Shown here: positions 1-64,000 of the stretch, in pieces | How the letters are laid out: every line of letters starts with the position of its first letter | How positions within the stretch are numbered: the first letter of the stretch is position 1 | NCBI RefSeq assembly: GCF_020012125.1 | Contig: NZ_JAIFAG010000001.1 | Coordinates: 3,162,001-3,226,000 of the forward strand | From: Hymenobacter psoromatis | Lineage (GTDB): Bacteria; Bacteroidota; Bacteroidia; Cytophagales; Hymenobacteraceae | DNA: 64,000 bases | Direction of reading: 5' to 3' | Position numbers and translations under genes: made by a program | The notes under the pieces: generated by a model | What the model was told of the DNA's origin: nothing | The model's input: the letters and a program-made list of their open reading frames with translations, nothing else | Databases searched by the model: none

Positions 1-1606
1 CGAAGCCGTAGAGCGTGATGGCCAGCACGCCCAGCGCCGAGAGCATCGCCACCGCGTCGCGGATATTTTTGCCCGCCCAATCCATCAGGAAAAACTTGTG
101 GAGCACCGCGAAGGACAACCCCTCGCGCCGGTCGCCGTCGGTGACGAGGGCGGCCAGGCGGCCGGTGCCGGGCTCCACGTACAGGACCGGATGGCCGGGG
201 CCGGCGTAGCTGAGCTTCATCACCGGCAGACGCTTATTTACGAAGCCGTATTCGCCGACAAACTTGGTCACCAGCTCGGGACTACCCAGGCTGGCCAGGG
301 CCGGCGTGGGGCTGCCTACCCCCCCCGCCGCGGCGGGCGCACCGATGGCCGCGGGAGCTTCGGCCTCCGCGGTGGGCGGGGCGCAGCATTCGGGTAAGGC
401 GCCGTCTTCGGCCGCGCCGGTGGCGCTGGCGGTGGCCGGGTGGCCATTCAGCGCCAGCATGAATTCCTGGCCCAGCTCGGCAGCGTATACCGACTCGCCG
501 GCGGGCAGCGGCTGGCCGTCGCGGGTGCTGCGGTACTGCACAGTAGGCTTACCCTCAGCACCTTTGCTCACAAGGCGGTAGTACGGCTGGCCGCCCACCC
601 GCGCCAGCGATACCCGCGTGACGGGCGCGGGGCCGGGTAGGGCGTCGGTCAGCGGCCAGGTCAGCTCGCTGGCGGCGAAGGCGCTCACCCGCGCCACTTC
701 CTCGCGGCGGTCGGGGTTGAATTTCTGAATTAAATGGTACGAGGCACTCAGGGCAAACGTGAACGTGACGAACGCCACCCACAGCCCCAGCGTGCGGTGG
801 CGCCGCCGCAGCCAGCCCACCCGGTCTTGGGCCGAGCGCGGCTGCCGCAGTTTTTTCCGCACGAAGCCGTACATCACCAATCCGCTCAGGGCCGACAGCC
901 AGATAACCGTTGTGAATACCAGCATGATGCCCAGGTGTAGCGGCCGGGGTAGGGCGTCGAGAAAATCCCAATTGTGCAGCATTCCAAACACCCACAGGAA
1001 GCGGGCGCGGGCGTGGTTGTTGAACGTGCCCATGCGGCTCTGCCCGGTTTCCACGAAAATGGCCATGCCATCGGGCCGGTCGAAGGTGATTTTCCAGACT
1101 GGCAGCAGGCGGTTAATAAACTTATAGTCAGCCGTATAGTGCGTTAGGCGCTCGGCGCTGGCCACGGCCGAAGTGGAGTCGGCCAGCAGGTAGCGGGCCA
1201 CGTCCTCGGCGTAGGTGCGGTCGCCGCCGGGCAGTTCCTGCCCAGTAGCGGCGGAAAAGTAGCGCAGCCGGCTGCGGTAGTCAGTTATCTGATAATAAGG
1301 CTGCTGCTGAAACTGCACCACCCGCAGGTTCTGGATGGCAACCAAGTGGTTCTGGCTCAGCACCTGCGCTACGGGCACGGCCAGCGCATTGGGCCGCAAC
1401 GGGGGGGTAGGCACGGTTTCGTGCGCAATGGCCGGCCGCAACCAGTTGGACATCAGCGGGTGCGACAACCCGCTGAGCGTCCACATAATAACCGGCAGCA
1501 GCGTAATCAGGCCCAGCGTGCGGTGCCAGCGGTACATATGGCGGCCCACGAAGCGCCGCATGGGCGAGGCCGCCTCACGGGGCGGCGGGGTGGAAGTGGT
1601 TTGCAT
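1..1606 (-). CDS. PepSY-associated TM helix protein, 3' end cut by the window edge
   Basis: The frame opens at an ATG at 1606 and is still open at base 1, so the C-terminus is missing. About 535 residues are visible. An N-terminal membrane segment follows a basic Tyr-Arg-Trp-His-Arg stretch (LGLITLLPVIMWTLSGL, about 30-46), and further hydrophobic segments lie near residues 215-245, 265-285 and at the truncated end. Two periplasmic PepSY-like stretches sit between them. This matches PiuB/PepSY_TM proteins, which in Bacteroidota usually accompany TonB-dependent siderophore receptors and are thought to act as inner-membrane reductases or transporters in iron uptake. It lies directly downstream of a TonB receptor on the same strand, separated by a hairpin repeat. 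The iron-uptake role is inferred from family and context; the substrate is unknown. Confidence 0.75.
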   Translation of the reverse strand, partial: MQTTSTPPPREAASPMRRFVGRHMYRWHRTLGLITLLPVIMWTLSGLSHPLMSNWLRPAIAHETVPTPPLRPNALAVPVAQVLSQNHLVAIQNLRVVQFQQQPYYQITDYRSRLRYFSAATGQELPGGDRTYAEDVARYLLADSTSAVASAERLTHYTADYKFINRLLPVWKITFDRPDGMAIFVETGQSRMGTFNNHARARFLWVFGMLHNWDFLDALPRPLHLGIMLVFTTVIWLSALSGLVMYGFVRKKLRQPRSAQDRVGWLRRRHRTLGLWVAFVTFTFALSASYHLIQKFNPDRREEVARVSAFAASELTWPLTDALPGPAPVTRVSLARVGGQPYYRLVSKGAEGKPTVQYRSTRDGQPLPAGESVYAAELGQEFMLALNGHPATASATGAAEDGALPECCAPPTAEAEAPAAIGAPAAAGGVGSPTPALASLGSPELVTKFVGEYGFVNKRLPVMKLSYAGPGHPVLYVEPGTGRLAALVTDGDRREGLSFAVLHKFFLMDWAGKNIRDAVAMLSALGVLAITLYGF

Positions 1607-1616
1607 GAAATGAGAT

Positions 1617-1683
1617 GTAGCGCGGACTTTCAGTCCGCGGGTCAGAATAACTGGTTGGGTCGCGGACTGAAAGTCCGCGCTAC
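1617..1683. repeat. GTAG-type REP pair (BIME-like), family TAGCGCGGACT
   Basis: Perfect 23-nt inverted arms (1617-1639 and 1661-1683) enclose a 21-nt loop. Each arm is itself a hairpin (CGCGGACT..AGTCCGCG) with GTAG at its foot, so the unit is two REP-like elements head to head. The right end abuts the TAA of the upstream TonB receptor gene. A related copy lies at 45869-45942. Confidence 0.85.
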
Positions 1684-4023
1684 TTACTCGCGCGCCTTGG
1701 CGGCAAACGTGTAGCCTAGCCCCAGCGTGACGGTGCGGGGCGCGGCGGCCGTGTAGGTAGTGCCGTACTGGTTGGCCGTTACCAGCGTGGAGTACAGCGC
1801 GTTACCCAGGTTGATGACGTTGGCCCACACCTCCAGGCCGCGCATGGCTGGCTGGGGTAGGCGGTAGCCCAGGCGCAGGTTCAGCAGGTTGTAGCCGGCG
1901 TAGGTTTTAGTGTTGGCCGTGTTGGTGAAGTAGGAGCCAATGCGCTGATACTCTAGGCCAATGCGCGCGCCGGGCGCAAAGCGCGGCTTGTAGTACACCT
2001 CCGCGTTGGCAATCCAGTTGGGCGCGTTCACCATGCGATTGCCGGCGTAGTCGCGGTTTTTACCCTGCACTACTTCGCTGTATTCCAGATACGTATGCCG
2101 GGCGTTGGTGCCGCTGAGGCGGAAATTCACTTCCGAAACGGGCGCATAAGTCAGCGTGTATTCGATGCCCTGGTGGCGGGTCGCGCCCACGTTCTGGCTC
2201 TGAGTGGTGTTGTCGGGCTGCAAAAGGCTCACGATTTCGTTGCGGCCTTCCATCTGGTACACGCTCAAATCCACGTACACTTTACGCTCAAACAGCGCTA
2301 CCCAGCCGCCGGCCTCGTAGTTCTTGAAGTTGGCTTCCTTCAGCTCGATTGTCTGGCGCGAGCTGTACAGGCTGCTGGTTTCGGGCGGCTGAAAACCGGT
2401 GCTGAAGTTGGTGTACACGCCCTGGGCCGGCCCCAGCGCGTAGGTCAGCCCCAGCTTGGGTGCCGCGATGTTGTACACATTATTTTGGGCGGCCTTCTTC
2501 GTGGTTTGCGCGCCGCTTAGGTTATTCACAAAATTGTACTGAACCCTGTCGTAGCGCAGGCCGCCCACAATGCGCAGCGCCTCGGTAGCCTGCACCTCAT
2601 ACTGGGCGTAGGCGGCCGCGTTGTAGAGGTCCGTTTTGTAGTCATCGATGTAGCGGCCGGTATCGGTATAACCGGTATAGAAGTTATTTACCACGTCTTT
2701 CTGAATGGTCAGGTAACGGGCGTAATAGGTGCTGGGGCTGTAATCAAAATACCCACCCACGATGAGCCGCGAATTCAGAAAGCCCAGGTCGGCGCGGTGC
2801 TGCACCAAAGCCCCGTAGCTATGAAACGACTGATTATTTACTTGGCCATTAGAGCTTTGATACACGCCATTGGCCCGCACGTCGGCGATGTAGTAACTCG
2901 GCAGCTGCCCGGTTGAGTTGTAGCGGGTGTAGGCCGTGAAAGCCGTTTGCTGCGCGGGGCTCCAATCGTGTTCCAGGCGCAGGCTGGCGCGCACGGCCGT
3001 CACCACGCGGTTGGTGAAGCGGTTGTTGCTGGCGTAGCTGCGGCTGTAAAAACGGGCGCTGTCGAGGGTGCCCGGCGTCTGGGTATTGAGGTAGTTATAG
3101 GTGCCCATGCCGACGAGCCGCGTTTTAGCACTAAACGAATAATCACCCCGCAGCGTCCACGACTCCTTATCGAAGTCGGTATAGTCCTGCCAGCCGTGGC
3201 GCTGCCGGGCCGCGTAGCCGCCCGCATACAGCCCAAGCCGACCTATTGTGCCGCTGGCGCTGGCATCGACGCGCCGGTAGCCGTAGTTGTCGCCCTGCAC
3301 CGACACGCCGGCCGTGGGCAGGGGGGTAGGGCGCTGGGTCAGAAAGTTAATAGCCCCGCCAATGGCATTGGAGCCGTAGAGCGACGAGGCCGGCCCTTTC
3401 ACCACTTCAATGCTGCGCACGCCGGCCTGGTTTATTTCATACAGCGCGTTGTGGTTGAAGATGCCAATGGGCCTAATCGGCAAGCCGTCTTCCAGATACA
3501 GATACACCGCGTTGGTGCTAATGGGCTGGCGAATAGCCATCATGTGCTGCTCATTGCCCAGGTTGACCATGTACACGCCGGCTACCTTGTTCAGCAGCTG
3601 GTAGGGCGCGGTGGCCTTGGTGTCGGCAATGAGTTGCGGCGACACCTGGCTGATGGCCACCGGCTCCTGGGTGCGCCGCTCCTGCTCGCGGCTGGCCGAT
3701 ACTACCACGCCTTGCAAACTCACCGGAGCCGCTTCGAGGCGCACCGTGAGCGGCTGGCCGCTGGCCGGCACCCGCACGTTCTGGGTGTTATACCCAATGA
3801 ATGAGACGATTATCTCGTGCACTCCCAGCGCCGCGGGCAGGCTAAAACGGCCATTGGCGTCGGTGGTAGCACCCACGTGGGTGCTGGGCAGCACCACGGT
3901 CACGCCCGGCAGCGGCTGCTGCGACTGCGCATCGAGCACGGTGCCGCGCAGCGGGGCCTGCTGCGCGCAGGCCAGGTTCAGACTGGCAAGGGCCAGCCCG
4001 GTAGTCATAAAAATGAATTTCAT
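1684..4023 (-). CDS. TonB-dependent receptor with carboxypeptidase-like regulatory domain
   Basis: This is an outer-membrane active transporter of 779 residues. I chose the ATG at 4023 because it begins a clean signal peptide (MKFIFMTTGLALASLNLACA); an in-frame start 33 nt upstream would hide it. Residues about 22-100 form a CarboxypepD_reg-like domain (PLPGVTVVLPSTHVGATTDA). The plug follows at about 105-225, with the VVKGPASSLYGSNAIGGAIN signature. The rest is a beta-barrel of alternating aromatic strands that ends in a terminal aromatic-containing strand (LGLGYTF, then a short tail). The gene lies between a secreted DJ-1/YHS protein and a PepSY membrane protein on the same strand, the usual company of siderophore or haem receptors. 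The ligand cannot be read from the sequence. Confidence 0.88.
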   Translation of the reverse strand: MKFIFMTTGLALASLNLACAQQAPLRGTVLDAQSQQPLPGVTVVLPSTHVGATTDANGRFSLPAALGVHEIIVSFIGYNTQNVRVPASGQPLTVRLEAAPVSLQGVVVSASREQERRTQEPVAISQVSPQLIADTKATAPYQLLNKVAGVYMVNLGNEQHMMAIRQPISTNAVYLYLEDGLPIRPIGIFNHNALYEINQAGVRSIEVVKGPASSLYGSNAIGGAINFLTQRPTPLPTAGVSVQGDNYGYRRVDASASGTIGRLGLYAGGYAARQRHGWQDYTDFDKESWTLRGDYSFSAKTRLVGMGTYNYLNTQTPGTLDSARFYSRSYASNNRFTNRVVTAVRASLRLEHDWSPAQQTAFTAYTRYNSTGQLPSYYIADVRANGVYQSSNGQVNNQSFHSYGALVQHRADLGFLNSRLIVGGYFDYSPSTYYARYLTIQKDVVNNFYTGYTDTGRYIDDYKTDLYNAAAYAQYEVQATEALRIVGGLRYDRVQYNFVNNLSGAQTTKKAAQNNVYNIAAPKLGLTYALGPAQGVYTNFSTGFQPPETSSLYSSRQTIELKEANFKNYEAGGWVALFERKVYVDLSVYQMEGRNEIVSLLQPDNTTQSQNVGATRHQGIEYTLTYAPVSEVNFRLSGTNARHTYLEYSEVVQGKNRDYAGNRMVNAPNWIANAEVYYKPRFAPGARIGLEYQRIGSYFTNTANTKTYAGYNLLNLRLGYRLPQPAMRGLEVWANVINLGNALYSTLVTANQYGTTYTAAAPRTVTLGLGYTFAAKARE

Positions 4024-4081
4024 ACGGCTTAAATCAGGCTTTAGCTTAGTAGCCAAGCAGTTAATAAAAATAGCAGTGCAC

Positions 4082-4969
4082 TTATTTCTTCACGTACTGC
4101 GTGGGGTGGCGGCGGAAATTCTCGCGGCAGCTGGCCGAGCAGAAGTGGTAAGTGATGCCCTGGTAAGCCAGCTGCGGGCCGTCCTTACTTGGCACGGTCA
4201 TCTGGCACACGGGGTCGCGGGCCACATTGGCGGCCAGGGGGGCCGGCGGCCGGATGCCTGACTTGCCCAGTACCAGGCCCTGGCCCGGCTGCCACTTATC
4301 GTACTGCATGATGCGCGTGACCGCCACGGCCTCGTCGTGGCCCCGTAGCTCCTCCACCACGCGCAGCGCCCCGTCGATGCCGGCCGATACGCCGGCCGTG
4401 GTCAACAGCCGGCCATCTTCCACGAAGCGCTTGTCTTTCAAAACTTTAGCCTGCGGGTCGAAACGCTGGAGCGAATCCACGACGGACCAGTGGCTGGTGA
4501 TGCTTTTGTGGTGCGTGAGGCCCGCCCGGCTCAGGATGAACGCGCCCGTGCACACCGACATGGTGAGCTGCGTGTGCTGGTCGGCCTGCTTAATCCAGGC
4601 CAGCACGGCCGGGGTGCGGTACACGGCGGTTACCACCTCCATCGGCCCGCCCGGCACCACCAGGATATCGGGCTGCGGGGCAGTGGCCAGGGTGTAGTCG
4701 GCCGTCAGGTGCACGATATTACCCCTGGTAGCCAGGCTTTTAGCGCCCGTCGAAACCAGGTACACCTGCACATCCCGCGCGTTGCTGAACACCTCCGCCG
4801 GCCCCGAAAAATCGAGTAGCTCCATGCCGGGGTACACCAGGATGGCAACTTTTACCGGCTTGGTCATCGCCATTTTCATGGCCTGGCTGCGGGCGGGGAA
4901 GGGCCTAGCCAGCACGCTCATTCCTACGGCCAGCAGCCCTAGCAAGCTGCGCAATACGTTATTTTTCAT
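4082..4969 (-). CDS. Secreted DJ-1/PfpI-family protein fused to a C-terminal YHS metal-binding domain
   Basis: The protein has 295 residues from the ATG at 4969, which starts a signal-peptide-like segment (MKNNVLRSLLGLLAVGMSVL). Residues about 37-225 form a DJ-1/PfpI (class I glutamine amidotransferase-like) domain of the GlxA/isonitrile hydratase type, with the nucleophile elbow SVCTGAF (Cys140). Residues 251-293 form a YHS domain (DPVCQMTV, then FCSASCRENF) with Cys255, Cys277 and Cys281. YHS domains are known from copper- and heavy-metal-handling proteins such as P-type ATPases. The gene sits between two TonB receptor genes in one run of minus-strand genes. Enzymatic activity is unknown; periplasmic location and a metal link are inferred. 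The AraC-type DNA-binding half of GlxA regulators is absent. Confidence 0.82.
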   Translation of the reverse strand: MKNNVLRSLLGLLAVGMSVLARPFPARSQAMKMAMTKPVKVAILVYPGMELLDFSGPAEVFSNARDVQVYLVSTGAKSLATRGNIVHLTADYTLATAPQPDILVVPGGPMEVVTAVYRTPAVLAWIKQADQHTQLTMSVCTGAFILSRAGLTHHKSITSHWSVVDSLQRFDPQAKVLKDKRFVEDGRLLTTAGVSAGIDGALRVVEELRGHDEAVAVTRIMQYDKWQPGQGLVLGKSGIRPPAPLAANVARDPVCQMTVPSKDGPQLAYQGITYHFCSASCRENFRRHPTQYVKK

Positions 4970-5040
4970 ACTATTATTTGGTTGATAATCAGCCTTATTG
5001 GCAATCGTCTTGCGCATCTTCAAAAATTCAAAACGGCTGC

Positions 5041-7434
5041 CTAAAACCTGGCCGTGAGCGTGGTGCCCAGCAGGCGCGGCAGACTCTGCATATAGGTCGG
5101 CGACTGGGGGCTGAGCGAGCCGTAGGTGATGTACTTGCGCTCGAACACGTTGCGCACCCAAAAAGCCAGCTCCAGGTACCGCACGCTCACCCCGGCGCGG
5201 GTGTTGAAGAGGCCGTAGGCACCCTGCCCGTCCTGATTGTAGTAGTCGAAGTAGTAGGGCCCGAGGTAGCGCCACTCGCCCCGCACGAACAGGGCCGGCG
5301 GCTGCGGGCCCTGGCCTAGCTTATAGGTGTATTGCGCGGCCAGCATCGAAGTCACCACGGGCGTGTTAATCGGCTGGTTGCCGGCGTAGCTCTGGGTGCG
5401 ATTCTCCGCGTAATTGTAGAGGGGTAGGGCGGCGTAGCGGGCGTGGTTGTAGGCCGCGTTCCAGCTCAGCTCCAACCCCTTAACGGGCACGGCGGCCGCT
5501 TCCAGCTCCGCGCCGAAGTTGTTCATCTTGCCCACGTTCAGGATAGCGGAGTTCAGGCCGTTGCTGCTTACGGCTATCTGCTGGTTGCGCTGCTGCAAGT
5601 AGAACAGGGCCAGGTTGAGGCGGGCACGCTGGTTGGGCAGCGTTGTTTTCAGGCCCAGCTCGTAGTTGTCGCTCGCTTCGGGCTGGTAGGGAATCTGGGC
5701 CCGCGTGGGGGCCGTCGTGTTCAGGCCCCCGGCCCGGAAGCCGCGGGCGTAGCTGGCGTAGGCTAGCACATTGGCGCTGGCCTGATAGCTGACAATGGCC
5801 TTCGGCGACCAGGCACGGTAGGTACCCGTGAAAGTGGTATCGGCCTGCGTGACGGTGACCGGCCCGCCGCCTTGCTCAAAAGCGCTGCCGTTGACCAGCT
5901 CGCGCCGCTCGTAGTCGTAGCGCAGCCCGCCGGTCAGGCTCAGCCGGTCGGTGAGCTGGTAGGTGAGCTGCCCGAAGCCGGCGATGCCCCGGTTCAGGCT
6001 GCTACCAGTGGTCAAAAAGCCCTGTTCACTGGAGGCGGGGGGCGCTTGGAGCGAATCGGGCCGGAGGTAAAAAATGCTGCGCACGCCGGGCAGCGTGGCC
6101 TGCCGGAAGCCGAACGCCCCCACCGTCCAGCTCAGGCGGTGCTCGCTGCTGGGGTCCGAGGTTACCCGCAGCTCCTGGGTCCAGTTGCGCTGGGGTGTGC
6201 TGCCCTCGCCGCTAATCAGGTTTTGGGCCGTGAAGTCGAAGTCGTAGCGGTCGGGGTAATCAATAGTAAACCGTTGAAAACCCGTCACCGAGGTCAGCGT
6301 AGCGCCCGGCAAGTGATAGCTGGCTTTGAGCGAGGCATTAAAGTTGCGCCGCCGTTCGGTATTGGGGTAGTTGCTGTATATCTGCCAGGGCTGCTGCTCG
6401 ATTTGCTGCCGGGTGGGCACCCAGGGGTAGGCACCGCGGTCGTTGTTGTGCTCGTTATAGGCGCTCAACGCGAAGCTCAGCCGGTCGGTGGCCAGATAGC
6501 GCAGTGTGCCGTTGAAAAGCCACGAGGTTTGTTCGTCGAAGTCGCTGTTGGTCACCAGGTTCTTAAATATTCCCTGCCGGTGCCCGTACTGCCCGCCGAG
6601 GCTCAGAAACAGCTTGTCCTTCACCAGCGGGGCCTGCGCGGCCAGCGAATAGCGCCGCTGGCCGTAGTCGCCCACGCTCACCTCGGCGTAGCCGCCGGGC
6701 GTGTTGGTAGGCTGCCTGGTCACGATATTCACTACCCCACCCAGCGCGTTGCGGCCGTAGAGCGTGCCCTGCGGCCCGCGTAGCACCTCAATGCGCTCCA
6801 CGTTAAGCAGTTGCGTGGGAGCCGAAAAATAGTCGAACTGATATACTCCGTCCACATAAGTGGCCACGGCTTGCTCGTTGGTGAAGCCCATCACACCCCT
6901 GATGTTGAGGAAGTTGCCGCCCGTGCTGTTGGCGTGCTCAATCACGAAGAGGTTGGGGGCCAGGGCCGTCAGGTCTTTGAAATCCCAGACCCGGTACTCG
7001 CGCAATTGCTTGGTGCCCAGCGCCGACACGGCCATCGGCGTCTGCTGCAAAGTCGTTTCGTCTTTCTGAGCCGTTACTACCACTTCATCCAGTCCCGCCG
7101 TGCTCGGCGTGAGTGTTAGGGTAAGCGGCGCGGTCTGGCCGGCCGTTACCTCCACGGTTTGAGTGTGCGTAGCGTAGCCCACGCTGCTGATTACCACCGT
7201 CTGGCGGCCGGCTGGTACGTTGGCAATGGAAAAATGACCGCCCTGGTCGGCCGTCGCGCCGAGTGCGGAGTTGAGCACGGCCACCGTGGCGAAGGGCACG
7301 GGCTGGTGGGCGGCGGTCGTGATGGTGCCGCGCAGAGCACCCACGCTGGTTTGGGCACCGGCAACAAAGCTGCTGAGCAGCAGCAAGACGCAGACAGCCA
7401 CGAGCCGCCCGGTCAGGGAGAAAAAATTACCCAC
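5041..7434 (-). CDS. TonB-dependent receptor
   Basis: An outer-membrane receptor of about 797 residues. The start is uncertain. I prefer the GTG at 7434, because the next residues form a signal peptide (GRLVAVCVLLLLSSFVAGAQ); a TTG at 7506 would add 24 residues in front of it. A CarboxypepD_reg-like domain (VPFATVAVLNSALGATADQG) is followed by a plug with YVDGVYQF, VLRGPQGTLYGRNALGG and VVNIVTRQP, then a long barrel that ends in the canonical terminal Phe (LTARF). The preceding gene on this strand encodes a small Cys/His protein, and the MbnP/MbnH genes diverge from that point. Copper or copper-chelator import is a reasonable hypothesis but is contextual only. Confidence 0.87.
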   Translation of the reverse strand: MGNFFSLTGRLVAVCVLLLLSSFVAGAQTSVGALRGTITTAAHQPVPFATVAVLNSALGATADQGGHFSIANVPAGRQTVVISSVGYATHTQTVEVTAGQTAPLTLTLTPSTAGLDEVVVTAQKDETTLQQTPMAVSALGTKQLREYRVWDFKDLTALAPNLFVIEHANSTGGNFLNIRGVMGFTNEQAVATYVDGVYQFDYFSAPTQLLNVERIEVLRGPQGTLYGRNALGGVVNIVTRQPTNTPGGYAEVSVGDYGQRRYSLAAQAPLVKDKLFLSLGGQYGHRQGIFKNLVTNSDFDEQTSWLFNGTLRYLATDRLSFALSAYNEHNNDRGAYPWVPTRQQIEQQPWQIYSNYPNTERRRNFNASLKASYHLPGATLTSVTGFQRFTIDYPDRYDFDFTAQNLISGEGSTPQRNWTQELRVTSDPSSEHRLSWTVGAFGFRQATLPGVRSIFYLRPDSLQAPPASSEQGFLTTGSSLNRGIAGFGQLTYQLTDRLSLTGGLRYDYERRELVNGSAFEQGGGPVTVTQADTTFTGTYRAWSPKAIVSYQASANVLAYASYARGFRAGGLNTTAPTRAQIPYQPEASDNYELGLKTTLPNQRARLNLALFYLQQRNQQIAVSSNGLNSAILNVGKMNNFGAELEAAAVPVKGLELSWNAAYNHARYAALPLYNYAENRTQSYAGNQPINTPVVTSMLAAQYTYKLGQGPQPPALFVRGEWRYLGPYYFDYYNQDGQGAYGLFNTRAGVSVRYLELAFWVRNVFERKYITYGSLSPQSPTYMQSLPRLLGTTLTARF

Positions 7435-7563
7435 GAAAAAATAGTAGCTAGCAAGCCCGGCCCTGGGCCGGCCCTGATGAGACCTTACTGGTACACCGTT
7501 ACCCAACCGGCCCGCGCGCTGGCGCGGCCGCAGGCCCGTGGCTTTCCCGGTTTTGGGCGCTGG

Positions 7564-7935
7564 CTAGCCGCGCGGAGGCTGGTCAATGGCTCCGCCCGAC
7601 CCGTGGGGCACGGCCGCCGCAATGGTCGCCGGGTAGCACGTCGGCACGGCCCAGGCCACAGCCAGCCGCGGCTGCCAGCCGCCGAAGGCAGTCGGCAGCA
7701 TATCGAGCCGCTCCTTGAGCGGGCCAGCCGACTTGCTCTGGCGCTCCTCCTGCTTTTTGAGCTGCTTGGCGAAATAGCACTTGCCATCGCAATGCAGCTG
7801 GGGCCGGCTTTTATTCACGCAAAACTGCTGCGTAATAGCCGCCCGGTTAAGCACGAAATCCGCCACCAACAGCTCGCGGCTGAAGGTTTGCAGCAGCACG
7901 AGGCCAGCGAGCAAGTAGGCAAAAATGGATTTCAC
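7564..7935 (-). CDS. Small exported Cys/His protein with an HCDGKCY motif, function unknown
   Basis: 123 residues from a GTG at 7935, the first start that leaves a clean N-terminal hydrophobic segment (KSIFAYLLAGLVLLQTFSRE). The diagnostic part is QQFCVNK followed by LHCDGKCYFAKQLKKQEE (Cys39, His48, Cys49, Cys53), which could form a metal or disulfide site. I recognise this as a pattern seen in small uncharacterised Bacteroidota proteins near TonB receptors, but I cannot name a characterised family. A TAnnTTTG promoter box lies 30 bp upstream, so this is probably the first gene of the minus-strand metal operon, followed 129 bp later by a TonB receptor. Function is not established; metal sensing or delivery is a guess. 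Confidence 0.65.
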   Translation of the reverse strand: MKSIFAYLLAGLVLLQTFSRELLVADFVLNRAAITQQFCVNKSRPQLHCDGKCYFAKQLKKQEERQSKSAGPLKERLDMLPTAFGGWQPRLAVAWAVPTCYPATIAAAVPHGSGGAIDQPPRG

Positions 7936-7964
7936 GGGCAGCGAGGCGCGGGGGGTAGCTCCGG

Positions 7965-7972
7965 CAAAAGTA
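7965..7972 (-). promoter_or_regulatory. Putative Bacteroidota -7 promoter box for the metal operon
   Basis: Read on the minus strand this is TACTTTTG, an exact match to the Bacteroidota -7 consensus TAnnTTTG. It would place the transcript start near 7958, about 23 nt before the GTG at 7935. I saw no convincing -33 TTG at the expected distance. Confidence 0.5.
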
Positions 7973-8218
7973 CGGCCGCCGGGGCTGGCTCGGCTACTTT
8001 TTGAGCGCAAATATTCTTTTCTTCACGCTATTTTTAACCGACAATAGTAGCTTAGTACCTGACAAGCCGCTACCTTTAAAGACTGTCTAAAAAGCGTTTG
8101 GCTGGCTTTTTTTAAAACCCTGGTCCCGGACCGGAAACTTTCCGCTGCTACTGCTTGTGCTGGCCTTGTTCTTTTCAACTTCCTGCTTTTTTCGGTAAAT
8201 ACTACTTTTCCTACTCCG

Positions 8219-9016
8219 ATGAAAACCCGTCAGCTTACCGCCCTTTGCAGCTTGCTACTCGCCGGCTCGGCGGCCGTTTTTGTCGGTTGCAAGAAAGAAA
8301 CCGACTCGCCAGTAACTCCGCCCGTCACCACGCCGGGCGAGGTAGACTTGCAATTCAGCAACGTGGTGGGCACCAAGCCTCTGGCCCTCGATGGCACCGC
8401 ATACGCCACCCCAGCCGGTGAGACGTTTACCGTCACTACCCTTGAATATTACGTCACCAATATCAAGCTCACGAAGAGCGATGGCACCGTGTACGCCGCG
8501 CCCAACTCATACTTTCTGGTGGACCAAAGCAAGCCCGCTACCCAGCGCCTGGCCCTGACCAACGTGCCGGCCGGCACCTACACCGGCGTGAGCTTCGTGC
8601 TGGGCGTGGACGCGGCCACCACCCAGGCCGACCCCTTACAGCTAACTGGCGCACTTAACCCAGCCAACAACATGTACTGGTCCTGGAACACCGGCCACAT
8701 TTTTATGAAAATGGAGGGCCAAGTAACGTCAGTAACTCCGGCCTACCCCCTCACCTGCCACATCGGCGGCTACACCGCGCCCTACGATGCCATCGTCACG
8801 GTAACGCCGCCGCTGAACGGCAGCACCCTGACCGTGAACGGTGCTCACGCCCCTACCCTCTTCGTGCAGGCCGATATGCTGAAGCTGTTTGATGGTATTA
8901 ACCACATCACGCTCAGCCAGTACTCTAACGCCATGCGGCCAGGTGCGGAGGCCCTGCAGGTAGCCCAAAACTACCAGGCCGGGATGTTTACCGTCACTAA
9001 AACCCAGGCTAACTAG
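8219..9016 (+). CDS. MbnP-family copper-binding lipoprotein
   Basis: 265 residues. The N-terminus is a lipoprotein signal with a lipobox ending FVGC (Cys24). The family signature is MYWSWNTGHIFMKMEG at residues 152-167, which contains Trp154, Trp156, His160, Met163 and Met165; a second conserved-looking segment is LTCHIGGY (His181). Known biology: MbnP was defined next to methanobactin genes, and its dihaem partner MbnH converts a Trp of MbnP to kynurenine, which enables copper binding; many homologues occur away from methanobactin operons. The MbnH-like gene begins 4 nt after this stop codon, so the pair is probably translationally linked. Which Trp is modified here is not known. Confidence 0.85.
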   Translation: MKTRQLTALCSLLLAGSAAVFVGCKKETDSPVTPPVTTPGEVDLQFSNVVGTKPLALDGTAYATPAGETFTVTTLEYYVTNIKLTKSDGTVYAAPNSYFLVDQSKPATQRLALTNVPAGTYTGVSFVLGVDAATTQADPLQLTGALNPANNMYWSWNTGHIFMKMEGQVTSVTPAYPLTCHIGGYTAPYDAIVTVTPPLNGSTLTVNGAHAPTLFVQADMLKLFDGINHITLSQYSNAMRPGAEALQVAQNYQAGMFTVTKTQAN

Positions 9017-9020
9017 CGGC

Positions 9021-10139
9021 GTGCGCGCTTGGCGGCCATCGGCGAAGGGGCCGGCGCTCCGGCTGGGGGTAGGGCTAGGCTTTGCAGCGCTGCTCGCGGC
9101 GGCTGGCTTCGGCGCGGCGCGGCGGCCGGCGGCCGCGCCGGGCGCGGTACTACCCGCCCACTTTCCGGCCCCAGTATACACGCTGGCCCAGAACTCACCC
9201 GATGAGGCCACGTTTAAGCTGGGCCGGACGCTGTTTTACGACCCGCGGCTGTCGAGCAACGGCACCGTCTCGTGCGGCTCGTGCCACCAGCAAAGCCGGG
9301 CCTTCACCGATGGGCGGGCCCTGGCCGTGGGGGTAGGCGGCCGCCTGAGCCCACGCAACGCCCCGGCCTTGCAAAACCTGCGCTGGCGGCGCGGCTTCAT
9401 GGCCGACGGCGGCGCGCGCGGCCTGGAACTGCAAGCCCTGGCCCCACTTACCAGCCACGCCGAGATGAATTTATCCCTGCCCGCCGCGCTGGGCCGCCTC
9501 AACGCCAACCCCGAATATCGCCGCCGCTTCGCCGCCATCTACGGGCCGGGCACCATTGACACGCCCCAGTTTCTGCGGGCGCTGGCGCAGTTCACGGCCG
9601 CGCTTACTTCGGCCGACTCGCACTACGACAAGTACCTGCAACACGCACCAGGCGGCACCTTCAACCAGCCGGAAGTGAAGGGCTTAACTATTTTTCGGGC
9701 GAAGTGCGGCGGCTGCCACGTCGGCGAGCTATTTACCGACGAGAGCTTTCGCAACAACGGCCTTGACCGCGCGTTTCCCCGCGATTCGGGCCGGGCAAAT
9801 ATTACGCTGCTGGCCACTGACCGGGGCCGCTTTAAGGTGCCCAGCCTCCGCAATGTGGCCCGCACCGCGCCCTACATGCACGACGGCCGCTTCGCTACCT
9901 TGCCCCAGGTGCTGGCCCACTACGCCCACGGCGTGCGGCCCTCCCCTACCCTCGACCCGCAATTGCGCCGGGCTAATGGCCAGTTGGGCATTCCGCTTTC
10001 CCATGCGGAGCAAACGGCATTGCTGGCTTTTTTGAACACGCTGACTGACGAGCAGTTTCTGACCGATAAGCGCCTGGCCGCGCCCCGGCCGGAAACCAAG
10101 CTGGCCCCACCGCGCGTTGTGGCGGTTAGCGTTGAGTAG
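9021..10139 (+). CDS. MbnH-like dihaem c-type protein of the cytochrome c peroxidase/MauG superfamily
   Basis: 372 residues from a GTG at 9021. An N-terminal membrane or signal segment (LRLGVGLGFAALLAAAGFGA) directs export. There are two c-haem sites, CGSCH at 85-89 and CGGCH at 229-233, in the bacterial dihaem peroxidase fold (KLGRTLFYDPRLSSNGTVSC, and later APYMHDGRF). In the MbnP/MbnH pair this enzyme oxidises Trp in MbnP to kynurenine. Tight linkage to the mbnP-like gene supports that assignment over an ordinary H2O2-removing peroxidase. Alternative: a generic cytochrome c peroxidase. The distal ligand and activation residues were not resolved. Confidence 0.82.
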   Translation: MRAWRPSAKGPALRLGVGLGFAALLAAAGFGAARRPAAAPGAVLPAHFPAPVYTLAQNSPDEATFKLGRTLFYDPRLSSNGTVSCGSCHQQSRAFTDGRALAVGVGGRLSPRNAPALQNLRWRRGFMADGGARGLELQALAPLTSHAEMNLSLPAALGRLNANPEYRRRFAAIYGPGTIDTPQFLRALAQFTAALTSADSHYDKYLQHAPGGTFNQPEVKGLTIFRAKCGGCHVGELFTDESFRNNGLDRAFPRDSGRANITLLATDRGRFKVPSLRNVARTAPYMHDGRFATLPQVLAHYAHGVRPSPTLDPQLRRANGQLGIPLSHAEQTALLAFLNTLTDEQFLTDKRLAAPRPETKLAPPRVVAVSVE

Positions 10140-10179
10140 CGGCGCGGACCGCCTATTTTTACTGAACAATCTCCCTGCC

Positions 10180-11325
10180 ATGCCCTTGTTTACCAATTCT
10201 TTCCGTGGCTCAGCTTTGGTACTGGCTGCTATCGCGCTGCTGAGCGCGGCCAGCTGCGGCAAGGATGGCGGCGGGGGCGTGGACCCTACCCCCCCGGCCC
10301 CTACTCCGGCTGCGCCCACGCCCTACGTGCTCGCGCTGCCGGCGGGCTTCCCTACCCCCGTCATCCCAGCCGATAACCCGCTCACCGTGGAGGGCATCGC
10401 GCTGGGCCGGCAGCTGTTTTACGAAAAAGCCTTGTCGAGCACCGGCACTATGAGCTGTAGCTCATGCCACCAGCAAAGCAAGGCCTTTACTGATGGCCTA
10501 CCCCTGGCGGTGGGCGTAGATGGCGTGGCCAACCCGCGCGGCACCATGTCGCTGACCAACGTGCTCTGGAGCACCCAGCTTACCTGGGACGGGGCCTTCA
10601 CGACCCTCGAAACTCAGGCTGTAAAACCCCTGGAAAATACTGTGGAGCTGCACCAACCGCTCACAGTGGGAGTAGCTAAATTGCAGGCGCTGAGCCAGTA
10701 TCCGCCGCTGTTTCAAGCGGCTTTTGGTACCCGCACTATCACCAATGAGCTGACCCTTAAAGCGCTGGCGCAATTTGAGCGCACGCTGATTTCGGGCAAC
10801 TCGCGCTATGATAAATTTATGGCGACTCGCCTGGGCTTTACTGCCGACGAGGTAGCGGGCCTCAAGCTTTACACCACGCACATCGCGCCCGGCTCGGTGC
10901 GTGGGGCCGAGTGCTTTCACTGCCACACGCAGCCGCTGATGTCATCGGGCTATGAGGGCAAGTTTTTCAATAATGGCCTCGACCTCACTTTTCCTGACCC
11001 CGGCCGGGGCGGCCTCACCAAGCTGGCCGTGGACCAAGGCAAATTCATCGCTCCTACCCTGCGCAACATTACCCTCACCGCGCCTTATATGCACGATGGC
11101 CGCTTCAAAACGCTGGAGGAAGTGCTCGACCACTACTCCGACCACGTGCAGATGAACAGCCCCAACCTCGACAATAACCTGGCCGCGCCCGCCGGCATCA
11201 ACGACCCGCCTTTCGGCACCCACATGGACCTCACGGCCACCGAGAAAAAACAGGTTATCGCCTTTCTGAAAACGCTGACCGATTCAACGTTCATTGCCGA
11301 TAAGCGCTTCTCAGACCCCCACTAA
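10180..11325 (+). CDS. Second dihaem cytochrome c peroxidase-like lipoprotein
   Basis: 381 residues from the ATG at 10180; an in-frame GTG at 10117 inside the upstream gene is less likely because the ATG begins a lipoprotein signal with lipobox LLSAASC (Cys26). After a Pro-rich linker come the first haem motif CSSCH (about residue 92) and the second, CFHCH (about 245), then APYMHDGRF. Overall layout equals the preceding MbnH-like protein, so the two are tandem paralogues. Membrane anchoring through the lipid differs from the upstream copy. It may be a true peroxidase, an electron donor or a second Trp-modifying enzyme; the sequence does not decide. It ends three bases before a 37-bp-arm hairpin that separates it from convergent ftsZ. 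Confidence 0.82.
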   Translation: MPLFTNSFRGSALVLAAIALLSAASCGKDGGGGVDPTPPAPTPAAPTPYVLALPAGFPTPVIPADNPLTVEGIALGRQLFYEKALSSTGTMSCSSCHQQSKAFTDGLPLAVGVDGVANPRGTMSLTNVLWSTQLTWDGAFTTLETQAVKPLENTVELHQPLTVGVAKLQALSQYPPLFQAAFGTRTITNELTLKALAQFERTLISGNSRYDKFMATRLGFTADEVAGLKLYTTHIAPGSVRGAECFHCHTQPLMSSGYEGKFFNNGLDLTFPDPGRGGLTKLAVDQGKFIAPTLRNITLTAPYMHDGRFKTLEEVLDHYSDHVQMNSPNLDNNLAAPAGINDPPFGTHMDLTATEKKQVIAFLKTLTDSTFIADKRFSDPH

Positions 11326-11327
11326 CG

Positions 11328-11411
11328 ACCGCAGATTCAGGCGGATTTAACGAATTACGCCGCTACGCCATTGAAGCGGCGTAATTCGTTAAATCCGCCT
11401 GAATCTGCGGT
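11328..11411. repeat. Long perfect inverted repeat between convergent genes
   Basis: 37-nt arms (11328-11364 and 11375-11411) with a 10-nt loop, perfectly complementary. It fills the gap between the stop of the peroxidase gene (11325) and the stop of ftsZ (11412) and could act as a bidirectional terminator. It is not a GTAG-type element. Confidence 0.85.
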
Positions 11412-12899
11412 TTAGTCTACGTTGTCGTGCAAAAACCGGTTGTCGCCCAGCAGCTCGTTGTCGTCGCTTAGGTTGAAGCGCGAGATATTCTGGGCGCTGC
11501 TGGGCGTCACGGGCTCCAGCTTCTGGCCGCGGCGCAGGTAGGCGGGCGTGTCGAGGTGGGTAGTGGCTTCGGGCGAGAGACCCTGGCTCTGGCTAAGCTG
11601 CTGCAAACGACGACGGCGCTCCTCGGCCTGCGCTTCCAGCATGGCCGGGCGCGGGCGTGGGGCGGGGGTAGGCGCACCGGCTGCCGGCTGGCTGGGCAGC
11701 AGCACCGGGTCGCCGGGCGTGCCAATGGGCGCACCGGCCAGGCCAGTCTGCGCGTGGGGGGTAGCCGGGCCATTCAGCTCGTAGGTGACGCGGGCTGGCT
11801 CGGGCGTGGTAAAGCTCGGCACTACCGGCGCGGCCGGAGCCGGCTTGTCCGCTGCAGTAGCCGCCGGCTCGGCGGGGGTAGGCGCGGCGGTTAGCTCAGT
11901 CTCGGGCCGGTTGTTGGTCGAGATAGTGTGCGCCTCGCGGGCAAAGCCAGTGGCAATAACCGTCACCCGAATGCTCTGGCCCAGGGTGTCGTCGGTGCCG
12001 TGGCCAAAAATCATCTCGGCGTCCTCGCCGGCTTTGCCTTGAATATATTCCGTGATTTCGGATAGCTCATCCATTTCCAGCTCCGCCTGGTCGCCCGACA
12101 TAATACTGAGCAAAATCTTCTGCGCGCCCTGAATATCGGTGTTATTGAGCAGTGGCGAGTTCAACGCCTCCTCGGCGGCGCGGCGGGCGCGGTTCTCACC
12201 CTCCGTCACGGAGCTACCCATCACGGCGGCTCCCGAGTCCTTCATCACCGTTTTCACGTCCTCGAAGTCCACGTTCACATCGGCCGTCACCGTGATAATC
12301 TCGGCAATGGACTTGGCAGCCGTGGTCAGCACCGTATCGGCCTTGGCAAACGCCTGGCCCATCGTGAGGTTGCCGTAGAGCTGGCGCAGCTTGTCGTTGA
12401 GAATTACCAGCACCGTATCGCAATGCTCGCTCAACTCCTTAATGCCTTGCTCGGCCTGGTCGCGCTTCTTCTTCCCCTCGAATAAAAACGGAGCCGTGAC
12501 GATACCCACCGTCAGAATATTCAGCTCCTGCGCTACTTGTGCGATAACCGGAGCTGCGCCCGTGCCCGTGCCGCCGCCCATGCCAGCCGTGATAAACAGC
12601 ATCTTGGTGCCGTTGCTGAGCAGCTCTCGAATTTGCTCCCGCGATTCCAGCGCCGCCTGCCGGCCGCGCTCGGGCTTGGCCCCGGCACCCAGGCCTTCGG
12701 TCAGGTCCACCCCAATCTGGAGCTTATTGGGCACCGTGGAGCTTTCCAGCGCTTGCCGGTCGGTGTTGCAGATAATAAACTCCACGTCCTTGATGCCCTG
12801 CTTGTGCATGTGCTTCACGGCGTTGGAGCCCCCGCCCCCTACCCCAATCACCTTAATGATGGAGCGGCTCTGGGTCGGAATGTCGAAGGTAAAATTCAT
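11412..12899 (-). CDS. ftsZ: Cell division protein FtsZ
   Basis: 495 residues from the ATG at 12899 (MNFTFDIPTQSRSIIKVIGV); a longer frame to 12938 runs into repeat sequence and is rejected. The tubulin-like GTPase shows VGGGGSNAV and the signature GGGTGTGAAPVIA near residue 105. A long Pro/Ala-rich linker follows (about residues 320-450), and the C-terminal peptide ends FLHDNVD, the Bacteroidota form of the FtsA-binding tail. FtsZ polymerises at midcell as the division ring scaffold. It is the last gene of the dcw cluster, with an imperfect palindrome between it and ftsA. The linker carries APVVPSF, also present in the FtsA C-terminal region here. Confidence 0.98.
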   Translation of the reverse strand: MNFTFDIPTQSRSIIKVIGVGGGGSNAVKHMHKQGIKDVEFIICNTDRQALESSTVPNKLQIGVDLTEGLGAGAKPERGRQAALESREQIRELLSNGTKMLFITAGMGGGTGTGAAPVIAQVAQELNILTVGIVTAPFLFEGKKKRDQAEQGIKELSEHCDTVLVILNDKLRQLYGNLTMGQAFAKADTVLTTAAKSIAEIITVTADVNVDFEDVKTVMKDSGAAVMGSSVTEGENRARRAAEEALNSPLLNNTDIQGAQKILLSIMSGDQAELEMDELSEITEYIQGKAGEDAEMIFGHGTDDTLGQSIRVTVIATGFAREAHTISTNNRPETELTAAPTPAEPAATAADKPAPAAPVVPSFTTPEPARVTYELNGPATPHAQTGLAGAPIGTPGDPVLLPSQPAAGAPTPAPRPRPAMLEAQAEERRRRLQQLSQSQGLSPEATTHLDTPAYLRRGQKLEPVTPSSAQNISRFNLSDDNELLGDNRFLHDNVD

Positions 12900-12907
12900 A
12901 AAGAGGT

Positions 12908-12984
12908 CAATTATCAATGAGCAATGAATAATGAGCAAGTACGGCTGCTAATAGCAAGCATTACTCATTATTCATTGATAATTG
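12908..12984. repeat. Imperfect AT-rich inverted repeat between ftsA and ftsZ
   Basis: The outer arms CAATTATCAATGA../..TCATTGATAATTG pair, and inside them one arm carries an extra 7-nt repeat of the word AATGAATAATGAG. The AT-rich sequence is unlike the flanking genes. It lies within the operon, so it may adjust ftsZ expression or simply be a tolerated repeat. Confidence 0.7.
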
Positions 12985-12994
12985 TTCAGTACTA

Positions 12995-14392
12995 TTAGTA
13001 TTGTTTATCGTCAAAATCATCAATCAGAATACTCTTCAGCTTGCGGGTGATGTCACCCAAAAACTTGAGGCCCTTCTGCTCTTTCGGCGGCTTGGGCGGC
13101 TCGGAGGGGGTAGGGGCGGCGGCCTGCGCGGCGGCCGGCACGAAGCTGGGCACCACCGGCGCGGCGGCCGGAGCCGTAGGCTGGTAGCTGTAGGTCGATG
13201 CTTCTTCCTCCCCGTAGCCGGGGCGGGCCTGGCGCTCGTCGCCGGCCTGGTAGCCGGCTAGCACGAGGCCCACGCCGGTGGCGTGCATCGGCGACTTCAC
13301 GGCCTCAATCTTACCCTTGCCCAAGTGCTGGTTGGGGTAGCCGATGCGCGTGTCGAGGCCGGTGAGGTACTCAGTCAGCTGCTCCAGGTTCTGGAGTTGC
13401 GAGCCGCCGCCGGTGAGCACAATGCCCGCCGACAGCTGCTCGTGCAGGCCCATGCGGTAGATTTCCGCATGCACCAGCTCGATAATCTCCGACATCCGGG
13501 CCTCGATGATGTAAGCCAAATTCTTGAGCGACACCTCCTTGGGCGGGCGGTTGGGCAGGCCCGGAATGCTCACGATTTCGTAGTCGCTGGCCTCCTCCGC
13601 GATGGCCTTGCCAAACTTCACCTTCAGCTGCTCGGCTTGGTTAGGCGTCACGTTGCAGCCCTGCTTAATGTCCTGGGTAATAATATTGCCCCCGAACGGC
13701 AGCACCGCCGCGTGCCGGATAATACCATCCTTAAACACGGCCAGGTCGGTGGTGCCGCCGCCAATATCAATCAGCGCCACGCCGGCTTCCTTTTCCTCGT
13801 CGCTCAGCACCGATACGCTCGAGGCCAGCGGCTCCAGAATAAGGTCGGCAATGGCCAGGCCCGCCTTGGTCACGCACTTATTAATGTTATTGATAGCCGC
13901 GCTCTGCGCCGTGATAATGTGGAAGTTGCCTTCCAGCCGCACACCGGCCATGCCAATGGGGTCGAGCACGCCGCCCTCAAAATCCACCTTATAATCCTGC
14001 GGCATCACGTGGATAATCTGCGAGCCGGGCGGCGTCACCAGGCGATACATGTCGGCTGTGAGGCGATTCACATCGTCCTGAGTTATCTCGTTATCGCCGC
14101 TGGGCCGCGTGATGGAGCCGTTGTGCTGCAAGCTCTTGATGTGCTGCCCCGCAATGCCCACGTTCACTACCCCAATGTCGATACCCGATTGCTCCTCGGC
14201 CTGCCGAATAGCGCGCTTAATGGCGTCTACCGTCTTGTCGATATTGAGCACGAGGCCGCGCTGCACGCCTTCGGAAACGGCCTTCCCCATGCCTAGAATT
14301 TCGAGCTTGCCGTACTCGTTTTTGCGGCCCACCAAGGCGCAGATTTTAGTGGTGCCGATGTCGAGGCCGACGACTATTTTATCCTGTTGCAT
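12995..14392 (-). CDS. ftsA: Cell division protein FtsA
   Basis: 465 residues. An actin-fold ATPase that tethers FtsZ to the membrane. The N-terminus has the phosphate-1 loop VGLDIGTTKICALVGRK, and later motifs include ALIDIGGGTTDLAVF (phosphate 2) and IVLTGGGSQL (adenosine loop). After residue about 385 comes a Pro/Ala-rich disordered stretch (TAPAAAPVVPSF, then KPPKEQKG) and a basic amphipathic end (LKFLGDITRKLKSILI) that fits the membrane-targeting helix, followed by an acidic tail. Position between ftsQ and ftsZ is standard. Length and motifs are normal for Bacteroidota. Confidence 0.97.
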   Translation of the reverse strand: MQQDKIVVGLDIGTTKICALVGRKNEYGKLEILGMGKAVSEGVQRGLVLNIDKTVDAIKRAIRQAEEQSGIDIGVVNVGIAGQHIKSLQHNGSITRPSGDNEITQDDVNRLTADMYRLVTPPGSQIIHVMPQDYKVDFEGGVLDPIGMAGVRLEGNFHIITAQSAAINNINKCVTKAGLAIADLILEPLASSVSVLSDEEKEAGVALIDIGGGTTDLAVFKDGIIRHAAVLPFGGNIITQDIKQGCNVTPNQAEQLKVKFGKAIAEEASDYEIVSIPGLPNRPPKEVSLKNLAYIIEARMSEIIELVHAEIYRMGLHEQLSAGIVLTGGGSQLQNLEQLTEYLTGLDTRIGYPNQHLGKGKIEAVKSPMHATGVGLVLAGYQAGDERQARPGYGEEEASTYSYQPTAPAAAPVVPSFVPAAAQAAAPTPSEPPKPPKEQKGLKFLGDITRKLKSILIDDFDDKQY

Positions 14393-14477
14393 GGGGAAGG
14401 GGCGAGCAGTGAAAGAACGGAAACTAATTTACTTAGCAAAGTAGCTAAAAAACAGACTTTTGATTAACAAGCGATTA

Positions 14478-15236
14478 CTACTCGCAAATTATTTGATTTT
14501 GGTATTCCACGTTGACGCGGTGGTACGTATCCCAGCCTAGCACCGAAGGAATTTGACGGTAAAATACCATCAATTTGGCGAATTTTCCTGAAATATCCTC
14601 CGGCGCGCCAAACTCCACGCGCTGGTCGCCGACCTGCTGCGTGAAGCTGAGCTTACCGCCCGGCTCCACAAACACCTCCGCCACCTGCGCCCGCCAAAAC
14701 GGGTGCTCGTCTACGTAACGCAAAAAATCGAGGTAGCCGCGGCTGGTGCTATCCTGGAAAAAAGTGGTGGGCAGCGCCCCGCCGCCGGCCCGGCTCACGG
14801 TGGCCACCCGCGCCGTATATAGTGGCGAGAGGGGCAGAAGCTTGCCGCTGGCATCTACGTAGGTGTCGAGGCGGTCGTCGGGGTGCACGAGCCGGGCAAT
14901 GGGGCGATTTTGGCGCACGTCGGCATGCAGGTCGCCGGCCAGGTCACGGTATACCTGCGCGTCGCGCACAAAAGGGTGCGCCTTCAGCCGGCCTTCCAGC
15001 TCGCGCAGGCGCGGGCCCTCCGGCACGGTGCCGATTACCGGCTCCCTACCCCCCTTGGTGAGCAGTGCCGTTACACCCCGCTCACTGATAAAATAATTAT
15101 TAAAGTCGTTGGCCACGTTCACCACGATATTCTGCACCGGGCGATGAGACTGCCGCACGGCCGCGAAGACGGCCATGCCACCCAACCCCAGTAGGCAAGC
15201 CAACGCGACGAGCAGGTTACGAACGGTTTTAGTCAC
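14478..15236 (-). CDS. ftsQ: Cell division protein FtsQ/DivIB
   Basis: 252 residues from a GTG at 15236. One N-terminal membrane segment (LLVALACLLGLGGMAVFAAV) is followed by a periplasmic POTRA-like region (VRDAQVYRDLAGDLHADVRQ) and a FtsQ domain ending with a conserved-looking HRVNVEYQNQI. FtsQ links the early ring to the FtsL/FtsI synthase complex. The call rests on topology and position directly upstream of ftsA in the dcw order, because FtsQ sequences diverge strongly. About 130 nt of AT-rich sequence with short inverted repeats separates it from murC. Confidence 0.88.
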   Translation of the reverse strand: MTKTVRNLLVALACLLGLGGMAVFAAVRQSHRPVQNIVVNVANDFNNYFISERGVTALLTKGGREPVIGTVPEGPRLRELEGRLKAHPFVRDAQVYRDLAGDLHADVRQNRPIARLVHPDDRLDTYVDASGKLLPLSPLYTARVATVSRAGGGALPTTFFQDSTSRGYLDFLRYVDEHPFWRAQVAEVFVEPGGKLSFTQQVGDQRVEFGAPEDISGKFAKLMVFYRQIPSVLGWDTYHRVNVEYQNQIICE

Positions 15237-15273
15237 GAAAAGGCAGTTTTAATTAATAACTTTTATTACTTTC

Positions 15274-15372
15274 TAATAACGTTTATCCTTGCAAGTGAAG
15301 CGCAGTAATTACAGCAGAACGTATCGTGCGGGTGCGATTGCCGCGCTCCAATCGCACTGACAAACGTTATTA
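15274..15372. repeat. Nested short inverted repeats between murC and ftsQ
   Basis: Outer arms TAATAACGTTT (15274-15284) and AAACGTTATTA (15362-15372) enclose an inner hairpin GTGCGATTG/CAATCGCAC (15332-15340 and 15349-15357). The right outer arm covers the murC stop codon (15370-15372). This is weaker than the other repeats of the window. Confidence 0.5.
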
Positions 15373-16755
15373 ACTCAGTATTTTTTTTAATTCCGGTACC
15401 AGCGTATCAATGTCACCCGCGCCCACGGTTGCCAGCACATCAAAAGTAGGATTTTTTTTCGCATTTTCCAACACTTGTGCTTTGGTTTGCAGCGATTTAA
15501 GTGGCGCGGTAATATCGGCCAGCAGCATCGCGGCCGTAATACCGGGGATGGGCTGCTCGCGAGCCGGATAAATATCCAATAATACTACCTCGTCGGCCAA
15601 GCTTAGGCTACGCGAAAAACCTTCGGCAAAATCGCGGGTGCGGGTAAATAAATGGGGCTGAAAAATGATGCGCAATTTTTTATTTGGGTAGAGCGCCCGC
15701 AGCGAGCGCAAAAACGCTTCAATTTCCCGCGGATGGTGGGCATAATCGTCTACGTATACCTTATCGGAGCCGGTCACGATAAATTCAAACCGGCGTTTCA
15801 CGCCTTGGTAGGCCGCTACGGCGGCCGGCAACTGCGCGTTGCTTACGCCGAATAACTGCGCGGCGGCGGCGGCGGCCAGCATATTTTCCACGTTATGAAA
15901 GCCCGGCACGGCCAATTCCAAACCATTTACTACCCCCCGCGGCCCGTGCAGGTCAAACTGAAATTGATGGCCCTCAGCAGTAATATTCGCGGCAAATAAA
16001 TCTGGCCCCTGCGCCGCCGTGAGGCCGTAGCGCAGCACCCGCGTGCCGGGCGGCACGGCGGTGGCCACGCGCGGGTCGGCGGTGTGGTTAAGCAGTAGCG
16101 TGCCACCGGGCTTCAGCTGGCTAACAAACTGACAGAAAGAATCTACTAGCGCGCTCTGCTCGCCGTAAATATCGAGGTGGTCGGCGTCGGTACTCGTCAC
16201 GATGGCCAGGTCGGGGTGCAGCGTCAGAAAGCTGCGGTCATATTCATCGGCTTCCACCACCACGGGCGCGGCGGCCGATTTTGGCAGTAATAAATTCGAC
16301 CCCAGGTTCACCGCGATACCGCCCAGAAAGGCGCCCGCGTCGAGACCCGCATACTTTAGCAAATGCGCTACCATGCTGCTGGTCGTGGTTTTGCCATGCG
16401 TGCCAGCCACTGCGATGGTTGGCCTACCCGCGGTGAGCACGCCCAGCACCTGGCTGCGCTTGCGAATATCGTAGCCCTGAGCGCGCAGCCACGCCCACTC
16501 GGCGCTAGCAGCCGGAATAGCGGGAGTCAGCACGACCAGTGTCTGAACTTTATTTTCCCGAATTTCCCGTGGAATATTTTCTACCGTGTCGGCGTAATGC
16601 ACGGTAATTCCTTCGGCCTGTAAAGCCTGCGTCAGCGGCGTCTCGGTTTTATCATAGCCGCTAACGTGGTGGCCGTTAGCTCGGAACCAGCGCGCCAGCG
16701 CCGACATGCCGATGCCGCCGATACCGAGGAAGAAGACGTAAGGAAATTGTTGCAT
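15370..16755 (-). CDS. murC: UDP-N-acetylmuramate--L-alanine ligase
   Basis: 461 residues. It adds the first amino acid, L-alanine, to UDP-MurNAc in the cytoplasm using ATP. Visible motifs are the N-terminal nucleotide fold FFLGIGGIGMSALARWF, the Mur ligase P-loop VAGTHGKTTTSSMVAHLL, VVEADEYDRSF, and the C-terminal DDYAHHPREIEAFL. These are specific to MurC rather than MurD/E/F. It lies between murG and ftsQ as expected for Bacteroidota. A family-B palindrome (16784-16878) separates it from murG. Confidence 0.97.
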   Translation of the reverse strand: MQQFPYVFFLGIGGIGMSALARWFRANGHHVSGYDKTETPLTQALQAEGITVHYADTVENIPREIRENKVQTLVVLTPAIPAASAEWAWLRAQGYDIRKRSQVLGVLTAGRPTIAVAGTHGKTTTSSMVAHLLKYAGLDAGAFLGGIAVNLGSNLLLPKSAAAPVVVEADEYDRSFLTLHPDLAIVTSTDADHLDIYGEQSALVDSFCQFVSQLKPGGTLLLNHTADPRVATAVPPGTRVLRYGLTAAQGPDLFAANITAEGHQFQFDLHGPRGVVNGLELAVPGFHNVENMLAAAAAAQLFGVSNAQLPAAVAAYQGVKRRFEFIVTGSDKVYVDDYAHHPREIEAFLRSLRALYPNKKLRIIFQPHLFTRTRDFAEGFSRSLSLADEVVLLDIYPAREQPIPGITAAMLLADITAPLKSLQTKAQVLENAKKNPTFDVLATVGAGDIDTLVPELKKILS

Positions 16756-16783
16756 TTTTATTTTTTACCTCTGTAATCTAGCC

Positions 16784-16878
16784 CGTCATGCTGAACGCAG
16801 TGAAGCATCTCGCCCGCATTGTTGCAACGATGTTGATTACTTACGCGGTAGAGATGCTTCACTGCGTTCAGCATGACG
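16784..16878. repeat. Family-B palindrome (GTCATGCTGA..GAAGCATCTC) between murG and murC
   Basis: Perfect 28-nt arms (16784-16811 and 16851-16878) around a 39-nt spacer. The right arm is preceded by GTAG (16848-16851). Related copies stand at 32798-32896 and 40168-40258; the word CATGCTGA..AAGCATCTC is shared. Confidence 0.85.
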
Positions 16879-16886
16879 TTCTTTCA

Positions 16887-17972
16887 TTATTTTAATAAAC
16901 TGAACAGCTCGTTTACAATATCTTTTGTGGCGTCGGGGCGGGCTAGCTCATGCACGCGCCCGCTTAGCTGCTGCTGACGTGCCGGGTCGGCGAGCAAGCG
17001 CAGGGTTTCGTCGTAGAGGCGCTCGGGGGCGTGGGCATCGGTGATGAGCGCGGCTGCACCCTTACTCACGAGGGCCAGGGCATTTTTAGTCTGGTGGTCC
17101 TCAGCCACGTTGGGCGAAGGCACCAGCACACTGGCCTTACCCGTGAGGCAAAGCTCTGATACTGAGAGCGCCCCAGCCCGGCTGATAACCACGTCGGCGG
17201 CGGCGTAGGCCAAGTCCATTCGTCGGATGAATTCCAGCGCCTGGAAGTGGTCGGCGGCGTATGGCGCGGCCTGCACCTGTGCTTCGGGGTAGTACAATTT
17301 GCCGGTTTGCCAGAGTACTTGCACGCCAGCCTCGCGTAGCCGGGGTAAGGCAGCGGCGGTAGCCAGGTTGAGAGTGCGTGCGCCGAGGCTGCCGCCCACC
17401 ACGAGTAAGGTTTTTTTGGTGGGGTCGAGGTTGAAAAACTGCTGCGCTTCGGCGCGGCTGCCGTGCGCAATTTCAGCGCGTACGGGGTTACCGGTAAGCA
17501 CAATTTTATCGGCCGGGAAAAAATTTGCCATGCCCTCGTAAGCCACGCAGATTTTATTAACCCGGCGGCCCAGTAATTTATTAACTAAGCCAGCATAGGA
17601 GTTCTGCTCTTGAATCAGGCTCGGAATATGGCGCGAGGTAGCGGCCAGCAGCACTGGCGCGGAGGCATAGCCCCCTACCCCCACCACGGCATCGGGCCGA
17701 AATTCCTGAATTAATTTTCCCGCCTTGCGCACCGACCGAAACACGCGCACCGGGAACAAAATATTTTGCGGCGTGAGGCGGCGCTGCAAACCGGTAATAT
17801 CCAGCCCGACAATATCATAGCCAGCTTCGGGCACGCGCGTCATTTCCATGCGGCCGTTGGCCCCAACGAATAGAATATCCGCGTCGGGCTGCCGACGCCG
17901 GATTTCATTCGCAATGGCTACCGCCGGGAAAATATGCCCGCCCGTCCCGCCGCCGGAGATGATGAATTTCAT
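16887..17972 (-). CDS. murG: UDP-N-acetylglucosamine--undecaprenyl-PP-MurNAc-pentapeptide GlcNAc transferase
   Basis: 361 residues. MurG makes lipid II from lipid I on the inner face of the membrane. Signature segments are the N-terminal GGGTGGHIFPAVAIANEI, the central VVGGSLGARTLN, and the donor-binding ISRAGALSVSEL followed by VLVPSPNVAEDHQTKNA. Length is normal for the GT28 family. It sits between ftsW and murC; the spacer to ftsW carries a degenerate GTCATTG-type repeat. Confidence 0.97.
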   Translation of the reverse strand: MKFIISGGGTGGHIFPAVAIANEIRRRQPDADILFVGANGRMEMTRVPEAGYDIVGLDITGLQRRLTPQNILFPVRVFRSVRKAGKLIQEFRPDAVVGVGGYASAPVLLAATSRHIPSLIQEQNSYAGLVNKLLGRRVNKICVAYEGMANFFPADKIVLTGNPVRAEIAHGSRAEAQQFFNLDPTKKTLLVVGGSLGARTLNLATAAALPRLREAGVQVLWQTGKLYYPEAQVQAAPYAADHFQALEFIRRMDLAYAAADVVISRAGALSVSELCLTGKASVLVPSPNVAEDHQTKNALALVSKGAAALITDAHAPERLYDETLRLLADPARQQQLSGRVHELARPDATKDIVNELFSLLK

Positions 17973-18009
17973 GAGGTAATCACTTAGTGATTTTAGTCAA
18001 AATCGTTTG

Positions 18010-18094
18010 TCATTGCGCGCTTGCGAAGTAATCGCGTTTGCTCAGCTTGTTTGAATTTCTTCTACGTGCAATTATTGAGCAGGCTCACAATGAC
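18010..18094. repeat. Degenerate GTCATTGCG-type inverted repeat between ftsW and murG
   Basis: TTGTCATTGCGCGCTTGC near 18006-18023 pairs imperfectly with the GAGCAGGCTCACAATGACAA stretch near 18077-18096. It resembles the better-preserved elements at 21950-22006 and 43621-43692. Confidence 0.4.
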
Positions 18095-18103
18095 AAGTAA
18101 TAC

Positions 18104-19303
18104 CTACGCATACTGCGCGCGCTTGCTCGGGATGCGGAGCGTGTCGGCAGGTTCGCCGGTCATGGGGCGGGTTTCGCGCTCGCCACGACTCACGGCCAAG
18201 ATAATACCCACGCTTAAGCCTGTGAAAATAAGCGAAGTACCACCCATGCTAAGCATGGGCAGGGGTAGGCCCGTGACGGGGCCCAGGCCCACGGCCACGC
18301 CCATATTTACCATCGCCTGCAAGACCAAACTAAAGCACAAGCCCGCCGACAGCAGCCCGCCGAACGCGCCCTGGCTATTCATCACCGTTTTCAGTCCCCG
18401 ATAAAGAAAAGCGAGGTAGAGAAACAGCACCACCAGTCCGCCAAGCATGCCGTATTCTTCAATAATAATGGCGTAGATAAAGTCGGAATACGGGTGGGGC
18501 ATAATATTGCGCTCGGTGCTTTTACCGGGGCCTTTGCCGGTGAGGCCGCCGGTGGCGATGGCAATAAACGAGTGCTCCAGCTGGAAAGCGGGCTTTTTAT
18601 TCGGGTCGGAAAAATTCTCGACGCGCGACTGAACCGTTTTCCAGCGCTGGCCGGCCACCAGCCCTACCCCCCCCAGCGTAGCTCCAATGAGCACCATCAC
18701 CAGCATCTGCTTCATAGGTACCCGGCCAATAAACATGAGGAGCAAGCAGGTCAGAAACAGCAACAGCGCGGTAGAAGCATTCGACAAAACAATCAGCCCG
18801 CAAATAACTCCTACCCAGAGCATTACGGGCAGCAGCGTATTTTTAAAATCGTGCAGGTGCTGCTGGCGGCGGCTCAACATACTGGCCAGGTGCGAGATGA
18901 GCGCCAGCTTGGCCAGGTCGGAGGGCTGAAAGGTTTGATTAATTACCGGAATGGTGAGCCAGCGCGAGGCCCCGTTGGTTTCGCCGCCCATCAGGTAAGT
19001 GAATAGCAGCAGCGGCACCGAGAGCAGCAACGCGTAGAGCGACAGCCGTGAGTAGTGGCGATAATCGATGCGATGCGCTAGCCACATTAGGCCCAAACCC
19101 ATGAAAATCAGGCTAGTATGCTTGAGCACAATCATCTCGACTGAGCCCGTGCGGCCGTGCAACTCGTTGCGATACGCCAGCGTGCCGGTAGCCGAATACA
19201 CCACGGCGATACTGATGAGCGAAAATAAAATGACAATGGCCCACAAAATGGGGTCGCCCTTGAGGTTGCGTTGCAGCCAAGTGTGGGGGGTAGGGGTTTC
19301 CAT
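18104..19303 (-). CDS. ftsW: Septal peptidoglycan glycosyltransferase FtsW (SEDS family)
   Basis: 399 residues with about ten hydrophobic segments from residue 20 onward. SEDS features visible are GLMWLAHRIDYRHY near the third segment, the periplasmic loop with ATGGLTGKGPGKSTERNIMP, HPYSDFIYAIIIEEYGMLGG and the C-terminal TGLPLPMLSMGGTSLIFTG. FtsW polymerises lipid II in complex with the FtsI transpeptidase. The dcw position, between murD and murG, distinguishes it from RodA. It begins 20 nt after murD. Confidence 0.95.
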   Translation of the reverse strand: METPTPHTWLQRNLKGDPILWAIVILFSLISIAVVYSATGTLAYRNELHGRTGSVEMIVLKHTSLIFMGLGLMWLAHRIDYRHYSRLSLYALLLSVPLLLFTYLMGGETNGASRWLTIPVINQTFQPSDLAKLALISHLASMLSRRQQHLHDFKNTLLPVMLWVGVICGLIVLSNASTALLLFLTCLLLMFIGRVPMKQMLVMVLIGATLGGVGLVAGQRWKTVQSRVENFSDPNKKPAFQLEHSFIAIATGGLTGKGPGKSTERNIMPHPYSDFIYAIIIEEYGMLGGLVVLFLYLAFLYRGLKTVMNSQGAFGGLLSAGLCFSLVLQAMVNMGVAVGLGPVTGLPLPMLSMGGTSLIFTGLSVGIILAVSRGERETRPMTGEPADTLRIPSKRAQYA

Positions 19304-19323
19304 AAAGCGCAGAGTTGAGCAGA

Positions 19324-20715
19324 TTAAACTGATTTCGCGGATTCGGTTGATGCTAACGTTTGCACGGCAGCCATAAATTGGTGGCCGCGGTCTTCGTAAT
19401 TCTTAAACAGGTCGAAGCTGGCGCAGCAGGGCGAGAGCAACACCACATCGCCGGGGGCAGCCAGAGCGGCGGCGCGGCGCACGGCGTCGGCTATACTTTG
19501 CGTTTCTTCGAGATGAGGTACTACCCCCCCAAAGGCGGCGCGCAGCTTGGCATTGTCTACGCCCAGGCACACGAGGGCTTTTACTTTTTGCTGAGCCAGG
19601 GGCAACAGCGACGCGTAGTCGTTGCCCTTGTCGGTGCCACCGGCAATCCAGACAATGGGTCGCTTAACGCCGTCGAGGGCGTACCAGGCAGCCTCAACGT
19701 TGGTGGCTTTGCTGTCGTTTATATACTCCACCCCAGCTACTTGCGCTACCATTTGCAAGCGGTGGTCGGCATTGTGAAAAGTCGCCAGCGCATCTTCAAT
19801 CTGCGGGCAACCGACGCCAGCCACGCGGGCGGCGAGCACGGCGGCGAGCACATTCTGGCGATTGTGCTCGCCAATGAGCGGCGAGCGCGCAGTACTAATT
19901 TGCTCGGTGGGGCTATAGTAGCCGGGCATCAGGTCCACGCACAGCAGCTTTTGGGCTTCGTAGTAGCCCGCCAGCTGAAAATCGGAGCGATGGTGCAGGC
20001 TGAACGGCATTTGGTGCACCGGGCGCAGTGCTGCCTTAAAATAGCGCTGAATATTCTCGTCGTCGGCGTTGTAAATAAACGTGTCGTCGCTATCCTGCCG
20101 TAGCATAAGACGCAGCTTGGCCTGCGCGTACTCAGCCAGCGAATAGTTGTAGCGGTCGAGGTGGTCAGGCGTAATGTTGAGCAGCACCGCAATCCAGGGC
20201 TTGAAATACTGCACATTATCGAGCTGAAAGCTACTGACTTCCAGGACGTAGTATTCAAATTTATCCTCGATAACCAGTTCGGCTAGCGAGTAGCCGATAT
20301 TACCGGCCAAGCCCACGTTCAGGCCCGCTTCTTTTAGCAGGTGGTAGGTAAGGAGCGTAGTCGTGGTCTTACCGTTGGTACCGGTAATAGCAATAAAGCG
20401 CGCCTTGGTGTATCGGCTGGCAAACTCAATTTCGGAGACAATTGGGACTTTCTGTTTGCGTAGGGCCTTAATAACAGCCGCTTTTTCGGGGATGCCGGGG
20501 CTTTTGATTACTTGCTCGGCTTGCAGAATGCGGCCGAGCGAATGTTGATTTTCCTCAAATTCGATGCTGGCATCAGTTAGCTTTTGCTTGTAGTCGGGCT
20601 TGATTTCGCCGCGGTCGGACACGAATACGGCATATCCTTTGGCCTGCGCCAGCAGCGCGGCCCCTACTCCACTTTCGGCGGCTCCTAGGACAACAATATT
20701 TTTAGTATTGGTCAT
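19324..20715 (-). CDS. murD: UDP-N-acetylmuramoyl-L-alanine--D-glutamate ligase
   Basis: 463 residues. It adds D-glutamate to UDP-MurNAc-L-Ala. The N-terminal domain begins with IVVLGAAESGVGAALLAQ; the ATP loop is ITGTNGKTTTTLLTYHLL; then LEVSSFQLD, LNITPDHLDRY, and C-terminal YINDSKATNVEAAWYALDG and WIAGGTDKGNDY. The DSKATN and GGTDKG signatures are MurD-specific. It is followed closely by ftsW and preceded by mraY with a 6-nt gap, so all three are probably co-translated from one message. Confidence 0.97.
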   Translation of the reverse strand: MTNTKNIVVLGAAESGVGAALLAQAKGYAVFVSDRGEIKPDYKQKLTDASIEFEENQHSLGRILQAEQVIKSPGIPEKAAVIKALRKQKVPIVSEIEFASRYTKARFIAITGTNGKTTTTLLTYHLLKEAGLNVGLAGNIGYSLAELVIEDKFEYYVLEVSSFQLDNVQYFKPWIAVLLNITPDHLDRYNYSLAEYAQAKLRLMLRQDSDDTFIYNADDENIQRYFKAALRPVHQMPFSLHHRSDFQLAGYYEAQKLLCVDLMPGYYSPTEQISTARSPLIGEHNRQNVLAAVLAARVAGVGCPQIEDALATFHNADHRLQMVAQVAGVEYINDSKATNVEAAWYALDGVKRPIVWIAGGTDKGNDYASLLPLAQQKVKALVCLGVDNAKLRAAFGGVVPHLEETQSIADAVRRAAALAAPGDVVLLSPCCASFDLFKNYEDRGHQFMAAVQTLASTESAKSV

Positions 20716-20721
20716 AATGGC

Positions 20722-21942
20722 TTAACGCAATTTCAAGGTAACCAACGTAATGACGGCCAGCATAATACCTACAATCCAAAATCGCGATACAATCTTGGAT
20801 TCGTGGTAGCCCATTTTTTGGTAGTGGTGGTGCAGCGGCGACATGCGCAGCAGGCGGCGGCCCTCGCCATATTTGCGCCGGGTGTACTTAAACCAGCTCA
20901 CCTGCACGATAACCGACAGATTTTCAATTAGAAATACGCCGCATAAAACTGGAATTAATAGTTCCTTACGCACAGCCAGCGCCAGTACCGCGATAATGCC
21001 GCCCAGCGCTAGCGAGCCCGTATCACCCATAAAGACCTGCGCGGGGTAGGAATTATACCACAAAAACCCGATGCACGCCCCTACGAAAGCCGTACAAAAA
21101 ACCACCAATTCGCCCGAATCGGGAATAAACATAACATCCAGGTAATCAGCTAGCAAAGCATTACCACTCACGAACGCTAGAATGGCTAGCGTGACGCCAA
21201 TGATAGCCGAGGTACCAGCTGCTAGCCCGTCGAGGCCGTCGGTAATATTGGCACCGTTGCTCACGGCCGTGATAATGAGAATGACCAGCGGAACGTAAAG
21301 CAACCCGTAAAACTGCTTGAATACGAACTGTGCGTTGGAAAACAAGTCGCTGTAATTCAGCTCATTGTTTTTCATAAACGGCACCGTGGTAATGGTTAGG
21401 TGCACGTCCTTCCAGACCTTGCTGGCGTCGATAGCCGAGTACTGGCCGTTGGGCAGCAGGTATTCGCGCACCGTCACCTCATTGCTGTAGTAGAGTACCC
21501 AGCCCACCGTGAGGCCTAAACCAATCTGCCCCAGCACCTTAAATCGCCCGCTCAAGCCCTCTTTATTCTTGCGAAAAACCTTGATGTAGTCGTCCAGAAA
21601 CCCAATTAAACCCAGCCAGACCGTGCTGAGCAGCATCAGGATAATGTAGATATTGCGCAGCCGAGCAAAGAGTAGCACCGGCACCAAAATGGCCAGCAGA
21701 ATGATGAGGCCGCCCATCGTGGGCGTGCCTTTTTTCTCGTTCTGCCCCTGCAAGCCGAGGTCGCGGATGGTTTCGCCCACTTGCTTTTTTTGCAGCACGC
21801 GGATGAGCCGGCCCCCAAAAAACTGAGCGATAAGCAGCGACACAATAACCGAAAGCGCCGCCCGAAAGGTCGTGTACTGAAACACGCCCGCGCCGGGCAG
21901 GTGGTAGTGTTCGTGCAGGTAGCGAAAGAGGTAGTAGAGCAT
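20722..21942 (-). CDS. mraY: Phospho-MurNAc-pentapeptide translocase
   Basis: 406 residues, a polytopic membrane enzyme that transfers phospho-MurNAc-pentapeptide to undecaprenyl phosphate to make lipid I. Signatures: [16 protein letters not shown], the aspartate motif [34 protein letters not shown], and the C-terminal [19 protein letters not shown]. An insertion of about 40 residues between the third and fourth hydrophobic segments (around [20 protein letters not shown]) matches the longer Bacteroidota MraY. Confidence 0.97.
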
Positions 21943-21949
21943 CTTGTTG

Positions 21950-22006
21950 AATTATGAGCCGTTCGTCATTACTTCGCAGGCTCGCAATGACGAACGGCTC
22001 ATAATT
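21950..22006. repeat. Perfect inverted repeat between murE and mraY
   Basis: 21-nt arms (21950-21970 and 21986-22006) with a 15-nt loop. It contains the GTCATT..AATGAC core seen at 43621-43692 and 57260-57299. It occupies almost the whole murE-mraY gap inside the dcw operon. Confidence 0.85.
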
Positions 22007-22008
22007 TT

Positions 22009-23481
22009 TTAATTTTTAATTTCAAGCAAAGCTGCGCGTAATTCTTCCCGGTCATCAAAATGCGTTTTCACGCCTTTGACTTCCTGGTAAGTCTCATGGC
22101 CTTTGCCGGCTACTAACACCAAGTCGGTGGGGCGTGCCAGGGCCACGGCGGCCCGAATGGCGGCGCGGCGGTCGGCAATAGTTTGGGTGTGGGCGTCGGT
22201 GGGGGGTAGGAGGCCAGCCTCCATCTGACGCAGAATGTCGAGCGGGTCCTCGTCGCGCGGGTTGTCGGAGGTCAGGATTACCTCGTCCGAAAGCTGGGCG
22301 GCGAGCCGGGCCATGATGGGGCGCTTGGTGGCGTCGCGGTTGCCGCCGCAGCCCACCACCGTGATGATGCGCTGCTCGGGCCGGCGCGTCTGGTGCAGGG
22401 TTTGGAGCACGTTTTCGAGCGCGTCGGGCGTGTGGGCATAGTCCACGAGGCCCGCGATGGACTGGCCCGGCACGGTCACCGGCTCAAAGCGGCCGGGCGC
22501 GGTAGTCAGGCCCGAGAGAATAGTCAGCGCCTCGGTCGGGTCCTCGCCCAGCAGCACGGCTGCGCCGTACACGGCCAGCAGGTTGTAGGCATTGAAGACG
22601 CCGATGAGCCGGAAATGCACCTCGCGGTCGTCTATTTCGAGCAGCAGGCCGTGCATCTCGTTGGCTATCAGCCGGGCGCGGAAGTCGGCGGCCGAGCGCA
22701 GCGAGTAGGTGGCGCGGCGGGCAGCCGTGTTTTGCAGCATCACCGGCCCGCGCTTGTCGTCGGCGTTGGTGAGGGCGAAGGCGGTGCGGGGCAGCGCGTC
22801 GAAAAAGCCTTTTTTGGCCTTCAGGTAGTTATCAAACGTGCCGTGATAGTCGAGATGGTCGTGGGTGAGGTTGGTGAAGAGGCCGCCCGCAAAGCGCAGC
22901 CCGCCTACCCGGTGCTGGGCCACGGCGTGGCTGCTCACCTCCATGCAGGCGTGGGTGCAGCCGGCAGCCACCATCTTGGCCAGCAGCTCGTTGAGGCGGA
23001 TGGCATCGGGCGTGGTGTGGGTGCTGGCCATGACGGTTTCGTCAATCTGGTTCTGCACCGTGCTCAGCAAGCCGGCGTGGTAGCCCAGCTCGCGTAGCAG
23101 CTTGTGCAGCAGGGTAGCGCAGGTGGTTTTGCCGTTGGTGCCGGTGATGCCTACCAGCACGAGCTGGCGCGAGGGGTGACCGTAGAATGCGCTGGCAATG
23201 GGCCCGAGCGCGGCGGCCGAGTCGGCCACCTGCACGTAGGTGGTAGCGGGATTCAGCTCGGCAGGCAACTCTTCGCAAATTATGACCCCTACCCCCTGCT
23301 GCACGGCCTGCCCGATGAACTTATGTCCATCGGTGGCGGTGCCGCGCAGGGCGCAGAACAGCATTCCCGGCCCGGCCTGGCGCGAGTCGAGGGTGAGGCC
23401 GGCCACGGGCACGTCGGGGTTGCCGTGCTGGGTCAGCACGTTGGTTTCGGCGAGCAGCGCAAAGAGGGGGAGGACGCTCAT
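22009..23481 (-). CDS. murE: UDP-MurNAc-L-Ala-D-Glu--meso-diaminopimelate ligase
   Basis: 490 residues. MurE adds the third peptide residue. The ATP loop is VGITGTNGKTTCATLLHKLL, followed by STHTTPDAIRLNELL and MEVSSHAVAQHRV. The amino-acid-recognition motif is DNPRDEDP, which marks specificity for meso-diaminopimelate, so the peptidoglycan is predicted to be the DAP type. Its ATG overlaps the ftsI stop codon (ATGA, 23478-23481), indicating translational coupling with the upstream gene. Confidence 0.97.
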   Translation of the reverse strand: MSVLPLFALLAETNVLTQHGNPDVPVAGLTLDSRQAGPGMLFCALRGTATDGHKFIGQAVQQGVGVIICEELPAELNPATTYVQVADSAAALGPIASAFYGHPSRQLVLVGITGTNGKTTCATLLHKLLRELGYHAGLLSTVQNQIDETVMASTHTTPDAIRLNELLAKMVAAGCTHACMEVSSHAVAQHRVGGLRFAGGLFTNLTHDHLDYHGTFDNYLKAKKGFFDALPRTAFALTNADDKRGPVMLQNTAARRATYSLRSAADFRARLIANEMHGLLLEIDDREVHFRLIGVFNAYNLLAVYGAAVLLGEDPTEALTILSGLTTAPGRFEPVTVPGQSIAGLVDYAHTPDALENVLQTLHQTRRPEQRIITVVGCGGNRDATKRPIMARLAAQLSDEVILTSDNPRDEDPLDILRQMEAGLLPPTDAHTQTIADRRAAIRAAVALARPTDLVLVAGKGHETYQEVKGVKTHFDDREELRAALLEIKN

Positions 23482-25964
23482 GCGGCTTTCTTGATTTTGG
23501 CAGGTGAAGCGGCCATTTTCGTCTTGGCTTTCGTTCTGGCGTCGGTTCCCGCAGCGGGCGCGGAGGAAGGCGCAGAAGTTCGCTGAGTCGTGCGGATTTC
23601 GGGCTTGTTGGTGCTCGTTTTTTTAGGCTTGGCTTCGGGCTTGGAAGGGGGGGTAGGGGCCGTTGCTTTCTCTTTGGCGGCCGGCTTAGGAGCTAGTTTG
23701 GCTGCACTGGGCTTCGTCGTTGACTTAGCCGCTTTACCAGGGCGGCTAACTTCGGCCGGAATGAGCAGCGTATTCTCCTCAATCTCGGTGTGCAGGGGCG
23801 CGGGTAGGGCCAGCGGGGCGGCGGTGGGGGCGGCGGTGGGCGTTAGCACTAGGCTCACAACCAAGCCGCGGCGGGCCGGGTCGCCGGGCGCTACCGACTG
23901 CTCGCGCACGCGGCCAGTGCCGCTGGCCTCCACCTTGATGCCCCGGTTTTCGAGCAGAAATAGCGCGTCACGCAGGGTGAGGCCGCGTGCGTCGGGCATG
24001 CGACCGGGGTGAGCCACGCTGGCATCGGGGCGCAGGGCCACGGTGCGGGCCACAAAGGCCGTGTCAACCGCGCGGGTGGCCCGCACCCATTCTTCGCCGC
24101 CGGTGGCGTGGGTCTGGCCGGGTAGGCCGATGCGGTCGCACACCAGCGCGATTTCCTGCTGCAAGCCGGCCCGCACCAGCGGTACCGGCGAGCGCCGGGC
24201 GGGCACCCGCGCCAGCATGGGCCGCTGGCTGGCCTGGTCGCGGGCCATGCAGCGGTCGGCCAGGTCGCGGAATACCGGCGCGGCCACGTCGCCGCCGTAG
24301 ATGCGGCCTTTGCTCGGCGAGTCAATCACCACAATGCAGCTATACTTAGGCTTATCAGCCGGAAAGAAGCCGCAGAAGCTGGTCGAATACGTCTTGGTAT
24401 ACTGGCCATTCTTGAACTTCCAGGCCGTGCCCGTCTTGCCCGCGATGCTATAATCCTTGGGCCGAATAGCCTTGGCGGTGCCTTGCAGTACTACCCCCTC
24501 CATCATGGCGTGCAGCTTGCGCAGCGTGGCATCGGAGCAGATTTTGGGGTTCAGCACCTGCGTGTCGAAGTGCTCTACCACTTGGTCGGCCTGCTTGATT
24601 TCCTTCACAATCATGGGTGCCACCTTCACGCCGCCGTTGGCCACAGCGTTGTAGAAGGCCAGCGTTTGCAGTGGGGCCAGCTTCAGCTCGTAGCCGATAC
24701 TCATCGTGGAGAGCGAAGTGCGGCTCCAGCTACGGTCCTTGGGGTCTTTCACGTAGGGGAGGGCCTCGCCGCTCATCTGAAAGCCCAGCGGCTTGTCGAG
24801 GCCAAATTTCTTGAGGTAGTCGGTGTAGCGCGACGGGTTGCCGGCAAAGTGCTCCTGCACCAGCCGCGCCACCCCAATGTTGCTCGATTTTTCAAACACT
24901 TGCTGCACCGTAATGCGGCCGTTGGCATGCGAGTCCGTCTTCACGGCCCCGCCAATGAGCATGCGACCGGGGCCGGTGTCCACCATATCGTCGAGCTGCA
25001 AATTGGGGTCGGCTTCCAGCACGGCCATCATCGAGGCCAGCTTAAAGGTCGAGCCCGGCTCGGTGCGGCCCTGGTCGGCAAAGGCGTAGTTGTAGTCCTC
25101 CTTGTACGTGCCATCGGCGGCGCGGCCGAGGTTGGCCACGGCCTTGATTTCGCCGGTTTTCACCTCCATCAGAATCACGCAGCCATACTTGGCATCGTTA
25201 GCCACCAGCGATTTATAGAGCGCATCCTCGGCCCCGTCTTGCAGGTTGATATCGAGCGTCGTTTTCACGTCGTAGCCCGGCTGGGGCTTGATTTCGGTGC
25301 CGTCGTACACTGGCTTAAAGCCCCCCGGCACGCGCTCAAACAGCGCCTCGCCAGCCTTGCCCGCCAGCTTTTGCTGGAAGGTGAATTCCAGGCCCGCGCC
25401 GTTCTTGTCCTCGTTCACGAAGCCTACCGTGCGTTGGGCCAGCCCCCCGAAGGGCCGGAAGCGCTTGTCCACTTTCTCAAAAATGGCCCCGCCCCGGCGC
25501 TTGGCCCGGAAGATGGGCCAACTCGCCAGCTCCTTCTTTTCCTGGAAATTAATCTGCCGCGAGTTCAGCCGAATGTAGCGCACATCGTGGTCGTTGTGCG
25601 CTTCCAGCAGCTTGCGCCGGTACTCCTGCACGCTGCGGTCCTGAAAAAAGTGCGCCAGGTGCCAGGCCAGCGAATCGACATTAGCAGTAAATGCGGCATC
25701 ATCGACCACGCCGGGGTCCCAGGCTACCCGGTAGAAGGGCAGCGAGGTCGCCATAATGCTCTCGTTATCCGAATAGATGTTGCCCCGCGTGGCCGGCACC
25801 GGCTGGTAGCTAATGCGGCGCTCCTGCTCCAGGGCGCGCCACTTGGCCCCCTCCTGGTACTGAATGCGCGAGATTTTCCAGGCCACCGCGCACGAGAATA
25901 GCGCTACCCCCAGAAACGCGAGCCGCACCCGCGTCACAATGGATTTCTTAACGCTGCTTTTCAT
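23478..25964 (-). CDS. ftsI: Septal transpeptidase FtsI/PBP3 with PASTA domain and long basic C-terminal tail
   Basis: 828 residues, longer than most FtsI. One N-terminal membrane segment (LAFLGVALFSCAVAWKI), then the dimerisation domain, then the transpeptidase with the SxxK motif STFKLASM (about Ser305), KSSNIGVARL (about 360) and GKTGTAWKF (about 510). One PASTA-like domain lies at about 650-715 (MPDARGLTLRDALFLLENRG). The last 110 residues are Ala, Lys, Pro and Thr only in large part, strongly basic and probably disordered; I know of no function for such a tail. The start overlaps the ftsL stop by 17 nt. Confidence 0.95.
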   Translation of the reverse strand: MKSSVKKSIVTRVRLAFLGVALFSCAVAWKISRIQYQEGAKWRALEQERRISYQPVPATRGNIYSDNESIMATSLPFYRVAWDPGVVDDAAFTANVDSLAWHLAHFFQDRSVQEYRRKLLEAHNDHDVRYIRLNSRQINFQEKKELASWPIFRAKRRGGAIFEKVDKRFRPFGGLAQRTVGFVNEDKNGAGLEFTFQQKLAGKAGEALFERVPGGFKPVYDGTEIKPQPGYDVKTTLDINLQDGAEDALYKSLVANDAKYGCVILMEVKTGEIKAVANLGRAADGTYKEDYNYAFADQGRTEPGSTFKLASMMAVLEADPNLQLDDMVDTGPGRMLIGGAVKTDSHANGRITVQQVFEKSSNIGVARLVQEHFAGNPSRYTDYLKKFGLDKPLGFQMSGEALPYVKDPKDRSWSRTSLSTMSIGYELKLAPLQTLAFYNAVANGGVKVAPMIVKEIKQADQVVEHFDTQVLNPKICSDATLRKLHAMMEGVVLQGTAKAIRPKDYSIAGKTGTAWKFKNGQYTKTYSTSFCGFFPADKPKYSCIVVIDSPSKGRIYGGDVAAPVFRDLADRCMARDQASQRPMLARVPARRSPVPLVRAGLQQEIALVCDRIGLPGQTHATGGEEWVRATRAVDTAFVARTVALRPDASVAHPGRMPDARGLTLRDALFLLENRGIKVEASGTGRVREQSVAPGDPARRGLVVSLVLTPTAAPTAAPLALPAPLHTEIEENTLLIPAEVSRPGKAAKSTTKPSAAKLAPKPAAKEKATAPTPPSKPEAKPKKTSTNKPEIRTTQRTSAPSSAPAAGTDARTKAKTKMAASPAKIKKAA

Positions 25965-26883
25965 GAGTAGATTTTTTAGCGGCGACCTGCCCAGATTTCC
26001 CTTGGGCTACTTTGTGCTTTTTTGTACTAATAACCTTGCCTGGCACCCCATCTCTGCTACCTAGGGCATTGCTATGCACGCCTTTGTCGTTCGTAGTAGG
26101 GGTAGGCGCGTCTTCGGGAGCCAGGCCGGGCGGCGGCGCGCCCAGCTCCAAAGCCTCGTCGTCGGTGGGTAGGCCCAGCTGCTGGCGGCGCGCCCGGCCC
26201 TGTATAGAGTCGGCGCGGGCCGAGGCTACCGAGTCGCGGGCGGCGCGGGCGGTCAGGGTATCGGCGGTGAGCACGGGCATGGTTTCCAGCTCGGCCTCAT
26301 CGAGGCGGCCAGCCGGCACCGCAATGCGGAAGGGCGGCGACGAGCTTTCGACCAGCCCGATGGCGGCCACCTTGCGGGCCACCTCGCTCTGCTTGCTGGC
26401 CTCCATGTAATCCGATTTCAGGGTGGTATAATCGGCGCGCAAATCCTCGGTTTCCTGCTTGAGCCGCTGAATGTTGCGATTCATACGGTTGCCGTAGTGC
26501 GTGTTGCCGATGTAGAATAGCGTGAGCAGCATCACGAAGAGCAGCTTGGGCAGGAAGCGCACCGGCAGGCCTTCACGAAACAACCCATCGAGGCCCGTGA
26601 AGCGGTCGAGCAGCGAAAACAGGCTCCAGCCAGTAGCAGTGCGGCCCTCGGCCGGCTCCCAGGCGGGGGTCGTAAACGCGGGTGCCGGCGCGGCGGGCTT
26701 GCGGGCTTTGGGGGGGGTAGGCGGTATGGGTTCGGGGGCCGGCGGGGGGGTAGGCGCGGCCACGGGCGGCGCGGCAGCTACGGCCGGCGGGGTCTCGTTC
26801 ACGGGCTCGGGCGCGCGGGGGGCACGCACGGTATTGGCGCGGGGCGGACCAGCCGCTACGGGACGTATCGTGTTACCGGCCAT
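25948..26883 (-). CDS. ftsL: FtsL-like division protein with long Pro/Ala-rich N-terminus
   Basis: 311 residues from the ATG at 26883, which lies 4 nt after the rsmH stop; an in-frame start at 26916 would overlap rsmH. Layout: about 90 residues rich in Pro and Ala in the cytoplasm, a membrane segment (LPKLLFVMLLTLFYIGNTHY, about 120-140), a coiled coil (MNRNIQRLKQETEDLRADYT), then a variable basic periplasmic part. Typical FtsL is about 100 residues, so this is a greatly extended form. The call depends on topology and its place between rsmH and ftsI. FtsL with FtsQ/B activates the FtsWI synthase. Confidence 0.85.
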   Translation of the reverse strand: MAGNTIRPVAAGPPRANTVRAPRAPEPVNETPPAVAAAPPVAAPTPPPAPEPIPPTPPKARKPAAPAPAFTTPAWEPAEGRTATGWSLFSLLDRFTGLDGLFREGLPVRFLPKLLFVMLLTLFYIGNTHYGNRMNRNIQRLKQETEDLRADYTTLKSDYMEASKQSEVARKVAAIGLVESSSPPFRIAVPAGRLDEAELETMPVLTADTLTARAARDSVASARADSIQGRARRQQLGLPTDDEALELGAPPPGLAPEDAPTPTTNDKGVHSNALGSRDGVPGKVISTKKHKVAQGKSGQVAAKKSTHEKQR

Positions 26884-26887
26884 GAGC

Positions 26888-27829
26888 TTACGCGGGAATA
26901 GAGGTTCGGACGCCAATGCGCAGCTTGGCGCTGCGGGCGCGGCTGTTGTGGGTTATTTCGTCGGCCGAAGCCTCTACTGGCTTGCGCGTGAGCGCCTCGA
27001 AAGGCAGGCTTACGCGGCCGTACAAATCCTTTTCGGCCTGGCCGAAAAACTTGCCCTGACTCAGGAAATTTTTCACCAGCCGGTCTTCCAGCGAGTGATA
27101 GCTCATCACTACCAAGCGGCCGCCGGGGCGTAGCACCTGGGCAGTTTGAGTCAGCATCTCTTGCAAAGCCGTCAGCTCATCATTCACCTCAATCCGCAGC
27201 GCCTGAAACACTTGCGCCAGGTATTTATTCTCCTTACCGCGCGCTACCACCGGCTGGATGGCGTGCTTCAGTTCCTGAATAGTGCGCAGCGGGCGCTGGC
27301 GGCGGGCCTGCACCACGGTCGCGGCCAGGGTGCGGGCGTTGGTGACCTCGCCGTACATGCCAAAAATGCGGTGCAGCGCGGCCTCGTCGTAGTCGTTGAG
27401 CACGTCGGCGGCGGTAGCCACGGTGCCATCCTGCGGGTCCATGCGCATATCCAGCGGCCCGTCGAAGCGGGTGCTGAAGCCCCGCGCGGCCGTGTCGAAC
27501 TGGTGCGACGACACCCCCAAATCGGCCAGCAGGCCATCCACGGGCAGGGCCTCGCGCCGGGCCAGCTCGGCCGTGAGGTGCCGAAAATTGGCCCGGATAA
27601 ACGTAAACTGCGGGCTGGCCAGCTCGGCAGCCTCGCGCTCGGCGGCCTCATCCTGGTCGAAACTATACAAATGACCCTCAGCAAATTGCTCCAGGATGCG
27701 CGCCGAGTGGCCGCCGCCGCCAAACGTAACGTCCACGTACCGGCCACCGGGAACTAGGTCGAGGCCAGCCAGGCATTCGGCCAGCATCACCGGGCGATGG
27801 TAGGCGGTATCGTTGGGGCGGGTGCTCAT
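26888..27829 (-). CDS. rsmH: 16S rRNA (cytosine(1402)-N(4))-methyltransferase RsmH
   Basis: 313 residues from the ATG at 27829 (STRPNDTAYHRPVMLAECLA), which overlaps the mraZ stop as ATGA. The SAM-binding motif is GRYVDVTFGGGGHSARIL; later segments include DGLLADLGVSSHQFD, GFSTRFDGPLDMRMD and RPGGRLVVMSYHSLEDRLVK, all characteristic of MraW/RsmH. It methylates C1402 in the ribosomal P-site region. The conserved second-place position in dcw supports the call. Confidence 0.97.
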   Translation of the reverse strand: MSTRPNDTAYHRPVMLAECLAGLDLVPGGRYVDVTFGGGGHSARILEQFAEGHLYSFDQDEAAEREAAELASPQFTFIRANFRHLTAELARREALPVDGLLADLGVSSHQFDTAARGFSTRFDGPLDMRMDPQDGTVATAADVLNDYDEAALHRIFGMYGEVTNARTLAATVVQARRQRPLRTIQELKHAIQPVVARGKENKYLAQVFQALRIEVNDELTALQEMLTQTAQVLRPGGRLVVMSYHSLEDRLVKNFLSQGKFFGQAEKDLYGRVSLPFEALTRKPVEASADEITHNSRARSAKLRIGVRTSIPA

Positions 27830-28308
27830 GCGGCCAGGCCGGGTAGCGCCGGCGTTTCGGGGGTGTCCGACAAGAACTTTTGGGCCAGTTTGGAGAACGC
27901 CTGCTGGTCTTTTATCAGATATTCGTCGTAGCGGGTGGGGTCCCACACTTCGCAGCGGTTGCCGAGGCCCACAATCACGGCGTCCTTTTCGAGGCCGGCG
28001 TAGCGGCGCATGGAGCCCGGCAGGCCAAAGCGCCCGATGCTGTCCAGTTCCACCTCCGTCATGCCCCGGAAAAAATTGCGCTGAAACTGCCGGTATTCCT
28101 CGTTGAATTCGTCCAGGGCCATCACTTTAGCGTGAATTAACTCCCAGGCCGAGCGCGGGTAGAGCACCAGGCAGGGCTCGAAGCCGCGCACCAGCACCAG
28201 CTGGTTGGCGTAGGCATCGGGCAGCGCCGCTTTCACCTTGGCAGGTAGCACCAGCCGACCTTTGGGGTCGAGCTTGCAGTCGTATTCGCCGGAGAGAAGC
28301 TGGTGCAT
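27826..28308 (-). CDS. mraZ: Transcriptional regulator MraZ
   Basis: 160 residues with two SpoVT/AbrB-like domains: DCKLDPKGRLVLPAKVKAAL near the N-terminus and VELDSIGRFGLPGSMRRYAG in the middle. MraZ is the first gene of the dcw cluster and in other bacteria represses or activates it by binding direct repeats upstream. Exactly such repeats, GTGG every 10 bp, lie upstream at 28380-28403. The C-terminal end has a short extension after the second domain, typical for Bacteroidota. Confidence 0.96.
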   Translation of the reverse strand: MHQLLSGEYDCKLDPKGRLVLPAKVKAALPDAYANQLVLVRGFEPCLVLYPRSAWELIHAKVMALDEFNEEYRQFQRNFFRGMTEVELDSIGRFGLPGSMRRYAGLEKDAVIVGLGNRCEVWDPTRYDEYLIKDQQAFSKLAQKFLSDTPETPALPGLAA

Positions 28309-28350
28309 GGATAGGGCAGGTAGGGCAGGGCAGCACCGCTACTAGGCTAG

Positions 28351-28358
28351 CAAAAGTA
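28351..28358 (-). promoter_or_regulatory. -7 promoter box of the mraZ/dcw operon
   Basis: Minus-strand TACTTTTG matches the Bacteroidota TAnnTTTG consensus exactly. Transcription would start near 28344, giving a leader of about 36 nt before the mraZ ATG at 28308. The MraZ box begins about 22 bp upstream of this element, over the -33 region. Confidence 0.65.
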
Positions 28359-28379
28359 CGAGTTGTTTTAAAAAACTCA

Positions 28380-28403
28380 CCACTTTCTACCACTTTCTAC
28401 CAC
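28380..28403 (-). promoter_or_regulatory. MraZ box: three GTGG direct repeats with 10-bp period
   Basis: On the minus strand GTGGTAGAAA occurs twice and is followed by a third GTGG; the GTGG cores are at 28400-28403, 28390-28393 and 28380-28383. The spacing, one helical turn, equals that of known MraZ operators (TGGGN-N5 repeats in E. coli). It overlaps the -33 region of the dcw promoter, which suggests autorepression. Confidence 0.8.
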
Positions 28404-28815
28404 GCAGCTAAAAGGCCATTTTCTGGCTATAGTGGGCATTTTTAATCTTTATGCAACAATGTTACTCACTTAAAATCCAGGCTAGGATGCCATTTTGGTC
28501 CCGGTTAGCGGCGAGGAATTCAATGTCTGAAATTTTTATTTTTTACGAAGCAATGTTGCAAAAATTGAACGATTCATCCTAACAGCTTGCTGGTTGCAGG
28601 GCGGGGCTATGCCAGGCTTAGCTGATACGCCCCGTATTTCCGCGCTTCATTGCGCGTGGTGGGCGGGCAGGCCGCTACCCCACGGTAGTCAGCCAGCGCA
28701 AGCGGCCGTGGCTACCCGTTTTTAAGTACTTTTCGCCCGATACAGCCGCACGTCTCCTTCGGGAGGAGGCAGCCGTTTAGGAATCATCCATCTCCTACCC
28801 TACCCCCTCCCACCC
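28404..28815. other. Intergenic region between divergent dcw operon and GH30 gene
   Basis: No convincing coding region. The part near 28430-28580 is AT-rich. A weak promoter-like TACTTTTC (28727-28734, last base off the TAnnTTTG consensus) lies 82 nt before the GH30 ATG, and a short hairpin CTCCTTCGGGAGGAG is at about 28754-28768. No long palindrome of the kind found elsewhere in the window is present here. Confidence 0.5.
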
Positions 28816-30222
28816 ATGAAAAGCGCTTCGTTCTACTGGCTATTGGCTGCCTGCTCAGCGATTGGCTTGCTACCGGCCCAGGCCCAGCGCGCGGGCCACG
28901 TGCAGGCCTGGGTCACTACCCCCGACCAGCAGCAGCTACTGCGCCGGCAGCCGGGTGCCCTCCAGTTTGGCCCTACCCCCCCGGCCGGGGCCGTGATTGA
29001 GGTAGACGATAGCCAGACCTACCAGACGATGGCTGGCTTCGGCTACTGTCTCACCGGGGGCAGCGCCGAGCTGCTGGCCGCCATGAGTGCCCCGGCGCGG
29101 GCGAAGCTGCTGCGCGAGCTGTTCGGCACCGGGCCCACTGACATCGGCGTGAGCTATTTGCGCCTGAGTATCGGGGCTTCGGACCTCGACGCGACGGTGT
29201 TCAGCTACGACGACCTGCCGGCGGGCCAGACCGACCCCACGCTGGCGCGCTTCAGCCTGGCCCCGGATGAAAAGTACCTGCTTCCAGTGTTGAAGGAGAT
29301 TCTGACTATTAATCCTACCCTCCAGCTGCTGGGCTCGCCCTGGAGCCCGCCCGCCTGGATGAAGACCAACGAGGCCAGCAAGGGGGGTAGCCTCCGGCCG
29401 GAGTACTATGGCGCGTATGCGCAGTATTTTGTGAAATACCTGCAAGCCATGCAGGCCCGCGGCATTACCGTGGCGGCCATCACGCCCCAGAACGAGCCGC
29501 TGCACCCCGGCAACAACCCCAGCCTGCTGCTGCCGGCCGAAGCGGAGGCCGAATTTATTGGCCGGTACCTGGGGCCGGCCATCAAGGCGGCGGGGCTGAA
29601 AACCAAGATTATCTGCTACGACCACAACGCCGACCGGCCCGACTACCCGCTCACGGTGCTCGGCAGCGCGGCGGCCTACCCCTACGTGGATGGCTCGGCC
29701 TTTCACCTCTACGCCGGGGCCATTGAGGCGCTGAGCCAGGTGCACGACGCTTTTCCGAAGAAGAATATCTACTTCACGGAGCAGTGGGTAGGCGCGAAAA
29801 CCGACTTTGCAGGCAACCTCGACTGGCACACCAAAACCCTATTTATCGGCGCGCCGCGCAACTGGGCCCGCACTGTGCTGGAGTGGAACCTGGCCGCCGA
29901 CCCGCAGCAAAAACCCTACACGCCCGGCGGCTGCACCGAGTGCCTGGGCGCGCTCACGCTGGCCCCCGGCGACCAGGTGACGCGCAATGTAGCCTATTAC
30001 CTGGTGGCCCACAGCAGCAAATGGGTGCGGCCGGGCGCGGTGCGCATCGGCTCCAGCAGCCCGGCAGAACTACCCAACGTGGCCTACCGCACGCCCGCCG
30101 ACGGGCACGTGGTGCTGGTGCTCAACGCCCGGCCAACGCCCCAAACCTTTGGCCTGCGCTACCAAGGGCGGGCCGTGGCGGCGACGCTGCCGGCCGGGGC
30201 CGTGGGCACCTACGTGTGGTAG
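28816..30222 (+). CDS. Secreted glycoside hydrolase family 30 (glucosylceramidase/beta-glucanase type)
   Basis: 468 residues with a signal peptide ending LLPAQAQ. The (beta/alpha)8 fold shows MAGFGYCLTGGSAELL, VSYLRLSIGASD, LLGSPWSPPAWMKTNEASKG, and the two catalytic glutamates: Glu227 in AITPQNEPL (acid/base) and Glu322 in IYFTEQW (nucleophile). A small C-terminal beta-sandwich begins near residue 390. The best guess is GH30 subfamily 1 or 3, acting on beta-glucosides or beta-1,6-glucan; the exact substrate is unclear. A GH3 gene follows on the same strand and could finish oligosaccharide hydrolysis. Confidence 0.9.
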   Translation: MKSASFYWLLAACSAIGLLPAQAQRAGHVQAWVTTPDQQQLLRRQPGALQFGPTPPAGAVIEVDDSQTYQTMAGFGYCLTGGSAELLAAMSAPARAKLLRELFGTGPTDIGVSYLRLSIGASDLDATVFSYDDLPAGQTDPTLARFSLAPDEKYLLPVLKEILTINPTLQLLGSPWSPPAWMKTNEASKGGSLRPEYYGAYAQYFVKYLQAMQARGITVAAITPQNEPLHPGNNPSLLLPAEAEAEFIGRYLGPAIKAAGLKTKIICYDHNADRPDYPLTVLGSAAAYPYVDGSAFHLYAGAIEALSQVHDAFPKKNIYFTEQWVGAKTDFAGNLDWHTKTLFIGAPRNWARTVLEWNLAADPQQKPYTPGGCTECLGALTLAPGDQVTRNVAYYLVAHSSKWVRPGAVRIGSSSPAELPNVAYRTPADGHVVLVLNARPTPQTFGLRYQGRAVAATLPAGAVGTYVW

Positions 30223-30410
30223 TGTTTGGGTGGCGGGCGAAGGCTTTGAAGCGGTACTTGGCTGCCGGTATCTATACTGAAGTAGTCGGCGCGGCCGCTT
30301 CGCCGCTCCTCCGCCCCATAACTAACCTTTGCCAAAAACCAATTACTCCGCACGCCGCCGCGCTGCCGTTCTTTACCAGCTAAACATATTTCTTGTTTTA
30401 GCCCTATTTC

Positions 30411-32771
30411 ATGTTTCCTTCCCGCACCCTGGGCCTGGCCGCGCTGCTACTGGCCGGCACCTGCGCCACGCACGCCCAAAAAGCCCCCAAAGCCGCCCGG
30501 CCCGCCAAGACCCGCGCCTACGTCCCTACCCCCCCCGCCGAGGTGGACCGCCGCGTGGAGGCCCTGCTGAGCCAGATGACGCTGGCCGAAAAAGTGGGCC
30601 AGATGACCCAGATAACGCTAGCCGTGGTGGCCAAGGGCAAGAGCCGCTACGCCAGCGACTCGCCCTTTGGCCTCGATGACAGCCGGCTGCGCGATGCGCT
30701 GGTGACCTACCACGTGGGCTCCATTATTAACTCGACCGATGACCGGGCGTGCACGCCGGCCGTGTGGTACGCCTTGCAGCAGCAGATGCAGGCCGTGGCC
30801 GCGCAGGACCGCCTCAAGATTCCGATGCTGTATGGTATCGACGCCATTCATGGCGAAACCTACACCACCGGGGCCACTTTTTTTCCGCAGGAAATAGCAC
30901 AGGCGGCTAGCCGCAACCGGGCGCTGGTGCGGCGCGGGGCCGAGATTACGGCCTACGAAACGCGGGCCAGCAGCATTCCGTGGGCCTTTTCGCCGGTACT
31001 GGACCTGGGCTCCGACCCGCGCTCGCCGCGGCTCTGGGAAACGTTTGGCGAAGACCCGTATTTGGGGGCCGAGATGGGCCGCCAAATCGTGAAGGGCTAC
31101 GAGGGCGAGGCCAACGACATCGGCAATCCGGTGCACGTGGCAGCCAGCATCAAGCACTTTATGGGCTACCAAGTGCCGATGTCGGGCAAGGACCGCACGA
31201 ATGCCAGCATCTCGGACGAATCGCTGATGGAGTACCATTGGCCCGCTTTCAAGGCCGCCATCGAGGCTGGGGCTCATACCATGATGATAAATTCGGGGCT
31301 GATAAACGGGGTACCGATGCACGCCAACCACGCCCTGCTGACCACGCTGGTGAAGGAAAAAATGGGCTTTAAGGGCCTATTAGTGACCGACTGGCAGGAT
31401 ATTGAAAACCTCTTTTCCCGCGACCACCTCGCCGCCTCGCCCAAGGAAGCCATTAAAATGGCCATTAATGCGGGCATTGATATGTCGATGGTGCCGTATC
31501 AGTACGAAGCCTTCTGCAAGGGCCTCACCGAGCTGGTGCAAGAGGGCCAGGTGCCCCAGAGCCGCGTGGACGACGCCGTGCGCCGCATTTTGCGCGTGAA
31601 AGTGGAGCTGGGCTTGTTTGAGCGCCCCGTCACGAATCCCAAGGACTACCCGCTTTTCGGCAGCGCCGAGTTTACCCGCGCTTCGTACCAGACGGCGGCC
31701 GAGGCCATTACGCTGCTCAAAAACCAGGACAATCTCTTACCCCTCGCCAAAACGACGAAGGTGCTCGTGACCGGCCCCAACGCCAACTCGATGCGCACGC
31801 TCAACGGCGGCTGGAGCTACTCGTGGCAGGGTGCCAAGGCGGAGGAATTTACGAGCCAGTACAACACGATTCTGGAGGCAGTGCAGCATAAAATCGGGGC
31901 CGCCAACGTGCAATACGTGCCCGGCGTGAGCTACGGCACCGGCCCCAACGCCAAGTACTACGACGAGCAGGCCGACCACCTGGAGGAGGCCGTGGCCGCC
32001 GCCGCGCAGGCCGACGTGGTGCTGCTGTGCCTGGGTGAAAACAGCTACGCCGAAAAACCCGGCGACCTCAACGACTTGTACCTGAGCGACCTGCAAACCC
32101 AGCTGGCCCAGCGCCTGGCCGCCACCGGCAAACCCGTGGTGCTGGTGCTAAACGAGGGCCGGCCGCGCCTCATCAGCCGCTTCGAGCCGGGCATGAAGGC
32201 GGTGGTGCAGACGTATTTGCCCAGCAATTTTGGCGGCGACGCGCTGGCCGATATTCTGTGGGGCGATGTAAACCCGTCGGGCAAATTGCCTTATACCTAC
32301 CCCCGCTACCCCAACTCGCTGGTGGGCTACATCCACAAGTATTCGGAGGAGCAAAAAGCCGCCGCGGGCTCGTATGACTACGCGGCCGACTTCAACCCGC
32401 AGTACCGCTTTGGCGAAGGCCTGAGCTACACTACCTTCAAATACAGTAATTTAACGGTGGACAAAACCACTTTTGCAGCCGCCGACCAGGTGACCGTGAC
32501 GGTGCAGGTAACGAACACCGGCCAGCGCGAGGGTAAGGAAGCCGTGCACCTCTACTCCTCAGACCTGGCCGCCAGCCAGATAGCGCCCGATATGCGCCGC
32601 CTGCGCCGCTTCGATAAGCTTTCCCTAAAGCCCGGCGAGACCCGGACCGTGACCTTTACCCTACCCATGCGCGAGCTGGGCTACTCCGGCCCCACCGGCC
32701 AGCCGGTGCTGGAGCCCGGCGAGTTTGAGCTGCGCGTGGGGGACTTGACTAAGCGGATTACGCTGCAGTAG
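30411..32771 (+). CDS. bglX: Periplasmic beta-glucosidase, glycoside hydrolase family 3
   Basis: 786 residues with a signal peptide (LGLAALLLAGTCATHA). The N-terminal GH3 barrel contains YGIDAIHGETYTTGATFFPQ, SPVLDLGSDPRSPRLWETFG and the nucleophile segment GLLVTDWQD (Asp327). The GH3-C domain (ITLLKNQDNLLPLAK) is followed by a fibronectin-III-like domain (EGKEAVHLYSSD). This is the BglX-type architecture and length. It probably cleaves beta-glucosides released by the neighbouring GH30 and GH5 enzymes in the periplasm. The symbol is by architecture only. Confidence 0.92.
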   Translation: MFPSRTLGLAALLLAGTCATHAQKAPKAARPAKTRAYVPTPPAEVDRRVEALLSQMTLAEKVGQMTQITLAVVAKGKSRYASDSPFGLDDSRLRDALVTYHVGSIINSTDDRACTPAVWYALQQQMQAVAAQDRLKIPMLYGIDAIHGETYTTGATFFPQEIAQAASRNRALVRRGAEITAYETRASSIPWAFSPVLDLGSDPRSPRLWETFGEDPYLGAEMGRQIVKGYEGEANDIGNPVHVAASIKHFMGYQVPMSGKDRTNASISDESLMEYHWPAFKAAIEAGAHTMMINSGLINGVPMHANHALLTTLVKEKMGFKGLLVTDWQDIENLFSRDHLAASPKEAIKMAINAGIDMSMVPYQYEAFCKGLTELVQEGQVPQSRVDDAVRRILRVKVELGLFERPVTNPKDYPLFGSAEFTRASYQTAAEAITLLKNQDNLLPLAKTTKVLVTGPNANSMRTLNGGWSYSWQGAKAEEFTSQYNTILEAVQHKIGAANVQYVPGVSYGTGPNAKYYDEQADHLEEAVAAAAQADVVLLCLGENSYAEKPGDLNDLYLSDLQTQLAQRLAATGKPVVLVLNEGRPRLISRFEPGMKAVVQTYLPSNFGGDALADILWGDVNPSGKLPYTYPRYPNSLVGYIHKYSEEQKAAAGSYDYAADFNPQYRFGEGLSYTTFKYSNLTVDKTTFAAADQVTVTVQVTNTGQREGKEAVHLYSSDLAASQIAPDMRRLRRFDKLSLKPGETRTVTFTLPMRELGYSGPTGQPVLEPGEFELRVGDLTKRITLQ

Positions 32772-32797
32772 AGGCAATAATAAACACGTAACCCAAG

Positions 32798-32896
32798 GGC
32801 CGTCATGCTGAGCTTGTCGAAGCATCTCTACCACGCCGTTAGACTACTAATCCAACGGCGTGGTAGAGATGCTTCGACAAGCTCAGCATGACGGCC
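32798..32896. repeat. Family-B palindrome with perfect 43-nt arms
   Basis: Arms 32798-32840 and 32854-32896, 13-nt loop, perfectly complementary. It carries the CATGCTGAGCTTGTCGAAG word, with GTAG/CTAC next to GAGATGC as in the other family members. It lies between the GH3 gene and a small AT-rich gene, and its right arm continues into an open frame that is probably not translated. Confidence 0.9.
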
Positions 32897-32934
32897 TAAT
32901 TGATTTTTGGCGATTTTCTAAACAGTTTCACAGT

Positions 32935-33258
32935 GTGAATTTTATAAAAAACTTACCTCGAAACGCTAAACTCACGATACTGCTAGTAGTCTTTAGCTCT
33001 ATTCTGTACAACGTCTATGAATTCCGAATAAAAAGGTCTTTATCGTTGTACGGTGTGCTAGTTCCAGCTCAAGTGACATCGGTGACTTTCGCAAGAGGAT
33101 ACATTACTGATATAACATATAAATACAAAAACGTAATTTATAAAAATTACACGAGCGGAATAAAATACCGAAGCATTATCGGAGACACAGTCCTTATAAA
33201 GCTCTTACCTGATGACCCTGGGGGAATGATTATTTTTATCAAAGAACAAAAAAAATGA
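32935..33258 (+). CDS. Small AT-rich membrane-anchored protein, function unknown
   Basis: 107 residues if the GTG at 32935 is used; an in-frame ATG at 32860 lies inside the right arm of a palindrome and would add a repeat-encoded extension, so I reject it. One N-terminal membrane segment (KLTILLVVFSSILYNVYEF) precedes a beta-rich domain (VLVPAQVTSVTFARGYITDI, DTVLIKLLPDDP) that recalls small DUF3592-like proteins, without certainty. Base composition is far lower in GC than the neighbours, with many AAA, ATA and TTA codons. It stands alone between secreted glycosidases. This points to recent acquisition or a lineage-specific gene. Confidence 0.6.
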   Translation: MNFIKNLPRNAKLTILLVVFSSILYNVYEFRIKRSLSLYGVLVPAQVTSVTFARGYITDITYKYKNVIYKNYTSGIKYRSIIGDTVLIKLLPDDPGGMIIFIKEQKK

Positions 33259-33280
33259 TTACTTATAAAAGAGCTTTTAC

Positions 33281-34573
33281 ATGAAAATCACCCTTGTCGC
33301 GTTGCTCAGCCTAGCTAGCCTAGCCCACGCGCAGCAGGCGCCCCTACTGCGTGCCGAAGGCCCCAAAATCGTGGATGCCCAGCACCGCGAGGTGCTGCTG
33401 CGCGGCATGAACCTGGGCGGCTGGCTGTTGCAGGAAGGATACATGATGAAGCCCGGCTACGGCGGCACCCAGGGTTCGGTGAAAAAAGTGCTGTACGCGG
33501 CGGGGCTGAGCGACGCGGCGGTGGAAAAATTCTACCAGCAGTACCGGGACAATTTTATCACGAAGGCCGATATTGATTTTATTGCGCAACAGGGCTTTAA
33601 CTGTATTCGCCTACCCCTGCACTACGACCTGTTTCTGACCCCGGCGCAGCGGGCGGTGCGCAACGGCGTGATTCGGGGAACGGTGCCGTATGCTGATTAC
33701 GTGGCGAAGCTAAAGGAATGGCAGCAGAAAGGCGAGCTGTTTAAGGAGCCGGCCCGGCTCGAAGCCATTCGGATTATTGACCAGACGCTGGTCTGGTGCG
33801 CGGCCAATAAGCTATACGTGGTGCTGGATTTGCACGCCGCACCGGGCGCGCAGGGTACCGACTCGAACATCGCCGATGCCTTGCAGCCCAACGACTTCTG
33901 GAACGAGCCGGTGTACCAGGAAATGACCAATGGGCTGTGGGCCACGTTGGCCCGGCGCTATAAAAACGACGGCCGCATTGCCATGTACGACCTTATCAAT
34001 GAGCCTAATAACGTGCCCGGCGGCAACCCGCCCATCCAGGCCATGTTTGAGAAGCTCATCAACACGGTGCGCGCCCAGGGCGACCAGCACCTGCTGCTGC
34101 TGGAGGGCAATGGCTACGGCAACAACTATAATTCTATCGAGAAAAAGACCTTCACGCACCAGGAGAACCTGGTGTATAACGCGCACCGGTACAGCATTTT
34201 GCCCAAATATCCGCTCAGTAATGCCGTGGACGCCAGCAACCCTGACGCTAACCAGCTCGGGGCCATTGGCAATTTGCTGCGCTTTCGGGCGGCGCAAAAC
34301 GTACCGGTGTGGGTGGGCGAAACCGGCGAAAACAGCGCGCAGTGGATGGGCGAGGCTGCCCGTAACCTCAACAGCGTGGGCATCGGCTGGTGCAACTGGA
34401 CCTACAAGCGCTTTAGCGACAAGCCAATTGCGGCGCTGCTGCGCATCAGGCTGCCCTACCCGGTCGATGTGAAGTCGGCCGCCGATTTGCCGGTTATTTT
34501 GGAAAATATCAAATTCCAGAATTGCGTACTGAACCCGGAGGTGATTGCCGCGCTGAAGGCGGAATTGAAGTAA
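33281..34573 (+). CDS. Secreted glycoside hydrolase family 5
   Basis: 430 residues with a signal peptide (MKITLVALLSLASLAHAQQ). GH5 features are LLRGMNLGGWLLQEGYM, FNCIRLPLHYDLF, LDLHAAPGAQGTDSN, the acid/base Glu241 in MYDLINEPNN and the nucleophile Glu347 in VWVGETGENS, followed by GIGWCNWTYKRF. The motif set resembles exo-beta-1,3-glucanase-like GH5 (subfamily 9 or relatives) more than classical cellulases; this is an impression, not a search. With the GH30 and GH3 genes it suggests processing of beta-glucans from fungal or algal walls. Confidence 0.88.
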   Translation: MKITLVALLSLASLAHAQQAPLLRAEGPKIVDAQHREVLLRGMNLGGWLLQEGYMMKPGYGGTQGSVKKVLYAAGLSDAAVEKFYQQYRDNFITKADIDFIAQQGFNCIRLPLHYDLFLTPAQRAVRNGVIRGTVPYADYVAKLKEWQQKGELFKEPARLEAIRIIDQTLVWCAANKLYVVLDLHAAPGAQGTDSNIADALQPNDFWNEPVYQEMTNGLWATLARRYKNDGRIAMYDLINEPNNVPGGNPPIQAMFEKLINTVRAQGDQHLLLLEGNGYGNNYNSIEKKTFTHQENLVYNAHRYSILPKYPLSNAVDASNPDANQLGAIGNLLRFRAAQNVPVWVGETGENSAQWMGEAARNLNSVGIGWCNWTYKRFSDKPIAALLRIRLPYPVDVKSAADLPVILENIKFQNCVLNPEVIAALKAELK

Positions 34574-34613
34574 TTTTCGTCGTCCTTCCTCAGCTACATT
34601 TAGTCCTTACCCC

Positions 34614-35231
34614 ATGCGCTGGTGCCCGTTGTTATTGCTCGCGGGGGGCTTTTGCGCGGTGCGGCTGGCGGGTGCCCAGGTGGCCCCGGCAGCCACGCAC
34701 GCTATTGAGCGCCCGGTGCCGCTGGATGCGGTGCGCGTGACGGCGGCGCACCTACGACGGCGGGTAGTGGGCAATTCGAGTGATTCGCGGCAGACGTTTT
34801 TTTGGCCCGACTACAATACGCCCGGCAATCAATTCGGCCAGCTCCTTTCGTTGCAGCGGCCGGGCTGGTTAGAGGCAGTTTCGTTTCACGCAGCGGCGTG
34901 CAGCTACGACAGCCTGTTTTTACGGGTGCAGGTGTATGGCGTGGACCAAGGATTTCCGGGGGCGGCGCTGCTGCTGCGGCCGGTGGCCGTACGGCTGGCG
35001 CGGGCCGACCTGGCCAACCGGGTGGTGCTCGACCTGCGGCCATCCCACGTCTGGCTCAAGGGCGACGCGGTGGTGGCACTCGAAATACTGCGGGCGCAGG
35101 GGCCGGATACGCTGGCCTTTTCGGCGGCGATGGTACCGGGGCCGAGCTACGAAATTGACCTGCCCGGCGACAGTACCAACTGTAACATTCCGCCGCGGGG
35201 CACCAGCCGGGGGGCGGTGCCCTGGCAGTAG
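34614..35231 (+). CDS. Secreted hypothetical protein
   Basis: 205 residues with a signal peptide (CPLLLLAGGFCAVRLAGAQ). The rest has no motif I recognise. Segments such as GWLEAVSFHAAACSYDSLFLRVQVYG... alternate hydrophobic and polar residues and look like a beta-sandwich, perhaps a carbohydrate-binding or surface module. The end (STNCNIPPRGTSRGAVPW) is Pro and Gly rich. It sits 40 nt after the GH5 gene on the same strand and may be co-expressed. No function is assigned. Confidence 0.6.
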   Translation: MRWCPLLLLAGGFCAVRLAGAQVAPAATHAIERPVPLDAVRVTAAHLRRRVVGNSSDSRQTFFWPDYNTPGNQFGQLLSLQRPGWLEAVSFHAAACSYDSLFLRVQVYGVDQGFPGAALLLRPVAVRLARADLANRVVLDLRPSHVWLKGDAVVALEILRAQGPDTLAFSAAMVPGPSYEIDLPGDSTNCNIPPRGTSRGAVPWQ

Positions 35232-35334
35232 AGCCCTACTACCCCCTGGCGCAAAACCAACCTGTTCAGCATTGGCATAAACGCGACTATTCTGCAAGAA
35301 TCCCGTTAAGAGTTTCCTCTTTCTACCCCTGCTT

Positions 35335-36273
35335 ATGAAAGCTAACCTGCTTGTTTACTTCGCTTCGGCCCTTTTACTGGCCGCCCCTACCCCCCCGGCC
35401 GCGGCCCAGGCAGCCCCGAAGCCCACAGTTATTCTCTTCGTGGGCAACAGCTTTTTTCACGGGGCTTTTGAGCCGGTGCTGAGCTACAACACAGCGGCCG
35501 TGACCGACGAAAACTTTAAGCCCACCGGGCCGCGCAGCGGGCGCGAGCACGCCGATGGGCCCTGGGGCGGTATTCCGGGCATTTTCAAGAAGCTGACTGA
35601 CGAGGTAGGGCTGAACTACGAAGTACACCTGGAGGCCATCAGCGGGCAGACCTTGCAGTTTCATTACGACAGCGCGCTGGCCGTGATTAAGCAGCCCAAG
35701 TGGGACCGGGTGATTATGCACGACTACAGTACCGGACCGGTGCCCATGCGCCACGGCGGCCAGCCCGCGCGATTTTTCACCTACGCCACCAAGCTGGAGC
35801 AGGCCGTGCACGAGGTGAATCCAAAGGCCAAAATATACCTCTACGAAACCTGGGCGCGGGCCGACCTCACCTATCCCGCCGACAAAAATTACACCGGCCT
35901 ACCCCTCGACTCGATGACGACCGACCTGCACCGGGCCTACTACCAGGAAGCGGCGCAGGACCACGGCTTTGCGGGCGTGGCACCGGCCGGCGATGCCTGG
36001 CTGCGCGCCGTGCGCCAGGGCCTGGCCGACCCCAACCCCTACGACGACGCCGAGCCCGGTAAAGTGGACCTCTGGGGCCGCGACCACTACCACCCCAGCG
36101 CCTACGGTGCCTACCTCAACGCCTGCGTGGTGCTGGCTGAAGTAACGGGCTACGACCCCCGCAAGTTGGGCGCGCAGGAGCAGGCCGCCGCCGCCCTGGG
36201 CATCGCGCCCGAGGTGGCCGTGCGGCTGCAAAAAATAGCCTACGAGCAGGTGCGGGCCGGGCGCAAGGGGTAG
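35335..36273 (+). CDS. Secreted SGNH/GDSL-type hydrolase
   Basis: 312 residues with a signal peptide ending in AAAQAA. Block I of the SGNH fold is VILFVGNSFFHGAF, in which Ser of GNS is the expected nucleophile, and block V is DHYHPSAYGAYLNA with the Asp-x-x-His dyad. IYLYETWARADLTY lies between. Members of this fold are esterases, often polysaccharide or carbohydrate deacetylases. The neighbouring glycosidases make a carbohydrate esterase plausible but this is not shown by the sequence. The gene ends about 20 nt before dyad sites that belong to the next operon. Confidence 0.78.
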   Translation: MKANLLVYFASALLLAAPTPPAAAQAAPKPTVILFVGNSFFHGAFEPVLSYNTAAVTDENFKPTGPRSGREHADGPWGGIPGIFKKLTDEVGLNYEVHLEAISGQTLQFHYDSALAVIKQPKWDRVIMHDYSTGPVPMRHGGQPARFFTYATKLEQAVHEVNPKAKIYLYETWARADLTYPADKNYTGLPLDSMTTDLHRAYYQEAAQDHGFAGVAPAGDAWLRAVRQGLADPNPYDDAEPGKVDLWGRDHYHPSAYGAYLNACVVLAEVTGYDPRKLGAQEQAAAALGIAPEVAVRLQKIAYEQVRAGRKG

Positions 36274-36287
36274 GGCCGGCCGCGACT

Positions 36288-36322
36288 GTCCGGCAATGGA
36301 CACACTGCCCGGTAATGGACGC
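36288..36322 (+). promoter_or_regulatory. Tandem dyad sites, putative enhancer for the sigma-54 regulator
   Basis: TGTCCGGCAATGGACA (36288-36303) is a TGTCC-N6-GGACA palindrome; TGCCCGGTAATGGACG (36307-36322) is a degenerate second copy 19 bp on. The CCGG(C/T)AATGGAC core is repeated directly. They lie about 70-100 bp upstream of a sigma-54-like promoter, where NtrC-type activators bind. The activator is probably the response regulator encoded at 44502-45872. Confidence 0.6.
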
Positions 36323-36386
36323 ATTTCGCTGGATGTTTCGGCTTGTATAGTGAATTAATTTATTGATTAATAAGTAGTTATTTTGC

Positions 36387-36402
36387 TGGCACGGAGCTTG
36401 GC
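36387..36402 (+). promoter_or_regulatory. Putative sigma-54 (-24/-12) promoter of the efflux operon
   Basis: TGGCACGGAGCTTGGC has the full TGGCACG -24 element, a 4-nt spacer and TTG, but the -12 element reads TTGGC rather than TTGC, so the GC dinucleotide is either one base late or has a C-to-G change. It lies 37 nt ahead of the adaptor ATG. The cluster's own NtrC-type regulator supports it. Confidence 0.55.
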
Positions 36403-36438
36403 TTTAGTAGGGAGAACTACCTTGCTACTTGCCCGCTC

Positions 36439-37686
36439 ATGGACAGAATTATTGACACCGCTACCCAGCGCCGCCGCCGGCTGCGCACCTGGCTGCTCGG
36501 CGTGGCGGCGCTGGCCGCGCTGCTGGCGGCCGGGTGGGGGCTGCGGGCCGCGTTGCAGCCCAGCCTGCGGCGGGGTGATATCCTCACGGCCCGTGTCGAA
36601 ACCGGTGACGTGGACGCCACGCTCACCGCCGCCGGCACCATTATTCCGGCGCGGGAGGTGGTCATTACCAGTCCCATCCCGAGCACAGTGCGGCGGGTGG
36701 TGCTGGCGGTGGGCGCACGGGTGCGGCCGGGCCAGCTCATCCTGGAATTGGACAAAGACCTGGCCGCCTCGGCGCTGGCCAAGCTCGACGATGAGCAGCT
36801 GCGCAACCAGAATAAGAACTCGCAACTACAGCTCACGCTGGACCGCAGCCTCACCGACCTGGCGGCCCAGCAGCAGAGCCAGGATTTGAAGGTGAGCAGC
36901 CTGGAATCGGCGTTGCGCGATGAGCAGCACCTGCTAGCCATTGGGGGCGGCACCGCCGAGGCCGTGCGCCAGGCCGAATTGAACCTGCGCACCGCCCGCC
37001 TCGAAGCCCAGCGCCTGCGCCAACAGCTGGCCAACCAGCGCCTGGCCAGCCAGGCTGACCGCCGCGAGCTGGGCTATACCGTGTCGATGCAGCAGCGCAG
37101 CATCCAGGAGCAGGCCGGCAAGCTACGCCAGGCCGACATCAGCAGCCAGCTGCCTGGCGTGCTCACTTGGGTAAATGACAACCTCGGGGCCACCGTGCAG
37201 GCCGGCGACGCCCTGGCGCGGGTAGCCGACCTCAGCCGCTACCGCGTGCGCGCCACGCTCGCCGATAGCTACGCCGACCAGCTGCACCCCGGCGATGCCG
37301 TGCTGGTGCGCCTCGGCCCCGGCACCGACCTGCGCGGCACCGTGGCCAGCATCAGCCCGGCCGTGGACAAGGGGGTAGTGACCTTTTACGCTACCCTCGC
37401 CAACGACCACCACCCGGCCCTGCGCGCCAATCTGCGCGCCGACGTGTTCGTGATAACCCGCGCCCACCGCGGCGTGCTGCGCCTCCACAACGGCCCCTTC
37501 TACCAGGGCGGCCAGGAGCAGCCGGTGTTCGTGCTGGCGGGGGGTAGGGCCGGGCGCAGGGTGGTGCATTTTGGCGATAGCAACACCGATTACGTGCAGG
37601 TGCTGAGAGGCTTGACGAAGGGTGAGGAGGTGATTGTGTCGGATACCAAGGGGTTTGTGGACACGCCGGAATTGCAGGTGGAGTAG
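36439..37686 (+). CDS. Periplasmic adaptor subunit (HlyD/MacA-like) of an ABC efflux pump
   Basis: 415 residues. N-terminal membrane anchor (LLGVAALAALLAAGWGLRAA), then a lipoyl half (VDATLTAAGTIIPAREVVIT), a long coiled coil of about 150 residues (rich in Gln, Leu, Asp and Arg, from LAKLDDEQLRNQNKN to KLRQADISSQ), the second lipoyl half (GVLTWVNDNLGATVQAGDAL) and a beta-barrel/membrane-proximal end (GEEVIVSDTKGFVDTPEL). Adaptors of this type join an inner-membrane transporter to TolC. It is the first gene of the cluster, under the sigma-54-like promoter. The C-terminal glycine pair in LAGGRAGRR is encoded within a GGGGTAGG word. Confidence 0.9.
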   Translation: MDRIIDTATQRRRRLRTWLLGVAALAALLAAGWGLRAALQPSLRRGDILTARVETGDVDATLTAAGTIIPAREVVITSPIPSTVRRVVLAVGARVRPGQLILELDKDLAASALAKLDDEQLRNQNKNSQLQLTLDRSLTDLAAQQQSQDLKVSSLESALRDEQHLLAIGGGTAEAVRQAELNLRTARLEAQRLRQQLANQRLASQADRRELGYTVSMQQRSIQEQAGKLRQADISSQLPGVLTWVNDNLGATVQAGDALARVADLSRYRVRATLADSYADQLHPGDAVLVRLGPGTDLRGTVASISPAVDKGVVTFYATLANDHHPALRANLRADVFVITRAHRGVLRLHNGPFYQGGQEQPVFVLAGGRAGRRVVHFGDSNTDYVQVLRGLTKGEEVIVSDTKGFVDTPELQVE

Positions 37687-37698
37687 CCCCATACACTT

Positions 37699-37732
37699 CC
37701 GGCCCCCTTCCCTGCGGGGGAGGGAGAGCCTG
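37699..37732. repeat. C/G-rich hairpin repeat, copy 1
   Basis: The CCGGCCCCCTTCCCTGCGGG stretch and the G-rich run after it form a CCC..GGG hairpin. It is similar to the copy at 37813-37847 (CCGGCTCCCCTCCCCCGCAG and following). The two copies flank the 5' end of the TolC-like gene. Confidence 0.5.
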
Positions 37733-37769
37733 ACGAGCCTTCATCTAAAACTTATTAAAAATTACCGCC

Positions 37770-39305
37770 GTGTTTCTCGTCCGTAAAAAATTACCGTGCC
37801 ATCAGCAATCGTCCGGCTCCCCTCCCCCGCAGGGGAGGGGTCGGGGGTGGAGCTGCGCACGGCGGGCGGCCTTACTCCTGCTCCTCCTACCCCTCATCGC
37901 CCCTGCCCAAACCCTCACCCTCCCCGACCTCATTCAACAAACCCTCACCACCGCCGCGCCCGGCCTGCAAGCCCGCGCCGCCCGCGAGGGCGGCTACTGG
38001 GCCTACCGCGCCTACCAGGCCAGCTACCGGCCGCAGCTGGCGCTGCAAGGCGTGGTGCCGAGCTTCAACCGGGCCATTATTCCGGTGGTGCAGCCCGATG
38101 GCACGACCGCGTTTCAGTCGGTGCGCTACAACAACTCGCTGCTGGCCGTGAACCTGACGCAGAACATCGGCCTCACCGGCGCGCAGGTGGTGGTGGGCTC
38201 GCAAGTGCAGCGGTTCGATGATTTTATCCGAACCGAGAAACGCTATAACAACCAGCCCTTTACCCTGGGCCTGACCCAGCCGCTGGGCTACTTCAACGCC
38301 CTGAAGTGGGACAGCCGCATCGCACCGCTGCTCTACCAGGAAAGCCAGCGCCAGTATCTGGAGGACCGCGAGGCCATCGCGCAGCGCGTGACGGAACTGT
38401 ATTTCGACGTGCTGTTGCAGCAGGTAAACGCCGCCGTGGCCGGCCAAAACGCCCAGGCCACCGCCGAGCTGCTGCGGGTGGGTAGGGAGAAATACCAACT
38501 GGGCCGCCTCTCGGAAAGCGACTTATTGCAATTAGAACTCAACCTGCTGAACGCCCAGCAGGCCCAGGCTCAGGCGCTGCTCGACGCCGAAACCGCCACC
38601 GTGAGCCTGCGTACCTACTGCGCCCTCCCTACCCCCGACCCCACCGCCGGAGCCGCGCCACTGGCCGTGCCGACCCCCGCGCCTACCCTGGCCGTAGTGC
38701 CCGCCGAGGCGCTGGCCCAGGCCCAGCAGCACCGGGTGGCGGTGCTGGCCCTGGCCCGCCGCCAGCTGCAAGCGGCCCGCGACGTGGCCCAGGCGCGCGG
38801 CACCACCGGCCTGCTGGCTACCCTCACCGCCAACCTCGGCTACGTAAACCAGGCCCCGCAACTAACTGACAGCTACCGCGCCCTGCAAAACCAGCAGCAG
38901 GTGGCGCTGGCTTTCTCCCTACCCCTCGTGGACTGGGGGAGGCGCCGCGCCACCATCCGCACCGCCGAGTTGGCGCGCGACCAAACCCAGGCCGCCGTGA
39001 GCCAGGACCAGCGCAGCTTCGAGCAAACCGTGCTCACGCAGGCCGCCCAGGTGCCGGCCCTGGCCAGCCAAACCCGCCTGGCCGCCCGCGCCGATACGCT
39101 GGCCCAGCGCCGCTACGCCATCACCCGCGCCACCTATGAGGCCGGCCGCCTCAGTCTCACCGATTTAACGCTGGCCTCGGCCGCCAAGGACCTGGCGCGG
39201 CGCGGCTACATTCTGGCCCTGCGCGCGGGCTGGGTGGGGTATTATCGCCTGCGCGGTCTCACGTTATTTGACTTTGAAACCCAGCAGCCGCTGGCCGCGC
39301 AGTAG
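37770..39305 (+). CDS. TolC-family outer-membrane efflux protein
   Basis: 511 residues counted from the GTG at 37770. The signal peptide core is RRAALLLLLLPLIAPAQ, but the preceding 30 residues are encoded by a C/G-rich hairpin repeat and no later in-frame start exists, so the repeat appears to have become part of the leader. The mature part has two TolC repeats of long helices (DREAIAQRVTELYFDVLLQQ, QLGRLSESDLLQLELNLLNA, and RYAITRATYEAGRLSLTDLT). TolC trimers form the outer-membrane duct for the adaptor and ABC transporter encoded on either side. The TAG stop is the first TAG of a GTAG-type repeat. Confidence 0.88.
   Translation: MFLVRKKLPCHQQSSGSPPPQGRGRGWSCARRAALLLLLLPLIAPAQTLTLPDLIQQTLTTAAPGLQARAAREGGYWAYRAYQASYRPQLALQGVVPSFNRAIIPVVQPDGTTAFQSVRYNNSLLAVNLTQNIGLTGAQVVVGSQVQRFDDFIRTEKRYNNQPFTLGLTQPLGYFNALKWDSRIAPLLYQESQRQYLEDREAIAQRVTELYFDVLLQQVNAAVAGQNAQATAELLRVGREKYQLGRLSESDLLQLELNLLNAQQAQAQALLDAETATVSLRTYCALPTPDPTAGAAPLAVPTPAPTLAVVPAEALAQAQQHRVAVLALARRQLQAARDVAQARGTTGLLATLTANLGYVNQAPQLTDSYRALQNQQQVALAFSLPLVDWGRRRATIRTAELARDQTQAAVSQDQRSFEQTVLTQAAQVPALASQTRLAARADTLAQRRYAITRATYEAGRLSLTDLTLASAAKDLARRGYILALRAGWVGYYRLRGLTLFDFETQQPLAAQ
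37813..37847. repeat. C/G-rich hairpin repeat, copy 2, inside the TolC leader
   Basis: CCCCTCCCCCGCAGGGGAGG forms a strong hairpin. It is translated within the N-terminal leader of the TolC-like protein (residues about 15-27, SGSPPPQGRGRG). Confidence 0.55.
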
Positions 39306-39409
39306 CGCGAAGTTTCCACTTCGTGCGCGAGCGCAGCGAGCATCATCGTTTGCGCCGCCCGGCCCCCCTGCTCGCTGCGCTCGCGCACGAAGTAGAAACT
39401 TCGCGCTAC
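39302..39409. repeat. GTAG-type REP pair, family TAGCGCGAAGT, overlapping the tolC-like stop
   Basis: 39-nt arms (39302-39340 and 39371-39409) with one mismatch and a 30-nt spacer. GTAG is at the 5' foot and CTAC at the 3' foot; each arm contains its own hairpin (CGCGAAGT..ACTTCG..CGCG). The first TAG is the stop codon (39303-39305) of the preceding gene. Confidence 0.88.
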
Positions 39410-39442
39410 TGCCTTTGCCACTCCTTTTTAGCTTCTTGCCCC

Positions 39443-40141
<699 letters not shown>

Positions 40142-40167
40142 GCAGCTACTGAACCAACAAATAAGAA

Positions 40168-40258
40168 CGTCATGCTGAGCTTGTAGAAGCATCTCTACCA
40201 CGCCGTCAGGGTTAGTAATTCTAACGGCGTGAGATGCTTCGACAAGCTCAGCATGACG
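40168..40258. repeat. Degenerate family-B palindrome
   Basis: Arms 40168-40206 and 40224-40258. The right arm lacks the GGTA of GGTAGAGATGC and there is an A/C mismatch (TTGTAGAAG against CTTCGACAA). The same element in intact form is at 32798-32896, so this looks like a decaying copy. Confidence 0.8.
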
Positions 40259-40283
40259 GACGAAAATTTTCAATCTCTCTGCT

Positions 40284-41537
40284 ATGCTCCTATCCTACCT
40301 CAAAATTGCCTGGAAAGTCCTCTTGCGGCGCAAGTTCTTCACCGCCATCAGCCTGTTTGGCATCAGCTTCACGCTGATGATTCTGCTGGTGGTGTATGCG
40401 TTGATAGATTTTGCCGCTGGGCCGCACCGGCCTGAGCTACGCAGCGACCGGCTATTGTTTATCAACCGAATACAGCTGCTGTATCGCGACGGCGGCACTA
40501 GTAACAGCAGCATGGGCTATGCTTTTCTAGACCGGTACGCCCGCCCGCTGCATACGCCCGAAAAAGTGTCTATCAGCCAAAGCAACTGGGGTACGGCTGT
40601 GGCCTACGTAGGGCAGCAAGTGCTGAAACTTGACCGTAAGCGCACAGATGGCGCATTTTGGCAAGTGTTGGATTTCGACTTCTTGGAGGGTCGCCCCTAT
40701 AACCAGCGCGAAGTACAGGATGGAGCCCACGTAGCGGTAGTAAGTGAAACTACGGCCCGGCGCTACTTCGGCACTGCGGCGGGCGTGGCGGGGCGCGAGA
40801 TGGTGCTCGATGCGGTGCCCTATCGGGTAGTAGGCGTGGTGCGCGACGTATCGTTGGTGCGCCTGCATAGCTACGCCGAACTGTGGCAGCCCATCTCGGC
40901 CACCGCCGACAACTTACGCGACTCCGAGTATTTGGGGAAGTACCAGGCCATCGTACTGGCCCGCCGCCCGGCCGACGTGCCGCTCATTAAGGAGGAGTAC
41001 TTACAGGTTATCAACCGCGTACCGCTGCCCGACCCCAAGCGCTACAGCAAAGTAAACTCGCGGGCCCAAACGCTGCTGGCGTCGTCGCTGGGCAGCAATG
41101 AAAATGCTACCGAAGTGGAGGGCGCGGCCGGGCCGTTTCTGCGGGTAGTGGTGGGACTAGGACTGCTGTTTTTGCTGTTGCCGGCCCTCAACCTGATTAA
41201 CATCAACGTGAGCCGCACGCTGGAGCGCTCCTCCGAGATTGGCGTGCGCAAGGCCTTCGGAGCCACGGGTAGGCAACTGGTGGGGCAGTTTCTGGTCGAA
41301 AACATCTCCCTGACGCTGCTGGGGGCGGGACTGGGTTTGGGGCTGGCGGCCGGGGTATTGGCGCTGCTCAATAGCAGCCACCTGGTGCCCTACGCCTCAT
41401 TTGGATTAAATGGACGAGTGTTTGGGGCGGCGCTGGGCGTAGCCCTGTTTTTCGGAATCCTGTCGGGCGCTTACCCGGCTTATAAAATGTCGAAGTTGCA
41501 CGCCGTAAAGGCTTTAAAAGGAGACCTTGCCGCATGA
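40284..41537 (+). CDS. ABC transporter permease, FtsX/MacB fold (first of two)
   Basis: 417 residues. An N-terminal membrane helix (FFTAISLFGISFTLMILLVV), a large periplasmic domain (about 50-270), and three C-terminal helices: VVVGLGLLFLLLPALNLINI, the one after SEIGVRKAFGATGRQLVGQF, and GRVFGAALGVALFFGILSGA. Conserved ERSSEIGVRKAFGA and AYPAYKMSKLHAVKALKGD match the MacB permease core. MacB-type systems move substrates from the periplasm through TolC. Its stop codon overlaps the start of the second permease (ATGA, 41534-41537). Two different permeases imply a heterodimer. Confidence 0.92.
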   Translation: MLLSYLKIAWKVLLRRKFFTAISLFGISFTLMILLVVYALIDFAAGPHRPELRSDRLLFINRIQLLYRDGGTSNSSMGYAFLDRYARPLHTPEKVSISQSNWGTAVAYVGQQVLKLDRKRTDGAFWQVLDFDFLEGRPYNQREVQDGAHVAVVSETTARRYFGTAAGVAGREMVLDAVPYRVVGVVRDVSLVRLHSYAELWQPISATADNLRDSEYLGKYQAIVLARRPADVPLIKEEYLQVINRVPLPDPKRYSKVNSRAQTLLASSLGSNENATEVEGAAGPFLRVVVGLGLLFLLLPALNLININVSRTLERSSEIGVRKAFGATGRQLVGQFLVENISLTLLGAGLGLGLAAGVLALLNSSHLVPYASFGLNGRVFGAALGVALFFGILSGAYPAYKMSKLHAVKALKGDLAA

Positions 41538-42724
41538 TACGCCACCTGTTTACCCTAATATGGAACCGCAAGCGGGCTAATGCCTTGCTGACCCTGGAAA
41601 TTTTTCTGGCTTTCATAGTGCTCTTTGCAGTAGGCAGCGTGGGCGTGTACTATTGGAATAATTACCGGTCACCGATGGGCTTCACCTATAAAAACGTGTG
41701 GCAAATTGACCTTAGTCCCGGCACTCAGCCCCGCGCCGAACAATTTGGCACCTTGCAGCAAGTGCTGGCGCAACTGCGCAGCACACCGGGCGTAGTGGGC
41801 GTATCGCGCAGCAACGACAACGTGCCGTTCGCCTTCAGCAATAACACTACTGGACTGGAATACGGTGAAGGCCCCGCCAAGCGGTCGGCAGGTGACGCAA
41901 ATATTTACAGTGCTGGCCCCGAGCTACGTGCTATAATGGATGTGCAGCTGCGCGAAGGCCGCTGGTTTGACCGCCGCGATGAAGTAGCCAATCCTGTTCC
42001 CATCGTCATCAACGAGCAATTGCGCGAGCAGCTTTTTGAGCCAGGTCAGGCGGCCCTAGGGCAGGTAGTGCGCAGCGGCGACGAGCGCTGGCGCATCGTG
42101 GGCGTAAGCGGCCCCTACCGGGCCGACGGCGAGCTAGACGAGCCTAAAGCGGGCCTGTTCCGTTATGTAGGCCCGCAGGATACTACACGGGCTTGGTTTA
42201 AGTTGGTGATGCGGGTCCAACCAGGGTCCGGCGCATTACTGGAGAAGAAAATCGGCGACGATATCCGTGCCATCAATCCGCTTTGGCATAGCAGTATTGA
42301 TTACCTAACCGAAATGCGAATAGCGAAGTTAAAAATAAAATTAACGCCGCCAGCCATTCTGGGCGTAGTGTGCATTTTCCTTATTGTGAATGTGGCCCTG
42401 GGCCTGTTTGGCGTGCTGTGGCTCAACATCAACCAGCGGCGCGGCGAGCTGGGCGTGCGCCGCGCAATGGGCGCCTCGGGCGCGGCCATCAGCCGGCAGA
42501 TTGTGGGTGAGATTCTGGTGCTCACCACCTTTGGGCTGGCGCTAGGGCTGCTGGTGGCGGTGCAGTTTCCGCTGCTGGGCGTGTTTAATGTGCAGGCCGG
42601 CGTGTATGGCACCGCGATGGCGCTGGCGGCGGGCGGCCTCTACCTGCTGGCGGCGGCCTGCGCGCTCTACCCCAGCCGGCTGGCGGCAGGCATTCAGCCG
42701 GCCGTGGCCTTGCGCGAGGAGTGA
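41534..42724 (+). CDS. ABC transporter permease, FtsX/MacB fold (second of two)
   Basis: 396 residues, same plan as the upstream permease: N-terminal helix (LTLEIFLAFIVLFAVGSVGV), periplasmic domain, then helices ILGVVCIFLIVNVALGLFGV, EILVLTTFGLALGLLVAVQF and the last (MALAAGGLYLLAAACALYPS). It has RRGELGVRRAMGASGAAISR before the second C-terminal helix and ends ALYPSRLAAGIQPAVALREE. Translationally coupled to the first permease. Substrate unknown; the sigma-54 pair in the cluster implies inducible expression. Confidence 0.92.
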   Translation: MIRHLFTLIWNRKRANALLTLEIFLAFIVLFAVGSVGVYYWNNYRSPMGFTYKNVWQIDLSPGTQPRAEQFGTLQQVLAQLRSTPGVVGVSRSNDNVPFAFSNNTTGLEYGEGPAKRSAGDANIYSAGPELRAIMDVQLREGRWFDRRDEVANPVPIVINEQLREQLFEPGQAALGQVVRSGDERWRIVGVSGPYRADGELDEPKAGLFRYVGPQDTTRAWFKLVMRVQPGSGALLEKKIGDDIRAINPLWHSSIDYLTEMRIAKLKIKLTPPAILGVVCIFLIVNVALGLFGVLWLNINQRRGELGVRRAMGASGAAISRQIVGEILVLTTFGLALGLLVAVQFPLLGVFNVQAGVYGTAMALAAGGLYLLAAACALYPSRLAAGIQPAVALREE

Positions 42725-42952
42725 GGGGGTAGGGCGAGCGTTGGGGTAAGGTTTGGGCGGGTTGGGATAATCTTCTTGCACCGGCCGGGCAACGGGCGGC
42801 ACCTTTGCCGCATCTCACCCGCCAACCAGTCAGCCCCTTACCGACTCGGTTTTATTTTTCCCTACCCTCGTAACGAACGCCCACCCGCCCCGGTATCCAC
42901 CCCAAACGCTCGCTAATTCACTAATTTTCTAACTCATCACCTTACTAATCTC

Positions 42953-43630
42953 ATGAAAAACCTGCTGCTTTCCGCCCTTCTTTCGCTGCTGGCCCTGGGG
43001 TCGGCGCTAGCCCAAACGCGGACCGTGCCGGCGTTTCACACCATTAAGGTGAGCGGCGGCATCGAGCTGACCCTCACGGCGGGCGCTGCCCAGCGGGTGG
43101 AGGTGAGCACCGAGCCGGCCGAGCTAGCCCAGTACCTGACCACTACTGTGGAGGACGGCACGCTGGTGCTGCGCTTCGAGCACCCCAATGGCAACGTGCG
43201 GAGCCAGCACTTGCGCGTGGCCGTCACGGCCGACCAGCTTACGGCCCTCACTGCAAGCAGCGGCGCAGCCGTGACAGCCCGCGGCGCATTCGCCGCGTCC
43301 ACGTTCGTGCTCGACGCCTCGTCGGGGGCCGCCGTGCGCGCCGACCTGGCCATCAGCGACCTAACGGTGCGCCAGCACGGCGGCAGCGTGGTGACCCTCA
43401 ACGGCCAGGTGGCCAAGCTGCTGCTGGACGTAAACGGCGGCTCCGTCTTTAGCGGCAACGACCTGGCAACTACCACCTGCCAGGCGCAGGCCAACGGCGG
43501 TAGCATCGTGCGGCTCAACACGAAAGACAGCCTCACGGCCACCGCCGACGGCGGGTCCAGCATCAAGTATCACGGCTCGCCGCAGGTGACGAAGCAAGCC
43601 AATGGTGGCAGCACCATCAAGGGCAGTTAG
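42953..43630 (+). CDS. DUF2807 (head GIN domain) secreted protein, copy 1
   Basis: 225 residues with a signal peptide (KNLLLSALLSLLALGSALAQ). The mature protein is a repetitive parallel beta-helix of the DUF2807/GIN type: FHTIKVSGGIELTLTAGAAQ, then short turns such as TASSGAAVTARGAFA, VLDASSGAAVRADLA, LDVNGGSVFSGNDL and ANGGSIVRLNTKD. Function of the family is not established; it is common at the Bacteroidota surface. A paralogue follows directly, and the two sit between the efflux genes and the regulators. The final codons and TAG stop lie inside a palindrome. Confidence 0.88.
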   Translation: MKNLLLSALLSLLALGSALAQTRTVPAFHTIKVSGGIELTLTAGAAQRVEVSTEPAELAQYLTTTVEDGTLVLRFEHPNGNVRSQHLRVAVTADQLTALTASSGAAVTARGAFAASTFVLDASSGAAVRADLAISDLTVRQHGGSVVTLNGQVAKLLLDVNGGSVFSGNDLATTTCQAQANGGSIVRLNTKDSLTATADGGSSIKYHGSPQVTKQANGGSTIKGS

Positions 43631-43692
43631 CAGAAGACGTCTGTCATTGCGAGCGCAGCGCGGCAATGACAGACGTCTTCTGCTAACTGCCC
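43621..43692. repeat. Perfect inverted repeat covering the stop codon of DUF2807 copy 1
   Basis: 30-nt arms (43621-43650 and 43663-43692), 12-nt loop, perfect. The arm includes the last codons and the TAG stop (43628-43630) of the upstream gene. The core GTCATTGCGAGC..GCAATGAC belongs to the same group as 21950-22006 and 57260-57299. Confidence 0.88.
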
Positions 43693-43742
43693 TTGCTTAT
43701 TTAACTACATCTTTTTTTCACCCTCTTTCTGAGCTATTTCTG

Positions 43743-44441
43743 ATGAAAAACCTGCTGCTTCCTACCCTGCTGTCGCTGGCCGCCCTGGCGCCCGCTTTTG
43801 CCCAAAGCGCCCAAACGCGCGCGGTGCCCACTTTCCACGCCATTAACGTGGGCACCGGCATCGAGCTGGACCTCACGGCCGGCCGCAGCCAGCGCGTGGA
43901 GGTGAGTGCCGCCACTACCGAGTACCGCGACCGCATTGAAACCGTGGTAAACGACGGCGTGCTCACGCTGCGCTATAAAAACCCCGACGACCGCTTCAAC
44001 CGCGACCGCACCAACAAGCACCTGCGCGTGGCCGTGACAGCCGACGAGCTCACCGCCCTCTCGGCCCACAGCGGCTCGGAGGTGCGCACGACGGGCGATT
44101 TCGACGCGGCCGAGTTCAAGCTCGATATCTCGTCGGGAGCCACTGTGAAAACCGACCTGGCCACCACTACGCTCACCGTGCGCCAGAGCAGCGGCAGCAC
44201 CGCCGACGTACGCGGCCACGCCACCAGCCTCGATATCCAGAGCAGCAGCGGCGCTTCGTTCGATGCCAAAGACCTGCAAACCGAACATTGCCGCGCCGAA
44301 GCCAGCAGCGGCAGCTCCATTACGGTGGCCGTGAAGGACGACCTCGTGGCCCAGGCCAGTAGCGGCGGCAGCATCAGCTACCGCGGCAACCCCCAGCTTA
44401 CTAAACACACCAGCAGCGGCGGCGGCGTGAGCGGCCAGTAG
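43743..44441 (+). CDS. DUF2807 (head GIN domain) secreted protein, copy 2
   Basis: 232 residues from the ATG at 43743, which begins a signal peptide (KNLLLPTLLSLAALAPAFAQ) nearly identical in pattern to that of copy 1. The beta-helix repeats have Ser-Ser-Gly turns (LSAHSGSEVRTTGDF, LDISSGATVKTDLA, IQSSSGASFDAKDL, ASSGSSITVAVKD), whereas copy 1 uses Asn-Gly-Gly. The pair is a tandem duplication that has diverged in turn residues. The function is unknown. It is followed 60 nt later by the response regulator gene. Confidence 0.88.
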   Translation: MKNLLLPTLLSLAALAPAFAQSAQTRAVPTFHAINVGTGIELDLTAGRSQRVEVSAATTEYRDRIETVVNDGVLTLRYKNPDDRFNRDRTNKHLRVAVTADELTALSAHSGSEVRTTGDFDAAEFKLDISSGATVKTDLATTTLTVRQSSGSTADVRGHATSLDIQSSSGASFDAKDLQTEHCRAEASSGSSITVAVKDDLVAQASSGGSISYRGNPQLTKHTSSGGGVSGQ

Positions 44442-44501
44442 AGATAGGGGTAGGGAGGCAATGACAAACGGCTCATTGTCTTTTCACGGCGATAACTGCC
44501 T

Positions 44502-45872
44502 ATGATTTTAATAATTGACGACGACCTCGCCATTCGCACTTCCTTGCGGCTGCTGCTTAAGCAGGCCAGCTACGCCACCACGGCCGTAGCCGACCCCGCC
44601 GAGGCAGTGGCCGCCGTGCGTGCGGCGGCACCCGATTTGGTGCTGCTCGACATGAATTTTTCGGCCGCTACCAGCGGGGCCGATGGCCTGGCACTGCTGG
44701 CCGAACTGAAGGCATTAGCACCGCTGGTGCCCGTGGTGCTGCTCACGGGCTGGGGTAGCATTGCGCTGGCGGTGGCGGGCATGAAGGCTGGCGCTGCCGA
44801 ATTCGTGACCAAGCCCTGGCAGAACGAGGCGCTGCTCCAGACCATCGCCACTACGTTGCAGCTGGCTGCGCCGGCCGGCCCTACCCCCCCGGCGGACCGC
44901 CAAGCGCTCGATAAGCAGTTTGATTTTCAGCATATTATTGGCGATGACCCGCAGCTGCTGGCCGTGCTGCGGCAGGTGGGCCAGGTGGCCGCCACCGACG
45001 CCTCGGTGCTGATTGAGGGCGAGAGCGGCACCGGCAAGGAGCTTATTGCCGAGGCGCTGCACCAGAACAGCCGCCGGCGCGGCGGCCCCTTCGTGAAGGT
45101 GAACCTGGGCGGCATTTCTTCTTCGTTGTTTGAAAGTGAGCTGTTCGGGCACCGGCGCGGGGCCTTCACCGATGCCCGCGCCGACCGGGTGGGCCGCTTC
45201 GAGCTGGCCAACGGCGGCACCATTTTTCTGGATGAAATCGGCGAATTGGAGCTAGCCAGCCAGGTGAAGCTACTGCGCGTGCTGCAAGACCGCACCTACG
45301 AGGTGCTCGGCGACTCGCGCCCCCGTCGCCTCGACCTGCGCGTGGTGGCCGCTACTAATAAGAACCTGGCCGAGCTAGTGGCCCAGGGCCGCTTCCGCGA
45401 AGACCTGTTTTACCGCCTCAACCTCATCACCCTGCGCCTACCCCCCCTGCGCGAGCGGGCCTCGGATATTGGGCCGCTAGCCCGGCACTTCGTGGCCAAG
45501 TTGCAGGCTACCTACCAGCGCCCCGGCCTGCGCCTGAGCCCGGCCGCCGCCCACTGGCTGCGAGAGCAGCCGCTGCCCGGCAACATCCGCGAGCTGAAAA
45601 ACCTGGTGGAGCGCGCCGCCCTCACCGCCCCCCACGACGAGCTGACGCCCAGCGACTTTCAGGTGCCCACTGCCCGCCCTACCCCCCTCGCGCCGGCCGA
45701 GCTGCCCGCCCCCGGCACCATGACCCTGGAGGCGCTGGAAGAGCAGATGATACGCCAGAGCGTGGCCCACTACCAGGGCAATTTGAGCCGCGTGGCGCGG
45801 GCATTGGGGCTGAGTCGGGGAGCGTTGTATCGGCGGTTGGATAAGTTTGGGATTCCGTATAGTGAGTTGTAG
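44502..45872 (+). CDS. Sigma-54-dependent response regulator (NtrC family)
   Basis: 456 residues. Receiver domain 1-120 with Asp50 as phosphorylation site (LVLLDMNF) and Lys104 (FVTKPW). AAA+ domain about 145-385 with Walker A GESGTGKE (173-180) and Walker B GGTIFLDEIGEL. The sigma-54-contacting loop reads GAFTDA (220-225) instead of GAFTGA. The Fis-type HTH is at the end (NLSRVARALGLSRGALYRRL). It probably drives the upstream efflux operon from the sigma-54-like promoter at 36387. Its partner kinase follows. The TAG stop is part of a GTAG-type repeat. Confidence 0.94.
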   Translation: MILIIDDDLAIRTSLRLLLKQASYATTAVADPAEAVAAVRAAAPDLVLLDMNFSAATSGADGLALLAELKALAPLVPVVLLTGWGSIALAVAGMKAGAAEFVTKPWQNEALLQTIATTLQLAAPAGPTPPADRQALDKQFDFQHIIGDDPQLLAVLRQVGQVAATDASVLIEGESGTGKELIAEALHQNSRRRGGPFVKVNLGGISSSLFESELFGHRRGAFTDARADRVGRFELANGGTIFLDEIGELELASQVKLLRVLQDRTYEVLGDSRPRRLDLRVVAATNKNLAELVAQGRFREDLFYRLNLITLRLPPLRERASDIGPLARHFVAKLQATYQRPGLRLSPAAAHWLREQPLPGNIRELKNLVERAALTAPHDELTPSDFQVPTARPTPLAPAELPAPGTMTLEALEEQMIRQSVAHYQGNLSRVARALGLSRGALYRRLDKFGIPYSEL

Positions 45873-45942
45873 CGCGGACTTTGTAGTCCGCTGCCGCATC
45901 GTTCGTCCATCGTTCAGGCGCGGACTACAAAGTCCGCGCTAC
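45869..45942. repeat. GTAG-type REP pair, family TAGCGCGGACT, overlapping the regulator stop
   Basis: Arms 45869-45891 and 45920-45942 are complementary (GTAGCGCGGACTTTGTAGTC against GACTACAAAGTCCGCGCTAC) with a 28-nt spacer. The first TAG is the stop codon of the response regulator (45870-45872). Same family as 1617-1683 but with TTTGT replacing TTTC in the hairpin loop. Confidence 0.87.
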
Positions 45943-45947
45943 TATTC

Positions 45948-47252
45948 ATGCGCCTTCGGCTCCTGCTCTTCCTCCTACCCCTCTACACCGTGCTGGTGGC
46001 GCTGGCGGCGCAGGTGCGCCTGAGCAATCCGGCCTTATTCGTGGCCTGCGAAGCGACTATTTTGGCCAGCGCCGTGCTCACGTGGCGGTTCTACCGGGGG
46101 TTGGTGCAGCCGGTGCGGCTCATTGAGGCGGGTACGGCGGCGCTGGCGGCCCAGGATTTTAATTTGAAATTCGTACCGGTGGGCCAGCCCGAGCTGGACC
46201 GGCTCATTGGGGTATATAATCAGATGCTCGACGCGCTGCGGCAGGAGCGCATTGGGCAGCACGAGCAGAGTGTGCTGCTGGAACGCCTCATTGGGGCGTC
46301 GCCGGCGGGCATTCTGCTGCTCGATTTTGACGGGAATATTACCAGTGCCAATGCGGCCGCGGCGCGCGCATTTGGCCAGCCGGCCGCCGCGTTGCGCGGG
46401 CAGCCGGTGGCGGCCCTACCCCCTCCCTGGGGCCCAACGCTGGCCACGCTGGCGGCCGGCGAGCCCGCCACGCTGCGCCTGCCCACCGGCCACACCTACC
46501 GGGCGGCGGCGGCGCACTTCCTCGACCGGGGCTTTCAGCGGCGCTTCGTGGTGCTGGAAGAGCTAACGCAGGAGATTTTAGCTCAGGAAAAGCAGGCCTA
46601 CGAGCAGCTCATCCGGCTGATGGCGCACGAGGTCAACAACTCCATCGGGGCGGTGAATTCACTGCTGGGCAGCTTCCGGCACTACGCGCCGCAGCTGGCG
46701 GCCACCGACCAGCCCGACTTTACCCAGGCCCTGGAGGTGAGCATGGCGCGCAACACGCAGCTGGCCGATTTCGTGGCCGGCTACGCCCGGCTGGTGCGCC
46801 TGCCGCCCCCCGCCCCGCACCCCCTCGACCTGCACCAGCTGCTGCGCGACCTCGGCCACCTGCTGGCCGCCCAGAGTGCGACCCAGGGCGTGGCCTGGCA
46901 CTGGGAGCTGGCCAGCGAGGGCCCGCTGCCCATCGTGGCCGATTCGCAGCAGCTAACCCAGGCGCTGCTCAACGTGACCAAGAACGCGCTCGAAGCCATT
47001 GGGCCGGGCGGCGGCAACGTGTGGGTACGCACCACCGCCGCGCCCCCTACCCTCACGCTGGAGAACAATGGCACGCCGCTCACACCGGCCGTCAGCCAGC
47101 GGCTGTTCACGCCCTTTTTCAGCACCAAGCGCGACGGGCAAGGCATTGGTCTGCTGCTGGTGCGCGATATTTTAAGGGCGCACGGCTTCGCCTTCCGGCT
47201 CGAAATGGGGGCAAATGGCCGCACAGCCTTCAGCGTGCGGCTGACGATGTAG
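45948..47252 (+). CDS. Membrane sensor histidine kinase paired with the NtrC-type regulator
   Basis: 434 residues. Two N-terminal membrane segments (LLLFLLPLYTVLVALAAQV and ALFVACEATILASAVLTW), a HAMP-like linker (YRGLVQPVRLIEAGTAALAA), a PAS-like domain (SPAGILLLDFDGNITSANAA), then a HisKA-like phosphoacceptor LMAHEVNNSIGAVNSLLGS (His227) and HATPase_c with NVTKNALEAI, then the FFSTKRDGQGIGLLLVRDIL G-boxes. The short periplasmic part suggests sensing in the membrane, perhaps of the pump's substrate. It directly follows the regulator. Its TAG stop is the TAG of another GTAG element. Confidence 0.93.
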   Translation: MRLRLLLFLLPLYTVLVALAAQVRLSNPALFVACEATILASAVLTWRFYRGLVQPVRLIEAGTAALAAQDFNLKFVPVGQPELDRLIGVYNQMLDALRQERIGQHEQSVLLERLIGASPAGILLLDFDGNITSANAAAARAFGQPAAALRGQPVAALPPPWGPTLATLAAGEPATLRLPTGHTYRAAAAHFLDRGFQRRFVVLEELTQEILAQEKQAYEQLIRLMAHEVNNSIGAVNSLLGSFRHYAPQLAATDQPDFTQALEVSMARNTQLADFVAGYARLVRLPPPAPHPLDLHQLLRDLGHLLAAQSATQGVAWHWELASEGPLPIVADSQQLTQALLNVTKNALEAIGPGGGNVWVRTTAAPPTLTLENNGTPLTPAVSQRLFTPFFSTKRDGQGIGLLLVRDILRAHGFAFRLEMGANGRTAFSVRLTM

Positions 47253-47275
47253 AGACGCGAAGGGTCGCGTCTCTA
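47249..47275. repeat. Single GTAG-type REP, family TAGAGACGCGA, overlapping a stop codon
   Basis: GTAG followed by the hairpin AGACGCGAAGGGTCGCGTCT. The TAG (47250-47252) is the stop codon of the histidine kinase. A paired form of the same family is at 50253-50331. Confidence 0.83.
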
Positions 47276-47358
47276 TATCAGCCAGCCCGAATTCTATACC
47301 TCTAAAGCCGGCAGCTTACACCCTTACCCTACCCGGCCGGGCGTACCTTTACCCGGCC

Positions 47359-47826
47359 ATGCTACACCGCCCTCATCCCGTTAGCCACCGCTTGCTCAGC
47401 GTCTTATTGGCGCTGTTGGTGCTGGCTACGTCGGTGGGCCTCACGGCCGAGCGGCACCGCTGCCGCATCAGTGGGCGCAGCACGGTGGCGCTGAGCCTGC
47501 CGGGCCGGGCGCTACCCGAGGCGGATGGCTGCGGCCGCCAGCAATCGGCGCGGGCCAAGCACCGGCCCAGCGGCTGCTGTGACATCAGCCACGTGCTGCA
47601 CAAGCTCGATGCCCAGGCCAACGCCGGCAGCGCGGCGCACTGGCTGCCCACGCCCCCGGCGGCCCTACCCCCGGCTTTGGTGCCCGCGCCCGTTTGGGTT
47701 GGGTTGGCTTCGGCTGCGCCGCTAGCGGCCAGCGTGGCCGTGGGCACGGCGGCTAATTCGTCGCCGCCCGGCGCGCCGCGGGCGGGCCGCGTGCTGCTGG
47801 CGCGGTACTGCACGCTCGTCGTCTAG
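47359..47826 (+). CDS. HYC_CC_PP-like exported Cys/His protein
   Basis: 155 residues with an N-terminal hydrophobic segment (LLSVLLALLVLATSVGLT). Motifs in order are ERHRC (in place of HYC), SGCCDISHVLHKLD and a Pro-rich PTPPAALPPAL. This layout matches the Bacteroidota HYC_CC_PP protein group, which is often found next to TonB receptors and HMA proteins; the molecular role is unknown. The Cys and His residues suggest metal binding. The next genes are a TonB receptor and an HMA protein, so the trio is probably one metal (copper?) module. Confidence 0.68.
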   Translation: MLHRPHPVSHRLLSVLLALLVLATSVGLTAERHRCRISGRSTVALSLPGRALPEADGCGRQQSARAKHRPSGCCDISHVLHKLDAQANAGSAAHWLPTPPAALPPALVPAPVWVGLASAAPLAASVAVGTAANSSPPGAPRAGRVLLARYCTLVV

Positions 47827-47902
47827 TTTTTTCTGAATACCGACTTGGCTAAAGGGCCGGGCCGGGTTTTTGTATTTCAGAAAAAGCTAACTACCTGACG
47901 AT

Positions 47903-50239
47903 ATGAACCGTGTGAGCGGACCAAATCCGCGCTTTCTTTTCTTGTTATTGACCCTCGGCGGGCTGCCGCTGCCGGGCCGGGCCCAGAGCGGAGCGGCCGT
48001 GCGCGGCGAGGTGCGCGATGCCCACGGGCCGCTGCCGGGCGCGGTGGTGCGCTGGCTGCTGCCAGCCGGCGCGGGGCCCACCACGGCCACCGACGGGGCG
48101 GGCAGCTTCGTGCTGCCGTTTCCGGCGCAGGTCAGCCACCGCGTCATCGTGAGCGGTCTGGGCTACCGGGCCGATACCGTGGCCGTGCCTACTACTACCA
48201 CTGCCCCCTACCTGCGCGTGACGTTGCGCGGCGACGGCACCACGCTGGGCGAAGTGACCGTGACGGCCCACCGCCAGGCGTACTCGGCCAAATCGGTGGG
48301 CAGTATGCAGACCATCAGCGCCCGCGACCTCACCAAATCGGCCTGCTGCAACCTGGCCGAGAGCTTCGAAACCAACGCCGCCGTGGAAGTCAGCACTTCG
48401 GACGCCGTGAGTGGGGCCAAGCAGATTCAGTTGCTGGGTCTGGACGGGGCGTATTCGCTGCTGACTGTGGACAACCAGCCGGCCCTGCGCGGGCTGGCCG
48501 CCCCCTACCGCCTGGGCTACCTGGCTGGCCCCTGGATTGGCAGCATTGATATTATCAAGGGTACCGGCTCGGTGGTGAATGGCTACGAGGGTATTTCGGG
48601 CCAGGTGAACGTGCAGCTGAAGGAGCCCGACAAAACCGACGCGCTGCTGCTGAACGCCTACGTGAACGACCTGGGCAAATTTGACCTCAACGCCGTGGCC
48701 TCGCAACGCTTCACCAAGCAGTGGAGCAATGAGCTGCTGCTGCACTATGACCACCTGGGCCACCGCGCCGACCGTAACCACGACGGCTTCCTGGACCTGC
48801 CGCTGGCCACCCAGGTTAATATTTACGACAAGGTAAAATACCTCAGCGGCCACGGCCTGGTGGCCGAGCTGGGGGTGGGGGCCATCGTGGAAAACCGCCA
48901 GGGCGGGCAGCTGGGCTTCGATAAAGACGCGCCCAACGCCTACGTGGCGGCCTACGGCACCACGCAAACCACTCACCGCTACTCGGCGCAGGCGCGCACC
49001 TCCTACACCTGGCCGGGCCGGCCTTTCCAGAGCCTGGGTTTGCTGGCGAATGCGACCAGCCACGACTTTACGTCGGCCTACTCGTACCGCCAGGACAGCG
49101 GCCCGCGCACCTACGACGGCCACCAGAATACCGGCCAGGCGACGCTGTTGTTCCAGAGCATCATTGGCGATACCCGGCACGGGTACCGCGCCGGCCTGAG
49201 CTTTTTATACGATGACTACCGCGAGCGCCTCAGCGACCACCGCGTGTATACCACGGATACCCAGGCGACTATTGATGCCCGCGAGCTGCGCCTGCGCACC
49301 GAGCGCGTGCCGGGCGCTTTTGCCGAATACACCTACAACAATACCCGCAACCTAACGGCCGTGCTGGGCCTGCGCACCGACTACCACAACCTCTACGGCT
49401 GGCAGGTGACCCCGCGCTTCAACCTCAAGTACGACCTGCGGCCGGCTACTTCGTTGCGCCTGTCGGCCGGCCGGGGCTTCCGGGTGCCCAACCCCATTGC
49501 CGACAACGCGGCCATGCTGGCCAGCGCCCGGCAGTACTACATCGGCCCGAATATCCGGCCCGAGGTGGCCTGGAACCTGGGCGGCTCGCTCACGCAGTAC
49601 TTCCAGCTGCTGGGCCGGCCGGCTACGCTGGTGGCAGATTATTACAGCACCATTTTCAAAAACCAGCTAGTGGCCGACATGTATACGGCTCCCGAATATA
49701 TTATTCTCGATAACCTCCAGCCGGGCGCGCGCTCCTTCGCCCACAGCGCCCAGTTGGAGGTACAAGCCGAGCCCGCTAAGGGCCTGCAAGTGAAGGTGGC
49801 CTATAAGTACCTCGACGTGCGCAGCACCTACGACGGCCAGCTGCTGCCCAAGCCCCTGGTGCCCCAAAACCGCGCGTTCGTGAACCTGGGCTACGCCACG
49901 CCCTTCGATAAGTGGCGCGCCGACCTCACGGGGCAGTGGTATGGCAGCCGCCCGCTGGCCCACCTGCCCGAAGATGGGGTAGGCGGCGGCCACGTGCACG
50001 GTACCGGCACGGCCGGCCTCGCCTACGCGCCCCGCTTCGCCACCCTCACCGCCCAGCTGACCCGCGCCTTCAAGCGCACGGAAATCTACGCGGGCGTTGA
50101 GAACCTGACCAACTTTCGCCAGCCCAATCCTATTCAGGATGCCGCTACCCCCTTCTCGCCGGGCTTCGACGCGGCCATGGTGTGGGGGCCGGTGTATGGC
50201 CGCCTCACCTACGTGGGCGTGCGCTACCATATTGATTGA
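47903..50239 (+). CDS. TonB-dependent receptor of the metal module
   Basis: 778 residues. Signal peptide core FLFLLLTLGGLPLPGRAQ; CarboxypepD_reg-like domain (GPLPGAVVRWLLPAGAGPTT); plug with the unusual segment KSACCNLAESFETN and AVSGAKQIQLLGLDGAYSLL, then IKGTGSVVNGYEGISGQVNV; long barrel ending in VGVRYHID. The CCNLAESF element is a hallmark of a group of Bacteroidota receptors that travel with HMA-domain proteins. Copper is the most likely cargo by context, but this is inference. Confidence 0.9.
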   Translation: MNRVSGPNPRFLFLLLTLGGLPLPGRAQSGAAVRGEVRDAHGPLPGAVVRWLLPAGAGPTTATDGAGSFVLPFPAQVSHRVIVSGLGYRADTVAVPTTTTAPYLRVTLRGDGTTLGEVTVTAHRQAYSAKSVGSMQTISARDLTKSACCNLAESFETNAAVEVSTSDAVSGAKQIQLLGLDGAYSLLTVDNQPALRGLAAPYRLGYLAGPWIGSIDIIKGTGSVVNGYEGISGQVNVQLKEPDKTDALLLNAYVNDLGKFDLNAVASQRFTKQWSNELLLHYDHLGHRADRNHDGFLDLPLATQVNIYDKVKYLSGHGLVAELGVGAIVENRQGGQLGFDKDAPNAYVAAYGTTQTTHRYSAQARTSYTWPGRPFQSLGLLANATSHDFTSAYSYRQDSGPRTYDGHQNTGQATLLFQSIIGDTRHGYRAGLSFLYDDYRERLSDHRVYTTDTQATIDARELRLRTERVPGAFAEYTYNNTRNLTAVLGLRTDYHNLYGWQVTPRFNLKYDLRPATSLRLSAGRGFRVPNPIADNAAMLASARQYYIGPNIRPEVAWNLGGSLTQYFQLLGRPATLVADYYSTIFKNQLVADMYTAPEYIILDNLQPGARSFAHSAQLEVQAEPAKGLQVKVAYKYLDVRSTYDGQLLPKPLVPQNRAFVNLGYATPFDKWRADLTGQWYGSRPLAHLPEDGVGGGHVHGTGTAGLAYAPRFATLTAQLTRAFKRTEIYAGVENLTNFRQPNPIQDAATPFSPGFDAAMVWGPVYGRLTYVGVRYHID

Positions 50240-50252
50240 TAGTAGCTTATTT

Positions 50253-50331
50253 GTAGAGACGCGACCCTTCGCGTTTCTCCCCACCCGAACAATTATTCAA
50301 CGCCGAGAGACGCGAAGGGTCGCGCCTCTAC
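50253..50331. repeat. GTAG-type REP pair, family TAGAGACGCGA
   Basis: GTAG at 50253-50256 and CTAC at 50328-50331 bound two inverted hairpins (AGACGCGACCCTTCGCGTTTCT and its inverted copy), with a few mismatches. It is in the gap between the TonB receptor and the HMA protein. The single form at 47249-47275 matches the same hairpin. Confidence 0.83.
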
Positions 50332-50384
50332 AGGTTCTTTCTTAGAACCGGCACTTATTTTTCACCCAATTTCTTTTTAATCTC

Positions 50385-50774
50385 ATGAAAGCTCTCGCAT
50401 TTTCTTTGCTCACGCTGCTGGGCACCAGTGCTGCCGCCCTGGCCCAAACTGCCCCCGTGGCTGCCACTACTGCCACTGCCACCGCTCAGAAAGGCACCAA
50501 GACGGTGCAGTTCAAGACCTCGGCCGTGTGCGACATGTGCAAAAACCGCCTTGAAAAAAGTATGGCCTACGAAAAAGGCGTGCAGGCTGCTACCCTCGAC
50601 GTACCCAGCAAGGTGCTGACCGTCACCTACAACCCCGCTAAAACTACGCCCGAGGCCCTGCGCGCCGCCGTGCAAAAAACCGGCTACGATGCCGACCAAA
50701 CTACCGCCGATGCCCGCGCCTACGACCGCCTGCCCGAGTGCTGCAAGAAAACGGCCAGCACGCACCAAGACTAA
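50385..50774 (+). CDS. Secreted heavy-metal-associated (HMA) domain protein
   Basis: 129 residues with a signal peptide (LAFSLLTLLGTSAAALAQTA). The HMA fold (about 40-105) has a metal site SAVCDMCKNRLEKSM (CxxC), then KGVQAATLDVPSKVLTVTYN and a C-terminal PECCKKT pair. This is a periplasmic copper-chaperone-like protein. Its position after the TonB receptor suggests it accepts metal imported through that receptor. The direction of transfer, and the metal itself, are not shown by the sequence. Confidence 0.85.
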   Translation: MKALAFSLLTLLGTSAAALAQTAPVAATTATATAQKGTKTVQFKTSAVCDMCKNRLEKSMAYEKGVQAATLDVPSKVLTVTYNPAKTTPEALRAAVQKTGYDADQTTADARAYDRLPECCKKTASTHQD

Positions 50775-50869
50775 CTTAACGCCGTCGATTTCGCGGCTAG
50801 CTATTTCCGGCTTTATGGCCTCTTGAAGCAGGCTACCCGGTTGGGTGGCCTGCTTTCTTGTTATTTTGA

Positions 50870-51862
50870 ATGATGAAGCGCCCCCCTACCCCCCCGCCGG
50901 CCGGCAAAGACCAGCTGCACCCGCGTAGCCGCCACCGCGACCGCTACGATTTTGCCCAGCTCGTGCGCAGCAGCCCCGCGCTGGCCGCATTCGTGCCAGG
51001 CAACCAGGCGGAGGCGACCCTCGATTTTGCCGACCCGGCCGCCGTGAAGGCGCTGAACCAGGCGCTGCTGCGGCACTTCTACGGCGTGGCGCACTGGGAT
51101 ATCCCGGCCGGCTACCTGTGCCCGCCCATTCCGGGCCGGGCCGACTACGTGCATTACCTGGCTGATTTACTGGCCGATAGTAACCTTGGAATTATTCCGG
51201 GGGGTAGGGCCGTGCGGGTGCTCGATATCGGCGTGGGGGCCAACTGCATCTATCCCATCATCGGGCATCGCGAGTACGGCTGGCGCTTCGTGGGGGCCGA
51301 TACCGATGCCGTGGCCCTGCGCGCCGCCAAGAATATTGTGGCCACCAACCCCGGCCTGGCCGGCACCATCGACTGCCGCCTGCAACCCGACCCGGCGCAC
51401 GTGCTCACGAACATCATTAATCCCGGCGAGGTATTCGACGCCACTATCTGCAACCCGCCCTTTCACGCCTCGGCGGCCGAGGCGGCGGCCAGCACCCAGC
51501 GCAAAGTGGCCAACCTGGGCCACGCCCGCCGCCCTACCCCCCTGCGCAACTTCGGCGGCCAAAACAACGAGCTATGGTACCCCGGCGGCGAAGAAGGCTT
51601 CGTGCGCCAACTCGTGGCCGAGAGCCGGCAATTCGCCCGTAGTTGCTACTGGTTTACCACGCTCATTTCCAAAAAAACGACGCTGCCCAGCATCTACTAC
51701 TTCCTGCAACAAGCCGAGGCGGTGCAGGTCCGCACCATTGAAATGGCGCAGGGCCAGAAGAAAAGCCGCTTCGTAGCCTGGACTTTCCTCAGCGAAGAGG
51801 AGCAGGAAACCTGGCGCGCCACGCGCTGGGAGGGACTTGTTGAGTTAAGAGTTAAGAGTTAA
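50870..51862 (+). CDS. rlmF: 23S rRNA (adenine(1618)-N(6))-methyltransferase RlmF
   Basis: 330 residues. Matches the RlmF family: N-terminal [41 protein letters not shown] motif [16 protein letters not shown], and the catalytic [11 protein letters not shown]. The C-terminal ELRVKS and TAA stop are encoded by the left arm of a repeat (51843 on), so the native terminus may have been altered. It is unrelated to its neighbours. The start could be the second ATG at 50873. Confidence 0.94.
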
Positions 51863-51932
51863 AATCGGTTGTCCTTGCGAGCATGTTGCGCATCAAGCAA
51901 GGACAACCGATTTTAACTCTTAACTCTTAACT
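51843..51932. repeat. Perfect inverted repeat (AGTTAAG family) supplying the rlmF stop
   Basis: 36-nt arms (51843-51878 and 51897-51932), perfectly complementary, 18-nt loop. AGTTAAGAGTTAAGAGTTAA contains direct AGTTAAG repeats. It encodes the last codons and stop (51860-51862) of rlmF and ends two bases before the crtW stop (51935-51937). Confidence 0.88.
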
Positions 51933-51934
51933 GA

Positions 51935-52672
51935 TTACTTAGCCCGCCACAAGCGCCACCAGGGCAGGTAGGGCTGGTCGTGGTGCTCGTAGTGATAGCC
52001 AAAAAAATAGCAGCTCACGAAGGCCCAGACGTGGTGCCGCAGCTGGCTGCGCGACTTATGCTGGTTGTCTTCTTCGTGCTCGCCGCGGTGGGGCAGGTAG
52101 GTGCCGAAGAAGAATAATTGCAGCGTCGCCAAAATGGCCGGCACCATCCAGAAAGCGATAACATTGGTCTGCGGAAACCAGATTTTGAGCACGTTATACG
52201 TGGCGGCCATCGCCAGCACCTGCCACCAGGTTACGTAGTTCCAGGCGAAGCGCAGCAGCCAGGGCAGGAAGCCGGGGTGGTCGGTGGGGTGAAAATCGGG
52301 GTCGTCCTGGGTGCCCACGTAGCGGTGGTGGGCGTGGTGCTTGGCTATTTGGTTCGGAAACCAGTTGTAGGCAAACAGCAGCGCGCAGATGGTGCCAAGG
52401 GCGTTATTCAGGCGCTTATGGGGACTCACCACGCCGTGCATGGCATCGTGCGCCGTGATGAACAGGCCCGTGTATAAGTGCGTTTGAAGCAGCACCAGCA
52501 GGTAGGGCGCGGGCGAGTGCCAGTCGGGCCGGTAGCCGGCCAGCAGGAAAGCCAGCAGCCCGCCCCAGCTCGCCAGGATAAGCACCGCCGCCGCTACCCC
52601 CCGGCCGGCCAGCGGCGCGGGAGCCACGCGGGCAGCAGGAGCGATGAGAACCGGAGCGGACTGGTTGGGCAT
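51935..52672 (-). CDS. crtW: Beta-carotene ketolase CrtW-type
   Basis: 245 residues from the ATG at 52672. A membrane fatty-acid-hydroxylase-like di-iron enzyme with His clusters HDAMHG, HHAHHRYVGT and YHYEHHDQPYLPWW. Hydrophobic segments lie near residues 20-45, 60-80, 90-115 and 165-190. CrtW adds keto groups at C4/C4' of beta-ionone rings, yielding canthaxanthin-type or, with CrtZ, astaxanthin-type pigments. It is split from the other crt genes by rlmF-side repeats and a GH2 gene. A fatty acid desaturase is the alternative, but the motif spacing favours CrtW. Confidence 0.85.
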   Translation of the reverse strand: MPNQSAPVLIAPAARVAPAPLAGRGVAAAVLILASWGGLLAFLLAGYRPDWHSPAPYLLVLLQTHLYTGLFITAHDAMHGVVSPHKRLNNALGTICALLFAYNWFPNQIAKHHAHHRYVGTQDDPDFHPTDHPGFLPWLLRFAWNYVTWWQVLAMAATYNVLKIWFPQTNVIAFWMVPAILATLQLFFFGTYLPHRGEHEEDNQHKSRSQLRHHVWAFVSCYFFGYHYEHHDQPYLPWWRLWRAK

Positions 52673-52816
52673 AACGAACGAGGAGCGCTTGTTGGGTAGC
52701 TGGGCAAACAACACTCCACAAGCTGATTTGTCGATTGAAAGATTCAGTTTAGTTGAAATTTTGCGGCGCGGCGGCCAGTGGCTACGTTTGCCCCGCGCAC
52801 CCTTTTCCACCCGCTC

Positions 52817-54685
52817 ATGCCCCTACCCCTCCCGGCCGGCCCGGCCCGCCCGTGGTCCGTACTGTTTTTCGTTTGTTTGTGGCTGAGTGGCACCGCTTTG
52901 CACGCCCAGTCGGGCCTGATGCAGCACGCCGCCGCTCGCCGCGTGCTCAGCCTCAACGGTGATTGGCACTATATCATCGACCCCTACGAAAACGGCTTTT
53001 ACGACTACCGGCGGCAGGCGTTCGACCAGTCGCCCTCGGGCCAGGGCGGCTACTACGACAACCGGCAGCCCGACGCGCCTCAGGAAACGAAACTACTGGA
53101 GTACAGCTTCGAGAAGTCGTCCACCTTGCAGGTGCCGGCCGACTGGAACTCGCAGGATGCTAAGCTCTTGTATTATGAAGGCACCATCTGGTACCAGAAG
53201 AATTTTACGCTGAAGCCCCAGCCGGGCAAGCGGTATTTTCTGTATTTCGGGGCCGTAAACTACGAGGCGCACGTGTACCTCAACGGCAAAAAGCTGGGGA
53301 TGCACCGCGGCGGCTTCACGCCCCTTCAGTATGAGATAACCGACCAGCTAAGCCCCGGCGGCGACAATTTTGTGGTGGTAAAGGCCGATAATACCCGCCA
53401 CGCCGACGCCGTGCCCACCATTAACACCGACTGGTGGAACTACGGCGGCCTCACCCGCGACGTGTACGTGGCCGAAACGCCCGGCACGTTCATCAAAGAC
53501 TACGAAGTGCAGCTGGCCAAAGACTCGCCGACTACGCTGGCCGGCTACGTGCAGCTAAGCGGCGGGGGTAGGGCCGGCCAAACCATAACGCTGAGCATTG
53601 CCGAAGCCGGCATCCGGCAAACCCTGAAAACTGACACCGCCGGGCGCGCTACTTTCCGCTTTTCAGCCAAGAAGCTCCAGCTATGGTCGCCGCAAAGCCC
53701 GAAGCGCTACGCCGTGAGCCTAAGTAGCGGCGGCGATGTAATAGACGATAAAATCGGCTTTCGCACTATCCAGACGCGGGGCCAGGATATTTTGCTGAAC
53801 GGCAAATCCACGTTTTTGCGCGGCATTTGCATTCATGATGAAAACCCGCTAATACCCGGCCGGGCGCGCGGCGAGGGCGACCTGCGCATGTTGCTCACCT
53901 GGGCTAAAGAGCTGGGCTGCAACTACGTGCGCCTGGCCCACTACCCCCACAACGAGCTGATGCTGCGCCTGGCCGACGAGCTGGGCTTGCTCGTGTGGGC
54001 CGAAGTGCCGGTGTACTGGACCATTGCCTGGGAAAACCCCGCCACCTACCAAAACGCCGAAGCTCAACTCACGGACCTCATTTCGATGGGGAAAAACCGG
54101 GCCAGCATCATCGTGTGGTCGGTGGGCAACGAGACGCCACTAAGCGAGCCGCGCCTAAAATTCATGACCAACCTGGTGAAAAAAGCTCGTTCGCTGGATG
54201 ATACCCGGCTCCTCGCCGCCGCCCTGGAGCTGCACCCCGAGGGCAACGTGCTGCACGTAGACGACCCCCTGGGCGAGTACCTCGACCTGACCAGCTTCAA
54301 CGAATACGCGGGCTGGTACATGGGTTCGCTCGATGACATCCCGAAGTACAGCTTCGATATTAAGTACAACAAACCAGTCGTTATCAGCGAGATGGGGGGT
54401 AGTGCGCTGGGCGGCTACCACGGCGATGTGCACACCCGCTGGACTGAGGAGTATCAGGCTGCCCTCTACGTGAACCAGTTCAAGATGCTGGGCAACATTA
54501 AGGGTCTGCGCGGCCTCACGCCCTGGATACTCACCGACTTCCGCTCGGCCCGCCGCCAGCACCCGGTGTACCAGAACGGTTTCAACCGCAAAGGCTTGAT
54601 TTCCAACACTGGTCAGAAGAAAAAGGCGTTTTTCGTCTTGCAGGAATACTACCGCCAGCAAGCCGCCAAGTACGGAGAAAAGTAA
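52817..54685 (+). CDS. Secreted glycoside hydrolase family 2 (beta-glucuronidase-like)
   Basis: 622 residues from the ATG at 52817, which opens a signal peptide (VLFFVCLWLSGTALHAQ); an in-frame GTG at 52778 is less likely. The N-terminal jelly-roll has LNGDWHYIIDPYENG and YFGAVNYEAHVYLNGKKLG; the immunoglobulin domain follows; then the catalytic barrel with Glu439 in SVGNETPLSE (acid/base) and Glu525 in VVISEMGGSA (nucleophile). Architecture and length fit beta-glucuronidase/beta-galactosidase GH2. It interrupts the carotenoid region on the opposite strand. Confidence 0.9.
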   Translation: MPLPLPAGPARPWSVLFFVCLWLSGTALHAQSGLMQHAAARRVLSLNGDWHYIIDPYENGFYDYRRQAFDQSPSGQGGYYDNRQPDAPQETKLLEYSFEKSSTLQVPADWNSQDAKLLYYEGTIWYQKNFTLKPQPGKRYFLYFGAVNYEAHVYLNGKKLGMHRGGFTPLQYEITDQLSPGGDNFVVVKADNTRHADAVPTINTDWWNYGGLTRDVYVAETPGTFIKDYEVQLAKDSPTTLAGYVQLSGGGRAGQTITLSIAEAGIRQTLKTDTAGRATFRFSAKKLQLWSPQSPKRYAVSLSSGGDVIDDKIGFRTIQTRGQDILLNGKSTFLRGICIHDENPLIPGRARGEGDLRMLLTWAKELGCNYVRLAHYPHNELMLRLADELGLLVWAEVPVYWTIAWENPATYQNAEAQLTDLISMGKNRASIIVWSVGNETPLSEPRLKFMTNLVKKARSLDDTRLLAAALELHPEGNVLHVDDPLGEYLDLTSFNEYAGWYMGSLDDIPKYSFDIKYNKPVVISEMGGSALGGYHGDVHTRWTEEYQAALYVNQFKMLGNIKGLRGLTPWILTDFRSARRQHPVYQNGFNRKGLISNTGQKKKAFFVLQEYYRQQAAKYGEK

Positions 54686-54700
54686 GTAGCCAGCCGATAA

Positions 54701-55555
54701 TCAGAAACGCTCCAGCGCGTCGCGCACTTGCTCCATCAGCCACATGGGCGTGCTGGTGGCCCCACAAATGCCTACCGACTGGCCGGGCGCGAACCAGCTG
54801 GGGCACATTTGCTCCGTATTGGACACAAAATGCGTATGCTCATTAGTATCTTTACATACTTGGTAGAGCACTTTGCCATTGGAGCTTTTGGTACCTGACA
54901 CGAATACTACCTGGTCGAACTGCGCCGCGAAGCGCCGCAGGGCCTCGTCGCGGTTACTCACCTGCCGGCAGATAGTATCGTTGGCATTCACCGCGTAGCC
55001 CCGCTCAAGCAGCTCATTCTTGATGCGGTAGAAAGAATCGGTACTCTTGGTCGTCTGGCTATACAGCGTGATGTTGGTTGGCAGCTCGTGGTGCAGCAGT
55101 TCTTCCAGGCTCTCAAACACCACGGCCTCGCCGCTGGTCTGGCCTAGCAAACCTAGCACCTCGGCATGGCCGTGCTTACCGTAGATGTAGATTTTTTCGC
55201 GCCGGTCGAAGCTGCTCTTGATGCGGTTCTGGAGCTTGAGCACTACCGGGCAGCTGGCATCAATCAGGGTCAGGTTATTTTCCATCGCCCGCTGGTAGGT
55301 ACTGGGCGGCTCGCCATGCGCCCGAATCAGTACCGCTTCGTCGCGCAGCTGCTGAAATTGCTCGTGGTCGATGATGCGTAAGCCTTTCTTCTCCAAGCGC
55401 TGCACTTCTTCGTCGTTGTGCACGATATCGCCCAGGCAGTATAGATAGCCCTGCTCTTCGAGTAGGTCTTCGGCCATCTGAATGGCGTAGATAACGCCGA
55501 AGCAGAAGCCCGAGTTAGGGTCAATACGAACGCTGAGGTGCAAACCAGACTGCAT
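54701..55555 (-). CDS. ispH: 4-hydroxy-3-methylbut-2-enyl diphosphate reductase
   Basis: 284 residues, the short Bacteroidota form. It makes IPP and DMAPP in the last step of the MEP pathway with a [4Fe-4S] cluster. The three cluster cysteines are in NSGFCFGVIYA, IDASCPVVLKL and NDTICRQVSN; VLIRAHGEPPSTY and GATSTPMWLMEQV are also conserved. It lies close to crtB and crtI on the same strand, which fits supply of isoprenoid precursor for carotenoids. Confidence 0.93.
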   Translation of the reverse strand: MQSGLHLSVRIDPNSGFCFGVIYAIQMAEDLLEEQGYLYCLGDIVHNDEEVQRLEKKGLRIIDHEQFQQLRDEAVLIRAHGEPPSTYQRAMENNLTLIDASCPVVLKLQNRIKSSFDRREKIYIYGKHGHAEVLGLLGQTSGEAVVFESLEELLHHELPTNITLYSQTTKSTDSFYRIKNELLERGYAVNANDTICRQVSNRDEALRRFAAQFDQVVFVSGTKSSNGKVLYQVCKDTNEHTHFVSNTEQMCPSWFAPGQSVGICGATSTPMWLMEQVRDALERF

Positions 55556-55630
55556 AGCGTGAAGCTAACCGAAAATAGGGACGCAAGGTTGTAGTAAAAA
55601 TCCAGATTTTGAACGCCCGGCGGCCCGCGC

Positions 55631-56203
55631 CTACTCTTTCACCTGCGCCAAGCGCTGAGCCTCGTCGGCGCTCACGTGTCCGCGGTCTACCAGAAAGCCC
55701 CGCACCGTCTCAAATGCCTCGGTATCCAGGCCTGAGCCGGGGTGTTGCAGCGCCGCATTCAGCAGAAAAGCTTTGTCCTCGCCCACGTGCTGACTCAGGC
55801 CCAGAAAGGCCGGTAAGTTACTTTCGATAGAAAAGCGCAGAAAACGGATTTCGGCATTGCGCGGGTCGAGCCCCACGGCCTGGTCGAAGGTGTGGGCCGC
55901 CTGCTGCACGTAGGTGAGTTTACTCAGCATAGATACGTCGCGGGCCTTAATGGCCTCAGAAGCAGCTTTGTAACCCAGCACCAGCGCATCCTGCCCGGCA
56001 TAGTCGCGCAGCAGGTTGTAAAATTCCTCGCCGGCCGGCTTGCCGGTGGCAGCGTGCTCGTAGTGGCGGCGAAGGGTAGCAGGCGAAAAATCGGGCATAG
56101 GATGAGAAGCAAAGGAAAGGATAGAGCTAGCCAATGGCGCGGATGCCGCCGGCCGGCCCAGCAGCCCCGGTAGTAACAGCCAGGCAAACAGCACGTTTCG
56201 CAT
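55631..56203 (-). CDS. Exported hypothetical protein, TPR-like
   Basis: 190 residues from the ATG at 56203, the start that gives a signal peptide (MRNVLFAWLLLPGLLGRPAA). The helical remainder contains YNLLRDYAGQDALVLGYKAA, HTFDQAVGLDPRNAEIRFLR and FSIESNLPAFLGLSQHVGED, a pattern like a single degenerate TPR. I recall similar proteins next to crtB/ispH in Bacteroidota, but no function is known to me. It lies between ispH and crtB on the same strand. Confidence 0.65.
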   Translation of the reverse strand: MRNVLFAWLLLPGLLGRPAASAPLASSILSFASHPMPDFSPATLRRHYEHAATGKPAGEEFYNLLRDYAGQDALVLGYKAASEAIKARDVSMLSKLTYVQQAAHTFDQAVGLDPRNAEIRFLRFSIESNLPAFLGLSQHVGEDKAFLLNAALQHPGSGLDTEAFETVRGFLVDRGHVSADEAQRLAQVKE

Positions 56204-56398
56204 AGCGGTAAAGATACCTGGTAAGTAGTTGCGCAGCAATAAACGAGGAATAAATAGAACGTAATGCCGAACGAAGGGAAGCATGACGCTTGGGGCAGTA
56301 ACTCCATCGTGCAATGAAGCGGCGAGGTGCTTCCCTGCGGTCTGCATGACAATTACTTCCGCACGACTGCCTATGTTGTGGTGAAGCACCCTACCCCC

Positions 56399-57241
56399 CT
56401 ACACCGCCCGCAGCCGGTAGCGCAGCCACGAGCCGGCCAGCAGCAGCAGCTTGGTATTGTCGGGTAGGCGCACACGCTCGGCCAGCACCTGCCGGGCCGG
56501 CGCTTGCCGCAGCTTGTGAAACAGCTTGAGGTAGTAGATATACGCCAGGTACACGCCCAGCCGCGCTGCCCGCGGCAGCTGCCGGATGCCCTCGTAAGCA
56601 GCCTCAAAATCGGCCCGGATGTCGGCCTCCACCGCTTGCTTGGCCGCATCGTCAAACTGCTCGTAGCGCAGGCCGGGAAAGTACACCCTACCCCGCTCCT
56701 CATAGTCAGAGCGAATATCACGCAGAAAATTCACCTTCTGGAAGGCCGCGCCCAGTCGCCGGGCTGGCGCTTTCAGGCGCTCAAACTCGGCTGGCTGGCC
56801 CTGGCAAAACACGCGCAGGCACATCAGCCCCACTACTTCGGCCGAGCCGTAGATATACTGCTCATACAATTCCTGGCGGTAGTTGCGGTCTTCTAAATCC
56901 ATTTCCATGCTCCGCAAAAATGCATCAATGAATTCGTGGTCAATTTGATACGTATTCACCGCCCACTGAAAGGCGTGCAACACCGGATTCAGGCTGAAGC
57001 CCGCCGCAATGGCGGCGTAGGTATCGCGCTCAAACTCGGCCAGCAGCGCCGCCTTGTCCTGCGTATGAAAGGTGTCCACTATTTCATCAGCCCAGCGCAC
57101 GAAGCCATACACGGCATAAATAGCCCGGTGCAACGCCTTATCCAGGGTGCGAATGCCCAGCGAAAACGACGTGCTATAGCGCCGCGTGATGAGCTGCGCG
57201 CACGCCAGGCTGGTATCAGTAAAAAGCTGTTCGTGGTCCAT
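56399..57241 (-). CDS. crtB: Phytoene synthase
   Basis: 280 residues from the ATG at 57241. It condenses two geranylgeranyl diphosphates to phytoene. Family motifs are RYSTSFSLGIRTL, the first aspartate-rich AIYAVYGFVRWADEIVDTF, and the second region VNFLRDIRSDYEERGRVYFP. It follows crtI on the same strand with a 66-nt gap that contains a GTCATT..AATGAC repeat. Squalene/dehydrosqualene synthase (CrtM) is an alternative, but the crtI/crtZ/crtW context favours C40 carotenoids. Confidence 0.93.
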   Translation of the reverse strand: MDHEQLFTDTSLACAQLITRRYSTSFSLGIRTLDKALHRAIYAVYGFVRWADEIVDTFHTQDKAALLAEFERDTYAAIAAGFSLNPVLHAFQWAVNTYQIDHEFIDAFLRSMEMDLEDRNYRQELYEQYIYGSAEVVGLMCLRVFCQGQPAEFERLKAPARRLGAAFQKVNFLRDIRSDYEERGRVYFPGLRYEQFDDAAKQAVEADIRADFEAAYEGIRQLPRAARLGVYLAYIYYLKLFHKLRQAPARQVLAERVRLPDNTKLLLLAGSWLRYRLRAV

Positions 57242-57259
57242 TGTTTGGCGAAAATCGTC

Positions 57260-57299
57260 TGTCATTACGAGCAAAGCAACGCGGAGCGCGGCAATGACA
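57260..57299. repeat. Short GTCATT..AATGAC repeat between crtI and crtB
   Basis: TGTCATT (57260-57266) and AATGACA (57293-57299) pair; the interior GCAACGCGGAGCGCGGC resembles the loop of 43621-43692. It is a truncated or decayed member of that group. Confidence 0.5.
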
Positions 57300-57307
57300 A
57301 CTGGCAC

Positions 57308-58798
57308 TTACTTTTTAACTTCCTTGAGCACTTCCCCGGCCACCACCTGACCCGAGATGAGCGAGGGCGGCACGCCCGGCCCCGGCACGGTAAGCTGGCC
57401 CGTAAAATACAAGTTACCAACCTTTTTGCTTTTCAGCGTGGGCTTAAGAATGGCCGTTTGCTTCAGCGTATTAGCCAGCCCATAGGCGTTGCCTTTGAAG
57501 GAATGGTAGTCGGCTATAAAATCGCGGTGAGCGTAGCTACGTTTATAAATAACGTGCTCACGAATAGCGTGGCCGCAGTGCTTTTCGAGCCGGTCCATCA
57601 GCAGGTTGTAATACTTTTCGCGGGTAGCCTCGGGGTCATCGAGGTCGGGGGCCACAGGCACGAGCAGAAACAAGTTTTCCTGGCCTTCGGGAGCTACCGT
57701 GGGGTCAGTTTTGCTGGGCACCGAGGCGTAGAACAGCGGCCGGCTGGGCCACTGCGGCGCTTCGTAAATCTCGTGGGCGTGCTGGCTGAAATCCTCGTCA
57801 AAAAACAGGTTGTGGTGCCGCAGCCGGTCCAGCTTGCGGTCTACGCCTAGGTAGAAGAGCAGCGACGACGGGGCCATCGTACGCGAGTCCCAGTAAGCGG
57901 GCGAGTAGTGCCGGTACTCGGGCGCCAGCACTTGCTGCTCCATGTGGTGGTAGTCGGCCCCGGCCACCACGGCATCGGCGGGCCAGAAGCCGGTAGCGGT
58001 GCGCACGCCGGTGGCACGGCCGTTCTCGACCACAATTTCGCGCACTTCCTGGTCGTAGTGCAGCCCTACCCCCTGCTCTTGGGCCAGCGCCACCATGCCG
58101 CGCACTATCTGGTGCATGCCGCCCTTGGGGTACCAGGTGCCGAGGACCAGGTCGGCGTAATTCATGAGCGAGTAGAGGGCGGGCGTATTCTCGGGGGTAG
58201 CCCCCAGAAAAAGCACCGGAAACTCGATGAGCTTCAGCAGCTTGGGATTTTTAAAAAATTTACGGGCGTGCTTGGCCATGCTTTGCAGCAGGTCGAGGCG
58301 CACGGCCCCGCTGATAATTTCCCAATCCACGAACTCCAGCACCGAGCGGCTGGGCAGGTGCACAAATTTGTTGATGCCGACCTCGTACTTATACTTGGCC
58401 TGGGCCAGAAATTCATCAAGTCGAACTGCGCTGCCGGGCTCCAAGCTCTCAAACAGTTGCCGCAACTCGGCCATGCTGGCCGGGATATCTACCGCGTCGT
58501 CGCCTTCAAAAATAACCTGGTACGAAGGGTCGAGGCGCAACAACTCGTAGTAGTCGGCCACCTTTTTCCCAAACTTCCCGAAGTACTGCTCAAACACGCC
58601 CGGCATCCAGTACCAGCTCGGGCCCATGTCGAAGGTAAAACCCTGAGCCTCAAACACCCGCGCCCGGCCGCCGGGTCCGCTATTCTTTTCCAGCAGCGTT
58701 ACGTGCCAGCCAGCCTGGGCCAGCGTAGTAGCGGCCGAAAGGCCCGCGAAGCCGGCACCAATTACAACGGCGGAGGGGGTAGGGTGGGAAGCAGCCAA
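57308..58798 (-). CDS. crtI: Phytoene desaturase (CrtI family)
   Basis: 496 residues. FAD-dependent desaturase that converts phytoene to lycopene. N-terminal dinucleotide motif VVIGAGFAGLSAATTLAQAG followed by LLEKNSGPGGRARVFEAQGF; MGPSWYWMPGVFE is typical of CrtI; the C-terminal end is NLYFTGQLTVPGPGVPPSLI. It is followed by crtB. Bacteroidota may carry a second CrtI-like enzyme (CrtD) for further desaturation; position next to crtB favours CrtI. Confidence 0.93.
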   Translation of the reverse strand: MAASHPTPSAVVIGAGFAGLSAATTLAQAGWHVTLLEKNSGPGGRARVFEAQGFTFDMGPSWYWMPGVFEQYFGKFGKKVADYYELLRLDPSYQVIFEGDDAVDIPASMAELRQLFESLEPGSAVRLDEFLAQAKYKYEVGINKFVHLPSRSVLEFVDWEIISGAVRLDLLQSMAKHARKFFKNPKLLKLIEFPVLFLGATPENTPALYSLMNYADLVLGTWYPKGGMHQIVRGMVALAQEQGVGLHYDQEVREIVVENGRATGVRTATGFWPADAVVAGADYHHMEQQVLAPEYRHYSPAYWDSRTMAPSSLLFYLGVDRKLDRLRHHNLFFDEDFSQHAHEIYEAPQWPSRPLFYASVPSKTDPTVAPEGQENLFLLVPVAPDLDDPEATREKYYNLLMDRLEKHCGHAIREHVIYKRSYAHRDFIADYHSFKGNAYGLANTLKQTAILKPTLKSKKVGNLYFTGQLTVPGPGVPPSLISGQVVAGEVLKEVKK

Positions 58799-59191
58799 GG
58801 AAGAAAGGTAAGTTGCCGCTAGCTACAAGGCCACGCCGGTTTTTGTTTCGGCCCGCCGCTCGTAGCGGAACACTCAGTACCCGTTACCCACCCGGCAAAG
58901 CCGGCGCTGCAACATCCTTTTATTTGCGTCCAAACTCTTGATTAATAAAGCTTTGATTATGATAATTACCCAATCCTAAAGTCCCGCGCCCTTACAAATA
59001 GAATTGTCTACGAACGCGGTAAGGCCGCACCTTTGGCTTGGGTATGCTACGCGGCGCGCCCTACCCCTCCTTTCTGACCTGTGAAACAACGAGTACGCCC
59101 GTTACTGTAGAATCGTAAATCTTGGATGAAACAAGAACGCCCGGCGTTTCCAAAACTGGGAACGCCGGGCGTTTAAAATCAGACTAGCGCA
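58799..59191. other. Intergenic region between sigma factor and crtI
   Basis: 393 nt without a convincing conserved gene. It contains a promoter-like plus-strand sequence TTG-N21-CACCTTTG (near 59005-59036) and, downstream, a 24-codon frame (59044-59118) and a strong hairpin (59136-59173). On the minus strand I saw no clean TAnnTTTG box for crtI. Confidence 0.5.
59136..59173 (-). terminator. Hairpin terminator downstream of the sigma factor gene
   Basis: AACGCCCGGCGTTTCC pairs with GGGAACGCCGGGCGTT (one G-T) with a 6-nt loop. On the minus strand the hairpin is followed by TTCTTGTTT, a weak U-tract. It lies 18 nt after the sigma factor stop. On the plus strand only TTT follows, so it works best for the minus strand. 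Confidence 0.65.
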
Positions 59192-59746
59192 CTAATCTTC
59201 AAGCACTTCTATCTCGGTACCAGGGCGGTCGGCCCCAGCGGGCGCGTAAACTTTCAGGGCCGCCTTGAGGTCCTTACGAGCAATGTGAATGCGGTTTTTT
59301 ACGGTGCCAATCGGAATTTGCAGTTTCTCGGCGATTTCCAGATACTTATAGCCGATATAGTACATCATGAAGGGCGTGCGGTAGTCGGTGCCCAGGCTAG
59401 CAATGGCCTCGTTGATGTCGCGCACTACAAAATCGGTAGTAGCGCCGTTGTGCGTAATGTAGTTCTCATCGGTATTAAAGTACTGAAAATACTCCGTTGA
59501 ATCGATATTAGAGCTACGCTTGGTAATCTTGTTGTAGTTGTTAATGAAGGTGTTGCGCATGATGGTGTACAACCATGCCTTCAAGTTAGTACCCGCTTTA
59601 AACTTGTCCTTGTTGAGCAGCGCCTTCAGCAGCGTTTCCTGCACCAGGTCCTTCGCGTCATCCGCATCGCGGGTGAGGTTCATGGCCACCGGGCGGAGCG
59701 AGGAAGATATTTTCTGCACTTGGGAGGTGAATTCCAGAGAAGTCAT
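59192..59746 (-). CDS. ECF-type RNA polymerase sigma factor in the carotenoid region
   Basis: 184 residues. Region 2 is DADDAKDLVQETLLKALLNK with LKAWLYTIMRNTFINNYNK; region 4 is RTPFMMYYIGYKYLEIAEKL followed by PIGTVKNRIHIARKDLKAAL. No anti-sigma gene is adjacent, which is unusual for ECF sigma factors. It lies between the MerR regulator and crtI on the same strand. In Myxococcus light-induced carotenogenesis uses an ECF factor (CarQ) and MerR-type repressors; a comparable circuit here is an inference. A TAnnTTTG promoter box precedes it. Confidence 0.92.
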   Translation of the reverse strand: MTSLEFTSQVQKISSSLRPVAMNLTRDADDAKDLVQETLLKALLNKDKFKAGTNLKAWLYTIMRNTFINNYNKITKRSSNIDSTEYFQYFNTDENYITHNGATTDFVVRDINEAIASLGTDYRTPFMMYYIGYKYLEIAEKLQIPIGTVKNRIHIARKDLKAALKVYAPAGADRPGTEIEVLED

Positions 59747-59777
59747 ATTGTAGAAGGGTTCGTAGCAGAATCTTAAA

Positions 59778-59785
59778 CAAAGGTA
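59778..59785 (-). promoter_or_regulatory. Putative -7 box of the sigma factor gene
   Basis: Minus-strand TACCTTTG matches TAnnTTTG exactly. The start would be near 59771, giving a leader of about 25 nt before the ATG at 59746. Only a weak GTTTTC stands at the -33 position. Confidence 0.55.
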
Positions 59786-59912
59786 ACTCCCAGGCTGGAA
59801 AACCGGCTCACTGGCACGTGGTTTTTTCTTGGTTGGGCAGTTTGCTTTGGTAGCTTGCCGGTGAGGGCAGCATTGAGTACGCAGGGCCAGGACGGTCGGA
59901 CTAAACCTCCCG

Positions 59913-60833
59913 TTATTTTTCTGTTACGTGAGCTTCAACCCGCTGATTTACAAACGGAATTAAATCCCGGAACTCGTGCAGGCAGGCCAGCGGCTGGCAG
60001 CCCTCGGGCAGGCCAGCCGCCTGCACGGCCAGCGGCCCAAACAGGATAACGGAAGCCTCGGGGCACCGGGCGCGCAACTCGGCGGCGAGGTGCTGCACCT
60101 GCCCGCGGGCCGGTGCGGTAGTAAATACCGTGGCCAGCACCGTAGGCCGGAAAGCGGCGGCGGCGGCTACCACATCGGCCAGCGGTAGGTTGGGGCCCAG
60201 GTAGAGCACCTGCCGGCCACGGGCGCGCAGGGCATAATTCATAAAGAGCAGTGCCAGCTCGTGCCACTCACCCTCGGGCAAAAACAGTAGCCAGCGCGTC
60301 GCGTTGGCCTGGCTGAGGGGAATAAGGGGTAGGGCATCGGCCGAGGCCAGCAACTCCTGGCGTAGCAGCTGAGTCACGAGGCGTTCCTGGGCCACGCTCA
60401 GCGAGCCCGCCTTCCAGCCGACGCCCAGGCGTTGAAGCAGGGGGTAGCCCAGGCGTAGCAGGGTATCTTCGGTGCCCAGCTCACCAATGGCCTCGTCGAA
60501 GTGCCGGTGCAGAGCCGGCTCGTCGAGGTCGAGGGCGGCGGTGAGCAACGCGTTGAGGCGCGGGCCATCGGCAGGCTCTACCTCGTGGCAAAGGGCCAGG
60601 GCGGCGGTCTGGCGCTCGTCCTCGCTCATGCGTACTACCTGCGAGATGCGCTGGCCACGCGCGCAGAGCGTCGCCACGTTGAGCAGGCGGCGCAGGTCAG
60701 CCTCGCCGTAAGTGCGGATGTTGGTAGCGGTGCGGCTGGGGCTCAGCAGGTTGTAGCGCTGCTCCCAAATGCGAATGGTATGCGCTTTCACCCTCGAAAG
60801 CTGCTCCAAATCGCTGATAGAGTACTGGGCCAC
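59913..60833 (-). CDS. MerR-family regulator with cobalamin-binding-like domain (CarH/LitR relative)
   Basis: 306 residues. The N-terminal MerR HTH is YSISDLEQLSRVKAHTIRIW (helix-turn-helix) followed by RYNLLSPSRTATNIRTYGEA. The central helical cap (about 90-165) and Rossmann-like B12 domain (about 180-300) match CarH. Of the cobalamin contacts, Trp140 and Glu150 of the W-x9-EH motif are present but the His is Arg151; the ExHxxG motif reads EWHELA (His191), with Ala for Gly. CarH/LitR proteins are B12-dependent photoreceptors that repress carotenoid genes. The substitutions make B12 binding uncertain. Confidence 0.85.
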   Translation of the reverse strand: MAQYSISDLEQLSRVKAHTIRIWEQRYNLLSPSRTATNIRTYGEADLRRLLNVATLCARGQRISQVVRMSEDERQTAALALCHEVEPADGPRLNALLTAALDLDEPALHRHFDEAIGELGTEDTLLRLGYPLLQRLGVGWKAGSLSVAQERLVTQLLRQELLASADALPLIPLSQANATRWLLFLPEGEWHELALLFMNYALRARGRQVLYLGPNLPLADVVAAAAAFRPTVLATVFTTAPARGQVQHLAAELRARCPEASVILFGPLAVQAAGLPEGCQPLACLHEFRDLIPFVNQRVEAHVTEK

Positions 60834-60996
60834 AAGTTTGTTTTTTGGAAGATATAGATAAAATTCCCGCCCCGGCCGAAGCCAGTGGCGGGAAACGTGT
60901 AGTTAGATAGCAGATAGCTTAGCGGCAGCTTATGGTTGCGTTTCCTGGTTATATCAATTCCAAAACCCTTCAAATAGTTTGCCAGCAATTTAAGGT

Positions 60997-61479
60997 TCAG
61001 GTTAAATTGCCCTTTTTAGCGGCCTGCTGGCGGGCCAGGCGCAGGTATTTGGGCGACACCCATAGCAAGCCAAACTCTTCGGAATGGTCGCGGCCCTGAG
61101 TTTTATGGTGCATCTTGTGGGCCATGTTGAGGGCGCGCAGATACACGTTGTCCGTCTTTTTCCAGAAGGGTAGGCGGCCGTGAATGAGGCCATCGTGCAC
61201 AAAAAAATAGACCGTGCCGTAGGCTGCAATCCCTACCCCTACCCAAAACCACCAACGCTGCCCGCCGTTGCCGGTACTGAACAACACGGCCGAGATGGCT
61301 CCATAAATCACAAAAAACCAGTCGTTGTGCTCAAACGGGCGCGGGCTGGGCCGCACGTGGTGCGAACGGTGCAGTATCCACAGCGCCCCGTGCTGCACGT
61401 ATTTATGCATAAACCACGCCCAGAACTCCATGAAGGCGAAAGTAGCGAGCGTAACGGCAAGGGCGAGGACAGGATGCAT
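60997..61479 (-). CDS. crtZ: Beta-carotene hydroxylase CrtZ
   Basis: 160 residues. A membrane di-iron hydroxylase that adds 3-hydroxyls to beta-carotene. The His clusters are HKYVQHG, HRSHH, HDGLIH and HKMHH; membrane segments lie around residues 3-18, 55-70 and 78-95. Together with crtW, ketolated and hydroxylated carotenoids are predicted. The next genes on this strand are the MerR regulator and sigma factor, then crtI and crtB. The lycopene cyclase gene is not in the window. Confidence 0.93.
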   Translation of the reverse strand: MHPVLALAVTLATFAFMEFWAWFMHKYVQHGALWILHRSHHVRPSPRPFEHNDWFFVIYGAISAVLFSTGNGGQRWWFWVGVGIAAYGTVYFFVHDGLIHGRLPFWKKTDNVYLRALNMAHKMHHKTQGRDHSEEFGLLWVSPKYLRLARQQAAKKGNLT

Positions 61480-61492
61480 CTAAAAAACGTTT

Positions 61493-61604
61493 GTCATGCC
61501 CATCTTACGGCCACGCAGTGAAGCAGCTTGCTCGAATCGTTAGGTCACTAAGCTAATCGGCGCGAGCGAGCTGCTTCACTGCGTGGCCGTAAGATGGGCA
61601 TGAC
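61493..61604. repeat. Long inverted repeat between enoyl-CoA hydratase and crtZ
   Basis: 42-nt arms (61493-61534 and 61563-61604), one T/C mismatch, 28-nt spacer. Begins GTCATGCCCATC and ends GATGGGCATGAC. It shares GTCATG and CGCAGTGAAGCA words with the family-B palindromes but is otherwise distinct. Confidence 0.88.
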
Positions 61605-61630
61605 GTTCTACTTGAAAGCAAGTAGAATGA

Positions 61631-62434
61631 TTACCAATCCAGCTTTTCTTTGTTCAAAAATGCCGCGATGCCGCGGCGGCAGTCGGCGGAGGCGCGGGCG
61701 GCGGCGTTGCGCTCGGCGGCGTAGCGCAGGCCGTCTTCGAGAGCCAGCTCGGGCAGGCGGGCCAGAATTTCCTTGGTGATTTCGATGCTGTGGCCCGAGT
61801 TTTCGCGAGCCAGGCGCAGGGCGTAAGTGCGCACGGTATCGGCGAGCTGGTCCGCCTCGGCGATGAACGTAATCAACCCATAATCAAGGGCTTGCTGGGC
61901 CGTAATGGTATCGCCGCTCAGCAGCAGCTGCTTGGTGCGGGCCTCCCCAATGCGGCGCAGCAGAAACACACTCACCACGGCGGGCAGGAAGCCTATTTTG
62001 ACTTCGGTGTAGCCAAACTTAGCCTCGGGTACGGCAAAAGTGATGTCGCAGAGCGCCGCCAGGCCGCAGCCGCCAGCCAGCGCGTGGCCCTGCACCTGCC
62101 CGATAACCAGCTTCTTGAGGGTATAAATCTGGTGAAACAACTGCATGAGGTGCGTACTGTCGGCCAGGTTTTCCTGGTACGTATTGTCTTGCAGCTCTTG
62201 CAGGTATTTGAGGTCGGCACCGGCGCAGAACACTTCGCCGGTGGCGCGCAGGATGATAACCTTCACTTTATCGTCGGCCTCAGCCTGCTCAAAAGCCCGC
62301 TTCAGCTCGGTCACTACATTGGCGCTAAGCGCATTGCGCTTAGAGGGGCGGTTCAGGGTGATATAGGCCAAGCGGTCTTGCACTTCGTATTGCAGAAAGC
62401 GCAGCGTATCGAGTTCGGGAGATAAATCAGTCAT
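61631..62434 (-). CDS. Enoyl-CoA hydratase/isomerase family protein
   Basis: 267 residues from the ATG at 62434; an in-frame upstream start would add 16 residues with no support. Crotonase-fold motifs are ITLNRPSKRNALSANVVTEL, the oxyanion-hole region EVFCAGADLKYLQ and GHALAGGCGLAALCDITFAV, then EVKIGFLPAVVSVFLLRRIG. Typical 2-enoyl-CoA hydratase or methylglutaconyl-CoA hydratase. The substrate cannot be decided from the sequence alone. Confidence 0.88.
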   Translation of the reverse strand: MTDLSPELDTLRFLQYEVQDRLAYITLNRPSKRNALSANVVTELKRAFEQAEADDKVKVIILRATGEVFCAGADLKYLQELQDNTYQENLADSTHLMQLFHQIYTLKKLVIGQVQGHALAGGCGLAALCDITFAVPEAKFGYTEVKIGFLPAVVSVFLLRRIGEARTKQLLLSGDTITAQQALDYGLITFIAEADQLADTVRTYALRLARENSGHSIEITKEILARLPELALEDGLRYAAERNAAARASADCRRGIAAFLNKEKLDW

Positions 62435-62484
62435 GATAAAGACAAGTACGATAAAAGCCTTGGCGCGGGTTGAAGGACGCAAGT

Positions 62485-62578
62485 TAGCGGGACGGGCGTG
62501 AGTTGGGGGTGATGAGTTGAGAGTTGAGGGTTAAAAAGAACGGTCATGCTCCTCCCTCATCACTTACCCCACTCACCT
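62485..62578. repeat. Degenerate inverted repeat between comEC and enoyl-CoA hydratase
   Basis: GTGAGTTGGGGGTGATGAG near 62500 pairs imperfectly with the CTCATCACTTACCCCACTCAC stretch near 62557-62577, separated by AGTTGAGAGTTGAGGGTTAA, which recalls the AGTTAAG family at 51843. It extends to the comEC stop. Confidence 0.5.
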
Positions 62579-64000
62579 CCCGGCCGGCAGCGCGTACGTG
62601 AACGCGCCCTGCTCGTTCACGTCCCAGGTGCGGAAGCCGGCAGCGCGCAGGGCCGAATCCTGGCGGGCCACGTACCAGCGCTTACAAGAAGAATCAAATA
62701 CGACCCGCGCCCGGCAGCCGAAGTGCGCGGCCAGCGCGTCGGGATAGAGGTGCGGGTTGCGGCGCAGTATTACCACATCGGCCGCTAGCGGGGGGGTAGG
62801 GCCGGCGGCCAGCCGGCGCAGGCTACCGCTCACGAAGGCCACGCGTAGGCCGCGCCACTGGGCCAGCACCACCGGCGCGGGTGGGTAGCGACGGGTGCGC
62901 TCGGCGCTATCGGGGGCGGCCACGAGGCGGGCAGGCACGGTGGCTTCGCGCCAGCCCACGCGGTAGCGCGGCTGGCGGGCGCGCCGCAGTATCAGGCTGG
63001 GCTTGAGGCGATAGGTGCGCTCGGTCTCGGAGAGGGGTAGGGAATCGGCGGTGACGAATTCGGGCGCGGCCCCTTGCCAGAAACCCACCACCGAGCGGCG
63101 CGGAATGCTGTACACCACAAACTCGCGGCGCGGGTCCCCGGCCCGCGCTTCGGCCACCCGGCTGCCGCCGTAGAGGGCCAGCAGCGCCACGCACCAGCCT
63201 GCCCAGGCCAGCCGCCGCGACGCCAGAAACACGCACCCCGCGCCAATAATCAGGAAGACGAGCAGCGTCTGGACCTGGCTGAGATGCACGCCGCCCACCA
63301 CCGCGCCCGGCAGCACGCGGCCAATCAGAAAAATATATTCATTGAAGAGCCAAATCAGCTTTTCAAACACCCAGCCGATGCCGCGGGGTAGCCAGTCGAG
63401 CACCGCGCCAGCGGCGGGGGGTAGGGCCAACGCCGGCAGCGCCACCAGCCCTTTCGCCAGCAACAGCCCTACCCCCACGTACACGGCCAGGCTCGAAATG
63501 GGCACCGCGATGAGGTTGGACAGCAGGAAGTTGAGCGGAAATTGATGAAAATAATAAAGCCCCAGCGGAAACGTGGCCACCTGCGCGGCCAGCGAGAGGG
63601 CCGTGAGCTGCCAGGCCGTATCGGCGAACGCGGCCAGGGCGCGGTAGCCGCGCTGCACCAGCGGCGGCTGCCAGCCGCGCAGGCGGTCGAGCACGGCATT
63701 GCGCGGGTCGAGCCAGCGGCTGATGCGCGGCTGCAGGTACACGATACTCAGCACGGCCAGGAAGGAAAGCTGAAAGCCCACGTCGCAGAGCAGGTAGGGA
63801 TTCCAAATTAGTAGGCAGAAAGCCGCCGCGCTCAGCGTGTTGATGAGGCTGCTTTGCCGCTCCCAGGCCTGGCCGATTATCACGAACGTGAACATGACCG
63901 TGGCCCGCAGCACCGAGGCCGAGAGGCCCGTCAAAAAAGCGTAGCTCCAGATGAGGGCCAGCCCCAGCCCGGCCGTGAGCAAGCGCCGCCGCCCTACCCC
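62573..64000 (-). CDS. comEC: ComEC/Rec2-family DNA-uptake channel, 5' end cut by the window edge
   Basis: The frame is open through base 64000; 475 codons of the C-terminal part are visible. The Competence domain shows a string of membrane helices (LALIWSYAFLTGLSASVLRA, GFQLSFLAVLSIVYLQPRIS, FPLNFLLSNLIAVPISSLAV). After about residue 290 a soluble tail (EFVVYSIPRRSVVGFWQGAA to the end) replaces a clear metallo-beta-lactamase domain; I see no HxHxDH motif, so this is the shortened Bacteroidota type. ComEC translocates DNA strands in natural competence. The N-terminal OB-fold part must lie beyond the window. Confidence 0.85.
   Translation of the reverse strand, partial: GVGRRRLLTAGLGLALIWSYAFLTGLSASVLRATVMFTFVIIGQAWERQSSLINTLSAAAFCLLIWNPYLLCDVGFQLSFLAVLSIVYLQPRISRWLDPRNAVLDRLRGWQPPLVQRGYRALAAFADTAWQLTALSLAAQVATFPLGLYYFHQFPLNFLLSNLIAVPISSLAVYVGVGLLLAKGLVALPALALPPAAGAVLDWLPRGIGWVFEKLIWLFNEYIFLIGRVLPGAVVGGVHLSQVQTLLVFLIIGAGCVFLASRRLAWAGWCVALLALYGGSRVAEARAGDPRREFVVYSIPRRSVVGFWQGAAPEFVTADSLPLSETERTYRLKPSLILRRARQPRYRVGWREATVPARLVAAPDSAERTRRYPPAPVVLAQWRGLRVAFVSGSLRRLAAGPTPPLAADVVILRRNPHLYPDALAAHFGCRARVVFDSSCKRWYVARQDSALRAAGFRTWDVNEQGAFTYALPAGR

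Follow-up and report, generated by a model that had tools for sequence, protein, structure and literature searches.

A candidate copper-responsive leader family linked to MbnP/MbnH and TonB genes in Bacteroidota, seen from a Hymenobacter psoromatis locus

Gene content of the locus

The window analysed here is a stretch of 64,000 nucleotides from the genome (about 5.15 Mb) of Hymenobacter psoromatis (contig NZ_JAIFAG010000001.1, positions 3,162,001 to 3,226,000). Two sets of genes lie back to back towards its left end:

1..1606, minus strand: PepSY_TM protein, cut by the left end of the window
1684..4023, minus strand: T2, TonB receptor, 78-92% identical to the receptor that follows the leader in ten Hymenobacter loci
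4082..4969, minus strand: secreted-looking DJ-1/PfpI + YHS protein, which together with T1 lies between LDR and T2
5041..7434, minus strand: T1, TonB receptor; GTG start predicted, with the orf open up to a TTG at 7506
7564..7935, minus strand: LDR, a leader-like protein of 123 residues resembling CutF and CruR; GTG start predicted from relatives; CVNKSRPQLHCDGKC motif; C-terminus DQPPRG
8219..9016, plus strand: MbnP lipoprotein; W154-x-W156-x-x-G-H160 and H181
9021..10139, plus strand: MbnH1, MbnH-like di-haem enzyme; alanine at the position of the inter-haem tryptophan (FMADGG)
10180..11325, plus strand: MbnH2, second MbnH-like di-haem enzyme; inter-haem tryptophan retained (LTWDGA)

A first-pass annotation made from the sequence had placed an MbnP-like gene (8219-9016) next to an MbnH-like gene (9021-10139), and profile searches bear this out: MbnP matches PF20243 at 185 bits (cut-off 27; the sole match in the genome), MbnH1 matches TIGR04039 at 219 bits, and 4 nt separate the two genes. 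The divergent set of a Cys protein, two TonB receptors, a DJ-1/YHS protein and a PepSY_TM protein is present as it was listed; the second di-haem enzyme, MbnH2 (10180-11325), was absent from that list. T1 starts 57-129 nt past LDR, the range being set by the choice of start for T1. In the locus comparisons below, genes are stop-to-stop orfs with predicted starts. After MbnH2, on the opposite strand, lies ftsZ, and many loci of the genus likewise have an ftsZ match further on. A sigma-70 promoter scan of positions 7300-8300, using a model ill-suited to Bacteroidota, found none. Terminator-like sites number seven against 2.0 expected, and both of those on the leader strand are inside T1 (7369-7386).

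MbnP and the two MbnH-like enzymes

MbnH oxidises a tryptophan of MbnP to kynurenine, enabling MbnP to bind copper. The MbnP of the window falls below the equivalog cut-off of TIGR04052 (53.5 bits against 140). A PDB search with the single sequence returned no match, and a search with an MbnP profile returned the MbnP of Methylosinus trichosporium (7l6g). The predicted structure (pLDDT 88.7) likewise points to 7l6g (Z 17.9, rmsd 3.0, 211 residues aligned; next entry 7.9). The two proteins share the MbnP fold, and also the WxW motif and an adjoining di-haem partner. They differ in that the four-Cys motif of the 7l6g PDB name is absent from the window's MbnP, which has two cysteines from the lipobox cysteine onward; in that histidine 160 follows WxW..G; and in that the window's genome has two MbnH-like genes and no MbnB-type gene. 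The WxW motif is intact in the window and nearly invariant across 126 MbnP proteins (the two tryptophans are kept in 125 and 120), whereas the residue beside it, number 160 from Met1, is histidine in the window and tyrosine in 112 of the 126 relatives. A correspondence between a missing MbnH and an altered WxW was considered and found to be partial only: twelve of 19 MbnP proteins with no adjacent downstream MbnH keep the second tryptophan and the tyrosine.

The locus had been proposed to be independent of methanobactin, and the proposal stands: PF05114, the MbnB-type family, has no match in the whole genome, while two of 14 control genomes were positive. MbnP/MbnH pairs outside methanobactin producers are described in passages of a 2013 paper (PMC3621798).

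MbnH1 and MbnH2, 43% identical to each other, both contain PF03150 (CCP_MauG) and two CxxCH haem sites, the cysteines and histidines of which are conserved in all 139 aligned MbnH-like proteins. The best NCBIfam family for both is TIGR04039, "MbnH family di-heme enzyme", though at 219 and 261 bits they are under its cut-off of 363. Their best PDB sequence match is 6e1c, "Di-heme enzyme", which we take to be MbnH of M. trichosporium.

The sub-threshold scores, together with the alanine that replaces the inter-haem tryptophan in MbnH1, might suggest that the di-haem proteins are ordinary peroxidases and that MbnP carries no kynurenine here. This is unlikely, as 6e1c ranks above peroxidases for both proteins and the WxW motif of MbnP is maintained. 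The loss of tryptophan from MbnH1 carries little weight because 25 of the 139 MbnH-like proteins also lack it and because BthA, according to passages of PMC6405878, forms the bis-Fe(IV) state without an inter-haem tryptophan, so that this residue is dispensable there. Given the lack of this residue in MbnH1, the tryptophan-to-kynurenine step may not be directly transferable to the locus.

The leader-like protein family

LDR of the window is 123 residues long from its predicted start, or 148 from the first in-frame start codon, and has no match in Pfam or NCBIfam. Relatives are widespread: a single-sequence search found LDR in 42 of 59 related genomes and an alignment search found it in 123 of 296 Bacteroidota genomes, both totals including the window's own genome. 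From 121 loci centred on MbnP, namely the window and 120 fetched regions, 82 members were collected. A Pro-Pro pair lies within the last ten residues of 80 of these 82, compared with 30 of the 1732 remaining orfs in these loci. The LDR profile spans the Pro-Pro columns, but the initial single-sequence search had by itself given 77 orfs. In those 80 members the distance from the CxGxC motif to Pro-Pro is 61-70 residues (66-68 in 57 of them). The two members with no C-terminal Pro-Pro are L054, from the window's clade, and L136. The feature extends beyond the MbnP loci that were fetched, being kept in 43 of 43 LDR proteins from 40 other regions, and it occurs within the last twelve residues of 199 of 203 distinct members. 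Among 54 aligned members picked for diversity, with L054 and L136 not included, mean column identity is 30% and the invariant columns are three cysteines and two prolines. The commonest endings are FHPP (34 members) and FRPP (24), and no member of the 82 has RAPP or RGPP in its last 15 residues. The LDR of the window has the cysteine motif C-x9-CxGxC and is atypical in its terminal DQPP, which replaces F[HR]PP.

The LDR N-terminus is hydrophobic, the inferred start codon is GTG or TTG in 43 of the 82 members, and the ratio pN/pS, computed for ten genes of the window's type, is 0.17 near the cysteine motif, 0.65 in the middle and 0.40 at the C-terminus. Such a pattern would be expected if the three regions were a sensor, a spacer and an arrest motif, respectively. 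The hydrophobic N-terminus and conserved cysteines would equally suit a protein that itself serves copper import in the periplasm as a chaperone or reductase, as would the purifying selection evident overall (pN/pS 0.36), but a protein with such a function would hardly be expected to be most variable in its middle part, to hold Pro-Pro at a steady distance from both the stop codon and the cysteine motif, or to start so often with GTG or TTG; the structured RNA that follows LDR in the family, albeit not in the window (see below), also argues against a chaperone or reductase, and this alternative is considered improbable. The Cys/His protein, previously taken to be a part of the transport machinery, is more likely a regulatory leader, and LDR belongs to a Bacteroidota family with the anatomy of the copper-responsive leaders CutF and CruR.

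Genes headed by the leader and the RNA that follows it

The next recognised gene after the 203 distinct LDR genes is MbnP in 87 cases, a TonB receptor in 64, the barrel gene described below in nine, another LDR in six, DJ-1 in five, MbnH in three, PepSY in one and something else in 28. The loci were partly picked for MbnP, so the ratio of MbnP to TonB means little; the restriction of LDR-headed genes to few classes does mean something. On a quick tree of LDR, parsimony requires at least 19 switches between MbnP and TonB. Viewed from the other side, 63 of 126 MbnP orfs are preceded by an LDR on the same strand within 1.5 kb; in another 14 the LDR lies at some other place in the locus, and for the remaining 49 no LDR was found in the fetched locus (16 of the 121 MbnP loci are shorter than 15 kb). 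The median gap from LDR to MbnP is 124 nt (62 cases, predicted starts). Among the 296 Bacteroidota genomes, 78 have MbnP, 123 have LDR and 58 have both (odds ratio 6.8 by Fisher's test, kinship ignored), leaving 65 of the 123 LDR-bearing genomes with no MbnP match. The 120 fetched regions cover almost every match of one MbnP search and the stronger matches of the 296-genome search, about 25-30 weaker ones having been left out.

The RNA that follows LDR tends to be structured. When folding of 100-nt segments was scored against dinucleotide shuffles, the mean z after, before and within LDR was -2.18, -0.69 and -0.54 for the MbnP type (n=87) and -1.27, -0.50 and -0.72 for the TonB type (n=64); the compared sequences are related, so P values are overstated. 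The best single hairpin begins at a median of 28 nt past the LDR stop codon in the MbnP and TonB types alike, but the spread is wide. In the window itself, the idea of a special RNA structure following LDR was rejected (z of -0.54 and +0.78, no better than shuffles).

The possibility that the LDR of the window is an MbnP leader turned round was also rejected, as its nearest members, judged by distance on the quick tree, mostly head TonB genes, and several of these (L226, L228, L232, L233 and L239) sit away from MbnP. Within this tree group, L224 has MbnP as its next gene, about 670 nt on. The window fits better with a leader-TonB-PepSY operon that lies beside MbnP, the MbnP-type leader apparently being missing.

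TonB receptors, the barrel gene and the window's clade

T2 and the PepSY protein have counterparts in the receptor and PepSY gene of related loci. T1 and the DJ-1/YHS protein have none there: T1 is 25-27% identical to the receptors of those loci, and the best match to the DJ-1 protein in 58 other genomes searched is at 44%. The nearest relatives of T1 among the compared loci are receptors of Arsenicibacter (L291) and Spirosoma (L293) at 44-45% identity; T1 and the DJ-1/YHS gene resemble TonB and DJ-1 genes located beside LDR and MbnP in these same two loci. The position of T1 and DJ-1/YHS between the leader and T2 may explain the unusual LDR end and RNA of the window.

In the PDB, T1 matches the pesticin receptor most closely by sequence, with 9gbc and a number of ferrichrome receptor entries next in order, and T2 matches 9rvq (an unspecified TonB-dependent receptor), then the colicin I receptor and also siderophore and B12 receptors; the PDB match tables of T1 and T2 contain no named copper receptor. 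On such matches the TonB-PepSY operon could be thought to import an iron siderophore and to adjoin MbnP and MbnH by accident. There is little likelihood of this, given that one leader family heads both MbnP and TonB-PepSY operons and that the CruR-TBDT-PepSY operon of Bordetella pertussis is downregulated by copper, as stated in passages of PMC9426467.

The expectation that MbnP would be linked to TonB genes in other genomes held in part: the linkage recurs but is not general. A leader-TonB arrangement with PepSY or DJ-1 shares the strand of MbnP in genomes G049 (L046), G183 (L106) and G231 (L128) and in Arsenicibacter (L291) and Spirosoma (L293), and the window's clade is a further case of the neighbourhood. 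Two profiles built from T1 and T2, which may miss distant receptors, match an orf no more than 3 kb from MbnP in 16 of the 121 MbnP loci, and in 28 when the whole fetched region is counted.

The commoner neighbour is a beta-barrel gene, which 56 of the 121 loci carry on the MbnP strand no more than 3 kb away and which is matched in 36 of the 59 relatives. Its product has no Pfam or NCBIfam match, and in 45 of 59 copies the first 60 residues contain a CxxCxC motif, usually CDICGC. The model (pLDDT 78.6) has 14 strand elements and is nearest to the COG4313 channel 4rl8. Within the window's genus, 20 of 37 loci have the order LDR-MbnP-(MbnH)-barrel, often with MbnH2 as well, and ten have no LDR. 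In the other seven, the window included, a divergent leader heads TonB-PepSY and the barrel gene is absent; a genome-wide search found the barrel in none of these seven genomes. The same seven have histidine 160 in MbnP, alanine for the inter-haem tryptophan in MbnH1, and the tryptophan kept in MbnH2. Histidine 160, the alanine of MbnH1 and the failure to find the barrel may be traces of one event.

These distributions bear on the earlier proposal that the divergent genes form a single import machine with MbnP as its periplasmic carrier. TonB genes with PepSY or DJ-1 do adjoin MbnP in several lineages, and the window's clade has TonB genes where no barrel is found in the whole genome; on the other hand, the barrel is far ahead of TonB genes in the vicinity of MbnP generally, and a common leader family is no proof of metal hand-over. 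A single machine is accordingly a possibility to be held with some doubt.

Comparison with CruR and CutF

Two known leaders invite comparison. Passages of PMC9426467 describe CruR of Bordetella as sensing copper through a CXXC motif during translation, with RAPP-mediated control of a TonB receptor and PepSY, and describe CruR relatives, mostly of Proteobacteria, at the head of TBDT/PepSY and MbnPH-like operons. LDR resembles CruR (bp2923-bfrG-bp2921 of B. pertussis, as presented in those passages) in being a small Cys protein with predicted export and Pro-Pro near the stop codon, and in being the first gene of operons with a TonB receptor, PepSY_TM or MbnPH-like genes. It differs in having CxxxC rather than CXXC, F[HR]PP or DQPP rather than RAPP, and a spacing of 61-70 rather than 45 residues; the window's LDR, with CDGKC and DQPP, lies outside a definition by CXXC and RAPP. 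LDR also differs from CruR with respect to DUF2946 (PF11162), which has no match at any LDR place in the 59 relatives, own genome included; elsewhere in these genomes there is one match below the cut-off (G025), and one of 14 controls is above it. A Pfam scan of the 54 aligned members agrees: among the matches listed, no family is matched by more than three members, and DUF2946 is not among the best 25 of 28 families.

CutF of Rhodobacter senses exported copper by CxxxC and a C-terminal proline motif, according to passages of PMC9973294. LDR shares with CutF of Rhodobacter capsulatus, as characterised there, the CxxxC motif, Pro-Pro near the C-terminus, shortness and a downstream gene on the same strand, and differs from it in spacing (45 residues in CutF, 61-70 in LDR) and in that CutF controls the multicopper oxidase CutO. 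By the CutF-like definition of PMC9973294, the window's LDR has fewer than 150 residues, Pro-Pro in the last 15 residues and a same-strand gene within 1000 nt. The same passages attribute to Bacteroidota 19% of 5,334 listed CutF-like proteins (40% when normalised by proteomes) and give TonB genes as frequent neighbours. LDR may well be among these published Bacteroidota proteins. MbnP is unnamed in the main text of that paper, and no description of the LDR-MbnP-MbnH-barrel operon was found in the open PMC literature.

Proposed mechanism and significance

The gene content, the anatomy of LDR and its association with MbnP and TonB genes across Bacteroidota are observed, and the locus is probably, on balance, a copper-acquisition module of two back-to-back operons in which LDR acts like CruR or CutF. 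Several observations weigh against this reading: the atypical ending of the window's LDR and the unstructured RNA after it, the missing Pro-Pro of L054, the MbnP genes with no LDR in the fetched locus and the LDR-bearing genomes with no MbnP match, the distance of T1 and T2 from named copper receptors, and the scores of MbnP and both MbnH-like proteins below the TIGR cut-offs. The rightward operon would supply MbnP together with two MbnH-like enzymes, of which one or both would mature MbnP, presumably by tryptophan oxidation. The leftward operon would supply an exported LDR, followed by TonB receptors and PepSY for outer-membrane uptake and reduction. The cysteine motif of LDR may bind copper during translation and export, and the copper so bound would set ribosome pausing at the C-terminal Pro-Pro and control the downstream genes. 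By the logic of CruR, an importer operon would be expected to be on under copper scarcity. The spacing of 61-70 residues suggests that the cysteine motif has already emerged outside by the time the ribosome arrives at Pro-Pro, following an estimate of 30 plus 17 residues given in passages of PMC9973294. LDR shares its plan with CruR and stands first in both of the operon types that CruR heads, so it may be regarded as the Bacteroidota counterpart of CruR, both operon types presumably serving copper acquisition.

A more comprehensive reading, which is put forward tentatively, would combine a copper-sensing arrest-peptide family, a common operon switch and a change of partner in one clade. LDR, with no detectable kinship to CruR, would sense copper once its cysteine motif is periplasmic and would be the shared switch of MbnP-MbnH-barrel and TonB-PepSY operons; in the window's clade, the outer-membrane partner of MbnP and MbnH would have changed from the barrel to TonB-PepSY, together with the changes in the MbnP site and MbnH1.

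Passages of a 2025 EMBO J survey of RAPP/RGPP (PMC12992588) report copper-gene leader orfs in various lineages except some, for example Bacteroidota, and TonB-related leaders as universal in Gram-negative bacteria. A search for RAPP or RGPP would miss LDR because none of the 82 members ends in either, and LDR thus offers a reason for the Bacteroidota gap. Should LDR prove to be a copper switch, it would mark copper-import genes in many Bacteroidota, give MbnP and MbnH a physiological context beyond methanotrophs, and provide a short list of genes for direct tests of copper-dependent ribosome pausing.

Gene neighbourhood

Two features of the window near the lipoprotein gene MbnP and the di-haem enzyme gene MbnH are:
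4082-4969, a secreted-looking protein with a DJ-1/PfpI domain and a C-terminal YHS metal domain
11412-16755, a set of genes for cell division and the cell wall, ftsZ among them, adjoining the MbnP-MbnH locus

A relative of the DJ-1/YHS protein is encoded beside MbnP in L106, one of the compared Bacteroidota loci (L-numbers), and carries the DJ-1 domain only. Many Hymenobacter loci have a match to ftsZ on the far side of MbnH.

Variants of the MbnP operon

Four Hymenobacter loci (L059, L064, L072 and L077) combine MbnP with LDR, the small Cys protein proposed to be a leader, and a beta-barrel gene, without MbnH; their MbnP motif is WxM..EF or WxW..EF, in contrast to WxW..GY. Additional Hymenobacter copies of MbnP (L074, L075, L081 and L086) adjoin MbnH and a TonB gene and are without LDR; the position of His181 is occupied by Asp in L074, L075 and L081, and by His in most MbnP proteins. 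MbnH is followed by the barrel gene in L032-L044, L091 and other loci. The barrel protein has no Pfam or NCBIfam match; its mature N-terminus is CDICGC in many copies, and Met and His are abundant in the distant members L264, L271 and L274. Two tandem LDR genes precede a single operon in L187, L188, L265, L268, L270 and L272.

Sequences 3′ of the putative leader gene

Across L222-L236, a block resembling GCCTTGCCCC...GTTTGTTT is common to most related loci between the leader and the TonB gene, approximately 60-150 nt past the LDR stop codon; none was seen in the window. In L114 and L118, the LDR stop codon is followed by a hairpin, with stem sequences TTCCGTT/AACGGAA versus ATCCGTT/AACGGAT, a difference that looks like a paired change when the two sequences are compared.
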